Shown here piece after piece: positions 1 to 57,864 of a DNA stretch of 57,864 nt. The translations under genes were made by a program, and so were the position numbers. Position 1 is the stretch's first letter, and every line of letters starts with the position of its first letter. The DNA is taken from positions 1-57,864 of the forward strand of contig DATKYK010000009.1 in the NCBI GenBank assembly GCA_035528575.1, written 5' to 3'. This DNA is from Dehalococcoidia bacterium (GTDB lineage: Bacteria; Chloroflexota; Dehalococcoidia; E44-bin15). The notes beneath the pieces are model-generated. The model did not search any database. It saw only the letters and a list, made by a program, of their open reading frames with translations, and was not told where the DNA came from.

Positions 1-577
1 GGGGGTGGAGGCTAAGGCAGAGAACTGCAGGAAGGCAATCAACGCTTTCGAGGAAGCTCTGAAAGTAAGGACTCTTGAACACTTCCCAATGGATTACGCA
101 ATGACTCAGAACAATCTCGGGACTGCATACCGCACTCTTGCGGAGGTGGAGGCTAAGGCAGAGAACTGCAGGAGGGCAATCAACACCTTCGAGGAAGCTC
201 TGAAAGTGTATACTCTTGAACGCTTCCCAATGGATTACGCAATGACTCAGAACAATCTCGGGAATGCATACAGCACTCTTGCGGAGGTGGAGGATAAGGC
301 AGAGAACTGCAGGAAGGCAATCGACGCTTACGAGGAAGCTCTGAAAGTGTATACTCTTGAACACTTTCCAATGAATTACGCACTGACTCAGAACAATCTC
401 GGGACTGCATACCGCATTCTTGCGGAGGTGGTGGCTAAGGCAGAGAACTGCAGGAAGGCAATCGACGCTTACAAGGAAGCTCTGAAAGTATTTACAGAAA
501 AAGAGTTTCCAGAAAATTATCCTTTAGTTGCGTCGAATTTTATAGGACTTCTTAAGTTCTGTGGTGGCAATAAATAA
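1..577 (+). CDS. TPR-repeat protein, C-terminal part (5' end outside window)
   Basis: The reading frame is open from the left edge to a TAA at 575-577, so only the C-terminus is present. The GTG at position 5 is an internal codon, not a start. The protein consists of a 47-residue unit repeated about four times (141 bp period, units starting near 5, 146, 287 and 428) with the signatures NLGTAYRTLAE and AINAFEEALKV. These are helix pairs of the tetratricopeptide family, of the long-unit kind often joined to CHAT-peptidase or NTPase domains. TPRs are protein-binding scaffolds; the partner and any catalytic domain lie upstream and cannot be seen. The repeats are nearly identical at DNA level, which suggests recent expansion or gene conversion. 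The last unit diverges and ends in LLKFCGGNK. Confidence 0.85.
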   Translation, partial: GVEAKAENCRKAINAFEEALKVRTLEHFPMDYAMTQNNLGTAYRTLAEVEAKAENCRRAINTFEEALKVYTLERFPMDYAMTQNNLGNAYSTLAEVEDKAENCRKAIDAYEEALKVYTLEHFPMNYALTQNNLGTAYRILAEVVAKAENCRKAIDAYKEALKVFTEKEFPENYPLVASNFIGLLKFCGGNK

Positions 578-637
578 TAATGACGCCAAGAAAAACAATT
601 CGCCACTATCGTGGCTCGCCCTCACATTCGTTCGGGT

Positions 638-724
638 CACATAACAGCAGACATACGGATTTGCTTCGCTTCGCCCAAATTCTTGGCTTCGCCTCGCATT
701 TCGTATGTCTATGGACGTTATACG
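638..724. other. attC-like (integron recombination site) imperfect hairpin
   Basis: ATAAC (641-645) is matched by GTTAT (717-721). Inside these, AGACATACG (649-657) is an exact inverted repeat of CGTATGTCT (702-710), and the centre is imperfectly palindromic (GCTTCGCTTCGCCC against GGCTTCGCCTCGC). Two outer boxes, a short unpaired spacer and a second pair of inner boxes is the architecture of integron attC sites. The site lies about 60 bp after the stop of the TPR gene, where an attC sits in a gene cassette. No integron integrase is visible and the box sequences only loosely fit the consensus, so this may instead be an ordinary palindrome. Confidence 0.35.
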
Positions 725-853
725 CAAAGTACGCAATTCTAACCTGTTGCAGATTAGAAGTCCCCTCTAAGCCTGATCACCCTAGATAGAGCATTAGGGA
801 CGCCTTGTTAATGTAACATTTGTCCAGAATGTATAATCTATATCAAATCAAAT

Positions 854-883
854 AGGCTGAGTATCCTATGTGATGCCCAGCCT
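854..883 (-). terminator. Probable terminator hairpin of the first DUF5679 gene
   Basis: On the minus strand AGGCTG and CAGCCT form a stem followed by the T-rich TATTTGATTT. It starts about 30 bp after the stop codon of the zinc-ribbon gene at 915-1055. The second copy of that gene also has a hairpin at the same place. Confidence 0.45.
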
Positions 884-914
884 CTTCTATACTTCAGATA
901 ATCAAATACTAGCT

Positions 915-1055
915 TTAACTCTTCCCTATTCTAAATACTTTGGTGCCACATTTCGGGCACACACCCTGAGTGGCCGGGCGGCCATTCTTCATTGTGATCG
1001 ACTTTGGGTCCTTGACATCCACCTTTTTCCTACATTTCATACAATAGGCCTGCAT
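915..1055 (-). CDS. DUF5679-type small zinc-ribbon protein, copy 1
   Basis: This encodes 46 residues starting MQAYCMKCRKK and ending FRIGKS. Two CxxC pairs (C5/C8 and C33/C36) predict a single zinc ribbon. The length and the sequence between the pairs (KDPKSITMKNGRPATQGVCP) match a small protein family I know as DUF5679, common in Chloroflexota; its function is not known. The start is supported by AAGGAGGGTGAA directly before the ATG. A second copy at 39847-39987 on the opposite strand differs at only three residues and shares about 25 bp of 3' flank. The pair therefore forms a widely spaced inverted duplication. Confidence 0.8.
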   Translation of the reverse strand: MQAYCMKCRKKVDVKDPKSITMKNGRPATQGVCPKCGTKVFRIGKS

Positions 1056-1259
1056 TTCACCCTCCTTGATTATCGTATTTCAACGGGAGACTAGCAGATT
1101 AATGCTGATTAGTCAATAGGGTATTAACGAAATATCGCTCTGTGCAGCGCTATACTTCGAGCACTGACTAACATATACATATTGACATCCTGCATAGCTT
1201 GACTTGCATATTTTTCACAGCTATTATCTAGCTGCCCAACTGGAGCAGGGAGTTCAAAG

Positions 1260-2270
1260 ATGAAGTTCAGAGATAAAGAAAAGGCAAGGTACAAGAGTAT
1301 AAAACCTATCTTATTTAGTCCAGAAGCCCAACGTGACGGTAACTACAGAAATATACCTCGCTTCTTTTGTCTGGATGACGAACACTCAGAAGAAAATCTG
1401 TTCGCTGACATACAGAAGCCGGCGATTGACTATTTCAAGCAGCGTAGGATTGGCTGGCACTATGGTCTAGCAGAGGGTCAGAAGCCCAGCAACCATCTAT
1501 GCTGCTCACAGTGTTGCTGCCTCAATTTCCTTTTTCCGATGACAAGACGCCCAGACCTACTGATGATTGTGTTCAGGAAATACTACTCTGACTTGGTCGA
1601 ACCCTTAACTATCGACAAGGATAATCCATTGACTGATGGCTCCTTTCCGTATATCGGTTTTGAATGGATCGGCGTCGGTGATTACTTGGGCGAAACGCGC
1701 CGCAAGGGAAGGAACCGCACCAGGGGCGCAAATTACACCAGCGCAGACTTCGTCTTACGCTTCAGGAGAAAGGATGGGGAAATACAAATCGTTCTGGGAG
1801 AGTGGAAATATACGGAAGAATATGGTGAGTCGGATAAGGGTATCGAGGTGCGCAGGCAGAACTACAATCAAGCATTTCATAGGAAGGGTGGCATCTTCAA
1901 GCGCCAGGACGCAGAGCTGTATAATGCCCTGTTTTTTGATCCGTTCTACCAACTGATGAGACTACAATTGCTTGCCCAAGAAATGGAGTTCAATAAGGAA
2001 ATGGATGCTGATGTAGTCAGTGTCCTCTACATCTCACCTGCTGAAAACACTGAGCTCAGGGAAGGCGTTACCTCGCCATATCTTAGGAAGACTTACCCGA
2101 AAGAAGATATGTTTGAGATTTGGAAGGGGTTGGTGCCGGAAGATAGATTCACGAGAATCTCAACAGAAAAATTGCTAAGTACGATAACCGAATCTTGTGG
2201 TAATACATATACAAATTGGGTGGACTATCTGAATACACGATACGGCTGGGATAAGGTAAGCTGTACATAA
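1260..2270 (+). CDS. Putative restriction-endonuclease-like protein (PGN_0703-type)
   Basis: This 336-residue protein shows two blocks I associate with putative restriction endonucleases of the PGN_0703 type. The first is an N-terminal SNHLCCSQCCCLNFLFPM segment near residues 77-94 (an SSQ..CxNxLFP-like motif). The second is a central nuclease-like core with an acidic residue in TSADFVLRF followed by VLGEWKYTEEY, where the G-E-W-K gives the (D/E)xK of a PD-(D/E)xK fold. No methyltransferase or specificity gene is adjacent, so a restriction role is inferred from the family only. It stands alone between two intergenic regions of 200-370 bp and starts at an ATG after a weak GGGAG site. The nuclease fold is moderately likely; the biological role is open. 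Confidence 0.5.
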   Translation: MKFRDKEKARYKSIKPILFSPEAQRDGNYRNIPRFFCLDDEHSEENLFADIQKPAIDYFKQRRIGWHYGLAEGQKPSNHLCCSQCCCLNFLFPMTRRPDLLMIVFRKYYSDLVEPLTIDKDNPLTDGSFPYIGFEWIGVGDYLGETRRKGRNRTRGANYTSADFVLRFRRKDGEIQIVLGEWKYTEEYGESDKGIEVRRQNYNQAFHRKGGIFKRQDAELYNALFFDPFYQLMRLQLLAQEMEFNKEMDADVVSVLYISPAENTELREGVTSPYLRKTYPKEDMFEIWKGLVPEDRFTRISTEKLLSTITESCGNTYTNWVDYLNTRYGWDKVSCT

Positions 2271-2636
2271 GGCCATCTCGTTTAATGTATTAAACAAACT
2301 TCTATTTTGTTCAGTCGGGTTTATATTTACTTTACTTTGACATTTGCACCGATAGCAATACTGTGCTACGATTTTATTATGCTAAGCTGGACTAGGTGGA
2401 AAGACTAAAGGCCAAGCTGAAGGTTCTTTGTATCGTCCACTTAGCTCCACCATTTTTACCCCACACTTTCAATGTGACACCGAATTCCCCTGTTGTTAGC
2501 AGTCACAATTACACTACTTGAATATACGTTGGGTATAAAAAGGGCAAGCGATACAATGGCGATCGAAGAAGCTAAAGAAGGGCGGAAGCTGGCTAGCTTT
2601 CACTAACTCTTCAGTGCTGAATCACCAAGACCGTAT
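2271..2636. other. Intergenic stretch, no gene seen
   Basis: There is a short palindrome, GTTTAATGTATTAAAC, just after the nuclease gene that could be a weak terminator, and otherwise A/T-rich sequence. I see no coding signal or RNA gene. Confidence 0.5.
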
Positions 2637-3704
2637 CTATGGTGACCACGAAGGATAGCCATCGAAATCTAAGTTAAAGGTGAGCCTGGTCTGGTCAGAG
2701 CCATCGGCGTTCATCACATATATTTCTATTTCTGCAATATCATCGCGGTTGGATGAAAAGGCGATCTTGGTGCCATCGGGTGACCAGGTAGGGCAGTCAT
2801 CGTCATTCGAACCATAGGAAAACCTGGTCTGTTCCGAGCCATCGGGATTGATAGCCCAGATTTCAGAGCGGCCACTGCGATGTAATACATAAGCGATTCT
2901 GGAGCCGTCAGGTGACCACACTGGATGGTCATCATCATCTGTGTTTGTGGTAAGCATGGTCTTTTCCGAGCCGTCAGCATTCATCACGTAGATTTCCTTG
3001 TTGCCATCGCGTCCGGATACAAAGGCGATTCTGGAGCCGTCTGGCGACCACACCGGACACTCACCGATGCCCGAGGTAAGCCGGATCTGGTCTGAGCCAT
3101 CGGAATTCATTATGTATATTTGCCGGTTTCCATCACGACTGGATGAGAAAGCGATCTTGGTGCCGTCAGGTGACCAGCTCGGGGACTTGTCGGAATATGA
3201 AGTGAGCCTTGTCCTGTTTGGGCCACCATACTCAGCGTCCACCACAAAGATTCCATTGGTGAAATCTTCATAAGATGTGAAGGCTATCTTGGTGCCATCC
3301 GGCGACCACACAGGGTAGTCCTCCTCATTGGAAGTAGTGGTAATCTTCATCTGGGTTGAGCCATCGGCGTTCATTATCCAGATTCCATATTCATCGTCGC
3401 GGTAGGATGAGAAGGCGATCTTGGTGCCATCCGGCGACCACATCGGGTCGTAATCACGTGCTGGATTATTGGTGATGTTGGTTTGGTCTGTGCCATCGGC
3501 CTCCATCAAGTAGATTTCCCAGTTGATGGGTTCCGTCAGGCGATCGGATAAGAAAAGGATCTTGCTCTCTGTAGGCGTAGGTGTTGTGGCGGTCGGTGTC
3601 GGTGTCGGTTCAGTCTCACCCGGCCCGCAGCACGCCGCTGGTATAAGTACCAGGGCTAAAATAACGAGCATCGCTGCTAACATCTCCAGCTTTTTTATCA
3701 TCAT
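2637..3704 (-). CDS. TolB-like seven-bladed beta-propeller lipoprotein
   Basis: This is a 355-residue exported lipoprotein. The N-terminus is a signal peptide with a lipobox (LIPAAC, Cys near residue 25), followed by a Thr/Pro-rich linker (EPTPTPTATTPTPT). The rest is PD40/WD40-like repeats of the form WSPDGTKIAFSS..D....IYVMNADGS.QTRLT, six complete. The first segment (KILFLSDR) and the final SWSP together make the seventh blade, a typical closure of the propeller ring. The ending in SWSP is therefore probably natural and not a truncation. Proteins of this kind are related to the TolB C-terminal domain and bind proteins or ligands at the cell surface. The gene stands alone, with no Tol-Pal partners in the window. 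Confidence 0.85.
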   Translation of the reverse strand: MMIKKLEMLAAMLVILALVLIPAACCGPGETEPTPTPTATTPTPTESKILFLSDRLTEPINWEIYLMEADGTDQTNITNNPARDYDPMWSPDGTKIAFSSYRDDEYGIWIMNADGSTQMKITTTSNEEDYPVWSPDGTKIAFTSYEDFTNGIFVVDAEYGGPNRTRLTSYSDKSPSWSPDGTKIAFSSSRDGNRQIYIMNSDGSDQIRLTSGIGECPVWSPDGSRIAFVSGRDGNKEIYVMNADGSEKTMLTTNTDDDDHPVWSPDGSRIAYVLHRSGRSEIWAINPDGSEQTRFSYGSNDDDCPTWSPDGTKIAFSSNRDDIAEIEIYVMNADGSDQTRLTFNLDFDGYPSWSP

Positions 3705-4068
3705 TCACTTCCCAGATAGTTCTTTCACCGACATTATAGTCAAATCTGGCTGGGAGTCAAGCTATAGGCTTAGGCGTTGAAGCGTTCTATGATTTCCTGG
3801 CTTTGTGGGGATTTGAGTGGGAAGTAATATGGTGCTAAAAACTACAGGACATTAGATGAGGTTAGAGGAAAGCCTTTAAAACTAATGGCTAAGAGCCGAG
3901 AGGATAGTAGCACATTTCTGCTTGGGATTAGAGGGTATGGGGTGGTGAATCCAATGCAGGTTGTAGAATATATCATGGCGTAGAAAATCTATCCACAAGA
4001 GGGCGTTGCCCTTGACTTCTAGAGAGAGTATCCTGTATTCTCAGTATATTGTAAAGGAGTAACAGGCA
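3705..4068. other. Divergent intergenic region
   Basis: This spacer lies between the start of the propeller lipoprotein gene (minus) and the lipocalin-like gene (plus) and must carry the promoters of both. I cannot assign a convincing -35/-10 pair. The only clear signal is the AAAGGAG ribosome-binding site 11 bp before 4069. Confidence 0.4.
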
Positions 4069-4494
4069 ATGGCACGTAATCCTTTTAGCGGCACCTGGAG
4101 ACTGCTATCGTATGAAGTCAGGAGTACGGCTGGGGAGACTAGATACCCCTGGGGCCAGAACCCTGTGGGGTTCCTGATGTATAGTGATAATGGATATGTA
4201 TCCGTGGCTATGATGAGTGCCAACCGTCCCAGGTTCGGAGCTAAAGACATCAAGAAAGGAACTACCGAGGAGAAGGTAGCGGCTGTTGATACCTATATAT
4301 CCTATTGCGGCAGGTATGAAGTTCAAAAAGATACGGTTACCCATCATGTTGAGGTCTGCCTCTTTCCCGACTGGGTTGGTAATGATCAGATACGCACCTA
4401 TGAATTCGATGGTGACAGGCTCTTATTAAGTACAGAGCCGATTATAGCGGGCGAGAAGCAATGGACCGGCCACCTATTATGGGAACGGGTCTGA
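4069..4494 (+). CDS. Lipocalin-like domain protein
   Basis: This is a 141-residue single-domain protein. FSGTWRLLSYE at the N-terminus, GFLMYSDNGYVSV and the late RTYEFDGDRLLLST match the lipocalin-like (Lipocalin_5) family, small beta-barrels found alone in many bacteria. No signal peptide is visible, so it is probably cytoplasmic. Its ligand is not known. AAAGGAGTAACAGGCA before the ATG supports the start. There is no operon partner: the following 400 bp hold only a gene remnant. Confidence 0.75.
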   Translation: MARNPFSGTWRLLSYEVRSTAGETRYPWGQNPVGFLMYSDNGYVSVAMMSANRPRFGAKDIKKGTTEEKVAAVDTYISYCGRYEVQKDTVTHHVEVCLFPDWVGNDQIRTYEFDGDRLLLSTEPIIAGEKQWTGHLLWERV

Positions 4495-4520
4495 ATCTTC
4501 CACTCTATCCACCACTGGTA

Positions 4521-4638
4521 ATTGTGAACCTGGCCACCTTCGGAGCTTTCAGAAATTCCCACCTGCCTCGTACACCACAGTCCAGTGCGGCGATCTCAAT
4601 GTGCAACATGGCGACTCCGCAATCCAGACGCTTGAACA
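4521..4638 (-). pseudogene. Remnant: duplicated 3' end of a nitroreductase gene
   Basis: About 118 bp here are roughly 90% identical to 5907-6024, the C-terminal coding end of the intact nitroreductase gene 1.4 kb downstream, in the same orientation. Both share, for example, TGTGAACCTGGCCACCTTCG. Only the last forty codons are present and no start exists, so this is a decayed partial duplication that brackets the universal stress gene. The sequence from 4640 to 4900 contains no recognisable gene. Confidence 0.8.
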
Positions 4639-4915
4639 CACCAAGAATCACACCTAGGTCAAAAGGCGCTGAGCGCACACCCCACCACCGGAAAAGCTCT
4701 CCCTAGAGCGGCAGATGCTCTTAGGAGAGAAGCACCCAGTTAGAGATAAAACCCTGAAGCCGGATATCTCCTTGATGAATCCGCGTGAGGCCACCATCAA
4801 GATCGAGGAGCTTTGGTGAAAGGCCAAGAGTAGACTTGCAACAACTCTGATTTTTATCAGGCCCGAAAGTTGTAGAATCATTTAATAGATGTATAATAAG
4901 TGTGGGAGGTTCACA

Positions 4916-5815
4916 GTGTATGAAAAAATACTCGTTTCCCTGGACGGATCGGAGTTGGCTGAGATTGCTCTACCCTATGCTGAGGAGCTGGCAGGAGCTC
5001 TGGATTCCGAGATCACCCTGATACACGTTTCTGAGTCAGCCGAGGACAAGTATGTACACATGAACGAGTTGTACGTGGAGAAAATAGTTGAGGCAACAAG
5101 GAAAGGTACCGAAAGGTATCGCGGGAAACCGGCCAAGGTGGGCGCAGTCCATCTGGTTGGACACATTGCTGAGCAGATTGTGGACTATGCGGACAGGGAG
5201 AAGATTGGCCTGATCGTGATGGCTACTCACGGCCGATCTGGTATTAGGCGCTGGTTTTTGGGAAACGTAGCCGCTAAGGTGGTGAGGGCTACGGAGCGGC
5301 CGGTAGTGCTCATCAGGGCTAAGGACGCCCGTCCCAAAGTACGTCGGAAGCGCTTGCTGAACAAGGCGCTCGTTACCCTGGATGGCTCAAAGGAAAGCGA
5401 AGCGGTAATTCCCTATATCAGTGAGCTTGCCTCCAAGCTCAAAGCGGAAGTCGTCCTCTTTAAGGTAGTGGCGCCGACCTACTTGGTTTACAGCATCCCA
5501 GGAGAGGCTGTCCAAAAGCCCTACAGCCTGGAGAAGATGGAGAAGATAGTAGCGAAGTCCAAAGGTTACCTAGATACGGTGGGTGCTGAACTTAGGGACA
5601 AAGGAATCAACACCATATCCGAGGTTGGAGTTGGGGTCCCAGCGGAAGAAATTATCAGGATCGCCGACGAAATACAAGCCGATGTGGTGGCCATGTCTAC
5701 ACATGGGCATTCCGGTATAAGTCGTTGGGCATTCGGGAGTACAGCAGATAAAGTCCTACATGCAGGGAACACTCCGGTTTTATTGGTGAGGGCATCAAGC
5801 GCGACTACGAGGTAG
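4916..5815 (+). CDS. Universal stress protein, two UspA domains in tandem
   Basis: This encodes 299 residues made of two UspA domains. Each begins with a beta strand followed by a short turn (ILVSLDGSELAE; ALVTLDGSKESE) and ends with the ATP-binding motif G-x2-G-x9-G (THGRSGIRRWFLGN; THGHSGISRWAFGS). Both motifs are complete, so ATP binding is expected in both halves. I choose GTG at 4916 because GGGAGG lies six bases upstream and because MYEKILVSLDG is the usual family N-terminus. An upstream in-frame ATG at 4889 would add nine residues not seen in the family. It is a soluble protein, usually linked to survival under energy or redox stress. Confidence 0.88.
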   Translation: MYEKILVSLDGSELAEIALPYAEELAGALDSEITLIHVSESAEDKYVHMNELYVEKIVEATRKGTERYRGKPAKVGAVHLVGHIAEQIVDYADREKIGLIVMATHGRSGIRRWFLGNVAAKVVRATERPVVLIRAKDARPKVRRKRLLNKALVTLDGSKESEAVIPYISELASKLKAEVVLFKVVAPTYLVYSIPGEAVQKPYSLEKMEKIVAKSKGYLDTVGAELRDKGINTISEVGVGVPAEEIIRIADEIQADVVAMSTHGHSGISRWAFGSTADKVLHAGNTPVLLVRASSATTR

Positions 5816-5902
5816 CGGGGCATACCTCCTGAAACCTGGAGTGGGGAAGCTACCCCATCGCCGGCGAAGTGCTAGCTAAATTGTAAGGAGTGCACATGTA
5901 GG

Positions 5903-6703
5903 TCAAATTGTGAACCTGGCCACCTTCGGAGCTTCCAGAAATTCCCACCTGCCCTGCACGCCGCAGTCCAGTGCGGCGACCTCAATGTGCAACATAGCGA
6001 TTCCGCAGTCCAGACGCTTGGATATTCCGTATTCGAGCTTTGAGCGATACTTTGAGCGATAAACGGAAACGGTTATACTGTTTGGTTCTACATAGAAGAG
6101 CCAGGGCTGTCTGTTGATAGCGGAAGGGGCGAGCGTAGCTGCTTCAAGAGCTGATTTCATCCAGTGAGGCCACTCCGCCTGCTCTAGTCCAGTTACCAGT
6201 TCCGCTAAAGGCTTCCGCCTGTGGCTTCGACCAAAGCCCGTCATTATTCTTTCTTCCAGTGAGAAGTCTTTGATGGCGTAACCAATGGGGGTTACCGCTA
6301 AAACTCTTTCGTTTTCACCAGTGCCAATGATGGATGCCGCAACTTTGGGGCGGAAGAACCCGCCCACCCAGCAAGTGGCCAGGTCCATAGCTGTTGCCTC
6401 CAGGATGATGCCTTCTCCCAGATAGCCAACCTTTTCTTGAATGTAAGGATCATCCATATTACCAATAAAAGCGATAAGGGCAGGAGCGCCTTTTATCTTA
6501 CCGTAATGGCCAATAACACCCTTAAAAATTTCATCGGGTGATTGTGTTACCAGCTCGGCACGAGCTTGCGGAAAGGGTCTGAATTCTCCGCAAAATGCTT
6601 GTAAATGGTCCAATAGACTGGAGTCTAGCTTGGTAGAGTCAAACTCGCGCCGAGACCTCCTGTAGGGAATCGCGGCATGCCATTTGGAAAATGGGATCTC
6701 CAT
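5903..6703 (-). CDS. Nitroreductase family protein (TM1586-like)
   Basis: This is a 266-residue flavin-dependent oxidoreductase-like protein. YRRSRREFDS at the N-terminus is the FMN-phosphate-binding segment typical of nitroreductases. EATAMDLATCWVGGFF and the late LAPSAINRQPW are the other conserved blocks. The size and the two half-domain arrangement fit the putative TM1586-type nitroreductases. I prefer ATG at 6703, preceded by AGGTGA, over the GTG at 6715, which has no ribosome-binding site. It follows the HoxU-like gene by 22 bp and is probably co-transcribed with the diaphorase genes, so it may receive electrons from NADH through them. The substrate is unknown. Confidence 0.72.
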   Translation of the reverse strand: MEIPFSKWHAAIPYRRSRREFDSTKLDSSLLDHLQAFCGEFRPFPQARAELVTQSPDEIFKGVIGHYGKIKGAPALIAFIGNMDDPYIQEKVGYLGEGIILEATAMDLATCWVGGFFRPKVAASIIGTGENERVLAVTPIGYAIKDFSLEERIMTGFGRSHRRKPLAELVTGLEQAEWPHWMKSALEAATLAPSAINRQPWLFYVEPNSITVSVYRSKYRSKLEYGISKRLDCGIAMLHIEVAALDCGVQGRWEFLEAPKVARFTI

Positions 6704-6725
6704 CGATGATGTCACCTGTGTTTGT

Positions 6726-7382
6726 TCATGTGGATCTTATCACATTTTTCGAAATAGCGCCCACCGGACAGACCTCGGCGCATAGCCCACAGCCGTCGCA
6801 CCTGGTATCTACCAGTCTATCGCCGCCGAAGGGGCTTATGATAGTGCGGTCGCCGCGGAAGGCATAGTTTAGCGCACCGATTTTCCTCTCCTCATTACAG
6901 GCCCAGACGCACTTACCGCAGAGGATACACAGGTTGGGGTCGAGGGTGATATCGGGGTGGCTATCATCCACCGGCAGGTCACGGTGTTTGGTGCGGAAGC
7001 GCTTTTGCTTAAGCTTGATACGAAGAAAGGAGGCGATCTTCTGTAGTTCGCAATTACCATTTGCCGGGCAGGACTTGCATATAATGGGGTGGGAGGCGAG
7101 GAGCAGCTCCAGTGCGGTGCGCTGTAGCCTGCGGACATGATCCGTATCGGTTCGAACCGCCATGCCCTCGGTAACCTCCTCGGTACAGGCGGTGACCGGC
7201 TTGGGCTTTCCATCGATCTCGACGAAGCAAAGGCGGCAGCCGGTATGAGGCCTGACACCGCGAATGGCGCACAGGTTGGGGATATATATACCAGCATCCA
7301 GGGCGGCGAAGAGGACTTTATCGCCTGGTTTTGCCTGTACCCTATTGCCGTCGATCGTCAGGTTTATCGGTTTTGTTTTCAT
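6726..7382 (-). CDS. HoxU / NuoG-N-terminal-like iron-sulphur subunit
   Basis: This 218-residue electron-transfer subunit starts with a [2Fe-2S] ferredoxin domain (Cys in NLCAIRG, HTGCRLC and VTAC). A His-Cys3 type cluster motif follows (HPIICKSCPANGNC), then two [4Fe-4S] ferredoxin motifs (CILCGKCVWAC and CDGCGLCAEVCP). This is the domain order of HoxU and of the N-terminus of NuoG, without the molybdopterin or hydrogenase part. It overlaps the end of the NuoF-like gene by about 40 bp, so translation is probably coupled. It would pass electrons between the flavin subunit and an unseen catalytic partner. Confidence 0.82.
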   Translation of the reverse strand: MKTKPINLTIDGNRVQAKPGDKVLFAALDAGIYIPNLCAIRGVRPHTGCRLCFVEIDGKPKPVTACTEEVTEGMAVRTDTDHVRRLQRTALELLLASHPIICKSCPANGNCELQKIASFLRIKLKQKRFRTKHRDLPVDDSHPDITLDPNLCILCGKCVWACNEERKIGALNYAFRGDRTIISPFGGDRLVDTRCDGCGLCAEVCPVGAISKNVIRST

Positions 7383-9309
7383 CGGTTGGTCTCGGCTCCG
7401 AAGGTGGTAGCTCGCTCAGCGGCGATATCCTGATAACGGCGTTGTACTGTGGCGGACAGGCATCAACGCAGCTACCACACTTGACGCACTCTTCCTGGTC
7501 AATGACCTTGATCCCCCGTTTGCCGCTGAAAATAGCCTCCACTGGACAGCTGCCGACGCAGGCATCGCAGGAGCGCTCGCATTTCTCAGGGAGGATGTAA
7601 AAGGCGGTAAGCTCCGGACAAACCAGAGCTGGACAATACCGTTCCTTTATGTGAGACTCATACTCCTTATGAAAGTATCGCAGTGTGGTCAGTATGGGGT
7701 TTGGGGCTGTCTTCCCCAGGCCGCAGAGCGCTCCCTCTTTGATATCAGCCGCTAGCTCCTCAAGGAGCGCGATATCACCGGCCTTGCCACTACCACTTGT
7801 TATATCCTCCAGTATATCCAGCATCTGCGCCGTACCGAGGCGGCAGAATGTGCACTTACCGCATGATTCGTGTCGGGTGAAATCGAGGAAGTAGCGCGCG
7901 GTGTCGACCATACAGTTATCTTCGTCGAGGATAACCATCCCGCCGGATCCCATCATGGCTCCTGCCTCAGTGAGCGAGTCGTAGTCGATGGGCAGGTCCA
8001 AGAGGCTCTCGGGGAGGCAGCCGCCCGACGGCCCGCCGATCTGAACCGCCTTGAATTTGCGTCCCTTGGGTATACCGCCACCAACATCGAAGACAAGCTG
8101 GCGCAGCGTCGTGCCCATCGGAACCTCCACCAGGCCGGTGTTTAACACCTTGCCCGCCAGGGCGAAGACAGCCGTTCCCTTTGAGGTCTCGGTACCTATT
8201 TTTGCAAACCACTCAGCACCGCGATCGATGATGGGGGGCACGCTCGCCAGGGTCTTGACATTGTTTATAATTGTCGGCTGACCCCACAGGCCTTCGGTGG
8301 CGGGGAAGGGGGGTCGGTGCTGCGGCCAGCCCCGCTTGCCTTCCAGCGAGGCGATGAGCGCTGTTTCCTCGCCGCAGACGAAGGCCCCTGAGCCTCGCAT
8401 CAGTTCGATCTCGAAGCCAAAACCGCTGCCCATGATATTATCGCTGAGGAGACCATTCTCCCTGGCATGAACTAGGGCGCTCTCGACACGCGCCACCGCC
8501 AGCGGATACTCGATACGAACGTATATATAGCCCTTTTCAGAGCCGATGGTGTATCCGGCGATGAGCATACCCTCAATTATGGAATGCGGGTCGCTCTCCA
8601 GGATGGCACGGTCCATAAAGGCGCCGGGGTCACCCTCATCGGCGTTACAGATAACATAACTGGTGGTGCCCGGGGCATCGAGACATATCTGCCACTTATC
8701 TGCGGTGGGAAAGCCGGCTCCGCCTCGCCCCCTGAGCCCGGAGCGTTTTAGCTCCGAGATGATGTCTTTCGGTTTCATCTGGAGAGCCTTATTCATGGCG
8801 GCGTAGCCGCCGTACGCGATGTACTGGTTGATATCTTCGGGGTCGATGTGGCCGCAGCGGCTTAGCAGTATGTGCTTTTCATACTGAAACCTGGGCTGGT
8901 CGAAGATGGTGGGGATGAGCTCGTTCTCCTCGAGGGCACCGAGGGTGAACTCGTAGCACGGGTCATCGCCAATAATATAATCCGAGATGAGCCGCGAGGC
9001 GACTCCGGGCGTCACATATCCGTAGCAGATGGGGGGAAAGCCCGGCTTGGTGATGATCACCAGGGGTTCGGCATAGCAGTGTCCCATACACCCCACCTCG
9101 GTGAGTATGGCATCGATGTTTCTCTCCGCCAGTTCCGCCTTAAGGGTCTCCAGCGTCTCAAGAGCACCGGCAGCCCGACCGCAGGTCGCGGTACCGATGC
9201 TGATACGTGGCTTGGGACTGTTTAAAAGGGCGTCCCACTCGGCGAGGGCCCTTTTTCTGATGTGTTCGAAGCTCTCGCCTGTGGATTTAATCGTGCTCTT
9301 TTTTACCAT
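7342..9309 (-). CDS. NuoF / HoxF-like NADH-binding diaphorase subunit
   Basis: This is a 655-residue flavoprotein. An N-terminal thioredoxin-like [2Fe-2S] domain (TATCGRAAG, EVGCMGHCYAEP) leads to the NADH/FMN core with GRGGAGFPTADKW, NADEGDPGAFMD and GSGAFVCGEETAL. Then comes the [4Fe-4S] motif ESCGKCTFCRLG with its fourth Cys in ALCGLG. A C-terminal ferredoxin domain carries two more [4Fe-4S] motifs (CDACVGSCP, CVKCGSCVDACP). This extended form is typical of cytoplasmic, often electron-bifurcating, NAD(P)-linked enzymes and differs from respiratory NuoF. I choose ATG at 9309; the frame remains open upstream to 9417, but that part overlaps nuoE coding. It overlaps nuoE by 23 bp. Confidence 0.9.
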   Translation of the reverse strand: MVKKSTIKSTGESFEHIRKRALAEWDALLNSPKPRISIGTATCGRAAGALETLETLKAELAERNIDAILTEVGCMGHCYAEPLVIITKPGFPPICYGYVTPGVASRLISDYIIGDDPCYEFTLGALEENELIPTIFDQPRFQYEKHILLSRCGHIDPEDINQYIAYGGYAAMNKALQMKPKDIISELKRSGLRGRGGAGFPTADKWQICLDAPGTTSYVICNADEGDPGAFMDRAILESDPHSIIEGMLIAGYTIGSEKGYIYVRIEYPLAVARVESALVHARENGLLSDNIMGSGFGFEIELMRGSGAFVCGEETALIASLEGKRGWPQHRPPFPATEGLWGQPTIINNVKTLASVPPIIDRGAEWFAKIGTETSKGTAVFALAGKVLNTGLVEVPMGTTLRQLVFDVGGGIPKGRKFKAVQIGGPSGGCLPESLLDLPIDYDSLTEAGAMMGSGGMVILDEDNCMVDTARYFLDFTRHESCGKCTFCRLGTAQMLDILEDITSGSGKAGDIALLEELAADIKEGALCGLGKTAPNPILTTLRYFHKEYESHIKERYCPALVCPELTAFYILPEKCERSCDACVGSCPVEAIFSGKRGIKVIDQEECVKCGSCVDACPPQYNAVIRISPLSELPPSEPRPTDENKTDKPDDRRQ

Positions 9310-9790
9310 TAGCCTTCTGTTTTTCCTGTTCAAAGGACAGCAGGACACCCTTAATTCTGGTAGGGGAAATAGTGCCTTTAACCTGGTCGTCGACCACAGA
9401 CACCGGGGCCATGGCACAGCAGCCCACGCAGGCGACCCGTTCCAGGCTGAACTCGCGGTCCGGGGTTGTCTCCCCCTCCTCGATGTCGAGCTCCCGTTGC
9501 CAGGAATCGAGTATTATCTTGCCCCCCTTTATCTGGCAGGCTGTGCCTAGGCAAACCTTTATTTGGTGCTTCCCCGGCGGAACGAAGCGAAACTGATTGT
9601 AGAAAGTGGCCACGGAGTAGACTTCACTATCCGGGGCATCCAGGAAGCTGGCGGCCTCAAGCATGGCCTCACGGGGCAGGTAGCCAAACTTAGCCTGAAT
9701 GTCTTGTAAGATGGGGATAAGTTTGCCCCGCTCTCTGGAGCGGGACGCAAGTACTTCGCCCGTTTGACGTATTATTTCTTCTTCAGTCAT
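9287..9790 (-). CDS. NuoE / HoxE-like thioredoxin-fold [2Fe-2S] subunit
   Basis: This is the 167-residue first gene of the diaphorase operon. The helical N-terminus (GKLIPILQDIQAKFGYLP) and the thioredoxin-like domain with two cysteine pairs (CLGTACQIKG and CVGCCAMAPV) coordinate the N1a-type [2Fe-2S] cluster that sits next to FMN. SVATFYNQFRFVPPGKH is the family signature. It pairs with the NuoF-like subunit encoded immediately downstream with overlap. No hydrogenase, formate dehydrogenase or membrane complex I genes are near, so the enzyme served by this module cannot be named from the window. Confidence 0.9.
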   Translation of the reverse strand: MTEEEIIRQTGEVLASRSRERGKLIPILQDIQAKFGYLPREAMLEAASFLDAPDSEVYSVATFYNQFRFVPPGKHQIKVCLGTACQIKGGKIILDSWQRELDIEEGETTPDREFSLERVACVGCCAMAPVSVVDDQVKGTISPTRIKGVLLSFEQEKQKANGKKEHD

Positions 9791-9949
9791 CTACTGGACA
9801 TCGTTAGGTAGTCGAAGCGCTTAGCTGGCCTGGCTCTATATTATAGCACTCCATAGCATCACTGTTAAGCTCGTGGCTAAGGAGGTTGGTCTCGTTTAGG
9901 TAGAGGTAACATTGGATAGAAAGTATTGTTCCGAAACGCGCAGCATGCG

Positions 9950-10151
9950 TATGAGGCTTCCTTCCCCGGTTGCCATGTGCTAATGCCGCGGCGCCCTACT
10001 TCCTATACGCTGCCAGGAGTCTCCTTACATGGCGCAGTGAGAGATGCAACGCCTCACTGGCTTCCCTGCAAGTCACCACACCCCTCCCCACCTGGTTTAA
10101 CACCATCAATCTCTTCTGCTCTTTCCTATTCAATGTCACCTTCTCTTTCAT
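9950..10151 (-). pseudogene. Transposase N-terminal remnant (helix-turn-helix, ISNCY/IS481-like)
   Basis: Read on the minus strand from ATG at 10151, the sequence encodes MKKVTLNRKEQKRLMVLN, then an HTH segment LHLSLRHVRRLLAAYRK, an in-frame TAG, and GAAALAHGNRGRKPH. This is the DNA-binding start of an insertion-sequence transposase. It has a nonsense codon and is cut off after about 65 codons, so it is dead. Just outside it (10152-10200), two copies of GGGTGACA look like an insertion-sequence end. Confidence 0.75.
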
Positions 10152-10258
10152 AGGGTGACATTTTCTCAGAACAGTTAATGGGTGACAAAATCATAGAACA
10201 TCAACATGATGAGTATAAAAACTTTACAGTGTGATGTATTTATGCTAAACTTATTGCT

Positions 10259-10385
10259 GGCTTTCCGGTGGTTTTAGCGGGACGGACCCACCCGTTCCCA
10301 TCCCGAACACGGAAGTGAAACGTCCCAGCGCAGACGATACTGGTTGCGAACGTGACTGCGGAAAATATGTCACTGCCGGGAAGCC
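10259..10385 (+). rRNA. rrf: 5S ribosomal RNA, unlinked to 16S/23S
   Basis: The core GGACGGACCCACCCGTTCCC, followed by ATCCCGAACACGGAAGTGAAAC, is the universally conserved 5S loop A-C region. The ends GGCTTTCCGG and CCGGGAAGCC pair as helix I. A run of seven T directly follows the 3' end and would serve as terminator. Boundaries are taken from the terminal helix and could be off by a few bases. No 16S or 23S gene is within the window on either side. Confidence 0.92.
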
Positions 10386-10617
10386 TTTTTTTATAACAGC
10401 TCTCTGTAAAATCGAGTGGAAACAGCTATGAAATGGTGCAGAACACAGTAGCATTTTCCCTGCAGTGCACCTCCACATTCCTTGAACCATAGGAGTTGCA
10501 CTGCTGCGTCTTTATACTCGTGTTACGCCCGTCGGTAAACATATTGCTCGTCCAGTTATCGAAGTAATTCAAAATGGGCTCCTTTCATCATTTTAAAGTG
10601 TTGTCCTTTTATATAAC

Positions 10618-10646
10618 TTGACACATTGCGATTAAGTAGCTAGAAT
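10618..10646 (+). promoter_or_regulatory. Sigma-70-type promoter for rpsU-yqeY
   Basis: TTGACA (10618-10623) and TAGAAT (10641-10646) are separated by exactly 17 bases, about 50 bp before the rpsU start. This is one of the best promoter matches in the window. The remaining spacer from 10386 shows nothing else. Confidence 0.7.
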
Positions 10647-10696
10647 ATCTGTGAATATAGACGTGTGACTATAGCGGTGAGAAAGGAGGGGATCAT

Positions 10697-10906
10697 GTGG
10701 CTGAGGTAATACTAGAAGAGAGAGAGAACTTCGACAGTCTTCTAAAGAGGTTCAATCGGAAGGTGCAGCAGGCTGGTATACTCTCCGAGTTTCGGAGAAG
10801 AGAGTATTATGAGAAACCATGCACCACGCGAAAACGGAAAGAGGCAGCGAAGCGTCGAAAGAGCACCCGAAGTAGCACCCGAAGTAGCACTCGAAGTAGC
10901 AGATGA
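10697..10906 (+). CDS. rpsU: 30S ribosomal protein S21
   Basis: This encodes 69 residues: [19 protein letters not shown] followed by the S21 signature [10 protein letters not shown]21 binds near the 3' end of 16S rRNA and assists initiation. The GTG start at 10697 is set by AAAGGAGGGG upstream; the ATG two bases earlier is out of frame. The C-terminus ends in a short repeated basic tail, [14 protein letters not shown], encoded by a 12-bp unit repeated three times, which is unusual. yqeY follows 25 bp downstream, a common pairing. Confidence 0.9.
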
Positions 10907-10930
10907 AGCGCTCTCGTAGGTGAAACAGAC

Positions 10931-11377
10931 ATGACGCTACAGGAAAAGATAGCAACTGACTTGATACAGGCGCAAAAAAGGGGTACAAAGGCGCGGGTAT
11001 CGGCACTTCGTTTAGTTAGGGCAGGCGTGAAGAATGCTGAGATCGCTAAGGGTGCTAGTCTGGATGATGCCGGTGTTATAGATATAATCTCCAGGGAGGT
11101 TAAGCAGCACCGCGAGAGCATTGCTGAATTTATAAAGGGAAATCGACAGGACCTGGTGGATAAGGAGGAGGCGGAACTGGCTGCCCTGCTGGAATATTTG
11201 CCCAGACAGATAAGCCGTGAGGAAATTAGCGAGGCGGCTCGTAAGGTGATAGAGCAGGTCGAGGCACGAGGGCCCGGCGATAAGGGCAAGGTAATGTCCC
11301 AGCTTATGCCACAACTCAAGGGCAAGGTGGATGGGCGTGAGGTTAGCGATGTGGTCGCTGAGTTGCTCGCTGGGTAG
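10931..11377 (+). CDS. yqeY: GatB/YqeY domain protein
   Basis: This 148-residue protein matches the YqeY family over its full length: TLQEKIATDLIQAQKRGT, SALRLVRAGVKNAEI, YLPRQIS and the C-terminal GKVMSQLMPQLKGKVDG. The domain resembles the tRNA-binding tail of GatB, the amidotransferase subunit that makes Gln-tRNA or Asn-tRNA. The free-standing protein's role is not established. It is the second gene of the rpsU operon and is followed by a clear terminator. Confidence 0.9.
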   Translation: MTLQEKIATDLIQAQKRGTKARVSALRLVRAGVKNAEIAKGASLDDAGVIDIISREVKQHRESIAEFIKGNRQDLVDKEEAELAALLEYLPRQISREEISEAARKVIEQVEARGPGDKGKVMSQLMPQLKGKVDGREVSDVVAELLAG

Positions 11378-11418
11378 TAGTAGTACATTGTTAAAATTGT
11401 CATAGAATGTGTTTTAAT

Positions 11419-11453
11419 ACCGCACCGGAGTTTATTATGGTGCGGTTTTTCTT
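11419..11453 (+). terminator. Rho-independent terminator after yqeY
   Basis: ACCGCACC (11419-11426) pairs with GGTGCGGT (11439-11446), followed by a T-rich tract. It closes the rpsU-yqeY unit. Confidence 0.85.
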
Positions 11454-11614
11454 TTTACTTCATGCTGATAAATACGGATGGAAAGGTCTATCTTTTTATT
11501 TTCGGCAGCGTGGATTATAATAAATCGGGGGAAAGTGGGGAAATTATCGTGAACAATTTCGTCGTTTTGCAAAATTATTAGAGTGAAACGGGAGAAAAAG
11601 GGAAGAAGGAAAAA

Positions 11615-12133
11615 ATGAGAGTAGTTTTACTTCAGAATGTATCCGGGTTAGGGGAGATGGGGGAGGTAAAGGAGGTCTCCAATGGCTACGGCAGAAATTT
11701 CCTGCTCCCTAGGGGGCTTGCCGAGTTTGCATCTCCTGTTTTAATGAAGCGGGCGGAGGAAAGGCGTAACGCTGAGGAGCGCCGCCAGCTAGTGGCCAGT
11801 GCTGGGATGGCGGATCTGGCTCAGACCCTGGAGGGGTTGGAGGTTGTTATAAGGGCTAAGATTGGTGCTCACGATCGCCTCTACGGGGCGGTTACCAGTG
11901 CGGACATCGCCGATGAAGTGCAGCGGCTCACCGGACAGGATATAGATAAGCGAAAGGTAGAGCTGGATGAGCCAATTCACCAGCTTGGAGAGTATGAGGT
12001 TTCGGTAAAGCTATCTGGAGACCTTGTGCCTAAGTTAAAGGTTGTTGTGGAGGAAGAGAGGGTGGAGGCAAAGCTGAAGGATAAGGAAAAGGCGAAAGAA
12101 GCGGCTCAAGAGGAGCCAGAGGCAAAGGATTAG
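11615..12133 (+). CDS. rplI: 50S ribosomal protein L9
   Basis: This encodes 172 residues. The N-terminal RNA-binding domain has the L9 signature (VVLLQNVSGLGEMGEVKEV, then GYGRNFLLPRGLA). A connecting helix and the C-terminal domain (GAHDRLYGAVTSADIADEV) follow. The last 25 residues are a charged tail (KDKEKAKEAAQEEPEAKD) beyond the usual ~150-residue length. AGAAGGAAAAA precedes the ATG. dnaB starts two bases after the stop, the widespread rplI-dnaB arrangement. Confidence 0.95.
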   Translation: MRVVLLQNVSGLGEMGEVKEVSNGYGRNFLLPRGLAEFASPVLMKRAEERRNAEERRQLVASAGMADLAQTLEGLEVVIRAKIGAHDRLYGAVTSADIADEVQRLTGQDIDKRKVELDEPIHQLGEYEVSVKLSGDLVPKLKVVVEEERVEAKLKDKEKAKEAAQEEPEAKD

Positions 12134-12135
12134 TA

Positions 12136-13485
12136 ATGTCAACCGAGAGGTTGCCACCTCATGATATCGAGGCTGAGGAGGCGGTAGTAGGCTCTCTCCT
12201 CATCGATGGTGATGCCATTTATAAGATAGCCACATTCCTCAAGCCAGAGGACTTCTACCGGGAGAAGAATCAGTGGGTGTATGCGGCATGCTTTGACCTC
12301 TATGAGCGAAATGAGGCCATAGATCAGGTTACAGTAGCTCATGAGATGGGGTGGCGAGAGAGGCTGGAAGCGGTTGGTGGGGCTGCCTACCTGACCCATC
12401 TGGTCTCAAATGTGGCCACATCGGTGCATGTTGAGTACTATGCCCAGATTGTTCACCGTATGTCTGTGATGCGTCACCTAGTAGTTGCGGCAGGTCAGAT
12501 TGAACAAATCGGCTACGAGGCGGGACCGGACGTGGCGGATGCGCTCGGTAGAGCGGAGGACATCCTATTTCGCTTGCGCCATGCTAAGAGACCCTGGGAC
12601 TTCGTACCCATTCGCGAGCTCCTCGACCGATACTTCGAGGAAAGCGAGATTCGTCCCTTCGAGGGGGAGGTGATAAATACGGGCTTTGCTGCCCTGGATG
12701 ATATCCTGGGGGGACTCCGACGCTCCGATATGGTAGTAATTGCTGCCAGGCCGGGCGCGGGCAAGACAAGCCTCGTCTTGGGAATAGCCAGAAACGCTGC
12801 AGTACAGCAAAAGGCCCGTGTAGCTATCTTCAGTGTGGAGATGGCACGGGAGCAACTGGTACAGCGTCTTCTCTCCAGCGAGGCGGGGGTCGATTCCAAA
12901 CAGTTGCGACTTGGCCAGCAGACGGAGGCTGAGGAGCGAAGGATTATGGAGGCCACCGGTGTGCTCTCTGAGGCACCGATATATATCGATGACTCTCCCG
13001 TCCTGCGGGTGGTGGAGATGAAATCGAAGGCACGGCGGCTTCACTACGAGCAGAGTATAGACCTCATCATTGTAGATTACCTGCAACTAGTGAGGGGAAA
13101 TGGTAGGGAGGGGCGGGTTCAGGAGGTAACTGAGATCTCCCGCTCCTTTAAGGAGCTCGCTCGCGAGCTGAATGTTCCGCTAATAGCGGTCTCTCAGCTC
13201 TCAAGGGCACCAGAGGGTCGAGCTTCTCACAGACCATTGCTTTCCGACCTAAGGGAGAGCGGTGCTATAGAGCAGGACGCCGATGTTGTGGTATTCATAT
13301 ACCGCGAGGATATGAATATATCCGAGGAGGAGTGGAAGAAGTACCATCTCGATGAGCCTTTCCCCAGGGGAGTTGCTGACATTATAGTTGCGAAGCAACG
13401 CAATGGGCCTATAGGCGAGGGGAAGTTGCGTTTCCTGGCAAAAACGGTGAAATTCGCCGATTATGAGGTGGAGCGGGCGGGATGA
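12136..13485 (+). CDS. dnaB: Replicative DNA helicase DnaB
   Basis: This 449-residue hexameric helicase starts with the N-terminal helical domain (PPHDIEAEEAVVGSLLIDG). The RecA-like motor follows, with Walker A ARPGAGKTSL (about residue 208), the H1a/H2 region IIVDYLQLVRG, and QLSRAPEGR plus LSDLRESGAIEQDADVV in the C-terminal motifs. Nothing is missing and no intein is present. The stop overlaps the next gene by four bases (ATGA), so the DnaD-like protein downstream is probably translated by coupling. Confidence 0.95.
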   Translation: MSTERLPPHDIEAEEAVVGSLLIDGDAIYKIATFLKPEDFYREKNQWVYAACFDLYERNEAIDQVTVAHEMGWRERLEAVGGAAYLTHLVSNVATSVHVEYYAQIVHRMSVMRHLVVAAGQIEQIGYEAGPDVADALGRAEDILFRLRHAKRPWDFVPIRELLDRYFEESEIRPFEGEVINTGFAALDDILGGLRRSDMVVIAARPGAGKTSLVLGIARNAAVQQKARVAIFSVEMAREQLVQRLLSSEAGVDSKQLRLGQQTEAEERRIMEATGVLSEAPIYIDDSPVLRVVEMKSKARRLHYEQSIDLIIVDYLQLVRGNGREGRVQEVTEISRSFKELARELNVPLIAVSQLSRAPEGRASHRPLLSDLRESGAIEQDADVVVFIYREDMNISEEEWKKYHLDEPFPRGVADIIVAKQRNGPIGEGKLRFLAKTVKFADYEVERAG

Positions 13486-14201
13486 AGCCCTTTCTTGGTT
13501 TTCCACGAGGGACGCGCTTCACCCCGCTACCCAATCTTTTCTTTAGTCAGCTTATTCCCCAGATCGATGACATCGCTGAATTAAAGGTAACGCTTCATCT
13601 CTTCTGGGTCATTTATGGGAAGCGGGGCTACCCCAGGTTTGTAACCTGTGGAGAGCTTCTAGCTGATCGGATGCTAATGAAGAGTATGGGTAATGGGGAG
13701 ACGCTTCGGCATGGACTGGAGAAGGCGGTAAGCCGGGGTACGATAATTAGGTTGAATTTGGAGCGGGATGAGAGGCCTGTAGAGCTTTATTTCCTCAACA
13801 CGGAGGACGATCGGAAGGTGTATGCCAGAATAGAGCGTGGGGAGATAGACGTGGCGGTGTTACCAGATAAGGAACCTTTTTTGGATTCCCCCCAGTCGCC
13901 TGAGACCGAGGAGAGCTCCAATATATTCACCCTTTATGAGGAGAACATTGGCATGCTCACCCCGATGATCGCTGATGAGTTAAAGGATGCGGAGCAGCTT
14001 TATCCTGCTTCCTGGATCGAGGATGCCTTCAGGGAGGCGGTGAGCCGAAACAAACGCAACTTGAAGTATATTGAAGCCATTTTGAAGAGATGGGCTAGTG
14101 AGGGTAAGGAGCATGGAGCGCCTGGGAGAGATTCTAAAGAGGATCGGGACAAATATATCAGGGGAAGATACGGACACCTGGTCAAACGCCGAATCGAATA
14201 A
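13482..14201 (+). CDS. DnaD-domain replication initiation protein
   Basis: This is a 239-residue protein. The N-terminal half looks like a winged-helix DnaD/DnaB2 N-terminal domain (LPNLFFSQLIPQIDDIAELK). The C-terminal half (NIFTLYEENIGMLTPMIADE to YIEAILKRWASEG) is a DnaD domain with the YxxxILxxW element. In Firmicutes such proteins remodel origin DNA and help load DnaB with a DnaC/DnaI-type loader. Here dnaB precedes and a loader-like ATPase follows, so the three probably act together. The frame overlaps both neighbours. Confidence 0.8.
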   Translation: MKPFLGFPRGTRFTPLPNLFFSQLIPQIDDIAELKVTLHLFWVIYGKRGYPRFVTCGELLADRMLMKSMGNGETLRHGLEKAVSRGTIIRLNLERDERPVELYFLNTEDDRKVYARIERGEIDVAVLPDKEPFLDSPQSPETEESSNIFTLYEENIGMLTPMIADELKDAEQLYPASWIEDAFREAVSRNKRNLKYIEAILKRWASEGKEHGAPGRDSKEDRDKYIRGRYGHLVKRRIE

Positions 14202-14949
14202 GGTGGTGTCGCCGGAGTGTCCTATTTGTAGAGGGGCAGGTTTTATTCATCCGCTGCTCCCCTCGGGACGCCCCGATTTCACAAGGGTGGTTTCCTGTCA
14301 GTGCAATCATGGGGAGTCTGAGGAAGCGCACATGCTGCGGCTTCGGCGAGATAGTGGTGACCTGGGACTGAAGCTGTTAAGCAGGATGAGCTTCGAAAAT
14401 TTTGAAAAGAGGCTCAATCTCTCGCGGGAGGAGCAGACGATATTGGATGATGCCATTAAGCTGGCGCGTCGCTTCGCCGAGGAGCCGGAGGGATGGCTGG
14501 TGTTTCTTGGCCCCAATGGATGTGGTAAAACTCATTTAGCCGCTGCCATCGGTAATTATCAACTGAAAAGGGGTAAACCGGTTATCTTTATAGTTGTCCC
14601 AGACTTTCTTGATCATCTACGCTCTACCTATAACACCGATGGCAGATTGGGTCATGACGAGCTGTTCGACAGAGTAAAAAATGCAACACTCTTGATACTC
14701 GATGACTTTGGGGAACAGGCGATCACTCCGTGGGCTCAGGAGAAGCTCTACCAGTTGATCAACTATCGCTATAATGATCGGTTGCCCACAGTGATTACCA
14801 CCTGCCTATCCCTGGAGAATCTGGAAAACAGGATAGGCTCGCGGCTCGGCGACCCCAGATTGAGTACGCCTTTTAATATCGATGTTCCCGATTACCGTTC
14901 TGACCTTGCCCCCTCGGAGAGGGGAAAGCCGCTGAGGAGGACCCGCTAA
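14113..14949 (+). CDS. DnaC/DnaI-type helicase loader ATPase
   Basis: This 278-residue AAA+ ATPase of the IstB/DnaC family carries Walker A GPNGCGKTHLAAAI, Walker B TLLILDDFGEQ and sensor residues near VITTCLSL. Upstream of the ATPase is a short cysteine cluster (CPICRGAGF and VVSCQC) that may bind zinc, as in DnaI. I choose ATG at 14113, preceded by AAGGAG, over an upstream in-frame GTG at 14098. It overlaps the DnaD gene by about 90 bp in another frame. Its position behind dnaB and dnaD, with no transposase nearby, makes a replicative loader more likely than an insertion-sequence IstB. Confidence 0.85.
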   Translation: MERLGEILKRIGTNISGEDTDTWSNAESNKVVSPECPICRGAGFIHPLLPSGRPDFTRVVSCQCNHGESEEAHMLRLRRDSGDLGLKLLSRMSFENFEKRLNLSREEQTILDDAIKLARRFAEEPEGWLVFLGPNGCGKTHLAAAIGNYQLKRGKPVIFIVVPDFLDHLRSTYNTDGRLGHDELFDRVKNATLLILDDFGEQAITPWAQEKLYQLINYRYNDRLPTVITTCLSLENLENRIGSRLGDPRLSTPFNIDVPDYRSDLAPSERGKPLRRTR

Positions 14950-15474
14950 ATGGTAAACTCCCCGGTGCTAGTTCTAAATCAGAACTATGAACCGCTTAAT
15001 GTCTCACGGGTACGGCGGGCGGTGGTTCTGGTCATTCGCGGCAAGGCAGAAACGCTGGAGAATGACTCGGGGATGATACACACAGCTAGTGATACTATCC
15101 CCATGCCCTCGGTGATTCGTTTGGTTTACATGGTGAGGCGCCCTCGACCGGAGAAGAAGTTAACCCGCCGCGAGGTGTTCCAGCGGGATAAATATACCTG
15201 CCAGTATTGCGGTAGTGAGACCAGGGAGCTTAGCTTGGATCATGTAGATCCTCGGCATAGAGGGGGCCGACATATCTGGGAGAATGTAGTTAGCGCTTGC
15301 CTGAGGTGCAACAATCACAAGGCAGGACGTACCCCTCAAGAGGCGGGGATGCGGCTCATCCGACAGCCATTCGCACCTTATGTTAGCGGCTACTGTGTAC
15401 CTTTCGAGTATATAAAGAGGCACAACGGCTGGCAGAAGTTCCTTCCCCTGCAGCAGAGAGATGAGGGGGACTAG
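14950..15474 (+). CDS. HNH endonuclease family protein
   Basis: This 174-residue protein has the HNH core in its second half: CQYCG, then LSLDHVDPRHRGG, then NVVSACLRCNNHKAGRTP. Two zinc CxxC pairs and the catalytic His lie in SLDHVDP. The first half (VLVLNQNYEPLNVSRVRRAV) is the conserved segment of a widespread chromosomal HNH family found in many free-living bacteria, not a selfish homing enzyme. It begins directly after the loader stop codon, so it belongs to the replication operon. It may act in DNA repair or processing, which is inference. Confidence 0.88.
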   Translation: MVNSPVLVLNQNYEPLNVSRVRRAVVLVIRGKAETLENDSGMIHTASDTIPMPSVIRLVYMVRRPRPEKKLTRREVFQRDKYTCQYCGSETRELSLDHVDPRHRGGRHIWENVVSACLRCNNHKAGRTPQEAGMRLIRQPFAPYVSGYCVPFEYIKRHNGWQKFLPLQQRDEGD

Positions 15475-15483
15475 ACGCCCTTT

Positions 15484-16293
15484 TCAGGGCTTCCCACCCT
15501 CCCTTTTTACCTGTTCAACTGGCAATTCCACAGTGGCACCGCTATTTAGTTGCACCAGCACCGTCTCCTTTAAAGGATTTCCGCCCACCACCGTGGCTAC
15601 TCCTAGATGGGTGGTCACATGCTGCCCGATGGGGGGCAGCTTTTCCTTCATGATGCGGTATTGCCCACTTTCGTGGCTCAGACAGCATAGCAGCCTTCCG
15701 CAAACACCGGAGATCTTGAGCGGGTTAAGGGGAAGGTCTTGCTCTTTCGCCATTCTGATGGAGACAGGATTGAACTCGGATAGATAGGTAGTGCAGCATA
15801 ATGGGCGACCGCATTTGCCGTAGCCTCCGAGAAGCTTTGCTTCATCTCGTGGCCCTACCTGGCGAAGTTCGATACGGGTTTTATAGGTGGTGGTAAGCTC
15901 CTTCAAGAGGTCGCGAAAGTCCACCCTACCCTCGGCACTAAAGAATATGGTGAGGCGAGTGCCATCGAGGTTGTACTGTGCCGAGATGAACTTCATGGGC
16001 AGGCCCAGTCTGGAGTTTATCTCGTGGCACTTCTCCAGTGCCTCCCGCTCATTACCCTTTAGTTCACCCCATTTGCTGAGATCCTCCTCCTCTGCCTTGC
16101 GGAGTACCGGCTTAAGCGGCTCAGTAATATCGCTTGCAAGCACCTGCTTTGGTGAAATGACCACCCTGCCTAGCTCCGGTCCGCGCCCGGTCTCCAGCAC
16201 TACCCAGTCACCCACGTTTACCTCAGTGTCTGCCGGGTCGAAGTAATATATCCGCCCTGCTCGCTTGAATCGTACGCCAATCACTTCGGTCAT
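15484..16293 (-). CDS. ricT: PSP1-domain protein (RicT/YaaT-like)
   Basis: This 269-residue protein has the PSP1 domain signatures (AEGRVDFRDLLKELT, TRIELRQVGPRDEAK, GGYGKCGRPLCC, GVCGRLLCCLSHE). The two clustered cysteine motifs are those that bind an iron-sulphur cluster in Bacillus RicT, part of a complex that stimulates RNase Y mRNA processing. Only RicT-like cysteines are seen here; RicA and RicF are not in the window. It lies 11 bp after holB, the same order as in Bacillus (holB-yaaT). Its 3' end faces the HNH gene. Confidence 0.88.
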   Translation of the reverse strand: MTEVIGVRFKRAGRIYYFDPADTEVNVGDWVVLETGRGPELGRVVISPKQVLASDITEPLKPVLRKAEEEDLSKWGELKGNEREALEKCHEINSRLGLPMKFISAQYNLDGTRLTIFFSAEGRVDFRDLLKELTTTYKTRIELRQVGPRDEAKLLGGYGKCGRPLCCTTYLSEFNPVSIRMAKEQDLPLNPLKISGVCGRLLCCLSHESGQYRIMKEKLPPIGQHVTTHLGVATVVGGNPLKETVLVQLNSGATVELPVEQVKREGGKP

Positions 16294-16304
16294 AATATTA
16301 TGAG

Positions 16305-17297
16305 CTAACTCCCTTCACTTTGTGGTAGGTTAAGCATGAGTACCTCCAGCACCAGACGGGGGTTTGCGTTTTGACCCAGTTCTTCTAAAGCATGCTGTAG
16401 GCTCTCAATAAAACCTTTGATCCTATTCAGGTTGTAGTTTTCCGTCTCCCTGCAAAGCGATTCCTCTTGATCGATATTGGTAATGAGGTCGCGGCATCCC
16501 ACCTTAACCAGCAGTAGATCACGCCACAAGCCAACCCATAGGGAGAGTACCTCGCGGAGCGCTTCCCGATCTTTGCTGAACTGGCTTGCTAACTGGCCGG
16601 CGTAGGCGAAGCGCTCCGCTCGCCCCACACAGGTGAGCTGGAGCAGTGCGCTGAGGCGCTCAGCACGCTTGCCGGTGACACTATCATCACTCAGTGCACC
16701 CACTGCCCAGCCAAGGCAACCCAAGGAAAGTCTGGCAAGTACCATCGCCTGTTCCGGGGTTGCCTCCCATTGCTCGATAAGTGCCCGCTCCACTACTGTG
16801 ATGGGGAGTGGTCTTAGCTCCAGCCTCTGACAGCGGGAGCGAACCGTGGGTAAAAGCAGCCCCTCATTTACGGCGAGAAGTATTATCTGAACATTGGGCG
16901 GTGGCTCCTCCAGCGTTTTGAGCAGGCTATTTGCCCCCTCGGAGGAGAGTTGCTCTGCACCATCGATGATAAATACCCGATTCCTTCCCTCGAAGGGTTT
17001 AAGTGAGGCGGAGCGCTCCATCTCCCTGATTTGGTCAATGCTGATCTCCGCCCTGCCATTGGGGCCGATTACCTGGACATCGGCATGTCTTAGCTGGGCG
17101 ATCCTTTGGCATGATGCACAAACCCCGCAGGGCTGATCGTCCCCCTGGCAGTTTAAGGCTTGAGCCAGATTAGAGGCCAGGGTCATCTTTCCCACGTGAG
17201 GTGGACCGACGAAGAGATAGGCATGAGATAGTTTGCCACCCTTTAGACCACTGTCTAAAAGGGCGACCGCTATATCATATCCCACTACCTGCCACAT
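16305..17297 (-). CDS. holB: DNA polymerase III delta-prime subunit
   Basis: This 330-residue clamp-loader subunit has a P-loop region modified to GPPHVGKMTL, a zinc-binding cluster (CQGDDQPCGVCASC) around residues 50-65, and the SRC motif in TVRSRCQRLEL. These features fit delta-prime, which does not need to hydrolyse ATP. NSLLKTLEEPPPN is the conserved delta-prime/tau motif. It is co-transcribed with ricT. A thymidylate kinase gene, often upstream, is absent here. Confidence 0.9.
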   Translation of the reverse strand: MWQVVGYDIAVALLDSGLKGGKLSHAYLFVGPPHVGKMTLASNLAQALNCQGDDQPCGVCASCQRIAQLRHADVQVIGPNGRAEISIDQIREMERSASLKPFEGRNRVFIIDGAEQLSSEGANSLLKTLEEPPPNVQIILLAVNEGLLLPTVRSRCQRLELRPLPITVVERALIEQWEATPEQAMVLARLSLGCLGWAVGALSDDSVTGKRAERLSALLQLTCVGRAERFAYAGQLASQFSKDREALREVLSLWVGLWRDLLLVKVGCRDLITNIDQEESLCRETENYNLNRIKGFIESLQHALEELGQNANPRLVLEVLMLNLPQSEGS

Positions 17298-17468
17298 ATT
17301 TCTTTTCGTCCTTTACGTTTGCGATATTATAATTCTGATGTTTTCACTTTCACATCATGTTTTTCGAAACGTTTGAAATGTTCGAAGCAGTCTTCACTCG
17401 ATTCACTTGTCCAACCTTGAATAAAATAGAATTGGTTGCGGTAATTTGGCCCTTTTTATTTGGCGGTC

Positions 17469-18758
17469 TTAAATAATGTCGCAATTCATTAGATCCTCAT
17501 AGCTCTCACGGCGGCGGATGAGGCGCGCCCTTCCATCATTGACCATAACGATGGCTGGCCTCAGCGCGGCATTGTAATTTGAGGCCATGGGGAGGCAGTA
17601 GGCCCCGCAGCAGGGCACGGCAATGACGTCCCCGGGCGCGAGTTTGGGCAGGTCGATGTCCTTAATCAGGATGTCCCCCGATTGGCAGAGCTTGCCCGCC
17701 ACGGTGACTTTTTCGCTCTTTTCACCCACTACTTTGTTTGCCACTATTGCTTCGTATTTGGCTCCGTAGAGTGCGGGGCGGATGTTATCGGCGATGCCCC
17801 CATCCACGGAGACATATTTGCGAACTCCAGGAATCTCCTTTATCGCCCCTACGGTATAGAGGGCAACCCCCGCCGGACCGACTATAGACCTCCCTGGCTC
17901 AACGATAAGCCGTGGTGGCTCAAGGACAAGCGCCTCGCTCTTTTCAAGAAGCGTGGATGCGGTCGCCTCGGCAAGTTCGCCGATGGTGGGGGCCGGGGAG
18001 TCTTCCGTATAGGTGATTGCCAGCCCTCCCCCAATGCTTAGCTCTTTGAGCTTGAAGCTATGTTTGCGGCTCATCTCAGCGGCAAAATCCAGCACAATAC
18101 CGATTGCCTGCTTATAGGGCGCAAGCTCGAATATCTGGGAGCCGATGTGGAAGTGCATCCCGATAAGCTCGAGAGAAGACATCGCCGAGGTGAGCGCCTC
18201 CTCAACCTTGTCCAGGGGGAAGCCAAACTTGCTATCGATAATCCCGGTGGTTAAGTGGGCGTGGGTGTGAGGGTCAACGCCGGGGGAGAGGCGCAGGAGT
18301 ATCTCTTGCCGCGATCCAGCATTCTTTGCTACCTCGTTGAGCAGGGAAAGCTCATAAAGATTGTCCACCACAATGCGTCCCACTCCCCACCTTATTGCCA
18401 GCTCCAACTCCTGACGCGATTTGTTATTGCCGTTAAAGTAGACTCGCTCCATGGGGAAGCCAACCGATTCGGCGATGGCAAGTTCCCCTGCGGAGACAAC
18501 CTCGAGCCCCAGTCGCTCTTCATTGAAGAGTTGCGCCAGTGCACGGTTGATGAAGGCTTTACACGCGTATATCACCAGGCTATTGGGATAACGCTGCGAA
18601 AACCCCTCTCGATACTCGGTACACTTCCCCCTCAGCGTCGCTTCGTCAAAGACATAGAGCGGCGTGCCGAATTCACCGGCCAGTGTCCCGGCCGTGCATC
18701 CGCCAATTACGAGGTGGTTTTTTTGTACCTGAGTGGTTTGTGGAAATAGCCTAAGCAT
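17469..18758 (-). CDS. lysA: Diaminopimelate decarboxylase
   Basis: This 429-residue PLP enzyme converts meso-diaminopimelate to lysine. Visible are the PLP-lysine segment VIYACKAF, HFHIGSQI, the glycine-rich phosphate loop LSIGGGLAITY, EPGRSIVGPAG, and the active-site CQSGD and CCGAYC of the second subunit contact. Length is normal. CAGGAGGCAGAT before the ATG sets the start. It overlaps the 3' end of the upstream MBL-fold gene by eight bases, so they form one operon. The 170 bp before holB hold nothing recognisable. Confidence 0.93.
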   Translation of the reverse strand: MLRLFPQTTQVQKNHLVIGGCTAGTLAGEFGTPLYVFDEATLRGKCTEYREGFSQRYPNSLVIYACKAFINRALAQLFNEERLGLEVVSAGELAIAESVGFPMERVYFNGNNKSRQELELAIRWGVGRIVVDNLYELSLLNEVAKNAGSRQEILLRLSPGVDPHTHAHLTTGIIDSKFGFPLDKVEEALTSAMSSLELIGMHFHIGSQIFELAPYKQAIGIVLDFAAEMSRKHSFKLKELSIGGGLAITYTEDSPAPTIGELAEATASTLLEKSEALVLEPPRLIVEPGRSIVGPAGVALYTVGAIKEIPGVRKYVSVDGGIADNIRPALYGAKYEAIVANKVVGEKSEKVTVAGKLCQSGDILIKDIDLPKLAPGDVIAVPCCGAYCLPMASNYNAALRPAIVMVNDGRARLIRRRESYEDLMNCDII

Positions 18759-19581
18759 ATCTGCCTCCTGGGGAGGCTAGTTTATAGCTGACTTCCTCCC
18801 CTATTCCTTGAGAGCAAGCCTTTCCCTCCCTCTCCAGCTTTATAAGGTGGGCGTATACCTGCCCTTTGGCTAGTTCGTAGAGGAAGCCAGCTAGCTCGGG
18901 ATAGATCTCAGCTACCAATTGCTTTACTGTATTATCACCCTGGCGTAACACGGCGATTACCTGATACTCGCGCTCTTTTCGATGCTCGATCAACTCATCC
19001 AGCTTTCGCTGCGGTTCCCTTATAAGTGGACCATGTCCGGGGCAGATCAGATCAATATCATAGTCAAGGAGCTTCCTCAAAGAATCGATATACTGTGCCA
19101 TGTCCCCTTTGGGTGGATGTATCGCCGTGGTGCCAAGGCCCAGAATATGGTCGCCGGAAAATAGTATCTTATCTTTTCTTATATAGAGGCAGATGTGTCC
19201 CGGGTTGTGCCCTGGGGTATGTACCACCTCAAGATCGATGCCTTTAAGCGAGATGATGTCTCCATCAGCTACCACGTGATCCACTGTGATACCGGTTTGC
19301 TCAGTGGAGTGAAGGACAATCTTAGCCCCCGTTTTTTCACGCAGCCTGGCTGCCCCGCCTATATGGTCGAGATGGGCATGAGTGATAACGATATAGGCTA
19401 GCCTAAGTCCGGCGAAATTGTTAACATAATCTATGCGACAACTGACTGACCCCTCATCACCATATCCTGAGTCGATAAGTACACCCTCATCTGCGATCAC
19501 AAGATAGACCTGGGGCGCAAAATGACCTAGAAGGCGATCTGTCCCCGCTGGAATGGCGTGAATGCCCGTGGCAATCTGCAT
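18751..19581 (-). CDS. MBL-fold metallo-hydrolase (LACTB2-like)
   Basis: This 276-residue protein contains the two-metal motif THAHLDH with further ligands in HTPGHNPGH, FSGDHILG and CPGHGP. A C-terminal winged-helix-like segment follows (EREYQVIAVLRQGDNTVKQL and on). This layout fits the LACTB2/GloB-like hydrolase group; some members are endoribonucleases, others thioesterases. It leads the lysA operon and lies divergent from the M16 peptidase gene. The substrate cannot be read from the sequence. Confidence 0.85.
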   Translation of the reverse strand: MQIATGIHAIPAGTDRLLGHFAPQVYLVIADEGVLIDSGYGDEGSVSCRIDYVNNFAGLRLAYIVITHAHLDHIGGAARLREKTGAKIVLHSTEQTGITVDHVVADGDIISLKGIDLEVVHTPGHNPGHICLYIRKDKILFSGDHILGLGTTAIHPPKGDMAQYIDSLRKLLDYDIDLICPGHGPLIREPQRKLDELIEHRKEREYQVIAVLRQGDNTVKQLVAEIYPELAGFLYELAKGQVYAHLIKLEREGKACSQGIGEEVSYKLASPGGRYA

Positions 19582-19811
19582 TATTAGCTTTTTCAGTCCT
19601 TTGAAGATATGGTTGGAAAAGTCTTCTGCTTCTATTTTAATTGTTTACGTAAAATGTCTGCTTGGTAAAGAAACTCGAACTCTCGCTCTCAATATGCCCT
19701 AGCGATTACCCTTCGAACTGTAGCTTCATATTAGCAATTGGGCAGGTCAAAGTCAACCAACGCAGGTTGACAGCAATGGGAGAGGGGGCTAGAATTTGCT
19801 TGAGGTTCCTT

Positions 19812-21074
19812 TTGTATAAGAAGAGCGTTCTGGATAATGGGCTTCGCATCATCACTGGCGCCATGCCACATACACGCGCGGCATGTATAAATATCTTCAT
19901 TAGCGCTGGCTCGCGCTACGAAGGTGAGGAGGAGGCGGGAACCTCACACTTTATAGAGCACCTTTGCTTTAAGGGGACAGAGCGCCGCGCTACCGCCAGG
20001 GAGATTGCCGAGGCTATCGAAGGGGTGGGCGGCATACTCAATGGGGGCACCGATAGGGAGTTTACTGTTTACTGGTGCAAGGTGGCTCGCCCCCACTTTC
20101 CTCTTGCTTTGGACCTCATGGTGGATATGCTCCGCTATTCCCGGTTCGATGCTCAGGATATAGAGAGAGAGCGCGGTATCATTATCGAGGAGCTTAGTGA
20201 GAGCATGGATTCACCCCAGCATCGGGCGAGTTTACTTATCGATGAAGTAGTCTGGCCGAATCAACCCCTGGGGCGTGATATTGCCGGGAGCAAGGAGACG
20301 GTAGGTGCCTTGAGTCGAGAGATGCTTCTGGGCTACCTGAGCCGACAGTACGTGCCCAATAACACCGTGGTCAGTGTTGCTGGTGACATTGGACATGAGG
20401 AGGTCTTATCGCGCGTGAGCGAGGCATTGGGAGACTGGGCGGTGGCTACTCCACACTCCCCATATCCCACGGAGGATCACCAGCAGGAAGCTCACATGCG
20501 TATTGAGCAGAGGGATACCGAGCAGGCTCATATATGTCTGGCGGTGAGGGGACTCCCCGTGGACCACCCCGATCGGTTCAATCTGGACCTGCTGAATGTG
20601 ATATTAGGCGAGGGGATGAGCAGTCGCCTATATCAGGAGATTCGCGAGCGGCGAGGGCTGGCCTACGATATACATAGCTATGTGGACCACTTCTTGGACT
20701 CGGGGGCGCTTACCATTTATGCCGGGGTGGACCCAAAGAACGCTGCCGATACTATAGCGGTCATGATCGAGGTGCTTTCACACCTAAAAGAGGGGGTGCC
20801 TGACCTTGAGCTAACAAAGGCTAAGGAGTTAGCCAAGGGTCGCCTGCTGCTTCGAATGGAGGATAGCAGGAGTGTCGCTGGCTGGTTGGGAGGTCAGGAA
20901 CTACTAACCGGCCAGATCCGCACGGTGGATGAGGTATCCTCGATAATAGATGCCATCACCCCTCAGGATCTGAAGCAGGTGGCAACTCAACTGCTCCTTA
21001 CTGAGAAGCTTAACCTGGCCATTGTTGGTTCCGTAGCCAGTGAGGATCGCCTCCATAGCCTTCTCAGGCTTTAA
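19812..21074 (+). CDS. M16 family zinc peptidase
   Basis: This encodes about 420 residues with the inverted zinc motif HFIEH (in TSHFIEHLCFKGTERR), the R/Y-type region of the C-terminal half (ERRGLAYDIHSYVDHFLD) and two M16 half-domains. It resembles YmxG/mitochondrial processing-type peptidases. I choose TTG at 19812 (GAGG six bases upstream; yields a family-like start YKKSVLDNGLRI). The frame is open further upstream to 19662, and ATG at 19776 is the main alternative. Cytoplasmic location is likely, as no signal peptide is seen. Confidence 0.85.
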   Translation: MYKKSVLDNGLRIITGAMPHTRAACINIFISAGSRYEGEEEAGTSHFIEHLCFKGTERRATAREIAEAIEGVGGILNGGTDREFTVYWCKVARPHFPLALDLMVDMLRYSRFDAQDIERERGIIIEELSESMDSPQHRASLLIDEVVWPNQPLGRDIAGSKETVGALSREMLLGYLSRQYVPNNTVVSVAGDIGHEEVLSRVSEALGDWAVATPHSPYPTEDHQQEAHMRIEQRDTEQAHICLAVRGLPVDHPDRFNLDLLNVILGEGMSSRLYQEIRERRGLAYDIHSYVDHFLDSGALTIYAGVDPKNAADTIAVMIEVLSHLKEGVPDLELTKAKELAKGRLLLRMEDSRSVAGWLGGQELLTGQIRTVDEVSSIIDAITPQDLKQVATQLLLTEKLNLAIVGSVASEDRLHSLLRL

Positions 21075-21130
21075 GACTAAGCGAAGATATTTTAAAAGCC
21101 AGCTTGAACACCAACCTGCGCTGGTAATGA

Positions 21131-21168
21131 AAATCGTAGCTACAGCCGATATACCGCAGCTACGATTT
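21131..21168. terminator. Hairpin between convergent genes
   Basis: AAATCGTAGCT and AGCTACGATTT are a perfect 11-bp inverted repeat with a 16-base loop. It lies between the convergent M16 and groEL genes. The stem ends in A/T pairs on both sides, so it could act as a bidirectional terminator, though the T tract is short. Confidence 0.6.
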
Positions 21169-21184
21169 GTGAAACGCAGCATTT

Positions 21185-22801
<1,617 letters not shown>

Positions 22802-22804
22802 TTA

Positions 22805-23098
22805 TTAGCTGAACTTAGCGAGTATATCGCTCTCCCGCAGGATTAAAACCTCTTCATCGTTTTGCTTGATCTCACTGCCGGCATACTTGGAGTAGATCAC
22901 CTTGTCGCCCTTCTTAACCTCCATGGGAATACGCTTGCCCTCCTCATCCAACCTGCCTGGGCCCACCTCGATGACCACACCCCGCTGCGGCTTCTCCTTT
23001 GCGGTATCGGGCAAGATGATACCCCCCTTGGTTACATCCTCCTCGGCTGAAGGCTTTATCACTACCCGGTCTCCTAATGGTTGTAACTTGATTGCCAT
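22805..23098 (-). CDS. groES: Co-chaperonin GroES (Hsp10)
   Basis: This 97-residue protein has [13 protein letters not shown], the mobile loop [17 protein letters not shown] and [12 protein letters not shown], the complete GroES signature. It caps the GroEL ring. It starts at ATG 23098 after TAGGAGGTTAAGG and is the first gene of the operon. Confidence 0.97.
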
Positions 23099-23111
23099 CC
23101 TTAACCTCCTA

Positions 23112-23138
23112 TTAGCAGTCTAATCATGAGAGTGCTAA
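23112..23138 (-). promoter_or_regulatory. CIRCE operator (HrcA-binding site)
   Basis: On the plus strand TTAGCAGTC, nine bases, then GAGTGCTAA. This matches the CIRCE inverted repeat TTAGCACTC-N9-GAGTGCTAA with one mismatch. It lies 14 bp upstream of the groES start and touches the ribosome-binding site. HrcA repression relieved by heat is expected. hrcA itself is not in the window. Confidence 0.92.
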
Positions 23139-23141
23139 AAT

Positions 23142-23170
23142 ATATTAGACTAGATTGATTAATGCTGCAA
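23142..23170 (-). promoter_or_regulatory. Probable groESL promoter
   Basis: On the minus strand TTGCAG (23170-23165), a 17-base spacer, then TAATAT (23147-23142). The predicted start site falls inside the CIRCE operator, as expected for HrcA repression. The -35 is a weak match. Confidence 0.5.
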
Positions 23171-23295
23171 GTGTGTAGATAGACCGTTATGGCAGCTGAA
23201 GAGCATTAATACATGTATATATACCATATAGAAGCCTTCATCCTCTATAATGCTAGCAATAGCTCACTGATGCTCTTCCAGCATCGAAAGGTTTG

Positions 23296-24426
23296 TCACA
23301 GGCTGAGGTTTGGATAGATATCGAGATCGCTGCCTGAGCGTTTGCCCATATCGAGATGGAAATAGCCACAGGAGGCGATCATGGCGGCGTTATCGGTGCA
23401 CAGAATGGGGTTGGGGATGAGTATGGGGATGGGAGAGCGCTGGGCCATCATTTGTCGAAGCAGGTGGTTTGCAGCGACGCCGCCACCGAGGAGGATCTGC
23501 CGGGTGTTCAGCCGCTTTGCTGCTGCCACAGTCTTGGTGACCAAAACATCGACTACCGCCTTCTGAAAGCTGGCGGCGATATCGGCTTTTTCGCCCTTTT
23601 CGAGATGAAGCTGCACTTTCGGTTGTGTTTCCGCTGATTTGGAGGTGGAACTAATAGAAGCTGAGCCTATTTCGAACTTTCCGCCTGCAGTCCATCTTTG
23701 TGATTGTGTACGCTCTGAATTCAAGGGGGCGTCCACTAGATGCGCTTTTTGGCATTCTTTTTCCACAAGGTGCAGCACCGCAGTCTTGAGCCCACTGAAG
23801 CTAAAGTCATCGCTATCTTTGAGCCAGGCACGGGGAAGGCGGTAGCGAGCGCTATTACCTTCTATGGCGAATTGCTCTATGGCGGGGCCGCCGGGGTAGC
23901 CCAGCCCCAGGATCCTGGACACCTTATCGAATGCTTCGCCGGCGGCATCATCTCTGGTTCTCCCCAGGAGTTGATAGCTGCCATGCCCCTTTACAAGGAG
24001 TAGGTCGCTGTGTCCACCGGAGACGATAAGGCAGATAGCGGGGACGTCCGGGGTGCTACCCTCAAGCCAGTTGGCATAGATATGTCCCTCCAGGTGGTTT
24101 ACGCCCAGAAGGGGTATGCCTCGAGATAGGGCGATGGCCTTGGCGATGTTCACCCCGACAATGAGGGAACCGGCAAGACCAGGCCCGTTGGTAACCGCTA
24201 TAGCATCCAGATCGCCCCAGCGGGTTTGGGCCTGAGCCATCGCCTCTTGGATAATAGGGATAACGGTTAGCAGGTGCTGGCGGGAGGCCACCTCGGGTAC
24301 GATGCCTCCATAGCGAGCATGCAGGTCCATCTGGGAGGCGATGACATTGGATAGGATATCCCTGCCATCCCTGACCACGGCTGCTGCTGTTTCATCGCAG
24401 GAAGTTTCGATGCCGAGGATATTCAT
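23296..24426 (-). CDS. tsaD: tRNA N6-threonylcarbamoyladenosine transferase TsaD
   Basis: This 376-residue ASKHA-fold enzyme makes t6A37 in ANN-decoding tRNAs with TsaB/TsaE. Signatures are [14 protein letters not shown], the metal-binding HLLTV and NHLEGHIYA, the nucleotide-binding [10 protein letters not shown] and [11 protein letters not shown], and CTDNAAMIA. Relative to the usual ~335-345 residues there is an insertion of about 40, roughly residues 225-270, rich in Ser/Thr/Gln, between [14 protein letters not shown] and DIAASFQKA. The insertion is in frame and on the surface-facing side of the fold, so the enzyme is probably active. It stands alone, with no tsaB/tsaE/rimI nearby. Confidence 0.93.
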
Positions 24427-25046
24427 TATTTTGCCCCCTTTGCCCTATAGCAATATAGCAAATGTTCTGCCCGATGTAAATCACCGTTTTTAGAACTTTG
24501 GGTTCCCTTTAGTTGAAAAAACCACAATGATAAAAATATTCTTTCGCTTTGATATACTGGAAGTGGTCTGTTGTAACTAGGAGGTGCTCTTTAGTTTGTT
24601 ATTGTAGGGCTTATCTACATCTAAATGTGTTCATAGAACCTCCCATTGGATACCCGCCAGATTGCTAGAGGGAGGAAGGCGGATCGCCGAAAGGTGAGCT
24701 AGTGGCGCTTCCCTTGGCGAAGACTTTTTGTGTGTAACTACGGCATGGGGATTAGAAGGACGAAGCATGACGTTATTAATCTTAGGTATCACCTTGGTCT
24801 GGATACACAAGTTATAGATGGAAATACATTGAATATCAAAACCGTGAGCAGAACTCCTTCGACCAAGCATGTTTTAACAGCTTTTAGATGCCCATCAGCT
24901 TGCTGTGGTAATTGGCTAAATGTGATGTTTCAATAGTATACTGGAAGGGTATGCAATTTTGACAGCTAAGGGGGGCGATGATATGATTGAAATGAGTAAT
25001 TGCCCGGGTTGGCTGAAGAGCGAAATAATGAGGGAGGGATTCCAAG
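24427..25046. other. 620-bp divergent intergenic region with a possible structured RNA
   Basis: No gene is convincing here. At 24651-24735 there are nested pairings: CGCCA with TGGCG, CTAG with CTAG, an inner GGCG-GAT-CGCC hairpin, and CTTC/GAAG followed by five T. Such a fold resembles a small RNA or leader ending in a terminator, but I do not recognise a class. A 68-codon frame at 24730-24936 has no family resemblance. Confidence 0.3.
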
Positions 25047-26297
25047 ATGGATAGCACTAGCATTCTGTACCTGGTGCTTCTTTTTATTTGCCTAGCTTTC
25101 TCCGCATTCTTCTCTAGTGCCGAGACTGCCTTTATATCATTGCCCAAGGCGAGGGTGAGGCACCTGGTGGACAGCAGGGTGAGCGGTGCGGGACGGGTGG
25201 AACGGATCACAGAGAGACCAGAGAGGCTGCTGGCGACGGTGCTGCTATGCAATAACTTTGTAAATGTGGCAGCTGCTGCCCTGGGCACGGCGATAGCGGT
25301 ATCGATATGGGAGGGAGATATAGGGGTACTTATCGCCACAATAGTGGTAACCCTGCTGCTTTTAGTGTTCGCAGAGGTAACGCCCAAAACTCTTGCCATA
25401 AGACACCCCCAGAGGCTGGCCTTGCTCTATGTCTATCCGCTGGAGGTCATCACAAAGATAGTCTATCCACTGGCGGCGGGATTAAGCTGGCTCGGCTCGA
25501 TACTTGCTGGTGGGCATGCTAGGGTGCCACAGATGCTGGTAAGCGAGGAGGAGATACGTGGCATGATATCTGTCGGGCGTGATGAGGGCACGGTGGAGGC
25601 GTCAGAGGCAGAGCTGTTGCATAAGGTGTTCGTTTTCGGTGACCGCACCGTCCGTGAGGTAATGACACCCCGGCCTGAGGTAATCTGGATAGAGGAGGGG
25701 ACAAAGCTAGCGGATTTCCTCGCCGTCTACGCTGAATTCCCACATACCCGTTTCCCGGTTTATCGGGATAGTATCGATACTGTTGTTGGGATCCTTACCA
25801 TAAAGGATGTGCTTATGGCACAGGCTATCGGTTCGCTGGATAAAAGGGGCGCCATTGATGACCTGGTGCGTCCGGTTCTCTTTGTCCCGGAGACCAAACG
25901 CATTGCACAGCTTTTCGCCGAGATGCAGTCCCAGGGTTACCCCTTGGTTGTGGTGGTTGATGAGTACGGTGTTACCAGTGGCATTGTGACGATGGAGCAA
26001 CTGGTGGGCGAGATCGTGGGTGAAATGGGGGATGAGCTGATGAAGGTGGACAAGGATTTCGAGGTTATTGATGACCGGACAGTTCAGATCGATGGCGGCA
26101 TGAGGGTAGAGGAGGCCAATGAGGAACTGGGGCTTGAATTGCCTACGGGTGATTATGACACCGTAGCAGGCTTCTTACTAAGCCTTATTGGTCATATCCC
26201 AAGGGAAGGGGAGCAGGTGAGGTACGGTGGCCTTAAGTTGGCGATCACACAGATGCGGGAGTTGAGGATCGAGAAGGTCCTGGTGACCAGGGAGTGA
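25047..26297 (+). CDS. CNNM/CorC-type membrane protein with CBS domains
   Basis: This 416-residue protein has the DUF21 membrane domain first: a starting helix (LYLVLLFICLAFSAFFSS), the AETAF motif, NNFVNVAAAALGTA and FAEVTPKTLA. Two CBS domains follow (VMTPRPEVIWIEE to GILTIKDVLMA, and FAEMQSQGYPLVVVVDEYG), then a CorC_HlyC C-terminal domain (DDRTVQIDGGMRVEE). Family members are linked to Mg2+ or Co2+ export, and the old hemolysin name is misleading. AGGGAGGG precedes the ATG. It heads a run of close genes through tilS. Confidence 0.9.
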   Translation: MDSTSILYLVLLFICLAFSAFFSSAETAFISLPKARVRHLVDSRVSGAGRVERITERPERLLATVLLCNNFVNVAAAALGTAIAVSIWEGDIGVLIATIVVTLLLLVFAEVTPKTLAIRHPQRLALLYVYPLEVITKIVYPLAAGLSWLGSILAGGHARVPQMLVSEEEIRGMISVGRDEGTVEASEAELLHKVFVFGDRTVREVMTPRPEVIWIEEGTKLADFLAVYAEFPHTRFPVYRDSIDTVVGILTIKDVLMAQAIGSLDKRGAIDDLVRPVLFVPETKRIAQLFAEMQSQGYPLVVVVDEYGVTSGIVTMEQLVGEIVGEMGDELMKVDKDFEVIDDRTVQIDGGMRVEEANEELGLELPTGDYDTVAGFLLSLIGHIPREGEQVRYGGLKLAITQMRELRIEKVLVTRE

Positions 26298-26298
26298 T

Positions 26299-26946
26299 AT
26301 GCAGCGGCTGCGCATCGCATTTACTCGGGGAGAGGAGATAAAATATCTTTCTCACCTGGATTTGATGAGGTTATGGGAACGGGCGCTCAGGCGTGCCGAT
26401 ATACCGCTGGCTTACTCGCAGGGATTCAGCCTGCACCCGAGAATCTCCATTGCGGCACCCCTTCCCATCGGAGTAATAAGCGAGGGTGAATTAATGGACA
26501 TCCTTCTTAGCAAGCGGTTTTCTCCCTACTATTTCATAAAGGCGGTGGCAGAGCAGTTGCCCCGCGGCATCGGTATCACGGGGGTGGAGCAGGTCTCACT
26601 GCAGCTTCCCTCTCTGCAATCGCAGGTCAGGCAGGCGGAATACCGGGTCGAGTTGACCACCGATAAGCTGCCACAGGAGGTGGAGGAGGTGATTCGTTCC
26701 TTTATGGCGAAAAAGCATTTCCCCTGGCAGCATACGAGGGACCACGTCGTACGGCATTATGACATTCGCATCCTAGTAGATAGACTCTGGCTCATTGAGT
26801 GGCAGGAGTCGTTGTGCACTCTAGGCATGCGTCTGAGAAACGACAACTCCGCTACAGGGAGAGCGGAGCAGGTAACTTTGTCCGTTGGCTTCCCCGATCC
26901 CCCGAGATTAATCCAACGTACCAAGTTAATCCTGGCGGGCAAATAG
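26299..26946 (+). CDS. TIGR03936/DUF2344 radical SAM-associated protein
   Basis: This 215-residue protein begins MQRLRIAFTRGEEIKYLSHL followed by RRADIPLAYSQGF and HPRISIAAPLPIGV. This is the domain known as DUF2344/TIGR03936. In many bacteria it is fused to, or encoded beside, a radical SAM protein and lies near ribosome or tRNA genes. Here it is free-standing and no radical SAM partner is adjacent. It starts two bases after the preceding stop. Its biochemical role is not known to me. Confidence 0.82.
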   Translation: MQRLRIAFTRGEEIKYLSHLDLMRLWERALRRADIPLAYSQGFSLHPRISIAAPLPIGVISEGELMDILLSKRFSPYYFIKAVAEQLPRGIGITGVEQVSLQLPSLQSQVRQAEYRVELTTDKLPQEVEEVIRSFMAKKHFPWQHTRDHVVRHYDIRILVDRLWLIEWQESLCTLGMRLRNDNSATGRAEQVTLSVGFPDPPRLIQRTKLILAGK

Positions 26947-26947
26947 C

Positions 26948-28072
26948 ATGGCGGGGCTCGATTGGGGAAGGCAGGAGAAGGCTAAAAATTATGCAAGGAT
27001 TATGCGTGCTCTCGCTTTTTTAGAACTAGGCATCGCCGCTTTATTCATCCTGGTACTGTTGCTCACTCCGCTTTCTACAAGCCTACGCAACCTGCTGGAC
27101 TTTCCACAACCTTTGAGGGTGGCACTCTACTTTGCCACCATAATGCTCTGTTTCGCGATTGTATCCGCACCTCTAAGCTTATATAGGGGATTTTTGCTAC
27201 CACGTAGCTTCGGACTATTGAGTCAAAGAATGAGGGGCTGGCTCCTTGATGGGTTGAAGGCAGGTGTTTTGGGCTTGATCCTGGGCCTGGGCCTGGGTAT
27301 CATGGTGTTTGTTTACTGGCTTCTGGCGAACTTCCCTGACCTGTGGTGGTTACTGGCCGCCGTTTTTCTCATACTGCTCACCGTAGTGATGACCAATCTG
27401 GCCCCGGTTATTATTGTACCCCTTTTCTATAGAATGGAGCCCCTCGCCGACATTAGCCTGGGGGAGAGGCTGGTGCGTTTTGCCGAAAGGGTGGGGGAGA
27501 GGGTGGTGGGAGTATTCACCATAAATCTGAGCAGCAAAGTTACTACAGGTAATGCCGCCATTATGGGCCTGGGAAACACCAGGCGGATAGTTATTGGTGA
27601 TACAATTCTGGGGAAATATTCACATGAGGAGATCGAGGTTATCGTGGCACATGAGTTAGGGCATCACGTCCATCGCGACATCGTAAAGCTCATCGCACTT
27701 CAGGCAGCGACTATAATGAGTGGGTTTTATCTGACGCATCTGATAGTGAAGTCTGGCATTCACCATTTTGGATTTAACGGGATAAGCGATGTTGCATCCT
27801 TTCCCCTGCTTGCTATTGCATTGGGTGGCCTAGGCATACTTATGGTGCCGCTAACCTGTGCCTACACTCGCCACATTGAGAGTGCTGCCGATGAATATAC
27901 ATTGACCCTGACCCACAACCCAGGGGGATTCACCACAGTGATGAGCAAACTTGCCAACCAGAACCTGTCTGAGGCAAAGCCAGCTCGCTGGGTAGAGCTA
28001 TTATTCTATGACCATCCCCCCTATTTCAGGAGGGTGGCGCGAGCTCGCCAGTACAAGGAGGGGGCAGGATGA
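26948..28072 (+). CDS. M48 family (Ste24-like) membrane metalloprotease
   Basis: This 374-residue integral membrane protease has at least four hydrophobic segments in the first half (e.g. LELGIAALFILVLLL, LKAGVLGLILGLGLGIMV, LLAAVFLILLTVVM). The zinc motif HELGHHVHRD and the third ligand in ESAADEYTL follow, with a further hydrophobic segment between them. The layout matches the M48A Ste24 peptidase, which cleaves CAAX or membrane proteins; bacterial members work in membrane quality control. It overlaps the next gene by four bases. Confidence 0.88.
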   Translation: MAGLDWGRQEKAKNYARIMRALAFLELGIAALFILVLLLTPLSTSLRNLLDFPQPLRVALYFATIMLCFAIVSAPLSLYRGFLLPRSFGLLSQRMRGWLLDGLKAGVLGLILGLGLGIMVFVYWLLANFPDLWWLLAAVFLILLTVVMTNLAPVIIVPLFYRMEPLADISLGERLVRFAERVGERVVGVFTINLSSKVTTGNAAIMGLGNTRRIVIGDTILGKYSHEEIEVIVAHELGHHVHRDIVKLIALQAATIMSGFYLTHLIVKSGIHHFGFNGISDVASFPLLAIALGGLGILMVPLTCAYTRHIESAADEYTLTLTHNPGGFTTVMSKLANQNLSEAKPARWVELLFYDHPPYFRRVARARQYKEGAG

Positions 28073-28680
28073 AGCTTATTCTGGTAAGACATGGTGAAAC
28101 CAGGTGGAACCGGGAGAACCGCGTTGTGGGGCATACCGGGATTGCACTAGATAGTAACGGGCGCAGGCAGGTGGAGCTACTTGCACGGAAACTCGAAAAT
28201 GATAGTGTCTCTGCCATCTACTCCAGCCCGCTTAGACGTGCCAGAGAGACGGCCGCTGCGATAGCGCGCATTCATAGATTGAGGGTGATGAAAGATGATG
28301 CCTTCAAGGAGATTGACGCTGGGGAACTGGAGGGGCTCACCTTTGGTGAGGTGATGGAACGCTACGGCGATATTTTAAAGGATTGGATTAAGGGCAACCC
28401 TTCTCTAAGGATGCCGGGTGGTGAATCCATGACAGAGCTCCAGCAGCGAACCTGGCCCGCGGTGGAGAGAATAGTTGGGGAGAACACTGACAGGGTTGTT
28501 ATCCTGGTAAGCCATAGCTTGGCCATCTCGAGCATTATTGCAAAGGCATTGGGAATGGCCCCATCCAATTTCAGGAGGTTGCGGCTCGGCCTTGCCTCGA
28601 TAAGCATCCTCAACTTTGGGGATCATGGTGCCTCCTTGGCGCTGTTTAACGATACCTGTCATTTGGAAAGAAGCGGTTGA
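28069..28680 (+). CDS. Histidine phosphatase family protein
   Basis: This 203-residue phosphoglycerate-mutase-like phosphatase has the catalytic LVRHGETRWNRENR (phospho-His in RHG), the second-phase SSPLRRARETAAAIA, and the late His in LVSHSLAISSI. Candidate roles in the family are alpha-ribazole phosphatase (CobC) or a broad phosphatase. No cobalamin genes are near, so I leave the substrate open. The ATGA overlap with the protease gene shows co-translation. Confidence 0.88.
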   Translation: MKLILVRHGETRWNRENRVVGHTGIALDSNGRRQVELLARKLENDSVSAIYSSPLRRARETAAAIARIHRLRVMKDDAFKEIDAGELEGLTFGEVMERYGDILKDWIKGNPSLRMPGGESMTELQQRTWPAVERIVGENTDRVVILVSHSLAISSIIAKALGMAPSNFRRLRLGLASISILNFGDHGASLALFNDTCHLERSG

Positions 28681-28683
28681 GAG

Positions 28684-30105
28684 ATGGAAGATTTGAGGCA
28701 GCGGGTTTACCGATTTATGCAAAAAAGGGGCCTGACCCCGGATCAAACGGGCGAGAAAGGGCGAAAAGTGCTGGTCGGTGTTTCCGGTGGCCCCGACTCG
28801 GTATGCCTGCTGCACATTCTTGACCAACTGAAGGACTCCCTGGGGGTGAGGCTCCATGTGGCACACCTAAATCACATGCTTCGGGGCATTGAATCCGATG
28901 CAGACGCTAGCTATGTCAAAGAGTTATCCGATACTCTGGGCATCCCTGCCACTTTCGAGAAGAGGGATGTGGAGGCCTATCACAGGGAGCATAGCCTCTC
29001 ATTGGAGGCGGCGGCTCGGGAGGTTAGATACGATTTTTTCTCCCGTGCGGCAGAGTCCATAGGTGCAGGGTGTATCGCTCTGGGGCATACCCAGGATGAC
29101 CAGGTGGAGACCATCCTGATGAACCTGGTCCGCGGTACAGGCCTAATGGGATTGAGGGGGATGGGGACAATTAGAAAATTGCGCTCACCGGGAGGCGGAA
29201 TTTTAGTGGTGGTGAGACCGCTACTTGATGTCGCCAGGAGAGAGACCGAGGAATACTGCCGCGTACATAAGCTTAGCCCGCGGAGCGATTTATCGAACTA
29301 CTCGCTGGAGTATACCCGAAATCGAATTCGCTATGAACTTGTGCCACTCCTGCGAAAATACAATAAGAATATCGGTAATGCCCTGATACGAACAGCGCGT
29401 TCCGCTGCCGATGAGCTATCTTTCATTGAGAAGCAAGTCTTTCAAGTATGGGATCGAGTAGTTAGAGAGCAGCCCAATGGATTACTTCTAGATAGCAAGG
29501 CATTGCTATCGCTGCACCCGGCACTCCAGCGGCACCTGCTACGTCAGGTAGTAGACCAGATTTTGGGGGACCTAACCGATATCGAGTCTGTTCACATAGA
29601 GAAGATGATGGAGGCACTGTCAAAGCCAGCGGGTAAAAGGCTATCTCTGCCCAGGGGACTGGTTTTTCACGTGGGCTATCAAACGTGCCTGGTGACCAGA
29701 GGTTCTGTAGATATATGCCCCTTACCCGCTTTAGAAGGGGAGAATAGATTAAATGTGCCCGGGGATACGGAGCTTCCCGGATGGCTGGTGCGGGCGAGTA
29801 TTACTCAGCCTGGGAGCAAGGCTGAGGGTTTTGTGGCATGTCTCGACCTAGATGCGGCAGGGAGTAATCTGGTGGTGCGGGGGCGTAAAGCTGGCGACCG
29901 CTTTCAGCCGTTGGGCATGGGTGAGCCCAAGAGGCTTCAGGACTTCATGGTAGATGCCAAGATCCCACGCATGTGGCGCGACCATGTACCCCTGGTATGC
30001 TCACCTGAGGGCATCGTCTGGGTGGTGGGCTGGCGCATCGCGGAGCGAGTGAGGGTCATCGATAGCACAAAGAAGGTTTTGTGGTTGAAGTTTGAGAGGC
30101 TTTAA
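28684..30105 (+). CDS. tilS: tRNA(Ile)-lysidine synthase
   Basis: This 473-residue N-type ATP pyrophosphatase has the PP-loop VGVSGGPDSVCLLHIL near residue 31, AHLNHMLRG and GHTQDDQVETILMNLVRGTG. The TilS-specific C-terminal domains follow (KAGDRFQPLGM...KRLQDFMVDAKIPR). It puts lysidine on C34 of the tRNA-Ile that reads AUA and is essential in most bacteria. It is the last gene of the operon that starts at 25047. Confidence 0.95.
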   Translation: MEDLRQRVYRFMQKRGLTPDQTGEKGRKVLVGVSGGPDSVCLLHILDQLKDSLGVRLHVAHLNHMLRGIESDADASYVKELSDTLGIPATFEKRDVEAYHREHSLSLEAAAREVRYDFFSRAAESIGAGCIALGHTQDDQVETILMNLVRGTGLMGLRGMGTIRKLRSPGGGILVVVRPLLDVARRETEEYCRVHKLSPRSDLSNYSLEYTRNRIRYELVPLLRKYNKNIGNALIRTARSAADELSFIEKQVFQVWDRVVREQPNGLLLDSKALLSLHPALQRHLLRQVVDQILGDLTDIESVHIEKMMEALSKPAGKRLSLPRGLVFHVGYQTCLVTRGSVDICPLPALEGENRLNVPGDTELPGWLVRASITQPGSKAEGFVACLDLDAAGSNLVVRGRKAGDRFQPLGMGEPKRLQDFMVDAKIPRMWRDHVPLVCSPEGIVWVVGWRIAERVRVIDSTKKVLWLKFERL

Positions 30106-30219
30106 TCTCCAATAGAGGCCAGGCTAACTCGCTACCATGATAAGGACGGTGCCAGCGAATCCGCAAGATAAGTGGCGCTAAGTTGGAGAATTCCATTGAC
30201 TCAAGGGGTGAGAGTGGTC

Positions 30220-31257
30220 TTAGGGGACCCCAAAGGGATCCCAGGGCAAATAGTATGAGCCAGACGAAATCTTTACATAAGCATAGACGAGAAAGGCCAG
30301 AACGAATATGCCGGGTGTAATGAAAACCCAACGTCCACTGTGGGATACTGTGGTTCGCTGTATCCCAGTGGGTTTGTGCGATCTCCATAGCATTGCTTTT
30401 AGATCTATGAAGCTCTTCCTCATATAGAACCGACGAACACGAAAAGAGATCGATGGTAAGTGCCTCCTACGCCGGTTTAGCGACATCCAAATACCTGCTG
30501 TCAATGCAATCACAATAGCAAGGGTAATTACTGCAAAGTACCTTGTGCCGACCGGGTACATATAGGTATCCCTGAATATGAAGAATGCGACAATAAGGCT
30601 AAGCGTACAGCCAATAACCATGATCTTCAGTAACCCACCTCGACCGAAAAAGACAGCAGAGGTTCGTAACCCGGCTTTGATATCGAATTCATAGTCGCTC
30701 ATTACAGTAGCGGTGTAACCAGTAGCAGTAACCAAAAACCAGAAGAGCATCATGAGTGGGGTAGGTAGCACTCCGTACCCTAGTAAGTAACCTGCTGAAG
30801 GTACCAATAAGCCCAACAGAGCAATGCAAAGGATATCCCCTAACGGTTTCGCCTTCAGTCTGATCTTGGGATGTGAATACAGAATGCCACCAACGAGGCA
30901 AGAAAGGATCACAAGCAATCCGAATGCGATACCTACCAGAAAGCCAAGTAAAATTGCTGTGACGAGTGTCACTAAGCAAAATATCTTGCATTCCCGCTCT
31001 GTAACCTCACCGGTGACCATCGGTTGGAGGCGAAGGTTGGTATCTTTTTGTCTGCCATCGTGAAGTCTGTCAGTATCTCTATCAGAGTAGAAGTTAAGAG
31101 CGAAGGCAAAGCTAGCGAATAATAACAGGGATATGAATCCAATGGAGGCCTGGGTCCAGCTTGTCTCAGCATATGCTCCTACCGCGAAGGGTATTACGAA
31201 GGTGAATGAGAACGCTGGCAAAGCTCTGATTCTTGCCAGTTTAAAATACTTTATCAT
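30220..31257 (-). CDS. UbiA family prenyltransferase
   Basis: This 345-residue polytopic membrane protein has the two Asp-rich motifs of the UbiA superfamily: NFYSDRDTDR near residue 55 and SDYEFD near residue 190. These hold Mg2+-prenyl diphosphate. About nine hydrophobic stretches are visible. The last 90 residues include a basic loop (NRRRRHLPS) and one more membrane segment, an extension beyond the usual ~290. The prenyl acceptor (quinone ring, haem or glycerol phosphate) cannot be told. GGGAGAACAGTTA precedes the ATG. It is convergent with tilS. Confidence 0.8.
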   Translation of the reverse strand: MIKYFKLARIRALPAFSFTFVIPFAVGAYAETSWTQASIGFISLLLFASFAFALNFYSDRDTDRLHDGRQKDTNLRLQPMVTGEVTERECKIFCLVTLVTAILLGFLVGIAFGLLVILSCLVGGILYSHPKIRLKAKPLGDILCIALLGLLVPSAGYLLGYGVLPTPLMMLFWFLVTATGYTATVMSDYEFDIKAGLRTSAVFFGRGGLLKIMVIGCTLSLIVAFFIFRDTYMYPVGTRYFAVITLAIVIALTAGIWMSLNRRRRHLPSISFRVRRFYMRKSFIDLKAMLWRSHKPTGIQRTTVSHSGRWVFITPGIFVLAFLVYAYVKISSGSYYLPWDPFGVP

Positions 31258-31854
31258 TAACTGTTCTCCCTTTGGGAGGCAGTGGCATGTAAGTTATGTT
31301 TTCATATCTCCTGAAGAACCACCAAATTAGACATATGGATCAGATAAGCTATAGAGATGTGAAGATTAGAACATCGACTCTTTATCTTAATATCACAACT
31401 ACCATTATTTGTCAATGTTCTTTAGTTTCATTTACATAACTGGACTTCTTAAGTTTAGTTTCATGATTAGCTAAATGGGATTCTGGTTATGGTCATGGAT
31501 TCGGTTCTAGCAGATCAAAATGTACTACAAAATATATGGGGAGAGGCGCAACCGGAATTTCAACGCCTGTTGACATAGCGAATGGACTAATAAGGGTGGT
31601 TCCAACAGTTGTCGGTAGAGCATGTGGACCATTAGTGGGGCAGCCTGTTGGTGAAATAGCCGGAAGCATGTGCGTTATTGAAGTATTTGAAAGATTGGAA
31701 GGGATGTCGTACCAGCAAGCATAAAAGCGGGGGGCTTCTGAGTAGAGATTTGTAGTGTCAGAGTGACCCCCTAAAGGAGCAATTGCCCAGCGTGACAGTA
31801 GCGCTTTATAAACATGGCCAATATTTAATAGAGAATGAGCTGGCCAAGCAGCGC
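31258..31854. other. Intergenic stretch, at most one doubtful small ORF
   Basis: The region is A/T-rich. A 62-codon frame at 31536-31724 (starting MGRGATGISTPVDIANGL) is Gly/Val-rich but lacks a good ribosome-binding site and resembles no family I know. I do not call it a gene. No tRNA or clear terminator is seen. Confidence 0.4.
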
Positions 31855-33780
31855 TTATATCTTGGCTGCCATCCTCGCTGCCTGATAGGTTGCGGCAGCG
31901 GCGTCACTGGGTGCCACGCAGTCGCCAATGGTGTAGGTCTCAGGGATAATGCCTTCCAGCTCCTGAGCCAGCCTGTTATCAGACTGTGTACCCACTGCCA
32001 GGATAACCGTATCCGCCGGCAGGGAAAAGACTTCCTCTCCCCAACCGATAACCACGCTACTCGGGGTAATCTCCAACGCCGCGGTATGTATATATAGCGG
32101 GACCCGTAGCTCGATGAGCCGCCTCGCCAGGGCGCGGTAGGTCATCCGCTCGAGCTTGCTCCCGTTCTCTCCCAGCCCTCGTAGGGTTACTATGCTCACC
32201 TCTTTTTCCTGCTCCGCCAGAGATATGGCCACTTCCATGCCGATGAAGCGTCCACCGATCACTACCACACTGCCTTTTATCTTCGCCTTACCCAATATCA
32301 CGTCATTCGCCTGGAATACGTGATTGCTAGTGACCCCTGGTATATTCAAGCTCAGTGGCACAGCGCCGGTAGCAATCACTACCGCATCGGGCTTCAGCTG
32401 CTGCACCTGCTCTTTGCTAATCTGGGTACCCAGAGTTACCCTGACCCCACACTTATTCAGGGAACGATTGAGGTATCGGGTAAAAGCGGCGTAGTCTTCT
32501 TTCCCCGGCTGGGCTGCAGCGATATTCCACTGCCCGCCAAGCTCTGTGCTCTTCTCATAGAGGGTCACCTGGTGTCCCCGCTGCGCCATAAGCACGGCTG
32601 CCTGCATGCCGGCAATACCGCCGCCAACAACCATTACCCTTTTCGGCGACTCCGCTGGAGGAAGGGGATACTTACCTTCCCGGTATAGGGAAGGGTTTAC
32701 CGAGCAGGGGCCCTGACCAGGCTCGGTTCTGATACAGTTATTACAATAGACGCACCAGCGGATGTCTTCCCGGCGCCCCTCCCGCAGCTTGTTGGGTAGC
32801 TCGGGGTCGGCAAGGAGGGGGCGGGCCATGCCGATGAAATCCGCCTTGCCACCTGCGATTATCCGCTCTGCTAAATCCGGGCTTATCTTACCTGCGGTAA
32901 TCACAGGCACTCCGGCTGACTGCTTCACCCTTTCCGCCAGATGCAACATCGGAGCTTCGGGGTATGAGTAGCATGGTATGCTAAGTGAGGTCCAATACTC
33001 GAGTCCAGATGAGATGCTGATAGCATCAGCACCTGCTTCCTCCAGGATAGCTACCTGGCGCACCACTTCATCGAGGGTCACTCCGCCTTCAACATCGTCG
33101 CTGCCATTTAGTTTTACCACGAGCGGAAATCCTGTACCAGTCTTCTGCTTAATACGCTCCACAATCATTCGGGCAAAAAGGGTTCTGTTATCCATGGTGC
33201 CACCGTACTTATCTGTGCGGCGATTGGTGACCGGGGATAGGAAGGTGCTCACCAGGCAACCATGGCAGGCATGAAGCTCCACAGCATCGGCTCCACTCTC
33301 TTGAGCGCGCCGCGCAGCCTCGGAAAAGTCCTCCACATACCGCTCAATATCCGTGTCCGCGAGCTCCTCGTAAGGCTTATTACCTGCAAGCCATGAAGTT
33401 ATTGAGGGAACCTTTATGGACATACCTTCAGGAATGAAGCCGCCGAACAAGAGGAGCAAGCCATAATGCATCAACTGAACCGAAACCTTAGCCCCCTGCT
33501 CATGGATGATCTCGACAAGCCTGCACAGACCTGGAATATACTTATCGTCATGCATCGTCCAAGTAAAAGGGGGTGTGGCGTCAGCGCTAACCGAGGCGCA
33601 TTGTGTGGTAATCAGACTCACACCACCCTGTGCTCTCGCCCGATAGTAGTCAAGCATCCTCTCAGTGACATTCCCCTCACCGTCAACAAGGACAGTGCCC
33701 ATGGCGTTCATGATAAGCCTGTTCTTTAGCTGCAGTTTGCCTATATTGCCCGGCTGAAATAGTGCTGAGAATCCTTGCAT
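31855..33780 (-). CDS. OYE-family FMN/FAD oxidoreductase (2,4-dienoyl-CoA reductase-like)
   Basis: This 641-residue enzyme has an N-terminal TIM barrel of the old yellow enzyme family (FQPGNIGKLQLKNRLIMNAM; ELHACHGCL; LSPVTNRRTDKYGG). A [4Fe-4S] segment follows (CVYCNNCIRT...PCSVNP). The C-terminal half binds FAD and NAD(P) (VMVVGGGIAGMQAAVL, VVVIGGRFIGMEVA). This is the FadH/BaiCD/trimethylamine-dehydrogenase architecture. The third cluster Cys comes two residues after the second, where family members usually have three. CAAGGAGGTTTAA precedes the ATG. It may reduce an enoyl-type or aromatic substrate, which is inference. Confidence 0.88.
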   Translation of the reverse strand: MQGFSALFQPGNIGKLQLKNRLIMNAMGTVLVDGEGNVTERMLDYYRARAQGGVSLITTQCASVSADATPPFTWTMHDDKYIPGLCRLVEIIHEQGAKVSVQLMHYGLLLLFGGFIPEGMSIKVPSITSWLAGNKPYEELADTDIERYVEDFSEAARRAQESGADAVELHACHGCLVSTFLSPVTNRRTDKYGGTMDNRTLFARMIVERIKQKTGTGFPLVVKLNGSDDVEGGVTLDEVVRQVAILEEAGADAISISSGLEYWTSLSIPCYSYPEAPMLHLAERVKQSAGVPVITAGKISPDLAERIIAGGKADFIGMARPLLADPELPNKLREGRREDIRWCVYCNNCIRTEPGQGPCSVNPSLYREGKYPLPPAESPKRVMVVGGGIAGMQAAVLMAQRGHQVTLYEKSTELGGQWNIAAAQPGKEDYAAFTRYLNRSLNKCGVRVTLGTQISKEQVQQLKPDAVVIATGAVPLSLNIPGVTSNHVFQANDVILGKAKIKGSVVVIGGRFIGMEVAISLAEQEKEVSIVTLRGLGENGSKLERMTYRALARRLIELRVPLYIHTAALEITPSSVVIGWGEEVFSLPADTVILAVGTQSDNRLAQELEGIIPETYTIGDCVAPSDAAAATYQAARMAAKI

Positions 33781-33801
33781 TTAAACCTCCTTGTATTAAT
33801 T

Positions 33802-34380
33802 TTATAGTGAGCGATTGGGATAGTCTACGAAATCCACTTTAAGAAGCAGTATCCTTCTCCGCTCTACAATTTCTACTAGGGATCTGGTCAGTAAGTCTAA
33901 AGTAAGCGATATGAATTCAGGCGCTCCCCTGGCCTTGTACAAAAGGTCTCCTTGTCTGTTGTCGACAAAGAACTGGTAGTCTGATTGGGTGAACTTGTTA
34001 AAAACCTTTAGCTTGTAGTCAGTCGCAATCTTTGCCGTAATTTTAGATGATAGATTGATATATTCCAGCCTGAACACAAATACAAGGAGCGCTGTAAGGA
34101 TAAACAGGATGCAGTACGATACCAGGACGCTATCAACCGGGATGATTGCTGCTATGTGGTTCAAGACGATAAAGAAGGGGTTGCCGCTCAGTCCGCCATC
34201 CATCTCCAGGCTTGCGTCCAGTATAGGATACAGTACAGCGATGTTCATGGTCTCAAGGTAGCCGACAAGCAGACATAGGCCCAGCAGAATAGCCAAACGG
34301 CTCTTATAGGGTCTGAGGAAGAACCAGATTATCCTCAGGCCGCTTTGCTTTGCATCGCTCTCAACTCGCTGTCGTATCAT
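33802..34380 (-). pseudogene. Truncated ABC exporter, membrane-domain fragment
   Basis: About 190 codons encode the start of an MsbA-type ABC transporter: two hydrophobic segments (LAILLGLCLLVGYLE; YCILFILTALLVFVF) and the coupling-helix-like KVFNKFTQSDYQFF. After LTRSLVEIV the family sequence stops and unrelated residues (ERRRILLLKVDF) lead to a stop. No ATP-binding domain follows. The break lies 22-60 bp before the oxidoreductase gene, so a deletion joined the two. ATG at 34380 is the likely original start. A short functional protein is unlikely. Confidence 0.72.
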
Positions 34381-34383
34381 CAA

Positions 34384-34708
34384 CCTTGAGACCTATATAC
34401 TCTCTCAGCGTATAAGACTAGCACTTATGTCTCGTACGGTCAAGCGAAAAGCGGTCTTGCCTGCTGCGCATTTTCACGCTACAATCAAAGCAGCTGAGAA
34501 GATTGTCTCAGAGGTTTAATTTATAAAAATTAGCTAGAATACCTGTCAGCCTGCTGGCACGATGAATTGCAGGTTGGGGTGGCAAGCAGCGTATTTAGGC
34601 GCTGCATAGCGAATTCTAGCGATAAAGGTGCGAGTATTAGCGACACAGATGCCCCACAGCTTGTTGGGGGTAATTTATTGTTGAATTTTCGCTAGGGATG
34701 AACTAGTT
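34384..34708. other. Divergent intergenic region
   Basis: The spacer lies between the ABC remnant (minus) and the kinase gene (plus). The CCCCACAGCTTGTTGGGG segment near 34650 is a weak hairpin. Nothing else is recognised. Confidence 0.35.
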
Positions 34709-35251
34709 ATGAAAGTGATATCAATTGTTGGTATGGCAGGTTCAGGTAAATCAGAGGTGGCTAGGATATTTGAGAATAATGGCTTTGTGAAGATAAGGTT
34801 TGGGGATATTACAGATAAAGAAGTCAGCAAAAGGGGGCTGGAGCTAAACGAGGAGAACGAGCGGTATATCAGGCAGCAGATGAGAAAAGAGCATGGAATG
34901 TCGGCTTATGCCAAGCTAAGCCTGTCCAGGATTGATTACCTGCTGAAATCTGAGGATGTCGTAGTGGACGGTCTCTACTCATGGGAAGAATACACGTTGA
35001 TGAAGAGCCGCTATGGTGCAGACTTATATGTGGTTGCAGTTTGGTCATCACCTGAGAAAAGATATGAGAGGTTGATGAAAAGGCAGGTCCGACCCTTAAC
35101 CGTTGAGGAGGCTGTCAGCCGCGATATTGTGGAGATAGAGGATACCAACAAGGGTGGGCCAATCGCCATGGCCGACTTTTTTATCATCAACGGGTCTTCC
35201 TTGGAAGACTTGAAAAAGCAAACAGAAAGGGTTATCGGTGCTTTGAAATGA
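34709..35251 (+). CDS. P-loop nucleotide kinase-like protein (UPF0200/dephospho-CoA kinase-like)
   Basis: This 180-residue P-loop protein has [16 protein letters not shown] at residues 5-20 (Walker A), the segment [13 protein letters not shown] (LID/acceptor region) and [19 protein letters not shown], typical of small nucleotide or dephospho-CoA kinases. The closest family I recognise is the archaeal UPF0200 group. It overlaps the dCMP deaminase gene by four bases, which points to a nucleotide or deoxynucleotide role, perhaps a deoxynucleoside monophosphate kinase; that is inference. Confidence 0.75.
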
Positions 35252-35730
35252 AGATCATATCTAGGCCAGATATCGATGAATATTTTTTAAAAATAGCGTC
35301 CGTAGTGGCAGAACGCTCGACGTGTCGCCGGCACCATGTAGGGGCAGTGGCAGTAAGGGACAAACACATATTAGCTACCGGATATAACGGTGCTGCCTCT
35401 GGACTTAAGGATTGCCTTGAGCTTGGCTGCCTGAGAGATGGCATGGATGTACCATCTGGAACGAGGCATGAGCTATGCCGGGGCATCCACGCAGAGCAAA
35501 ATGTAATCATTCAGGCAGCTCTCCATGGAGTAAGCCTGGAAGATGCTACAATTTATGTCACACATACGCCATGTATACTATGTGCCAAGATGCTAGTAAA
35601 TGCCAAGATAAAGCGGTTTATGACCTTTGGCATGTATGCTGATAACTCTTTCAGAGACCTATTTGTGGAAGCCAATATAGAGTTTGAATTGCATAAGAAA
35701 CCGTCTTCCAGTATAACCTATCTGGCTTAG
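35248..35730 (+). CDS. Deoxycytidylate (dCMP) deaminase
   Basis: This 160-residue zinc deaminase has the metal-binding HAEQNVI (His and catalytic Glu) and [10 protein letters not shown] (two Cys ligands), preceded by [14 protein letters not shown] and TGYNGAASG. This is the ComEB/dCMP deaminase pattern; the enzyme supplies dUMP for thymidylate synthesis. It is translationally coupled to the preceding kinase gene. The 150 bp after the stop contain no gene before the tRNA-derived repeat. Confidence 0.9.
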
Positions 35731-35880
35731 GGGATTACCTGTGAGCTATCATGAGGAAAAAGAGGAGAACAGGGGTAAAAAACATAAAGAGAAAAGATAC
35801 AACTTTACATAATGGGATAAGGATTATACACCACGACTTATGGGGAGATATAAGGGAGATTCCATTAGGATACTCTCAGG

Positions 35881-35933
35881 TTTGTAGCTAGCGTCCCTGG
35901 CTGGATTCGAACCAGCGACCCACTGCTTAGAAG
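35881..35933 (-). repeat. tRNA-Arg(UCU) 3'-half copy, left attachment-site repeat
   Basis: The 53 bp starting TTTGTAGCTAGCGTCCCTGG are identical to 37426-37478. On the minus strand they encode the anticodon loop 3' side, T arm (CTGG-TTCGAAT-CCAG) and 3' acceptor of a tRNA-Arg(UCU), with no 5' half. Such partial tRNA copies are attachment-site footprints of tyrosine recombinases. The pair brackets the isomerase gene. Confidence 0.8.
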
Positions 35934-36161
35934 TTATTGAGGGTAATATTCGTAGCTGAAAGGGCAGAAAACCCCACTTTCAATACACTGACTTGTTGTC
36001 TTTCTCGCACCTCAATTTTAACTAGTCAATGAGTCACCACCAAGACCCTCGACCAAGGACATTTTATGATTTACCTGATTTTTCTGCAATATCTGTGATG
36101 TCTGTGTAATGCAGAAATTCTTTGAAAATTGTATGACAAACGCGCAAATAGTAGTGTATAC

Positions 36162-37199
36162 TTAATCCCTTGTTCTTCTTTTAAGAAAACATGAATCCCT
36201 CAATTCATCCAACTTAGAAGTGCCTATGCAGAACATGCAAATCCTTAGTGTTTTGATCACATCCTGTAATGCCGCTATTACTGCCTCTGCCGAAATATTC
36301 GCTGCCCTAAGCATTGGCGCAGCAATACCCGCCATATCTGTGCCTAGAGCGATGGCCTTGGCTACATGTATGCCGTTACGAATGCCACCACTTGCTATAA
36401 GTGGCATTTTTGGTGCGCCGTTGCGTGTCATCTTGATCGATTCTGCTAGTGGTATGCCCCACGATTTGAAAACAGAGTAACTATTATTAAGCAAATAGCT
36501 GTTCGAGCGATGCCTTTCTACCTCGCTCCACGTCGTGCCACCGGCACCGGCTACGTCAATACCGGCAACCCCAATTGAGGCCAGTTTTCGAGCTACATCT
36601 TCGGATATTCCTGTGCCGATTTCCTTTACGACCACTGGTACTGTCAGTTCACGACAAATCCTCTCAATCTTAGTAAGGAGTCCAGCAAAGTTGGTGTCTC
36701 CATCGGTCTGAAGAGCCTCTTGCAGCGGATTAAGGTGTAGGATCAACCCATCGGCGCCTATCATCTCTACGGCACGGCGGCACTCAGAGATCCCATAACC
36801 GTGGTTAAGCTGAACGGCTCCAAGGTTAGCGAAGAGTAAGATATCAGGAGCTATGTCGCGCACTACATACGTCGATGCCATGTCAGGATTATCAATTGCA
36901 CACCGCTGCGAGCCTACCCCCATAGCTACTCCCAATGATTGAGCTGCTTTGGCCAAATTGCGATTTATACTTGTGGCTGCTTCTACACCTCCTACGAGTG
37001 GTGATATGATGAGGGGAGCGCTGAGCGTCTTGCCGAAGAGGGAAATCGACAAATCTATGTCAGCCAAGTTGACCTCTGGTAAGGCCTGATGGACAAACCA
37101 ATAATCTTCTAATCCAGTGGCATTCTCATTGATCTCCAAATTTTTATTCAATGCTATTTCCATGTAGTCAATCTTGCGTCGGGTGTTTGATTCGTTCAC
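36162..37199 (-). CDS. fni: Type 2 isopentenyl-diphosphate delta-isomerase
   Basis: This 345-residue FMN-dependent TIM-barrel enzyme interconverts IPP and DMAPP. Conserved blocks are TRRKIDYMEIAL at the start, PLIISPLVGGVEAA, the flavin-binding AMGVGSQRCAI, LHLNPLQEALQTDGDTNF, VVKEIGTGIS, IDVAGAGGTTW and IASGGIRNGIHVAKAIALG. The GTG start is set by AACAGGAGGAAAT. The gene lies between two 53-bp tRNA-Arg repeats, so it may be cargo of a mobile element. No other isoprenoid-precursor gene is adjacent. Confidence 0.92.
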   Translation of the reverse strand: MNESNTRRKIDYMEIALNKNLEINENATGLEDYWFVHQALPEVNLADIDLSISLFGKTLSAPLIISPLVGGVEAATSINRNLAKAAQSLGVAMGVGSQRCAIDNPDMASTYVVRDIAPDILLFANLGAVQLNHGYGISECRRAVEMIGADGLILHLNPLQEALQTDGDTNFAGLLTKIERICRELTVPVVVKEIGTGISEDVARKLASIGVAGIDVAGAGGTTWSEVERHRSNSYLLNNSYSVFKSWGIPLAESIKMTRNGAPKMPLIASGGIRNGIHVAKAIALGTDMAGIAAPMLRAANISAEAVIAALQDVIKTLRICMFCIGTSKLDELRDSCFLKRRTRD

Positions 37200-37425
37200 A
37201 TTTCCTCCTGTTCTTATTTAGCTAGATAATCTTGTTATAAATTATTGAAATTAGCGTTTAAAAATAAACTACCTTTTACAGGTTAGATTCTGACTGTTCC
37301 GTGATATGTTTATGAGCCTTGTGTGATGAGAAATCTTTGACTAGGCAGTGAGTCGCGAGAAAGAAATATTTCGACTCAATTACTTGTTGAAAAAGTAGTG
37401 GGGATCCCTTTCAGAACCCCCTCAT

Positions 37426-37478
37426 TTTGTAGCTAGCGTCCCTGGCTGGATTCGAACCAGCGACCCACTGCTTAGAAG
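37426..37478 (-). repeat. tRNA-Arg(UCU) 3'-half copy, second attachment-site repeat
   Basis: This is identical over 53 bp to 35881-35933. It runs on into GGCAGTTGC, so it keeps more of the anticodon stem than the left copy. The integrase frame begins directly at its edge, and the integrase reading frame stays open backwards through the repeat, as in elements where the attachment site abuts int. Confidence 0.8.
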
Positions 37479-37482
37479 GCAG

Positions 37483-38434
37483 TTGCATGTAGCTAAACTG
37501 CTTAACAAAACCAGTGTTTCCGAATTAGCGGAGTTAAGCAATTTAAGCAAACCATATATCAGCCAAGTTAAGCACGGCAAAAGGCCACCTTCACAGAAAC
37601 TACTGGATGCTCTAGTTGAGCATTCAAAACCTCAAATAGACTACCTCAACCTCTTTATTCTATCACGTAAGGCAATGGGTGTAAGCCCTCGTACTGTTGA
37701 ATTCTATATAGACAGGCTGTATAAGTATGCTGCTAATGTCGATTACCTTGCAGCGACTCCCCAAAAAATACAACGATACTTAAATTCAATACCCGCAAAC
37801 AACAATGGATTTGCCACGAGACATGCTTCATTTCGTGCCATTAAGACCTTCCATCGCTGGCTTAAGGCTGAGTATGGTCTGAACAATCCTATGCTCAATA
37901 TTTTAGCTCCTATACTCGGTAGACCGGTACTTCCAAGCTTAACCGCAGAGCAGGTACTGATTATTGTGGAAAAAGCGCACTGTTCAAGAGACAAAGCCAT
38001 TCTGTCGCTATTTGCTGAAAGTGGTTTAAGGCTAGCCGAATTAGCGAATATTAAACCACAAGAAATAAGTTGGGATAATAAGAACAGTAGAAGTTTTAGG
38101 AAAGGGCAGGAAGGCAGGATTTGCCCCCTTTGGAGAGCTATCTGAAAGATACTTAAAAGAATGGCTCTCTCAGTATCAACCTAATGGCAATATCTGGGAT
38201 TTGAATAAATGGGGCATAATCTCAATGTTAAAGAGGTTAGAAAAGGAAACAGGCTTGCCCTGTAACCCTTACACATTCCGCCGAACCTTTGCTTGCCTAC
38301 TGCGTAAGGCAGGGGTTGACACAATGACCATCAAAGACCTGGGCAGATGGGAATCATTAGAGATGGTACAGCGATACACTAGGTCGGTTACATTTGAGGA
38401 TAGCTTGCGGTTTTATAAACCGCCGTTGGGGTGA
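37483..38434 (+). pseudogene. Tyrosine recombinase (integrase), single +1 frameshift
   Basis: The first frame (TTG at 37483 to 38145) has an HTH-like start (SELSKPYIS-type: LSNLSKPYISQVKHGKRPP), a SAM-like core-binding domain and the catalytic Arg in ESGLRLAELANI. After the codon for Asn-Lys near 38083 the family sequence continues in the +1 frame (TVEVLGKGRKAGFAPFGE, with the catalytic Lys), through TFRRTFACLLRKAG to GRWESLEMVQRYTRS with the nucleophile Tyr, ending at 38434. One extra A explains the shift. The His of the HxxR box is Tyr here (YTFR), and the second His/Trp is Arg (GRW). It is inactive unless recoded or a sequencing error. Confidence 0.85.
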
Positions 38435-38560
38435 AAGGCTGAAATTCGTTGCGGAAGCATTTTTGCTATAATGGCATCAGGAATACCTAGTAAAGCGAAT
38501 ATAGCTTGAATAGCGAGTCAGCTTATAATGCTATTCAACTTAGGAAGTCGACCAATGCTG

Positions 38561-39007
38561 CTACAATCGGCCAGAAGCACTTGGTTGCCTTCTTATCAAA
38601 TGCCATTGCCTTTTCATACGCTGCGTCTGCTTCACTAGATAGCTCTTCCTTGCCTCCTTCTTTTGGGTCTTTCTGGCTTCCTTATCAGCAGCCACAGCTT
38701 CACCGAACCATGCGTCTGCTTCACTGATAAACGCATTCATATCCATTTCTGCCTCTCTGGTTTGCACTAAGTTATTAAACTTGACAAAACGGACTATTTT
38801 CTCATTAGCTATGTATTCTGTGGCTTTAGCGATTGAGCCAGTTGTCTCCATATCCGTCACTAATTCCAAAGCGTAATGAGTATCCATGTTATGCCTCAAG
38901 AGTAGATGTTCATACAGGGTTTGTCTATCATTTGAGTTACTTGAGCAATAGGGGCATATCCAGATTGTTTTTTGCCCAGGTGTGGGTTTCATCTTACTTC
39001 TCTGCAT
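38561..39007 (-). CDS. Small protein with C2H2-type zinc finger
   Basis: This 148-residue protein has near its N-terminus CPYC, twelve residues, then HLLLRH: C-x2-C-x12-H-x4-H, a C2H2 zinc finger. The middle is helical (ALELVTDMETTGSIAKATEY) and the C-terminus is Lys/Arg-rich and charged (EARKTQKKEARKS). I do not recognise the family. It lies between the frameshifted integrase and the second integrase remnant, opposite to both. It could be a cargo or regulatory gene of the integrated element. Confidence 0.5.
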   Translation of the reverse strand: MQRSKMKPTPGQKTIWICPYCSSNSNDRQTLYEHLLLRHNMDTHYALELVTDMETTGSIAKATEYIANEKIVRFVKFNNLVQTREAEMDMNAFISEADAWFGEAVAADKEARKTQKKEARKSYLVKQTQRMKRQWHLIRRQPSASGRL

Positions 39008-39255
39008 TTACTAAAATCCTCTCTGTTGAAAAATTGAGTATGTGTTTTGCCCGTATGTGATTGTGGCTACCTGCAGGAAGTGCCTGGCAAAAGGCTCGCA
39101 TATAGACTAACACAAGATTCGCCATTTGTCTGTCGGGAAAGTATGTATCTTTTGTGGGGAAAGTATGTATTTTTATTTGTGGGGAAAACCCTGACAAAAA
39201 TGTGGTTTATTGTAGGGAGGCTTTGACACAGGTCAATACCGCAGTGCGGGCTTAC

Positions 39256-39348
39256 GGCAGATGGGAATCATTAGAGATGGTACAAAGATATACCAGATCG
39301 GTTACTTTTCAGGATAGCCTGAAGTTTTATAAGGCGCCGTTGGGGTGA
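39256..39348 (+). pseudogene. C-terminal fragment of a second integrase
   Basis: About 30 codons (GRWESLEMVQRYTRSVTF to FYKAPLG, stop at 39348) match the last 30 residues of the integrase at 37483-38434 with three differences. The DNA is clearly homologous but not identical, so it comes from a related element, not a recent duplication. No upstream part remains. It sits about 190 bp before the tRNA-like sequence. Confidence 0.85.
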
Positions 39349-39533
39349 AAGTCAGTAGTTAAGATAGGGGGCTGTGTTGAAGGGAGGTTGTCTAGATATC
39401 TCAAGAAACTAGGTCACGATTGGGTAGTACTAAGCTTGGACTATAAGAGGAAGAGAAAACCGAAGGTTAAGAAAGGAGAGAGCAATGGCAAAAGTTAAGC
39501 AAATTGTTAAGCAAAACGTTAAGCAATCAAAAG

Positions 39534-39606
39534 CGTCCCTGGTGAGATTCGAACTCACGACCCACTGCTTAGAAGGCAGTTGCTGTATTTAGTGAATCAC
39601 AGGGAC
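39534..39606 (-). tRNA. tRNA-Arg(UCU)-like sequence with degenerate D arm
   Basis: Read on the minus strand, a 73-nt sequence has a perfect 7-bp acceptor stem (GTCCCTG/CAGGGAC), a perfect anticodon arm (ACTGC-CTTCTAA-GCAGT, anticodon TCT) and a perfect T arm (GTGAG-TTCGAAT-CTCAC). The D-arm region (TGATTCACTAAATACAGCA) cannot form the usual four-base-pair stem and lacks the GG of the D loop. It may be a decayed tRNA gene used as an attachment site, or an aberrant tRNA. CCA is not encoded. The T stem differs from that of the two partial copies. Confidence 0.55.
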
Positions 39607-39846
39607 AATTTCGTATCTGTCTCCACCCAAAAACCTGGGTAAAAAATGACGAAGCAGTTGGTCTTTTTTTTCGTCACCTCCTTTCAGATTTCTTGAATTT
39701 GTGCGTCGCATGATATTACCCTTGGACTATATTACAACCGTTTATCATATGTCAATACTGAAAGACAGTAATTGCGAATAAATTTATCAGCTTTATAGCT
39801 ATTCGATGCATCGATATTATTCTAATTAAGAATGAGGGGTGGATTA

Positions 39847-39987
39847 ATGCAAGCATATTGTATGAAGTGCCGAAAAAAGGTGGATATCAAGGACCCGAAG
39901 TCAATCACGATGAAGAATGGCCGTCCGGCCACTCAGGGCGTGTGCCCGAAATGCAACACCAAAGCATTTAGAATAGGGAAGAGTTAA
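39847..39987 (+). CDS. DUF5679-type small zinc-ribbon protein, copy 2
   Basis: This encodes 46 residues (MQAYCMKCRKK...FRIGKS) with CxxC pairs C5/C8 and C33/C36. It differs from the copy at 915-1055 at I14, N37 and A40 only. Nucleotide identity is near 90% with mostly synonymous changes, so both copies are kept under purifying selection. It stands alone and is followed by a strong terminator. Function unknown. Confidence 0.82.
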   Translation: MQAYCMKCRKKVDIKDPKSITMKNGRPATQGVCPKCNTKAFRIGKS

Positions 39988-40017
39988 AGCTGGTATTTGA
40001 GTATCTATAGTATGTAA

Positions 40018-40053
40018 GAGGCTGGGCTTTCCAGATGATGCCCGGCCTCTTTT
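40018..40053 (+). terminator. Rho-independent terminator
   Basis: GAGGCTGGGC (40018-40027) pairs with GCCCGGCCTC (40040-40049) with one G-T pair, followed by TTTT. It ends the second zinc-ribbon gene. Confidence 0.88.
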
Positions 40054-40216
40054 GTGCTCATTGCACATAATGGACAATTGTTGTGTCATGTTGCTCAGCG
40101 AGCACCTCATTTTGTTGAGATGTGCAAGCTAGCAACCCACAACGGAGTCCCATTTCCTAGCTACAAATATCATGTATAATAGAGTCACTGAGCTGTTAAA
40201 GGAAGGTTGGCTGGTA

Positions 40217-41134
40217 ATGGGCGAAGTTGATAAGTCACTACTTGACAAGGCGCTTTCGCATATCGAGCAAGAGATAGGATTCCCGAACATACGCACCTCC
40301 ATCAAGAGCAATTATGAAATAATCCAAAAGACTCATGATTCTATTCATGAATTCATGTATCTTATGTCTTTCTGCCTACCTAGTGAGACCGGGGTGAACT
40401 GGCATTCCAAGTCAGCATTCCTTACTTATCATTGGGAAGCTTTCCATCAGGCACATCGTTCGTTTTTAGAGGCACTCTCAGGCTATTACAGTTCAGCTTA
40501 CGTTCTCTTGAGAAGTACCCTAGAGTTAATTCTAAGAGGCGCCTTTTGGGAGTGTTTAGCTCACAAAAGCTTTAGAGAGAAGGCTATTGTATTAAGTAAA
40601 GGCAAGGAAAAACGCAAATCGGTTAGGGACTGGATAGAAGGTCTAATTGAACGAAAGCCTTCGGTTGAAAAAGATTTGGAAGAAACGTCCGTAGCAATCC
40701 TCGACAAAACAGCTATCCTTTTCAGTGACCCAGAATTTCAGAAGCAATTTGTTCAGATACCACCATTTTCAGAAGTCGTCAAACAGCTAATAGACTGGCA
40801 CGTTGTTGACATTCCCAAGCCGTTCGACACGCTCTACAGCAATCTCTATAGAGATTTGTCAAAAGATGTTCACGCAATTCCGGATGCAACAGATATAGGA
40901 AGAAGGCTTCTTTTCGAAAGAGATTTTATGGAGATCAAGGTTATGCGTGATGAATTAATTAAATATATGAAGACCTTACACGAAGTAATGGACATAGGCA
41001 TAGTTGTCGAGTTAAATATTCTAAGAGATTGGATTGAGTCGGGAGACAAGATTAAACTAAAAGAGAGATTAGCTACGTTAGAAGATTTAGAGTTGAAATA
41101 CAGTGTCACAAAACTCAAAAGTCTGATAGCGTGA
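40217..41134 (+). CDS. Hypothetical helical protein with HEPN-like motif
   Basis: This protein of about 305 residues is mostly helical, with no signal peptide. SGYYSSAYVLLRSTLELILR and the later LYRDLSKDVHAIP resemble proteins with HEPN-type helical bundles; the R-x6-H in RDLSKDVH fits the HEPN RNase pattern. Both the family and the activity are uncertain. I choose ATG at 40217, with AAAGGAAGG upstream; an in-frame ATG at 40172 has no such site. It has no operon partner. Confidence 0.6.
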   Translation: MGEVDKSLLDKALSHIEQEIGFPNIRTSIKSNYEIIQKTHDSIHEFMYLMSFCLPSETGVNWHSKSAFLTYHWEAFHQAHRSFLEALSGYYSSAYVLLRSTLELILRGAFWECLAHKSFREKAIVLSKGKEKRKSVRDWIEGLIERKPSVEKDLEETSVAILDKTAILFSDPEFQKQFVQIPPFSEVVKQLIDWHVVDIPKPFDTLYSNLYRDLSKDVHAIPDATDIGRRLLFERDFMEIKVMRDELIKYMKTLHEVMDIGIVVELNILRDWIESGDKIKLKERLATLEDLELKYSVTKLKSLIA

Positions 41135-41326
41135 GGAGTAGGGTAGACTGCTAATGCGGCAACCCAAAAGAGGAGTTGTTCGCAGCGGGCCTAGGAGGTT
41201 GAAAGGAGGACCGAAGTCAAGGGATGTAAAATAAAGTTATAAAATTATTCAAAATTTTTTAACGCATTAGTTCCTGTTTGCTCCGTTACCCCTATTTTCC
41301 TGCTAGCTTCACTTATAGTACCCCCA

Positions 41327-42106
41327 CTATTTTTGCCCATGCACATCTTCAGGGAAATCGAGTATTTCACTGAGTAAGTCGCTCACGTTGTCAACGAGTG
41401 TGTCGGCCTCAGTTTTAGGTAAGCTTAAAAACAGGTGGCCGGTGTGGATGATCTTATTTCGCATTTCAGAGAGTTCACTTAGGCCCAAAAGGCGCGGCCG
41501 CAGTTTCCTCTTCTCTATGGCCTGAACTGCTTCTTCGAGGGTGGTTCGCAACTCCCCAAAAGAGACATTAGGCTTGATGGATATGCCAAGCTGCTCAAGC
41601 TTCATCTTCATAGCCGCTTCGATGAGGGTGAGTGCTACTACACTTCTGACCCACTGTGCATTGATTCCCGTAGTAGCGAAGCGGCATAAGAGGTCATTCA
41701 GATCGTGGCTTCCCTCTTGTAGCTTCTCCTGCTCGGAGATTTTACTAAATAGGGTTTCAACCTGAGCATTGAGGGCCGAAATGTTCTCCTTCAGCCGTAC
41801 GTTATCAACCGAAGCAGCGCGCGTTTCTTCTTGAGACTGTTCCAGTCTATTCCGAAGCGAAGACTGAATCTCGATCCACGCTTTGGTTGGGACCCTATTG
41901 AGCCCCTTCTCCGAAGCGGTGTTTTCTGTTTCCAAGACGCCATTTACTACAAGTTCCTTTCGTGCACGACTAAACTCGCTGTAGGATACATGGTATCGGT
42001 TTAGTAGTTCTTTTTGGGTCCAATGCCCAACGACGTATAACAGCACAGCTTGTTCGGCTGGCGAAAGGTCTGAAAAGCTGTCGACCAAACTCAACTTAGC
42101 CCCCAA
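41327..42106 (-). CDS. Hypothetical protein: HTH, coiled coil, HEPN-like C-terminus
   Basis: This 259-residue protein starts with a winged or simple HTH (LSPAEQAVLLYVV, TQKELLNRYHVSYSEFSRARKEL). A coiled coil follows (SSLRNRLEQSQEETRA, RLKENISALNAQVETLFSKI), then a helical domain with EMRNKIIHTGHLF, an R-x4-H motif typical of HEPN domains. I do not recognise a named family. It is convergent with the preceding hypothetical gene, which also has an R-x6-H motif. A stress or defence role is possible but is inference. Confidence 0.6.
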   Translation of the reverse strand: MGAKLSLVDSFSDLSPAEQAVLLYVVGHWTQKELLNRYHVSYSEFSRARKELVVNGVLETENTASEKGLNRVPTKAWIEIQSSLRNRLEQSQEETRAASVDNVRLKENISALNAQVETLFSKISEQEKLQEGSHDLNDLLCRFATTGINAQWVRSVVALTLIEAAMKMKLEQLGISIKPNVSFGELRTTLEEAVQAIEKRKLRPRLLGLSELSEMRNKIIHTGHLFLSLPKTEADTLVDNVSDLLSEILDFPEDVHGQK

Positions 42107-42500
42107 TCTAAGTCATCTGATTACAAGCCGGAACTTGCACTTTGACGTTATTATAGCTTATTAGCACTTTCCAAGTATAGAAGCTAGGCCAGCCTGGCTC
42201 CTAGTACGCCACCTCGGTGCTCTAAAGGTAGATTATCTCACCCTCACATCCTAGAGAACCTTTCTGATAGTACTACGCTTATTATGGTAGCAAATTCTAA
42301 GGTAACCCAACGAGTGCTCTGCTACACGCAATGGCTTTTTGTTTAGTATAGCAGGGGAGTACCATAAAAAACTTTAGCGCTTCATCGGTGCTCAGGACAT
42401 TAGTGGTTCGAAACTTACTTATCACTATTGTTGTATAATTCTCCCATCGGTATTTAACTGACTAGCGTTACCACTTACCTTGACTGTGTAAGGAGGGATA
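42107..42500. other. Intergenic stretch, no gene seen
   Basis: A/T-rich sequence lies between divergent genes. The only clear element is GTAAGGAGGGATA, the ribosome-binding site for the following frame. Confidence 0.4.
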
Positions 42501-43148
42501 ATGGAGCCTTCATGTGGCGACCCTAAATTTCCCATTTGGCTTGTTGCCGATTCGCCACCAAAGAAGTGGCATGAACAGCTTCTTGCACCCTTGGATCCAA
42601 GGCATCCCGCCCGTCATAATATCTGGACACCTATACTTGAATATACGCAGGAATCTTTGTACAGGAAAAAGAAGCGCAGGTTTGACACGGCGAGGTTGTA
42701 TATCAGAAACGCAGTCACAAACCCTGATAATAAACCAGATGATAGGAGCTGTGATTGGACAGAGGTGCCACAAGTGAAAGCGGAAATGGATAAACTTCAG
42801 ACCAAGATTGAGCATTTCAAACCTAAGATCGTTTTAACGTTTGGAGCATTTGCTTTTGAATTCCTCTAGAGAACTGAGGGTAAGGAGCCTTTACGCCGTT
42901 TCTCATACTGGGGAGCGAAATTACTGGGGGATGAGTTCAGAAAAAGTACAAAGTCCTACGATCCGTCGGCAGTAAATATCATTCCGCTACTCCATGTGAG
43001 TATATCTAGAGGAAAGTTTCTGGAGAGCCACAGATACTTTGTCAGTGAGGAGGGGGAAGAACCAGTCAACTACTTCGAGTATGTCGGCAAAATATTAGCG
43101 GATCTATTCCTATGCGAACTTGACCAAGCTCCTATCTGGGTAAAATAG
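42501..43148 (+). pseudogene. Uracil-DNA-glycosylase-like gene with one in-frame TAG
   Basis: One frame encodes 122 residues to a TAG at 42867-42869, then continues in the same frame for 92 more to a TAG at 43146-43148. The parts belong together: FPIWLVADSPPKKWHEQL, DPRHPARHNIWTPIL and KPKIVLTFGAFAFEFL lie before the stop, and NIIPLLHVSISRGKFLES after. These resemble the uracil-DNA-glycosylase-like fold (N-terminal strand and the late His-containing motif). A single nonsense change inactivates it, unless UAG is read through. AGGAGGG before the ATG is intact, suggesting recent loss. Confidence 0.6.
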
Positions 43149-43285
43149 CGTTACAGTGTGGCAATTTGCCTAGGAGCGCTTTAAAACTTCACCCATAGCA
43201 GATTAAAATTTGAATAAAAATTGAGATATTTTAGGCCCTATGGCCGTATTGGCGCTCATATGTAATTGTTTTTTAATTTTACAAC

Positions 43286-43313
43286 TTGTTTTCCCTAGCA
43301 TTTGGTGTAAAAT
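43286..43313 (+). promoter_or_regulatory. Possible promoter of the RiPP-like gene set
   Basis: TTGTTT (43286-43291), 16 bases, TAAAAT (43308-43313), about 30 bp before the radical SAM gene, in a very A/T-rich spacer. The -10 is a good match and the -35 is weak. Confidence 0.3.
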
Positions 43314-43342
43314 GTAGCCACTAACTCCCAAGGATCTAGAAA

Positions 43343-44359
43343 ATGGAACCGCAACTGAACCTTGAAGACGAGTTCTACTTCCAGTGGCATATCACGGAGC
43401 GGTGCAACAAACACTGTCGCCATTGCTATCAGAACAGTCATCCGACACAGGAATTACCCCTTGCCGATCTCGAATTGGTCCTTCGTCGGATGGATGAAGC
43501 ACTTCTGAAATGGGAGAAGCAAGGGTCTCTCTCGCTTACAGGGGGGGAGCCGTTCGTTCGTCATGATGAGCTCTTCGCTCTGATGGATCGAGTTGACTAC
43601 CTAGACAGTTTTGCCTACTATGATGTCCTTACTAATGGCTCCCTAATCTCAGATGACTTTGCGCATGCACTGAAGAACCAGAAAAAGCTGCGGCGGGTAC
43701 AGGTTTCTTTAGAAGGGTCAAAACCTGCAATTAATGATGCCATCAGAGGCAAAGGAAGTTACGAGGAAACCTTGCAGTCCATTCGCCGTTTAAAGGATTG
43801 CGGTCTCGCAGTCAGCGTCATGACCACTATTAGCCACCTCAACTACAAAGACATACCCGCTCTTATCGCGTTGTTGGATGACGAGGGTGTAGACACTTTT
43901 TCCTTGGAGCGACTGATACCTGAAGGTAGAGGTGAAGGGCTTCGGGATCAGCTTCTCTCCACCCAAGAACTCAAGTCGCTTTATGAGAGGGTTCATGAAA
44001 TGGCAGTGAACGGGACTAAGGTCCGAGTGCTTATGTACAGGCCGCTGTTTACTCTTGTAGCTCCCGATGACCCCACTGTAGGTGCCCTATGCTCAGCCGG
44101 TAATAATGCTTTGACTATTATGCCAGATGGGACCGTCTACCCTTGTCGCCGCCTACCCATTCCTATCGGCAATGTTTTAAAAGACGGCCTCTTCGCCATC
44201 TGGTATGATTCAGACGTTCTCTGGAAAATCCGCAACCCGCAAGACTTGGGGGGCAAGTGTCGAGATTGTAACCTCCTAACAACTTGCAGAGGTTGCCGAG
44301 CTATGGCCTTTTCTACTACCGGTAACTATATGGCGGAGGATCCTCAATGCTGGCGTTAA
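43343..44359 (+). CDS. Radical SAM/SPASM peptide-maturase
   Basis: This 338-residue radical SAM enzyme has the cluster motif C21-N-K-H-C25-R-H-C28 (CxxxCxxC) in TERCNKHCRHCYQ, the SAM-binding SLTGGEPF near residue 65 and LTNGSLIS. A C-terminal SPASM domain carries clustered cysteines (LCSAGNN, VYPCRR, CRDCNLLTTCRGC and a final PQC). SPASM proteins hold extra [4Fe-4S] clusters and mostly modify ribosomal peptides (PqqE, MftC, sactipeptide and ranthipeptide synthases). The PqqD-like gene overlaps its end by 13 bp and a short Cys-rich peptide gene follows, so that peptide is the expected substrate. Confidence 0.9.
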   Translation: MEPQLNLEDEFYFQWHITERCNKHCRHCYQNSHPTQELPLADLELVLRRMDEALLKWEKQGSLSLTGGEPFVRHDELFALMDRVDYLDSFAYYDVLTNGSLISDDFAHALKNQKKLRRVQVSLEGSKPAINDAIRGKGSYEETLQSIRRLKDCGLAVSVMTTISHLNYKDIPALIALLDDEGVDTFSLERLIPEGRGEGLRDQLLSTQELKSLYERVHEMAVNGTKVRVLMYRPLFTLVAPDDPTVGALCSAGNNALTIMPDGTVYPCRRLPIPIGNVLKDGLFAIWYDSDVLWKIRNPQDLGGKCRDCNLLTTCRGCRAMAFSTTGNYMAEDPQCWR

Positions 44360-44661
44360 AACCTGGAGTTGTATTAGTCTTGGAGCCCAATATAGTGCTG
44401 CGTTCAATACCAGATCAGGACTGGTTCTTTGCTTTCAACGTAGTTACAGGCGATGAGTTCCGCCTTAATAGTACATCCTTTTGGATCCTAGAAGCTTTAG
44501 GGAATGGTGCTGAGTGGATTGAGTTGAAAGGAAGTTTTTTAGAGGCCTTTGAAGTAGTTCCAGAGCAAGGAGAGAGGGATCTTCGAGAACTTGTTAATGA
44601 CTTATTTGAAGAAAAACTTATCGGGAGGCGAAGCAATGGAGAAGAAAAAAATGAAATATGA
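44347..44661 (+). CDS. PqqD-like RiPP recognition element protein
   Basis: This is a 104-residue PqqD-family protein. FNVVTGDEFRLNSTSFWILE is the beta-hairpin and helix signature, and the C-terminal helix RELVNDLFEEKLIG closes the wing. Free-standing PqqD proteins bind the leader of a precursor peptide and hand it to the radical SAM enzyme. It overlaps both neighbours: the SAM gene by 13 bp and the peptide gene by 26 bp. The three are thus translationally linked. The family assignment is firm; the binding to this peptide is inference. Confidence 0.85.
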   Translation: MLALKPGVVLVLEPNIVLRSIPDQDWFFAFNVVTGDEFRLNSTSFWILEALGNGAEWIELKGSFLEAFEVVPEQGERDLRELVNDLFEEKLIGRRSNGEEKNEI

Positions 44662-44773
44662 GCGCCCTGTGCTGAGCAAAGAGAAGAAGATGAATTTCCC
44701 TATTCGCATTATTGAGGCTTCTGGTAAGAGCGTAATTTGTAAGCAATGCTCTTCGTGCCACGCTTGCCGTTAG
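44636..44773 (+). CDS. Cys-rich RiPP precursor peptide (45 aa)
   Basis: This 45-residue peptide starts at ATG 44636 after GGGAGGCGAAGCA. The N-terminal part is basic and contains K-Y8-E-R-P11-V-L13, the YxxPxL pattern recognised by RRE domains in lasso-peptide leaders. The C-terminus is CKQCSSCHACR, with Cys at 35, 38, 41 and 44 (C-x2-C-x2-C-x2-C). There is no acidic residue after residue 28, so a lasso isopeptide ring is unlikely. Thioether links by the radical SAM enzyme, or metal binding, are more plausible. The leader/core border is unknown. An upstream in-frame ATG at 44591 lies inside the PqqD gene and is unlikely. Confidence 0.8.
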   Translation: MEKKKMKYERPVLSKEKKMNFPIRIIEASGKSVICKQCSSCHACR

Positions 44774-44869
44774 ACTTATTAAACAGTGCATTTCGTCTTT
44801 AAATGCTTCTGATGTTCGCCTAAGTAGCCTTGATTGGTCTTGTCAGTCACCATATGTTAGGGAGATGTC

Positions 44870-47800
44870 ATGAATCAAGCCGATTTCGAGAAGCTAGAAA
44901 CACTCAACGCGCAGATCGACGTATGGATCGACGAAGAAGAGTATAGAGTGATCCAAGACTGTCTGCCTCTCTCAAAAAAAGCGGAACAGCAGATTGAATC
45001 ATGCTTTGGGCCTACTCGCTGTACTAAGTGGAAAGAACGACGTTGGTCAGATGCTCTTAATTGGGAGGAATATGCCTTTCCTATCGAAACAGTCATATGG
45101 CCAGAGAAATCGCAAAAGAATCTCAACTTGAAACCTATTGAGAGTTACTGGTCTCACTTATTCTATGCCAAGCGAATTCGCGCTATGATCCAAGAGAGAG
45201 GTACTGATTGCTACTTTCGCCGTCTGGATGATGTAGTGGCATATCTTGAGAAACACCTTCCGCCTCCACCCCTGGCTAATGCAAAGAAGGCGCAAAGAAT
45301 CCAAACAAACAAGTTAGCAGTAATCTATCTCCTTGAGCTTTCCGCTGCAGCAGAAGAACTAGAACAACTAGGTTTTGCCCAACGCGCACACCGATTAATT
45401 AAAAACAAACGCATTGAGTTTGGACGCGAATTCAGTCATTTCTACGATCTATTAGCAAGGTACAATATTGGGATTTCCTATTTTCACAACTCTCGTTATC
45501 GCAATGCTGTTCTGGAGTTTAATAAAATCATCTATGATTTGGATATGCTCCATAGTCTCTATAAAAACGAAATCGAGTTCTTTAGTAATCGTTGCTATAC
45601 TAAACTATTATATTTACCTGCTGTCCTCTATCGGGCTGATATTCAGCTGAAAATACAGCTAGCATATCATTCGCTTGATACCTTGCATATCTACCGTAAA
45701 AAGTTTGACGATGCCGATAAAGAATATAAGAAGATGAAGCGTGATCTTATTAAAGCTGAGGCCTATCAGCAGATGGCACGGTTAGATAAGAGTTCGCAAT
45801 GCCTTAGTGAGACGTGTAAAAAGCTTTTCTCCATAAGATTTTGCCGTGACAATTGTTTCCCCTATGAGCTTGAGGCAAGGAAAACAGACGTCTGTGTACC
45901 CAAAGTTGAAAATGGTGAATATCGTCAGAATATTAAAGGGCGCTTTTTGAGTATACTCATGCAACATCATCTTGTCTACTTAAGTGAGATCATCGGTCCT
46001 CTGGTTGAGCAGACCGAAAAGGCCCCAGATTGGATTAGCAGAAATTTGCCTTATTTAAGGAGGTTAGGTACAGCCTTTAGACGACAATATTTCAGGTCTG
46101 TTGAATACCAAAGTCCTAATCGTATAGGCTATTACGAACAGTTAGCTGAGTACCTAGCGTGGATAACCAAGATAAGTGAGACCAAGTCTGTTAAGGGAGA
46201 TAGTCACACGACACATGAACTGCAGAAAATAAACTCGAAGTTATACCAACAGAGGAAGTTAGGCATATTAGAGAACGAAGAAAAACGTAATGAAGTGATT
46301 GAAGCGGGTAGCTGTCCTCAATGCAAACTCAAAGGAATTGACCTCATGCGGATAAATCCTGATCACTTTAATCAGTTCAGCGATCGAATGCTAGTTTTTT
46401 ACGAAAAACAGTTTAAAGGTGATAGAGATATATTTACTAAGCGTTTAATCAAGTTGGAGAATAACCGCGATAATCTGAGAATAAATGACCTTGAGCTACG
46501 CTATCAAACCGAGCAGGTAGTCAATTCACTAAATTCAAATTATTCAAACCAATATATATGTTGGGATGGAATATTAGATAGAAGTGCTTTCATTGGACTC
46601 CTGAAATGCGCAAGGGTGAATAGTGATGGTGACAAACATGTTTATCTCTTAGAGGATCATTACGAGAAAGTTATTAAACAATGGAATAGGTTATTCCTCC
46701 GCCACCTCGATAGACGAAGTATCCACCAAGCTGGTGGCAATGGGCTTTATTTCGCTGGCCTTCGTAGATGGAACTCTTCATCGCCAGCCAAAGGACGTTC
46801 CGTAGGAGGAGGCTATCTGATATATCATGCTAATAAAACTGGTCAAGTGGACCTTGGAATAGCAATTGATCCTGGCTTCGACTTCGTGAGAAATTTATTC
46901 CATATGGGCTTTAGCTTAAGAGATATTGACATAGTCCTTATAAGCCATGCCGATCTTGATCATATTCGGGATTTTGAGTCTATAATCAATCTCCTCTTCG
47001 AACTCTCAAAGCGGGGTAAATATACAAGGCGCATTCATGTTATCCTCACACTAGGAGTATATAAGAGACTAGAACATATAATAGAGAACCCGACCTACCG
47101 TCACTTTCTTGAGCCTTACATCATTGATATTAATAAAGAGATCTCCCCTGATTATTTTGAAAATCTTCATAAAGGACCAAAATTTTGTTTTGAGCATGTC
47201 CCTCCTGAAAAAAAAGAAGGCAAGGATAAGAAGACTTCTACAGAGGTGTTGGATGCTGATCCTCAGCTTATGGATTATCGAGCTATATTGCCGTCAGAAC
47301 CGGGGAAGAGGCCAAATAAAGATGAATATCCCAGAGTCGAGATAATACCTACAAGGGCCTATCACAATGATCACAGTGGTTATTCCGATAGCTTTGGGTT
47401 TTTAGTTAAAATAAAGCTTCCTACAGAAGATGAAACGATAGTTACATTTGGTTATACAGGGGATACTAAATGGATTTATGGCGAAATTGATGATCCTATC
47501 TCAGAAGAACGTATAAAGCAGGGCGATCAAGAGCGAGTGATCAGCGATATCGCTACTCAATATGTCTCAGTCGATAACGCGAATTCTAGGTGCAATGTCA
47601 TTTTGATGCACCTCGGTTCGCTTATTGATGAAGGAATGTCTTTCGCTAAGTATGATCAATGTGATGAAGATCCTGAGAAGGAAGAAGCATGTGAAAATCT
47701 AGTTCGTAAAAACCGGCATCCTTATTTAATTGGCGTATTAAGGCTTCTGTCCACGCTTCTTCGATTATATGACAAGGCTCCCCAGCCGAAAGTTGATGAG

Positions 47801-48178
47801 CCTCTGATACTTATCGGCGAGTTTGGGGAAGAGCTACGGGGAGGTCTTCGGAGGGACCTTATCAAACGGCTAAGAGAATTGTACGAGGGTAAGTTTTCAC
47901 TCTTACCTATAGATGTCGGAATAACTATCCGTCTCTGGAGTCCGTCAAAGGAAAAAGGTGAAGTTGAAGAAGCTGAGAGTGAAAGTCATTCTTATAGGGT
48001 ATGGTGTGTTCAGTGCGATGAATTTGTACCTATAAATGAATCTGAATTCGATCGTTATGGAGAAGATGAAGCCCTTTTCTGTATATGTAAAACGTGCAAA
48101 GAAGCTACATCACACGATGTCATTCAAGAGCGACTTCGCCATCTCTATGAGGTTGGCTGTGAACTAAAGACTGCTTAG
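44870..48178 (+). CDS. 1102-residue protein with MBL-fold hydrolase domain
   Basis: This is a very large protein. Residues 1-600 are mostly helical with TPR-like character (YNIGISYFHNSRYRNAVLEF) and a GSCPQCK pair near 482. Around 650-920 is a metallo-beta-lactamase domain: IDPGFDF, then H693-A-D695-L-D697-H698 (HxDxDH), H832 in YHNDHSGY, D865 in YTGDTKW and H914 in LMHLGS, a complete metal set. The end has a zinc ribbon (WCVQC, CICKTC). No signal peptide is present. It starts 96 bp after the peptide gene. PqqB, also MBL-fold, acts on the PQQ peptide; a hydrolase or oxidase role here is inference. Confidence 0.75.
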   Translation: MNQADFEKLETLNAQIDVWIDEEEYRVIQDCLPLSKKAEQQIESCFGPTRCTKWKERRWSDALNWEEYAFPIETVIWPEKSQKNLNLKPIESYWSHLFYAKRIRAMIQERGTDCYFRRLDDVVAYLEKHLPPPPLANAKKAQRIQTNKLAVIYLLELSAAAEELEQLGFAQRAHRLIKNKRIEFGREFSHFYDLLARYNIGISYFHNSRYRNAVLEFNKIIYDLDMLHSLYKNEIEFFSNRCYTKLLYLPAVLYRADIQLKIQLAYHSLDTLHIYRKKFDDADKEYKKMKRDLIKAEAYQQMARLDKSSQCLSETCKKLFSIRFCRDNCFPYELEARKTDVCVPKVENGEYRQNIKGRFLSILMQHHLVYLSEIIGPLVEQTEKAPDWISRNLPYLRRLGTAFRRQYFRSVEYQSPNRIGYYEQLAEYLAWITKISETKSVKGDSHTTHELQKINSKLYQQRKLGILENEEKRNEVIEAGSCPQCKLKGIDLMRINPDHFNQFSDRMLVFYEKQFKGDRDIFTKRLIKLENNRDNLRINDLELRYQTEQVVNSLNSNYSNQYICWDGILDRSAFIGLLKCARVNSDGDKHVYLLEDHYEKVIKQWNRLFLRHLDRRSIHQAGGNGLYFAGLRRWNSSSPAKGRSVGGGYLIYHANKTGQVDLGIAIDPGFDFVRNLFHMGFSLRDIDIVLISHADLDHIRDFESIINLLFELSKRGKYTRRIHVILTLGVYKRLEHIIENPTYRHFLEPYIIDINKEISPDYFENLHKGPKFCFEHVPPEKKEGKDKKTSTEVLDADPQLMDYRAILPSEPGKRPNKDEYPRVEIIPTRAYHNDHSGYSDSFGFLVKIKLPTEDETIVTFGYTGDTKWIYGEIDDPISEERIKQGDQERVISDIATQYVSVDNANSRCNVILMHLGSLIDEGMSFAKYDQCDEDPEKEEACENLVRKNRHPYLIGVLRLLSTLLRLYDKAPQPKVDEPLILIGEFGEELRGGLRRDLIKRLRELYEGKFSLLPIDVGITIRLWSPSKEKGEVEEAESESHSYRVWCVQCDEFVPINESEFDRYGEDEALFCICKTCKEATSHDVIQERLRHLYEVGCELKTA

Positions 48179-48191
48179 GAGTTATCAACAA

Positions 48192-49019
48192 GTGAATCAA
48201 GCAGTATCTATACATGAGATGACTAACCTTACGATTATTAGATTGGCTTGTTTTATACATGAAGCACTAGATAGCCGGTTGGAGGCCATCCGCCTGGCGC
48301 GGGCTGGCTGGGCATTGTTGGCCAGCGGCTGCTCTGCCAGTTCTACTTTCCCTGGCCACACCCTGGCCTCATACTTGATAGATGCCCAGCGTGAAGATGG
48401 AGGATGGGCCGATGTTGAGGAAACATTGTGGTGCTTAGGATTTGTGTCTTTCTATGGTGGGGATTACTCTACACAACTAGAGCGTGGAAAGCAGTGGCTT
48501 GATTCTGTGCAGAAGCCCTGTGGGGCATGGGGAAAGACGGAGCGCGATCAGCCGCGAATCCCGGTCACCGGGTTGGTTATTGCTGTTTTGCCAGAGGTAG
48601 TAGAACTAGAGGCACTGGATTGGTTGGCTGACGAGTGGAAACACGACCTTGACTCTAGTGTGCAGCTCACGTACAAGGGAGCCTTCTTTTTGCTCGCCCA
48701 GATGCATCCCCAGGCCCCCACTAAGAATGACTTGGTGGAGCGCACCATCGCTTTACTGTGCAGTGAGCAAGGGGACGACGGTGGCTTTGGCCCCTGGAAG
48801 GGGCATCCGGTGGGGAGCGATCCCTGGAGTACGGGTGTGGCCCTCTGGGGGTTATCAGGATTCGCATCACGGGTTCCAGCTCAGACATTCGAACGAGGGA
48901 TGTCTTGGCTTCAGTCACGACAACTCGACAATGGGATGTGGCCCTATCACTACCTGGACGAAGGTACGGCGATGGCCCTAATTGGGGCAGCTAGTGCCCT
49001 TCGCTCTATGAAGGAATAG
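48192..49019 (+). CDS. Alpha/alpha-toroid protein (prenyltransferase/squalene-cyclase-like repeats)
   Basis: This 275-residue protein has repeats of the kind seen in squalene-hopene cyclases and prenyltransferase beta subunits: AQREDGGWAD, SVQKPCGAWGK, SEQGDDGGFGPW and SRQLDNGMWPYHY, each followed by a helix with an S/T-G-A-L pattern (WSTGVALWGL; EGTAMALIGA). The catalytic DxDD of cyclases is not visible and length is under half of a cyclase. It may be a binding or non-terpene enzyme module. GTG start with GGAG upstream; only 13 bp after the MBL gene and 6 bp before asnB. Confidence 0.75.
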   Translation: MNQAVSIHEMTNLTIIRLACFIHEALDSRLEAIRLARAGWALLASGCSASSTFPGHTLASYLIDAQREDGGWADVEETLWCLGFVSFYGGDYSTQLERGKQWLDSVQKPCGAWGKTERDQPRIPVTGLVIAVLPEVVELEALDWLADEWKHDLDSSVQLTYKGAFFLLAQMHPQAPTKNDLVERTIALLCSEQGDDGGFGPWKGHPVGSDPWSTGVALWGLSGFASRVPAQTFERGMSWLQSRQLDNGMWPYHYLDEGTAMALIGAASALRSMKE

Positions 49020-49025
49020 TAATCT

Positions 49026-50717
49026 ATGTGTGGAATCGTGGGCATATGGGATCAGCCAGATGAGGCAACAGTGGTCAAAATGGCCCAAGCTGTGGCTCAC
49101 CGCGGACCAGACGGTCTGGACTGCATGACAAATGATAATAGCAGTCTGGGGGCATCCCGTCTGGCCATTGTTGGCGATCCAGTTGCCCCGGCTGTGTTTT
49201 ACGACATAGAAACAAACGTCGCTGTTCTCCTTAATGGCGAGATCTATAACGTCGACGCCCTGCGAACGCAATTGGCAGTGAATGGCACTATTTTCCATAC
49301 GAACTTGGAATCTGAGGTTGTAGCCAAGCTATATGTCCACCATGGACTCGGCTTCGCGGAGCGTCTTAAGGGAATGTTCGCGGTGGTCATCTTGGATGGC
49401 GATCGGTTGCTCTTGACCCGCGACAGATTTGGCATTAAGCCCCTGTATTACGCAGACTTAGGGGAAAAGATAGTCTTTGGGTCTGAAATCAAAGCTCTTT
49501 TGGCACACCCAAGCATTTCTCCTCAGTTAAACATCGCAGCCCTCCAGGAGTCCATGGTCTTTGGATACGTATACTCTGCTGACAAGACTTTGTTTGAAGG
49601 GATTCAGCAGGTCGAACCAGGCACCGTCGTTAATTTTGGTGAAGGCAAACGATCAGTTCAGAAATTCGGGGAATTGCCCCAGGCGCGGTACCAGGATGAG
49701 GGAGAACACCCCGAGTACCAGACTGCGATTGCCCAGTTGAGAGAGCATCTTATTGAAACAATGGACTTGCTCCTGCGTCATGGTGACCACCCCATGGGTA
49801 TCTATCTTTCAGGAGGGTTGGATTCAACAATCTTGACCCTGGTTGCGCGGGCCATACTTGATCGTCCCGTCACGACCTTTACCTTAGCTGACAATAATAC
49901 TAATCCAGACTTTTTAGCAGCTAGAGAGGTAGCCCAGAGACTTGGCACCCAGCATGTCGAACGGGTAGTAGGTCTTCATGACTATTTCTCAAGACTTGAA
50001 CACTTTACGACTCACTACGAGGGCCTATTAGCGGGAGGAGTGTTCGACTTGCAGGGGGCGCCTGCCTTCCACCTCATATCTGAAACTGTATCTCAACACG
50101 TTCGAGTTGCTTTCTCAGGAGAGGGTGCCGACGAGCTATTTGGCGGTTACTACTGGATCTATACTCATCCCTTGGGGTTCTCAGACCGCATTAGAAATCG
50201 CATGAATTCAATGCCGGTTGGCGATGGAGTGCGTCAAATGGTAGAGGAGCTTTTCTCCTCGCCCGAGGACGAGAGAATATACCGTCGCAATCTCTTTGAC
50301 GCCTTGATGAGAAGTGGCTTGTCGAACTGCCATTTGCAAAGCGTAGACAGATCATCTGGGGCTTTTGGCTTCGAGATTCGTCCTGCATACCTATTCGACG
50401 ACTTGGCAGATTTTGCTTTGCGACTGCCTATTGAGTACAAGGTGCCTGACAAACGGATAACCAAACGAATTCTGAGGGATGCCTTCCGTCCCGAGTTGGA
50501 GCAACTAGGTTTGGAGTGGGTTCTGGTGCGCCGGAAGATGGGCATGCCCACAGCACTGAGCAATATTGCAAAGCCAATTCAAGAAAGAATGGAGAACGCA
50601 GTTAGTGATGTAGCTTTTTCCGATCGTCCTCTTAAGGATTATCTGCATACTAAGACCGACGTGTATCTGTTTGACCTCTTTAATAAGGCTTTCTTATCAG
50701 AGCCAGTAAATGTCTAG
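49026..50717 (+). CDS. Asparagine synthetase (glutamine-hydrolysing) homologue
   Basis: This 563-residue protein has an N-terminal Ntn glutaminase domain with the nucleophile Cys2 (MCGIVGIW), HRGPDG and LNGEIYN. The C-terminal ATP-pyrophosphatase domain has YLSGGLDST near residue 262 and FSGEGADELFGGYYW. All catalytic residues for Gln hydrolysis and adenylation are present. AsnB homologues in RiPP clusters form amide or isopeptide bonds (lasso cyclase), but those often have altered glutaminase halves. Here an amidation reaction with Gln-derived ammonia is at least as likely. Its neighbours are within 8 bp. Confidence 0.88.
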   Translation: MCGIVGIWDQPDEATVVKMAQAVAHRGPDGLDCMTNDNSSLGASRLAIVGDPVAPAVFYDIETNVAVLLNGEIYNVDALRTQLAVNGTIFHTNLESEVVAKLYVHHGLGFAERLKGMFAVVILDGDRLLLTRDRFGIKPLYYADLGEKIVFGSEIKALLAHPSISPQLNIAALQESMVFGYVYSADKTLFEGIQQVEPGTVVNFGEGKRSVQKFGELPQARYQDEGEHPEYQTAIAQLREHLIETMDLLLRHGDHPMGIYLSGGLDSTILTLVARAILDRPVTTFTLADNNTNPDFLAAREVAQRLGTQHVERVVGLHDYFSRLEHFTTHYEGLLAGGVFDLQGAPAFHLISETVSQHVRVAFSGEGADELFGGYYWIYTHPLGFSDRIRNRMNSMPVGDGVRQMVEELFSSPEDERIYRRNLFDALMRSGLSNCHLQSVDRSSGAFGFEIRPAYLFDDLADFALRLPIEYKVPDKRITKRILRDAFRPELEQLGLEWVLVRRKMGMPTALSNIAKPIQERMENAVSDVAFSDRPLKDYLHTKTDVYLFDLFNKAFLSEPVNV

Positions 50718-51843
50718 AACAATTGCTATTCTCAGCAAGTACCCCCCCTTGGAAGGAGGCATTGCTGCTAAAACCTACTGGATAGCCCGCGGATTAGCAG
50801 CTAGAGGTCACGAGGTTCACATTATCACTGATGGGCTCGATGCTGGACGAGAATACCGCATTCAAGGCAACGATGAACCTCCCGAAGTGTTGCCTAACCT
50901 GTGGATACACCGACCCAAAGAGGAGATTCCTTGGCATATACCAGAAGGCGATGAGAACTTCCTGACCTTGCTGGATCTTACAATAAGAATGATTCAAGAG
51001 CACAAAGTGCGAGTTCTGGACACGGGCTACCTCGTGCCCTACGGCATCATAGGTCATATAGCTAAGCGTATCACCGGCATCGTACATGTGCTCCGGCATG
51101 GTGGCTCGGACATAGAGAAGTTCCTCAAAGGGAAGGTTTTAGGGGCAGTGCTCTACGAGACAATAAACTGTGCTGACGTGGTGGTTACTGATGAACGACA
51201 CAAAGATTTGCTGAAGCCAATGAATAAGAATTTGGTTTTGCAACCGCCTTACGTTGTTGATGCTGAAGCGTTTGTTCCAAGAGAGGGTCCGGAGCTCAAA
51301 CAGCGGCTAGCTGTCATAGGCAAGGTCAATTATCATTGGCAGTCTAAGGGTTTGCACCATATTGCTGAGATTATGCATCGACTCACAGGTCAATTCGAGT
51401 GTGTGTTCGTTGGTCAGGGAAAAGGCATGTCTGACCTCCAGAGCACTCTGGGCCAAGAAGTAGTTTCCAATATTATTTGGAAACCGTTTGTACCCCCTTG
51501 GAAAATGCCGCATCTGCTGGATCAGTTAGACGCTCTCTTTTTATTTGAATCAGGTTTGCCACATCCCGTCGTGTCTAATTTAGCAATGGAGGCTATGTGT
51601 TCGGGTGTCGGAATTATAACGGATCGAACAGATTTCGCCGAGACATATGAAGGGCTTGTGGCTATTGGTGATGAACAAGTCCTTGTGGTCCAGCCTGTAA
51701 ATCCATCTTTAGCCGCAGAGGAGATTGTGCGCTGGTTGGATAAGCGAGCCAAGCCAAGACAGTCTGAAGGTCAGCTCGCTACGTACCGCGATTACCTTGC
51801 TGCCACCGAAGCCCTTTATAGCAATATCCTGAGCTGTTATTGA
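50710..51843 (+). CDS. Family 4 glycosyltransferase
   Basis: This 377-residue GT-B enzyme has ILSKYPPLEGGIAAKTYWIA at the N-terminus (acceptor side, GG loop), RGHEVHII, and the donor-side VVSNLAMEAMCSGVGIIT with the conserved Glu in the nucleotide-sugar site. No signal peptide is present; it should be cytoplasmic. It overlaps asnB by eight bases, so it belongs to the same unit. In mycofactocin a glycosyltransferase decorates the peptide product; here the acceptor is unknown. Confidence 0.85.
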   Translation: MSRTIAILSKYPPLEGGIAAKTYWIARGLAARGHEVHIITDGLDAGREYRIQGNDEPPEVLPNLWIHRPKEEIPWHIPEGDENFLTLLDLTIRMIQEHKVRVLDTGYLVPYGIIGHIAKRITGIVHVLRHGGSDIEKFLKGKVLGAVLYETINCADVVVTDERHKDLLKPMNKNLVLQPPYVVDAEAFVPREGPELKQRLAVIGKVNYHWQSKGLHHIAEIMHRLTGQFECVFVGQGKGMSDLQSTLGQEVVSNIIWKPFVPPWKMPHLLDQLDALFLFESGLPHPVVSNLAMEAMCSGVGIITDRTDFAETYEGLVAIGDEQVLVVQPVNPSLAAEEIVRWLDKRAKPRQSEGQLATYRDYLAATEALYSNILSCY

Positions 51844-51997
51844 ACAAAGAAACGATTTCGATCCTCTTGTGCACAGGATACCGAGTTTTGATTTACAACA
51901 ATATACACTTCCCAGGAGTAGCAGATTATCGGCAGCCTACCCATGTGCCGATGGAATAATACCAAAGTTTATAACATCTGACCTTTGGGAGGTAAGT

Positions 51998-52405
51998 ATG
52001 CCGCAAGACAGAATATCAGGAAGAGCAGCTAATCAGTGGGGACATGAAATGGCAAAGTGGGTGGCACAATATCTGGGAACTGCATTGCTGTCTGACTTTA
52101 GTAACGAGGCGTTTCTCGGCGACGAGCGCATAGTTATTAAGAGTGCACACCAGAGGACACCTCAAATCGGTTTATCTCAAGCCACACTAGCGCGAGTGCA
52201 AAAGATAATCGCAGTACTAGAGAATCCAGATAACAGCTATACGATCTACAAATTGAATCCCACATGGTATCGGAGTCACATGGCTCCTTCACGGAGTGAG
52301 AGACCTTCCACCGAGAAGGTAATGATGGTTCAGTGTAAATTAGTTCGTGAAGAGGGTCATGTTATGAGAATAATACCTCAAGATTCAGTAGGCGGTGGTA
52401 TTTAA
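51998..52405 (+). CDS. Hypothetical protein
   Basis: This 135-residue protein is called from ATG at 51998, preceded by TTGGGAGGTAAGT. The frame extends upstream to 51869 without a good start. GRAANQWGHEMAKWVAQYLG and DERIVIKSAHQRTPQIGLS, followed by a helix (ATLARVQKIIAVLEN), are visible. The D-E-x4-K stretch faintly recalls nuclease cores but is not decisive. It lies 154 bp after the glycosyltransferase, on the same strand, and may or may not belong to the cluster. Confidence 0.5.
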   Translation: MPQDRISGRAANQWGHEMAKWVAQYLGTALLSDFSNEAFLGDERIVIKSAHQRTPQIGLSQATLARVQKIIAVLENPDNSYTIYKLNPTWYRSHMAPSRSERPSTEKVMMVQCKLVREEGHVMRIIPQDSVGGGI

Positions 52406-53051
52406 ATGATACCCCGGTCTTTTCAGACAATCGCTAGTAAATGCTATTGCCCCGATTAGGTGTGATCACGATTTTTCCAGCAAAAAACTGTTCGCCTGTG
52501 TTATCCTCGTTCTGTTAACGGTTCAATCCACCTCAGCTTATTATAACAGCTGCACGTATAGCAAGTTCACATCAGCATTTCCTAGCCATTGCACAAACTG
52601 ACGTTTTGTTGCTGCTGCCATTTTGCTCGGTTCTGCTCGAAAACATGGCTTGTTCTGTGTAGTTCTCTGAATTCTCCCCGGATTAGGGTGTCAAAATCAC
52701 CTTTTTTAATTCACTGTAGATATAAAATACCGACACCCGGACTTCTGATCATGGTGTCATGGTTGGATCGATATTGAATTGGCTAGCAGCGCTCGAATTA
52801 GTCTCCATAGTAACCGCACGCACACCTGTGCAGCTACTACAGACGTAGATGTTTCCTGCTTCCAGCTAATCCACCTTTGTTGAAAATCGTGGTTTTCTTG
52901 CTATAAAAATGGTATCAGCTTCTGGTTTATCTGTTACCCATTCATCAAATGATTTATAGTCAGGAGGCTTTATAATGATTGATTACAGGTCTTTGACAAT
53001 CGGATATCTTCCCAGATTATGTACTGCGTAGAGTGCAGTATAAATAGAGCC
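52406..53051. other. 646-bp intergenic region, no gene seen
   Basis: GGTATTTAAATGATACC just after 52395 is a small palindrome that may end transcription. The rest is A/T-rich with no convincing coding frame, tRNA or repeat. It separates the accessory cluster from the thiolase operon. Confidence 0.45.
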
Positions 53052-54221
53052 TTAAAGCCCGACAATGCAGACGCTTACTACTGATGCGTAGGGCTCATAG
53101 CCCATGTTATGTGCCAGGCCCAACTTGGGGTCTTTTAGCTGACGTTTATCAGCCCTGCCCTGAAGCTGGAGATAAAGCTCGTAAATCATCCTTATACCGG
53201 AAGCACCTATGGGGTGTCCGAAGCACTTCAGCCCTCCATCGGGTTGCACCGGTAGAGCGCCGTCAAGGTGAAAAGTGCCCGCCTCGATGTCCTGCTTCAC
53301 CTTGCCACGAGGGCTGAACTGGAGATCCTCCATGGCAACAGCCTCGCTTATGGAGAAGCAGTCGTGGACCTCGGCCATGCTAATTTCCTTTCGGGGATCC
53401 TTAATCCCAGCCTCCGCGTAGGCAGCTACGCCGGCACGATAGGTCTCCTCAACATGGGTGTAGTCGTACTCTGATGTCATTCGTCCCGATGTGGGGCCGG
53501 CGCATATCTGAAGTGCCTTTATATATACCGGATCGGGTCGGAACTTCTTTGCTATATCGGCGCGGGCGATGATAGCTGCTGAAGCGCCATCGGAGACGCC
53601 ACAGCAGTCAAAGAGCCCCAGCGGCCAGGCGATAATAGGAGCGTTTAACACCTGCTCCAGGGTTAACTCCCTCCTCAAATGGGCCTTGGGATTGAGTGTG
53701 CCGTTGTGGTGGCTCTTGATCGAGATCTTGGCCAGCATGGTCTTACCCTCTTCGGGGCTCAATCCGTAGCGATTGAAGTACCTGGTGGCCACAATGGCGA
53801 AGACGCCGGGCATGCTTGACTGATAGTGGGTGTTGGTATGATTCTCCATGCCCGGCAGGCCGCTCATGCCCTCATCTTTCAGCTTCTCGAAACCCACAGC
53901 CATACAAATATCGTGAATACCGGCGGCTACAGCATAGGAGGCACCCCTCACCGCCTCATGGCCGGAGCCACAGGCGTTCTCTACCCTGGTAACCGGAAGG
54001 TACTGCAGCTTCAAGGGCTCGCTGACGGAGCGGCCGCCCATTCCACTGAAAAGGGTGCCTACCCACACGGCCTCGATATCCTTTGCCTCGACACCGGCAT
54101 CGGCGTAGGCTTCGCTGACCGCATCCACGATGAGGTCGCTGGGGCCCTTGTCCCACAGCTCGCCAAACTTGGTGCAGCCCATACCTACAATGGCGACTCT
54201 ATCCTTAATGCTACCTGACAT
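53052..54221 (-). CDS. Thiolase family protein (SCP2/archaeal-type acetyl-CoA acyltransferase)
   Basis: This 389-residue thiolase has DRVAIVGMGCTKFGE at the start, the nucleophile Cys in VENACGSGHEAVRGA, the catalytic His in AEVHDCFSI and the second His in KCFGHPIGASG. The C-terminal Cys motif typical of degradative thiolases is changed to NMGYEPYASVVSV. This is the SCP2-like/archaeal group, which in archaea forms a complex with HMG-CoA synthase and a DUF35 protein. It follows the HMGCS/DUF35 gene by 12 bp. Confidence 0.9.
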   Translation of the reverse strand: MSGSIKDRVAIVGMGCTKFGELWDKGPSDLIVDAVSEAYADAGVEAKDIEAVWVGTLFSGMGGRSVSEPLKLQYLPVTRVENACGSGHEAVRGASYAVAAGIHDICMAVGFEKLKDEGMSGLPGMENHTNTHYQSSMPGVFAIVATRYFNRYGLSPEEGKTMLAKISIKSHHNGTLNPKAHLRRELTLEQVLNAPIIAWPLGLFDCCGVSDGASAAIIARADIAKKFRPDPVYIKALQICAGPTSGRMTSEYDYTHVEETYRAGVAAYAEAGIKDPRKEISMAEVHDCFSISEAVAMEDLQFSPRGKVKQDIEAGTFHLDGALPVQPDGGLKCFGHPIGASGIRMIYELYLQLQGRADKRQLKDPKLGLAHNMGYEPYASVVSVCIVGL

Positions 54222-54233
54222 CTCTTGCCTCCT

Positions 54234-55688
54234 TTAACACCTTATAGGCCTGGCCTTCCAGAAATAGTTGGTGATGCCCCGATCGAATTGCATCTTCCTG
54301 AAGGTCATCTCCACCTCAGTACCCACCTCGATCTTTTCCGGGTCGCGATCGGTGAGGTCGAAGAACGCCCTTCCCCCTCCCTCGAAGTCGATCAGCACTA
54401 CCGAGGCGGGTGGATCAGCGACCTGGGCCAGTTGATCATGGGTGAAGCTGAAGATTTTAGCCTTCCTTCCGGCGAAGTTATAGTCCCTAAAATCGTCCTG
54501 CGCCTGACACTTGGCACACACGCGGATGGGTGACGTGCTCATAGCGCCGTTGTCATACTGCGGGGTGCCGCAGCGCCTGCACTTGACGCCCCAGAGTCCC
54601 AGCAGGACCCTCCTCTCCCGCCAGATAGCGGATAGGCGGATGTGCTGCTTTTCGGGCCTCCTCGCCATCTCCAGAGGAACCAGCTCACGCCAGCGCAGAT
54701 AGTCATTATAGTTTTCCAGCATCCGCTTGGACTCTAGATGCTTTCTCATCCCGCGGCGCTCTCCCAGCTTCTCTATGACATCGGTTACCTCCATGAGAAA
54801 TGCGTCGGCGCCATTTCCAAAACCGGCAAAGAGTATCTTATCTCCTGGCTTGGCCTCCTCCAGGGCGCTTACCAGCATCATCGGAGCCATAGCACAGCCG
54901 GTTATACCCACACTCATAAAGAGGCTAAACGGGTCCTGGAGTTGAGAGGGGTCAAAACCCAGGGCTGCTGCCGCACGGCCGTGCCTCCTAACATCGCCAG
55001 AGGGGTCGAAAACGACCTTGGTGAGGTCTTTGGGCGAGAGGCCACACTTACCCATCAAGCCAGATATGGCCTCGGGTAAAACCTTGGAGTAGCCCTCGTC
55101 CAGTACCATGCGGTCTTCCCAGGCGCGCACAAAGGTGTCGCTCTCAGAACGCCAGGTCCCCGCCAGCTCATCCGATATGGAATAGCTCTCCTTAATCTCG
55201 GCAATGACATTATCCCTGCCCAGAAGAAGGGCAGCGGCGCCATCGCCCAGGCCCTGCTCCAGCATGCCGCCCGGGGCTGCCATGCGGCTATCAGCCGCGG
55301 TTACCAGGATGCTATTTGCCGTACCGGCTTTAATGGTATCCAGGGCCAGGGACATAGCGGTTGTCCCCGAGCGTAGCGAGGTGGTTATATCAGCAGTGCG
55401 TATATCCCGACGCAGATCGAGGGGCAAGGCCATTAAGGCCGAGCATTGCTTCTCCTTATAGGGAGAGGTGGTAGTGGCAAAGTAGAGGCCATCTACGTTA
55501 TGTGGGTCTATATCTTTCAGGCAGTCTATGGCTGCCTCTACCGACATGGTCAGGCTATCCTCATCATAGCAAGCGACCGCCTTCTCTCCGGGCATGGCAA
55601 AGCCCCCCCAGGCTTTAAGGAAATTCTGCCGGTCTATCCGGTGCCAGGGTATGTAGGCACCATATGATGTTATCCCTATCATTGTCAC
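54234..55688 (-). CDS. HMG-CoA-synthase-like domain fused to DUF35 (zinc ribbon + OB fold)
   Basis: This 484-residue protein. Residues 1-310 match the archaeal-type HMG-CoA synthase/KAS III fold (DGLYFATTTSPY; ADITTSLRSGTTAM; GFGNGADAFLMEV). By alignment to known motifs the catalytic Cys is Leu105, the Glu is Thr near 73, and the His is probably Asp228, so condensation chemistry seems lost. Residues about 375-484 are DUF35: a zinc ribbon (CRRC and CAKC) and an OB fold. In archaea the DUF35 protein channels acetoacetyl-CoA from thiolase to the synthase. Here it may act as a scaffold or acyl-CoA carrier for the thiolase. GGAGGTGACA precedes the ATG. Confidence 0.82.
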   Translation of the reverse strand: MTMIGITSYGAYIPWHRIDRQNFLKAWGGFAMPGEKAVACYDEDSLTMSVEAAIDCLKDIDPHNVDGLYFATTTSPYKEKQCSALMALPLDLRRDIRTADITTSLRSGTTAMSLALDTIKAGTANSILVTAADSRMAAPGGMLEQGLGDGAAALLLGRDNVIAEIKESYSISDELAGTWRSESDTFVRAWEDRMVLDEGYSKVLPEAISGLMGKCGLSPKDLTKVVFDPSGDVRRHGRAAAALGFDPSQLQDPFSLFMSVGITGCAMAPMMLVSALEEAKPGDKILFAGFGNGADAFLMEVTDVIEKLGERRGMRKHLESKRMLENYNDYLRWRELVPLEMARRPEKQHIRLSAIWRERRVLLGLWGVKCRRCGTPQYDNGAMSTSPIRVCAKCQAQDDFRDYNFAGRKAKIFSFTHDQLAQVADPPASVVLIDFEGGGRAFFDLTDRDPEKIEVGTEVEMTFRKMQFDRGITNYFWKARPIRC

Positions 55689-55952
55689 CTCCTATTTGAA
55701 TTTAGGGCTTAGCCCACCAAGTCATTTTATATCAAGCGTTCAGCCTCGTGTTCAGACGGAATGTCAAATCCGATTCCTGGGTGAACCGTTTTAATGACGC
55801 AGTGGGAATATACCATGCTCCCGAGGTGGCGTCAAGGCGAAAATAAATAAGAAAAAGCCCTAATTTTCGCTCGAGGGGCTTGAGCTTCGCTGACTTTAGC
55901 GGGTATATTGAAAACGGATTGCTGAGTGGAAAAGGAGGAAGCAACAGCAAAC

Positions 55953-56272
55953 ATGGCATACCGAGTAGGCGTTTCCAAGGCTATCGAGTTTTGCTGCACC
56001 GGGCATGTCATCGATGGCAAGGAAGCCTATCGCATCGGCTTCGCCAATAAAGTCTTCTGCTGGATCAGTACCTTAATAAGGCCAAGGAGGTGGTGAGGAG
56101 AATTGGCGGCATGCGCCTGGCGGCGCTCATCATGACCAAGGCAACCACCCGGGCGGTGCAGGATATAGACCGCAAATCAACCCTGCGCTATTGCGATGAC
56201 GGTTTATGGAGTCTATTAAGTGAGCAGGACACCGCCGATTTTGGCCTCGAACGCTGGGTGAAAGATAGGTAA
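55953..56272 (+). pseudogene. Enoyl-CoA hydratase/isomerase C-terminal remnant, frameshifted
   Basis: From ATG 55953 the frame reads VGVSKAIEFCCTGHVIDGKE then GFANKV, the second half of a crotonase fold. It then shifts near 56060 into another frame (LDQYLNKAKEVVRRIGGMRL to LERWVKDR) and stops at 56272. The N-terminal oxyanion-hole half is missing. It is both truncated and frameshifted, thus dead. Confidence 0.8.
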
Positions 56273-56282
56273 GGAGGATTAC

Positions 56283-56411
56283 ATGGCTGAAAGAGTAGGA
56301 ATCGTATCTGTGGCTCAGACCATCTCTGGAGGATACTATCCATCACTCAAGGTATTATTCTTCCTTCAACTTTATGGTATTATTCTAGCTTCAAGCCAAC
56401 AGTGTGTTTGA
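56283..56411 (+). pseudogene. Thiolase N-terminal remnant
   Basis: After TAAGGAGGATTAC the frame begins MAERVGIVSVAQT, the typical start of a SCP2-type thiolase. It then departs into unrelated A/T-rich sequence and stops at 56411. This looks like the start of a thiolase gene cut off by a deletion just after the hydratase remnant. Confidence 0.6.
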
Positions 56412-56474
56412 CACAGTGGTGTGGATGTGATACATTACGAGCCCCAATCTCTGTAGAACTTGCAAGGAGGCGAC

Positions 56475-57864
56475 ATGGAACACCAGGTACAGATAATTGC
56501 CAGTGATGCCGGCGGCACCATGACTGACATGATGGTGGTAGACAGCGAGGGTAACTTCACAATCGGCAAGGCGGCAACTACCCCCCAGGATCAATCCCTG
56601 GGTGTTTGGGAGTCGCTGACGGATGCCTTCGAGTACTGGGATATCGATTTCAAAAAGCAGGCGGGTAATATCCTCCCCAGTGTTGAGGCCTTAGTCTATT
56701 GTGGCACTTCGATGATGAATGTGATTCTTACCGGGACTGGCCAGAAGGTGGGAGTCATCACCCAACGGGGGGATGAGGACATCTTCCTCCACGAACGGAG
56801 CGCCCAGACCTATGCCGGCTATGCTTACCAGGATGTTCTCCACCATGTCACGCATGCTCACAACAGGCCCCTGGTACCTCGACGGCTAGTTAAGGGCGTA
56901 ACCGGCAGGATAGATGCGTTTGCCTCCGAGGCCATACCGCTATATGAGCATGAGGTGGTAAGGGCCATAGAGGAACTACTGGATAAGGGAGTAGACGCCA
57001 TCGCTGTCTGCCTGTGGTATTCATACCTGAATCCGATGCACGAGCTGAGGGTGTCAGAGATAGCCCACGAGATAATGGGGAAGCGGGGTCGCCAGGTGCC
57101 GGTGTATCTCTCTTGCCAGCTTTGTCCTATTACCAGGGAGCAATCGCGACTAAACACGCTCGTGCTCCATGCCAGCGCTGCAGAGCCTGGACGCGAACAG
57201 CTGTCTGGGATCGAGCGCAAGCTCCAGGACAGTGGATACAGGTATCCGCTTCAGATAGTTCTGGCACACGGAGGCGTGACCAATATTCGCTACCCCCGAA
57301 TCTATGAAGGGTGCTTCTCCGGGCCTATCGGGGGTCTGCTCGGGGTTCGCTATCTGGAGCAGGTGATGGGGACAGGCAACTGGGTATGCTCCGACATGGG
57401 CGGTACCAGCTTCGACGTGGGCCTCATCATGAGCGGCGAGCCTGTCATGCTGCGCGAGGTGGTCATCAACCGCAGGATATTCAATATTCCCACCCTGCTC
57501 ATGGATACTATCGGCGCCGGCACCGGGATGTACGTTACCATCGACCCCATCACCATGCGGATTACCGTTGGTCCCGAGAGCGCCGGGGCCGACCCGGGAC
57601 CGGTCTCCTACGATATGGGAAACGAGGTGCCCACGGTTATGGACTGTGTCCTCATCATGGGCATCCTGAATCCGGACAATTACCTGGGAGGCAAGCTCAA
57701 ACTAAACAAAGAGAAGGCCCTCAAGGCTATCAAGGAGAAATGTGCCGATGTCCTGGGCGTCGACCCCTATTACCTCGCAGAGGGGGTGTATAAGCTCATC
57801 AACAGCACTATGAAGGAGCACATCAGGGCAGTGCTCTATGCTCGGGGATTCTCCCCGGCAGATT
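56475..57864 (+). CDS. Hydantoinase A/oxoprolinase family protein (acetone-carboxylase-type), 3' end outside window
   Basis: The frame is open from ATG 56475 (AAGGAGGCGAC upstream) to the right edge, 463 codons. DAGGTMTDMMVVD at the N-terminus is the phosphate-binding loop of the HyuA family (usually DxGGTxTD). CGTSMMNVILTG and SDMGGTSFDVGLI (second ATP loop) follow. This ASKHA-like subunit activates substrate with ATP in hydantoinases, oxoprolinase and acetone or acetophenone carboxylases. The long form with a VYLSCQLCPITREQSR segment resembles carboxylase subunits. A HyuB-type partner would be expected just outside. Confidence 0.85.
   Translation, partial: MEHQVQIIASDAGGTMTDMMVVDSEGNFTIGKAATTPQDQSLGVWESLTDAFEYWDIDFKKQAGNILPSVEALVYCGTSMMNVILTGTGQKVGVITQRGDEDIFLHERSAQTYAGYAYQDVLHHVTHAHNRPLVPRRLVKGVTGRIDAFASEAIPLYEHEVVRAIEELLDKGVDAIAVCLWYSYLNPMHELRVSEIAHEIMGKRGRQVPVYLSCQLCPITREQSRLNTLVLHASAAEPGREQLSGIERKLQDSGYRYPLQIVLAHGGVTNIRYPRIYEGCFSGPIGGLLGVRYLEQVMGTGNWVCSDMGGTSFDVGLIMSGEPVMLREVVINRRIFNIPTLLMDTIGAGTGMYVTIDPITMRITVGPESAGADPGPVSYDMGNEVPTVMDCVLIMGILNPDNYLGGKLKLNKEKALKAIKEKCADVLGVDPYYLAEGVYKLINSTMKEHIRAVLYARGFSPAD

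Follow-up and report, generated by a model that had tools for sequence, protein, structure and literature searches.

The sactipeptide and ranthipeptide systems (SkfB and CteB/PapB types) are among the closest described systems to the locus analysed here, sharing with it the maturase family, the nearest solved structures, a short precursor with a YxxP leader and a C-terminal Cys core, and a discrete PqqD-type protein. Lasso peptide systems also have a PqqD-like protein, a YxxP leader and an AsnB homologue, and the mycofactocin and PQQ pathways have a PqqD-like protein and a radical SAM enzyme, with a glycosyltransferase or an MBL protein present there too. RiPPs have further been associated with phages. 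In the passages considered of a review covering intracellular anti-phage lanthipeptides in Streptomyces (PMC12360287) and of an ocean study of RiPP-phage co-expression (PMC11118758), RiPP clusters lie close to defence genes or are expressed together with those of phages, but there is no mention of phages that carry a radical SAM precursor by itself to match a bacterial cassette. Here we compare these systems with a bacterial locus whose precursor peptide also occurs alone in phages.

The window, the whole stretch of DNA that was analysed, comprises 57,864 nucleotides of a Dehalococcoidia contig (DATKYK010000009.1). All seven ORFs annotated on the + strand at 43343-51843 were found at their positions and their spacing, recomputed from 5' to 3' as -13, -26, +96, +13, +6 and -8 bases, was identical to the overlaps of 13, 26 and 8 bp and gaps of 96, 13 and 6 bp listed in the initial annotation. 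That annotation had read the first three genes as a RiPP core of maturase, recognition protein and short peptide, and the Radical_SAM/SPASM and PqqD matches and the conservation of the Cys peptide bore this out. The first gene (43343..44359, +) encodes a radical SAM/SPASM peptide maturase of 338 aa (Radical_SAM PF04055 1.4e-23, SPASM PF13186 3.6e-10) with the CxxxCxxC radical SAM/SPASM signature expected of a RiPP pathway, seen in the cluster motif CNKHCRHC, and seven Cys in the SPASM region. Its closest solved structures were SkfB, 5wgg and AnSME, and the first two of these are Cys-thioether maturases. By sequence it is also related to cofactor maturases, as seen with the heme b synthase, NirJ and MftC models of NCBIfam. 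Adjoining the maturase, as would be expected of a RiPP recognition element, is a 104 aa protein of the PqqD family and fold (44347..44661, +; PF05402 2.3e-05).

The third gene (44636..44773, +) encodes the precursor peptide MEKKKMKYERPVLSKEKKMNFPIRIIEASGKSVICKQCSSCHACR, which is conserved in two other bacterial genomes, L004 and L006, and in at least 17 virus contigs. The preferred start is the ATG at 44636, giving 45 aa, as a GGGAGG (GGAGG-type) ribosome site lies just upstream; the TTG at 44591 was rejected in its favour. The L004 and L006 peptides are about 60% identical to that of the window and lie at the same cassette position, which places the window peptide far beyond chance. The peptide is laid out as a YxxP...MxFP leader followed by the C-terminal core CKQCSSCH(G/A)C(R/K), with CKQCSSCH invariant across the three bacterial peptides, and such a conserved short precursor with leader and core is again what a radical SAM RiPP pathway would contain. 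Judged from sequence, the cassette peptide is a conserved RiPP precursor. Among 400 Chloroflexota genomes the peptide was found in the window itself only, and INPHARED phages and PLSDB plasmids gave weak, incidental matches only.

To find related cassettes about 85,000 species genomes were scanned with the maturase using an exact 8-residue word, so that more distant cassettes would escape the scan. Two syntenic relatives were recovered, one in another Dehalococcoidia MAG (L004) and one in a Hainich groundwater bacterium from a phylum with eight genomes (L006). The gene order is conserved in all three cassettes: radical SAM/SPASM maturase, PqqD protein, peptide, a slot gene, toroid protein, AsnB and GT4 glycosyltransferase. 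The six genes that we call constant are constant across these three cassettes, at least three being in existence. Conserved gene order and conserved peptide cysteines in other genomes, which the initial annotation had proposed to look for, were thus found in L004 and L006. The maturase is 60% identical to that of L004 and 56-67% to that of L006, and the PqqD protein, at the same cassette position, 48% and 36-38%. In L006 the maturase frame is split by a frameshift near a G run at about 10557-10600, which may be genuine or an artefact of assembly. In the DNA examined for the maturase relatives L003, L005 and L007 (33-35% identity) the peptide was absent, as were the other genes of the cassette, and a scan for the peptide in 199 genomes belonging to the same phylum as L005, made without a positive control, gave no further match. 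The initial annotation had taken maturase and peptide homologues occurring without the other four genes as evidence against a single pathway; maturase relatives without the cassette do exist but lack the peptide as well, and the peptide does occur without the enzymes, in phages. The toroid gene was present in 2 of 343 Dehalococcoidia genomes, that of the window and, judging by coordinates, that of L004. The cassette is therefore sporadic in Dehalococcoidia, yet also found in another phylum. Integrase remnants neighbour it in the window, type I restriction genes in L006, and NYN, DUF3800, weak N6-methylase matches and a terminase in L004. The phage-like terminase genes of L004 lie directly behind GT4 on the opposite strand (16945-19158; PHROG 5909, 7.5e-07).

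The fourth gene of the cassette was the variable one. In the window it encodes an 1102-aa protein (44870..48178, +) with an MBL-fold domain at residues 664-738 (Lactamase_B_2 PF12706 2.7e-07), HADLDH and TGDT motifs and a Cys-rich C-terminal region. No relatives of this protein were found in the 400 Chloroflexota genomes, plasmids, phages or IMG/VR. Between the peptide and the toroid gene L004 and L006 instead carry a protein of 567-583 aa. Identity between these two proteins is 31%, and neither could be linked to the MBL protein by sequence. They show H...HD motifs (RDHFLH, TYHDYNY) and had no Pfam match, and the label HD-like is provisional because it comes from motif reading. No HD-like protein was found in IMG/VR. 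Predicted structures were too poor for fold reading, both for the HD-like protein (2 sequences, pLDDT 34) and for the last 522 residues of the MBL protein (pLDDT 37). In the window (0.407) and in L006 (0.318) no other cassette gene has a GC as low as that of the slot gene, and in L004 (0.422) it ranks second-lowest, after PqqD. An AT-rich gene swapped in this way has the look of an exchangeable module, and the slot draws attention to hydrolase-like proteins, so far unstudied, that might act as effectors.

The remaining three genes were kept in both relatives. The toroid gene (48192..49019, +) encodes a single-domain alpha/alpha-toroid protein of 275 aa (SQHop_cyclase 2.1e-07) related to squalene-hopene cyclase and thioester-domain toroids, 49% identical to its counterpart in L004 and 40% to that in L006; it was not found in IMG/VR. 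AsnB (49026..50717, +) is a glutamine-dependent amidotransferase of the asparagine synthetase type with an N-terminal Cys2 (Asn_synthase 9.2e-46 plus GATase), 59% and 50% identical to the L004 and L006 proteins, and its best solved relative is the hydroxyamidotransferase 7ylz. The last gene (50710..51843, +) encodes a GT4-family glycosyltransferase of 377 aa (PF13579 6.4e-09) with 50% identity to L004 and 40% to L006. Pairs of AsnB and GT4 genes occur in polysaccharide loci too.

Compared with the described systems the cassette differed in each case. To the sactipeptide and ranthipeptide plan it adds AsnB, GT4, the toroid protein and a swappable slot, its core is different, and its precursor also occurs alone in phages. 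The best full-length NCBIfam match of the maturase was the ACGX model TIGR04340, at 200.6 bits against a cut-off of 400, and the cassette peptide has no ACGX repeats. The SynChlorMet models likewise scored below their cut-offs (ScmD 27.2 against 100, ScmE 119.5 against 400, ScmF 93.4 against 400). Several links drawn in the initial annotation did not survive this comparison. AsnB had been linked to the lasso cyclase, a role rejected by its NF033535 score of 116.7 bits against 525, while it exceeded the cut-off of TIGR01536 (312 bits against 267); in contrast to lasso systems the cassette has a true glutamine-dependent synthetase with Cys2, no B2 protease among its seven genes, and a core without an Asp/Glu ring acceptor. 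The link to mycofactocin failed at the MftC model (TIGR03962, 137.8 bits against 265), and the PqqE model of PQQ scored 91.9 against 381 (TIGR02109); the peptide differs from those of both pathways, and the MBL protein is neither constant nor PqqB. A PqqB role had been suggested for this protein and was dropped, as neither Pfam nor NCBIfam gave a PqqB family match. The giant MBL protein had also been counted as a member of the pathway, and the finding of an unrelated protein in the slot of L004 and L006 left this claim unsupported. Of the proposal that all seven genes form one pathway, the part covering toroid, AsnB and GT4 stood and the part covering MBL did not, and a fixed seven-gene pathway was rejected, the MBL gene being replaced in both relatives and the two slot proteins having no sequence link. 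The cassette is not PQQ, mycofactocin, lasso or ACGX, and the earlier statement that no described pathway has this set of genes agrees with our finding that the conserved cassette fits no named system. PADLOC gave no match for the HD-like slot protein, toroid, AsnB or GT4; the maturase drew cross-matches to viperin models at the level of the radical SAM superfamily, the MBL protein a single weak one, and no known defence family was recognised in the cassette. In the open-licence literature we found nothing on the core sequence and no prior description of the cassette or of a phage-borne solo precursor.

The same precursor was found alone in at least 17 IMG/VR contigs of uncultivated phages, encoding at least 12 distinct peptides. 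IMG/VR was first scanned with a DNA pattern for CKQC(S/T)(S/T)CH(G/A)C, which gave eight loci where a rough estimate predicts well below one chance match, and all eight were short ORFs with a leader and a stop right behind the core. Additional scans raised the count to 17. From the loosest DNA pattern five leaderless frames overlapping long coding frames were left out (L048, L049, L051, L052 and L053) and L050 was kept, and CKQCSSC stretches that failed tblastn were excluded and taken as chance. One phage peptide, that of L043 (KKYEKPVIVKQTKVTFPIDIIEAYGKGVACKMCSSCHGCR), is strikingly similar to the bacterial peptide of L006. Most copies of the peptide gene lie in clusters of genes for the head or for packaging. 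The terminase and portal genes flank it in L019 and L024, and the portal and protease genes in L020; it comes directly after the portal in L021, L043 and L029, precedes a P22-type portal in L027, and in L036 follows an Asn_synthase domain located behind the terminase. In L022 it sits in a tRNA cluster, between tRNA-Pro and tRNA-Glu (6722-6835), and L026 and L050 have other surroundings. Upstream of the peptide in L026 (2890-5557) is a DNA-polymerase-like gene broken up by segments that resemble inteins and homing endonucleases; in L050, an AT-rich virus contig, the peptide (5326-5469) has the variant core CKQCSGCHSCR and lies near a sigma-factor-like gene. The portals of the peptide-bearing phages belong to at least seven families (PHROGs 10963, 12, 146, 1216 and 156 and the P22 and SU10 types) and, as these families are unrelated, carriage of the peptide was not inherited from a single phage lineage.

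The virus contigs were also searched for the enzymes of the cassette. The eight peptide-bearing virus records that were searched contained no radical SAM gene, nor did the IMG/VR scan yield one, and when the cassette proteins were compared with the fetched virus DNA by tblastn the only match was AsnB in L036. This contig encodes an Asn_synthase domain that stands by itself and lacks the glutaminase part (2799-3446; PF00733 2.8e-16), the only one above cut-off in 13 virus records, and its ORF ends six bases before the start codon of the peptide. Taken with the bacterial cassettes it is an independent association of AsnB chemistry with the peptide, in a single case. Across 11 distinct phage peptides mean identity was 0.90 in the core as compared to 0.58 in the 15-residue leader block. 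Synonymous and non-synonymous codon differences numbered 307 and 59 in the core and 253 and 347 in the leader, counts that are descriptive as the pairs are not independent. The solo phage precursors are under purifying selection, which appears to be strong in the core, suggesting that the phage genes are kept for their protein and above all for the core.

From these data we propose that the locus is a RiPP cassette that moves horizontally and combines six constant genes with an interchangeable slot. Its enzymes would also process precursors supplied by phages, and it would probably be tied to phage-host conflict, a reading that we consider about evenly balanced. The YxxP motif and the gene context suggest that PqqD binds the leader and presents the core to the maturase, which, given the solved relatives SkfB, 5wgg and AnSME, most likely installs Cys thioether bonds in the core. 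AsnB would activate and amidate a carboxylate, most simply that of the C-terminal Arg/Lys, as Asp and Glu are missing from the core. GT4 may glycosylate the peptide, conceivably at the invariant Ser-Ser, and an intermediate might be bound or shaped by the toroid protein. The motifs of the slot proteins (HADLDH and TGDT in the MBL protein, HD-like ones elsewhere) suggest that the slot may hold a swappable metal-dependent hydrolase acting with the product. In infected cells bearing the cassette the host enzymes would process the phage peptide too, as the precursor occurs in the phages by itself and in the company of late genes, and this would divert the pathway or make product for the phage. The shared leader and core, and the lack of a maturase in the phages searched, are consistent with such processing, and the phage hosts would be expected to carry the cassette. 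Cassette mobility, slot exchange and the neighbouring genes fit a role in phage-host conflict without proving it. Together the data suggest that a single peptide product is shared, or contested, between bacteria and their viruses. In its more specific form, to which we give somewhat less than even credence, this would be a split RiPP system in which bacteria own the cassette with its exchangeable effector slot and many phage lineages own orphan precursors that host enzymes process, as decoy or as hijack. If true, it would be a phage-host interaction for which we found no description, and the phage half is potentially a new kind of interaction.

Decoy and hijack were also weighed as explanations in their own right. 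An anti-phage cassette whose PqqD and maturase are tied up by the phage peptide as a competing substrate would account for its sporadic, mobile distribution near restriction and phage-related genes, for the swappable AT-rich slot and for the uptake of the precursor only by many unrelated phages, and anti-phage RiPPs do exist, as reviewed for intracellular lanthipeptides in Streptomyces (PMC12360287). A pure decoy however needs the leader more than the core, and the core is far better conserved; the peptide genes lie among late structural genes, and L036 adds a tailoring-type enzyme, which fits a made product, so that we consider this explanation unlikely. The better conservation of the core than of the leader, and the Asn_synthase of the phage, speak for a product being made rather than for a simple sponge, although a sponge passing through several enzymes would keep the core too. 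That host enzymes turn the phage precursor into a product helping the phage, for example by killing or excluding competitors, is possible but on the unlikely side. The nearly invariant core under strong apparent selection, the Asn_synthase domain adjoining the peptide in L036 and the lack of a maturase in the phage records searched argue for it; against this, the known cassette is rare among sequenced hosts, so a phage could seldom count on it.

Two further explanations were considered. The core could be consumed to build a redox or metal cofactor, as in PQQ and mycofactocin, with the phage precursor as an auxiliary metabolic gene, and both the near-invariant core and the sequence relation of the maturase to the heme b synthase, NirJ and MftC models are consistent with this. 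We consider it improbable, as no cofactor-dependent oxidoreductase was recognised beside the three cassettes, the distribution is rare and patchy, and the PQQ and mycofactocin models fell below cut-off. A low probability is also given to an unmodified phage peptide, which would be a small protein of the head or late set that binds zinc or an iron-sulphur cluster and would have been recruited by bacteria. CxxCxxCxxC resembles cluster-binding motifs and the gene is repeatedly placed beside portal and terminase genes, but the leader keeps YxxP, typical of binding by a recognition protein, the bacterial copy is embedded between PqqD and tailoring genes, and a common structural role is unlikely as the portals belong to unrelated families. 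Under the preferred reading of a mobile cassette whose enzymes also process phage precursors, the near-invariant 11-residue core defines a RiPP family with enzymes ready to express, and a precursor kept repeatedly by unrelated phages offers a rare natural handle on peptide function. A RiPP as a phage-host weapon, borrowed or blocked by the virus, thus becomes directly testable.

The DNA around the window cassette was also examined. GC was 0.40-0.45 at 34-48 kb as compared to 0.51-0.55 over most of the window. Upstream of the cassette, at 37483-39348, an HTH and tyrosine-integrase gene lies in pieces, with the C-terminal end of the integrase (GRWESLEMVQRYTRSVTF...) repeated near 39300; these pieces are a mobile-element remnant. 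A 259-aa protein encoded near the cassette at 41327-42106 (-) has a weak Swt1-like HEPN match (0.027) and is a possible defence gene. Just 5' of the cassette, at 42501-43148, is a uracil-DNA-glycosylase-like gene that is apparently split into separate frames. The cassette is also adjoined by a gene pair at 53052-55688 (-); by eye, one of the two proteins resembles a thiolase and the other, which has a DUF35-type zinc/OB part, an HMG-CoA synthase.
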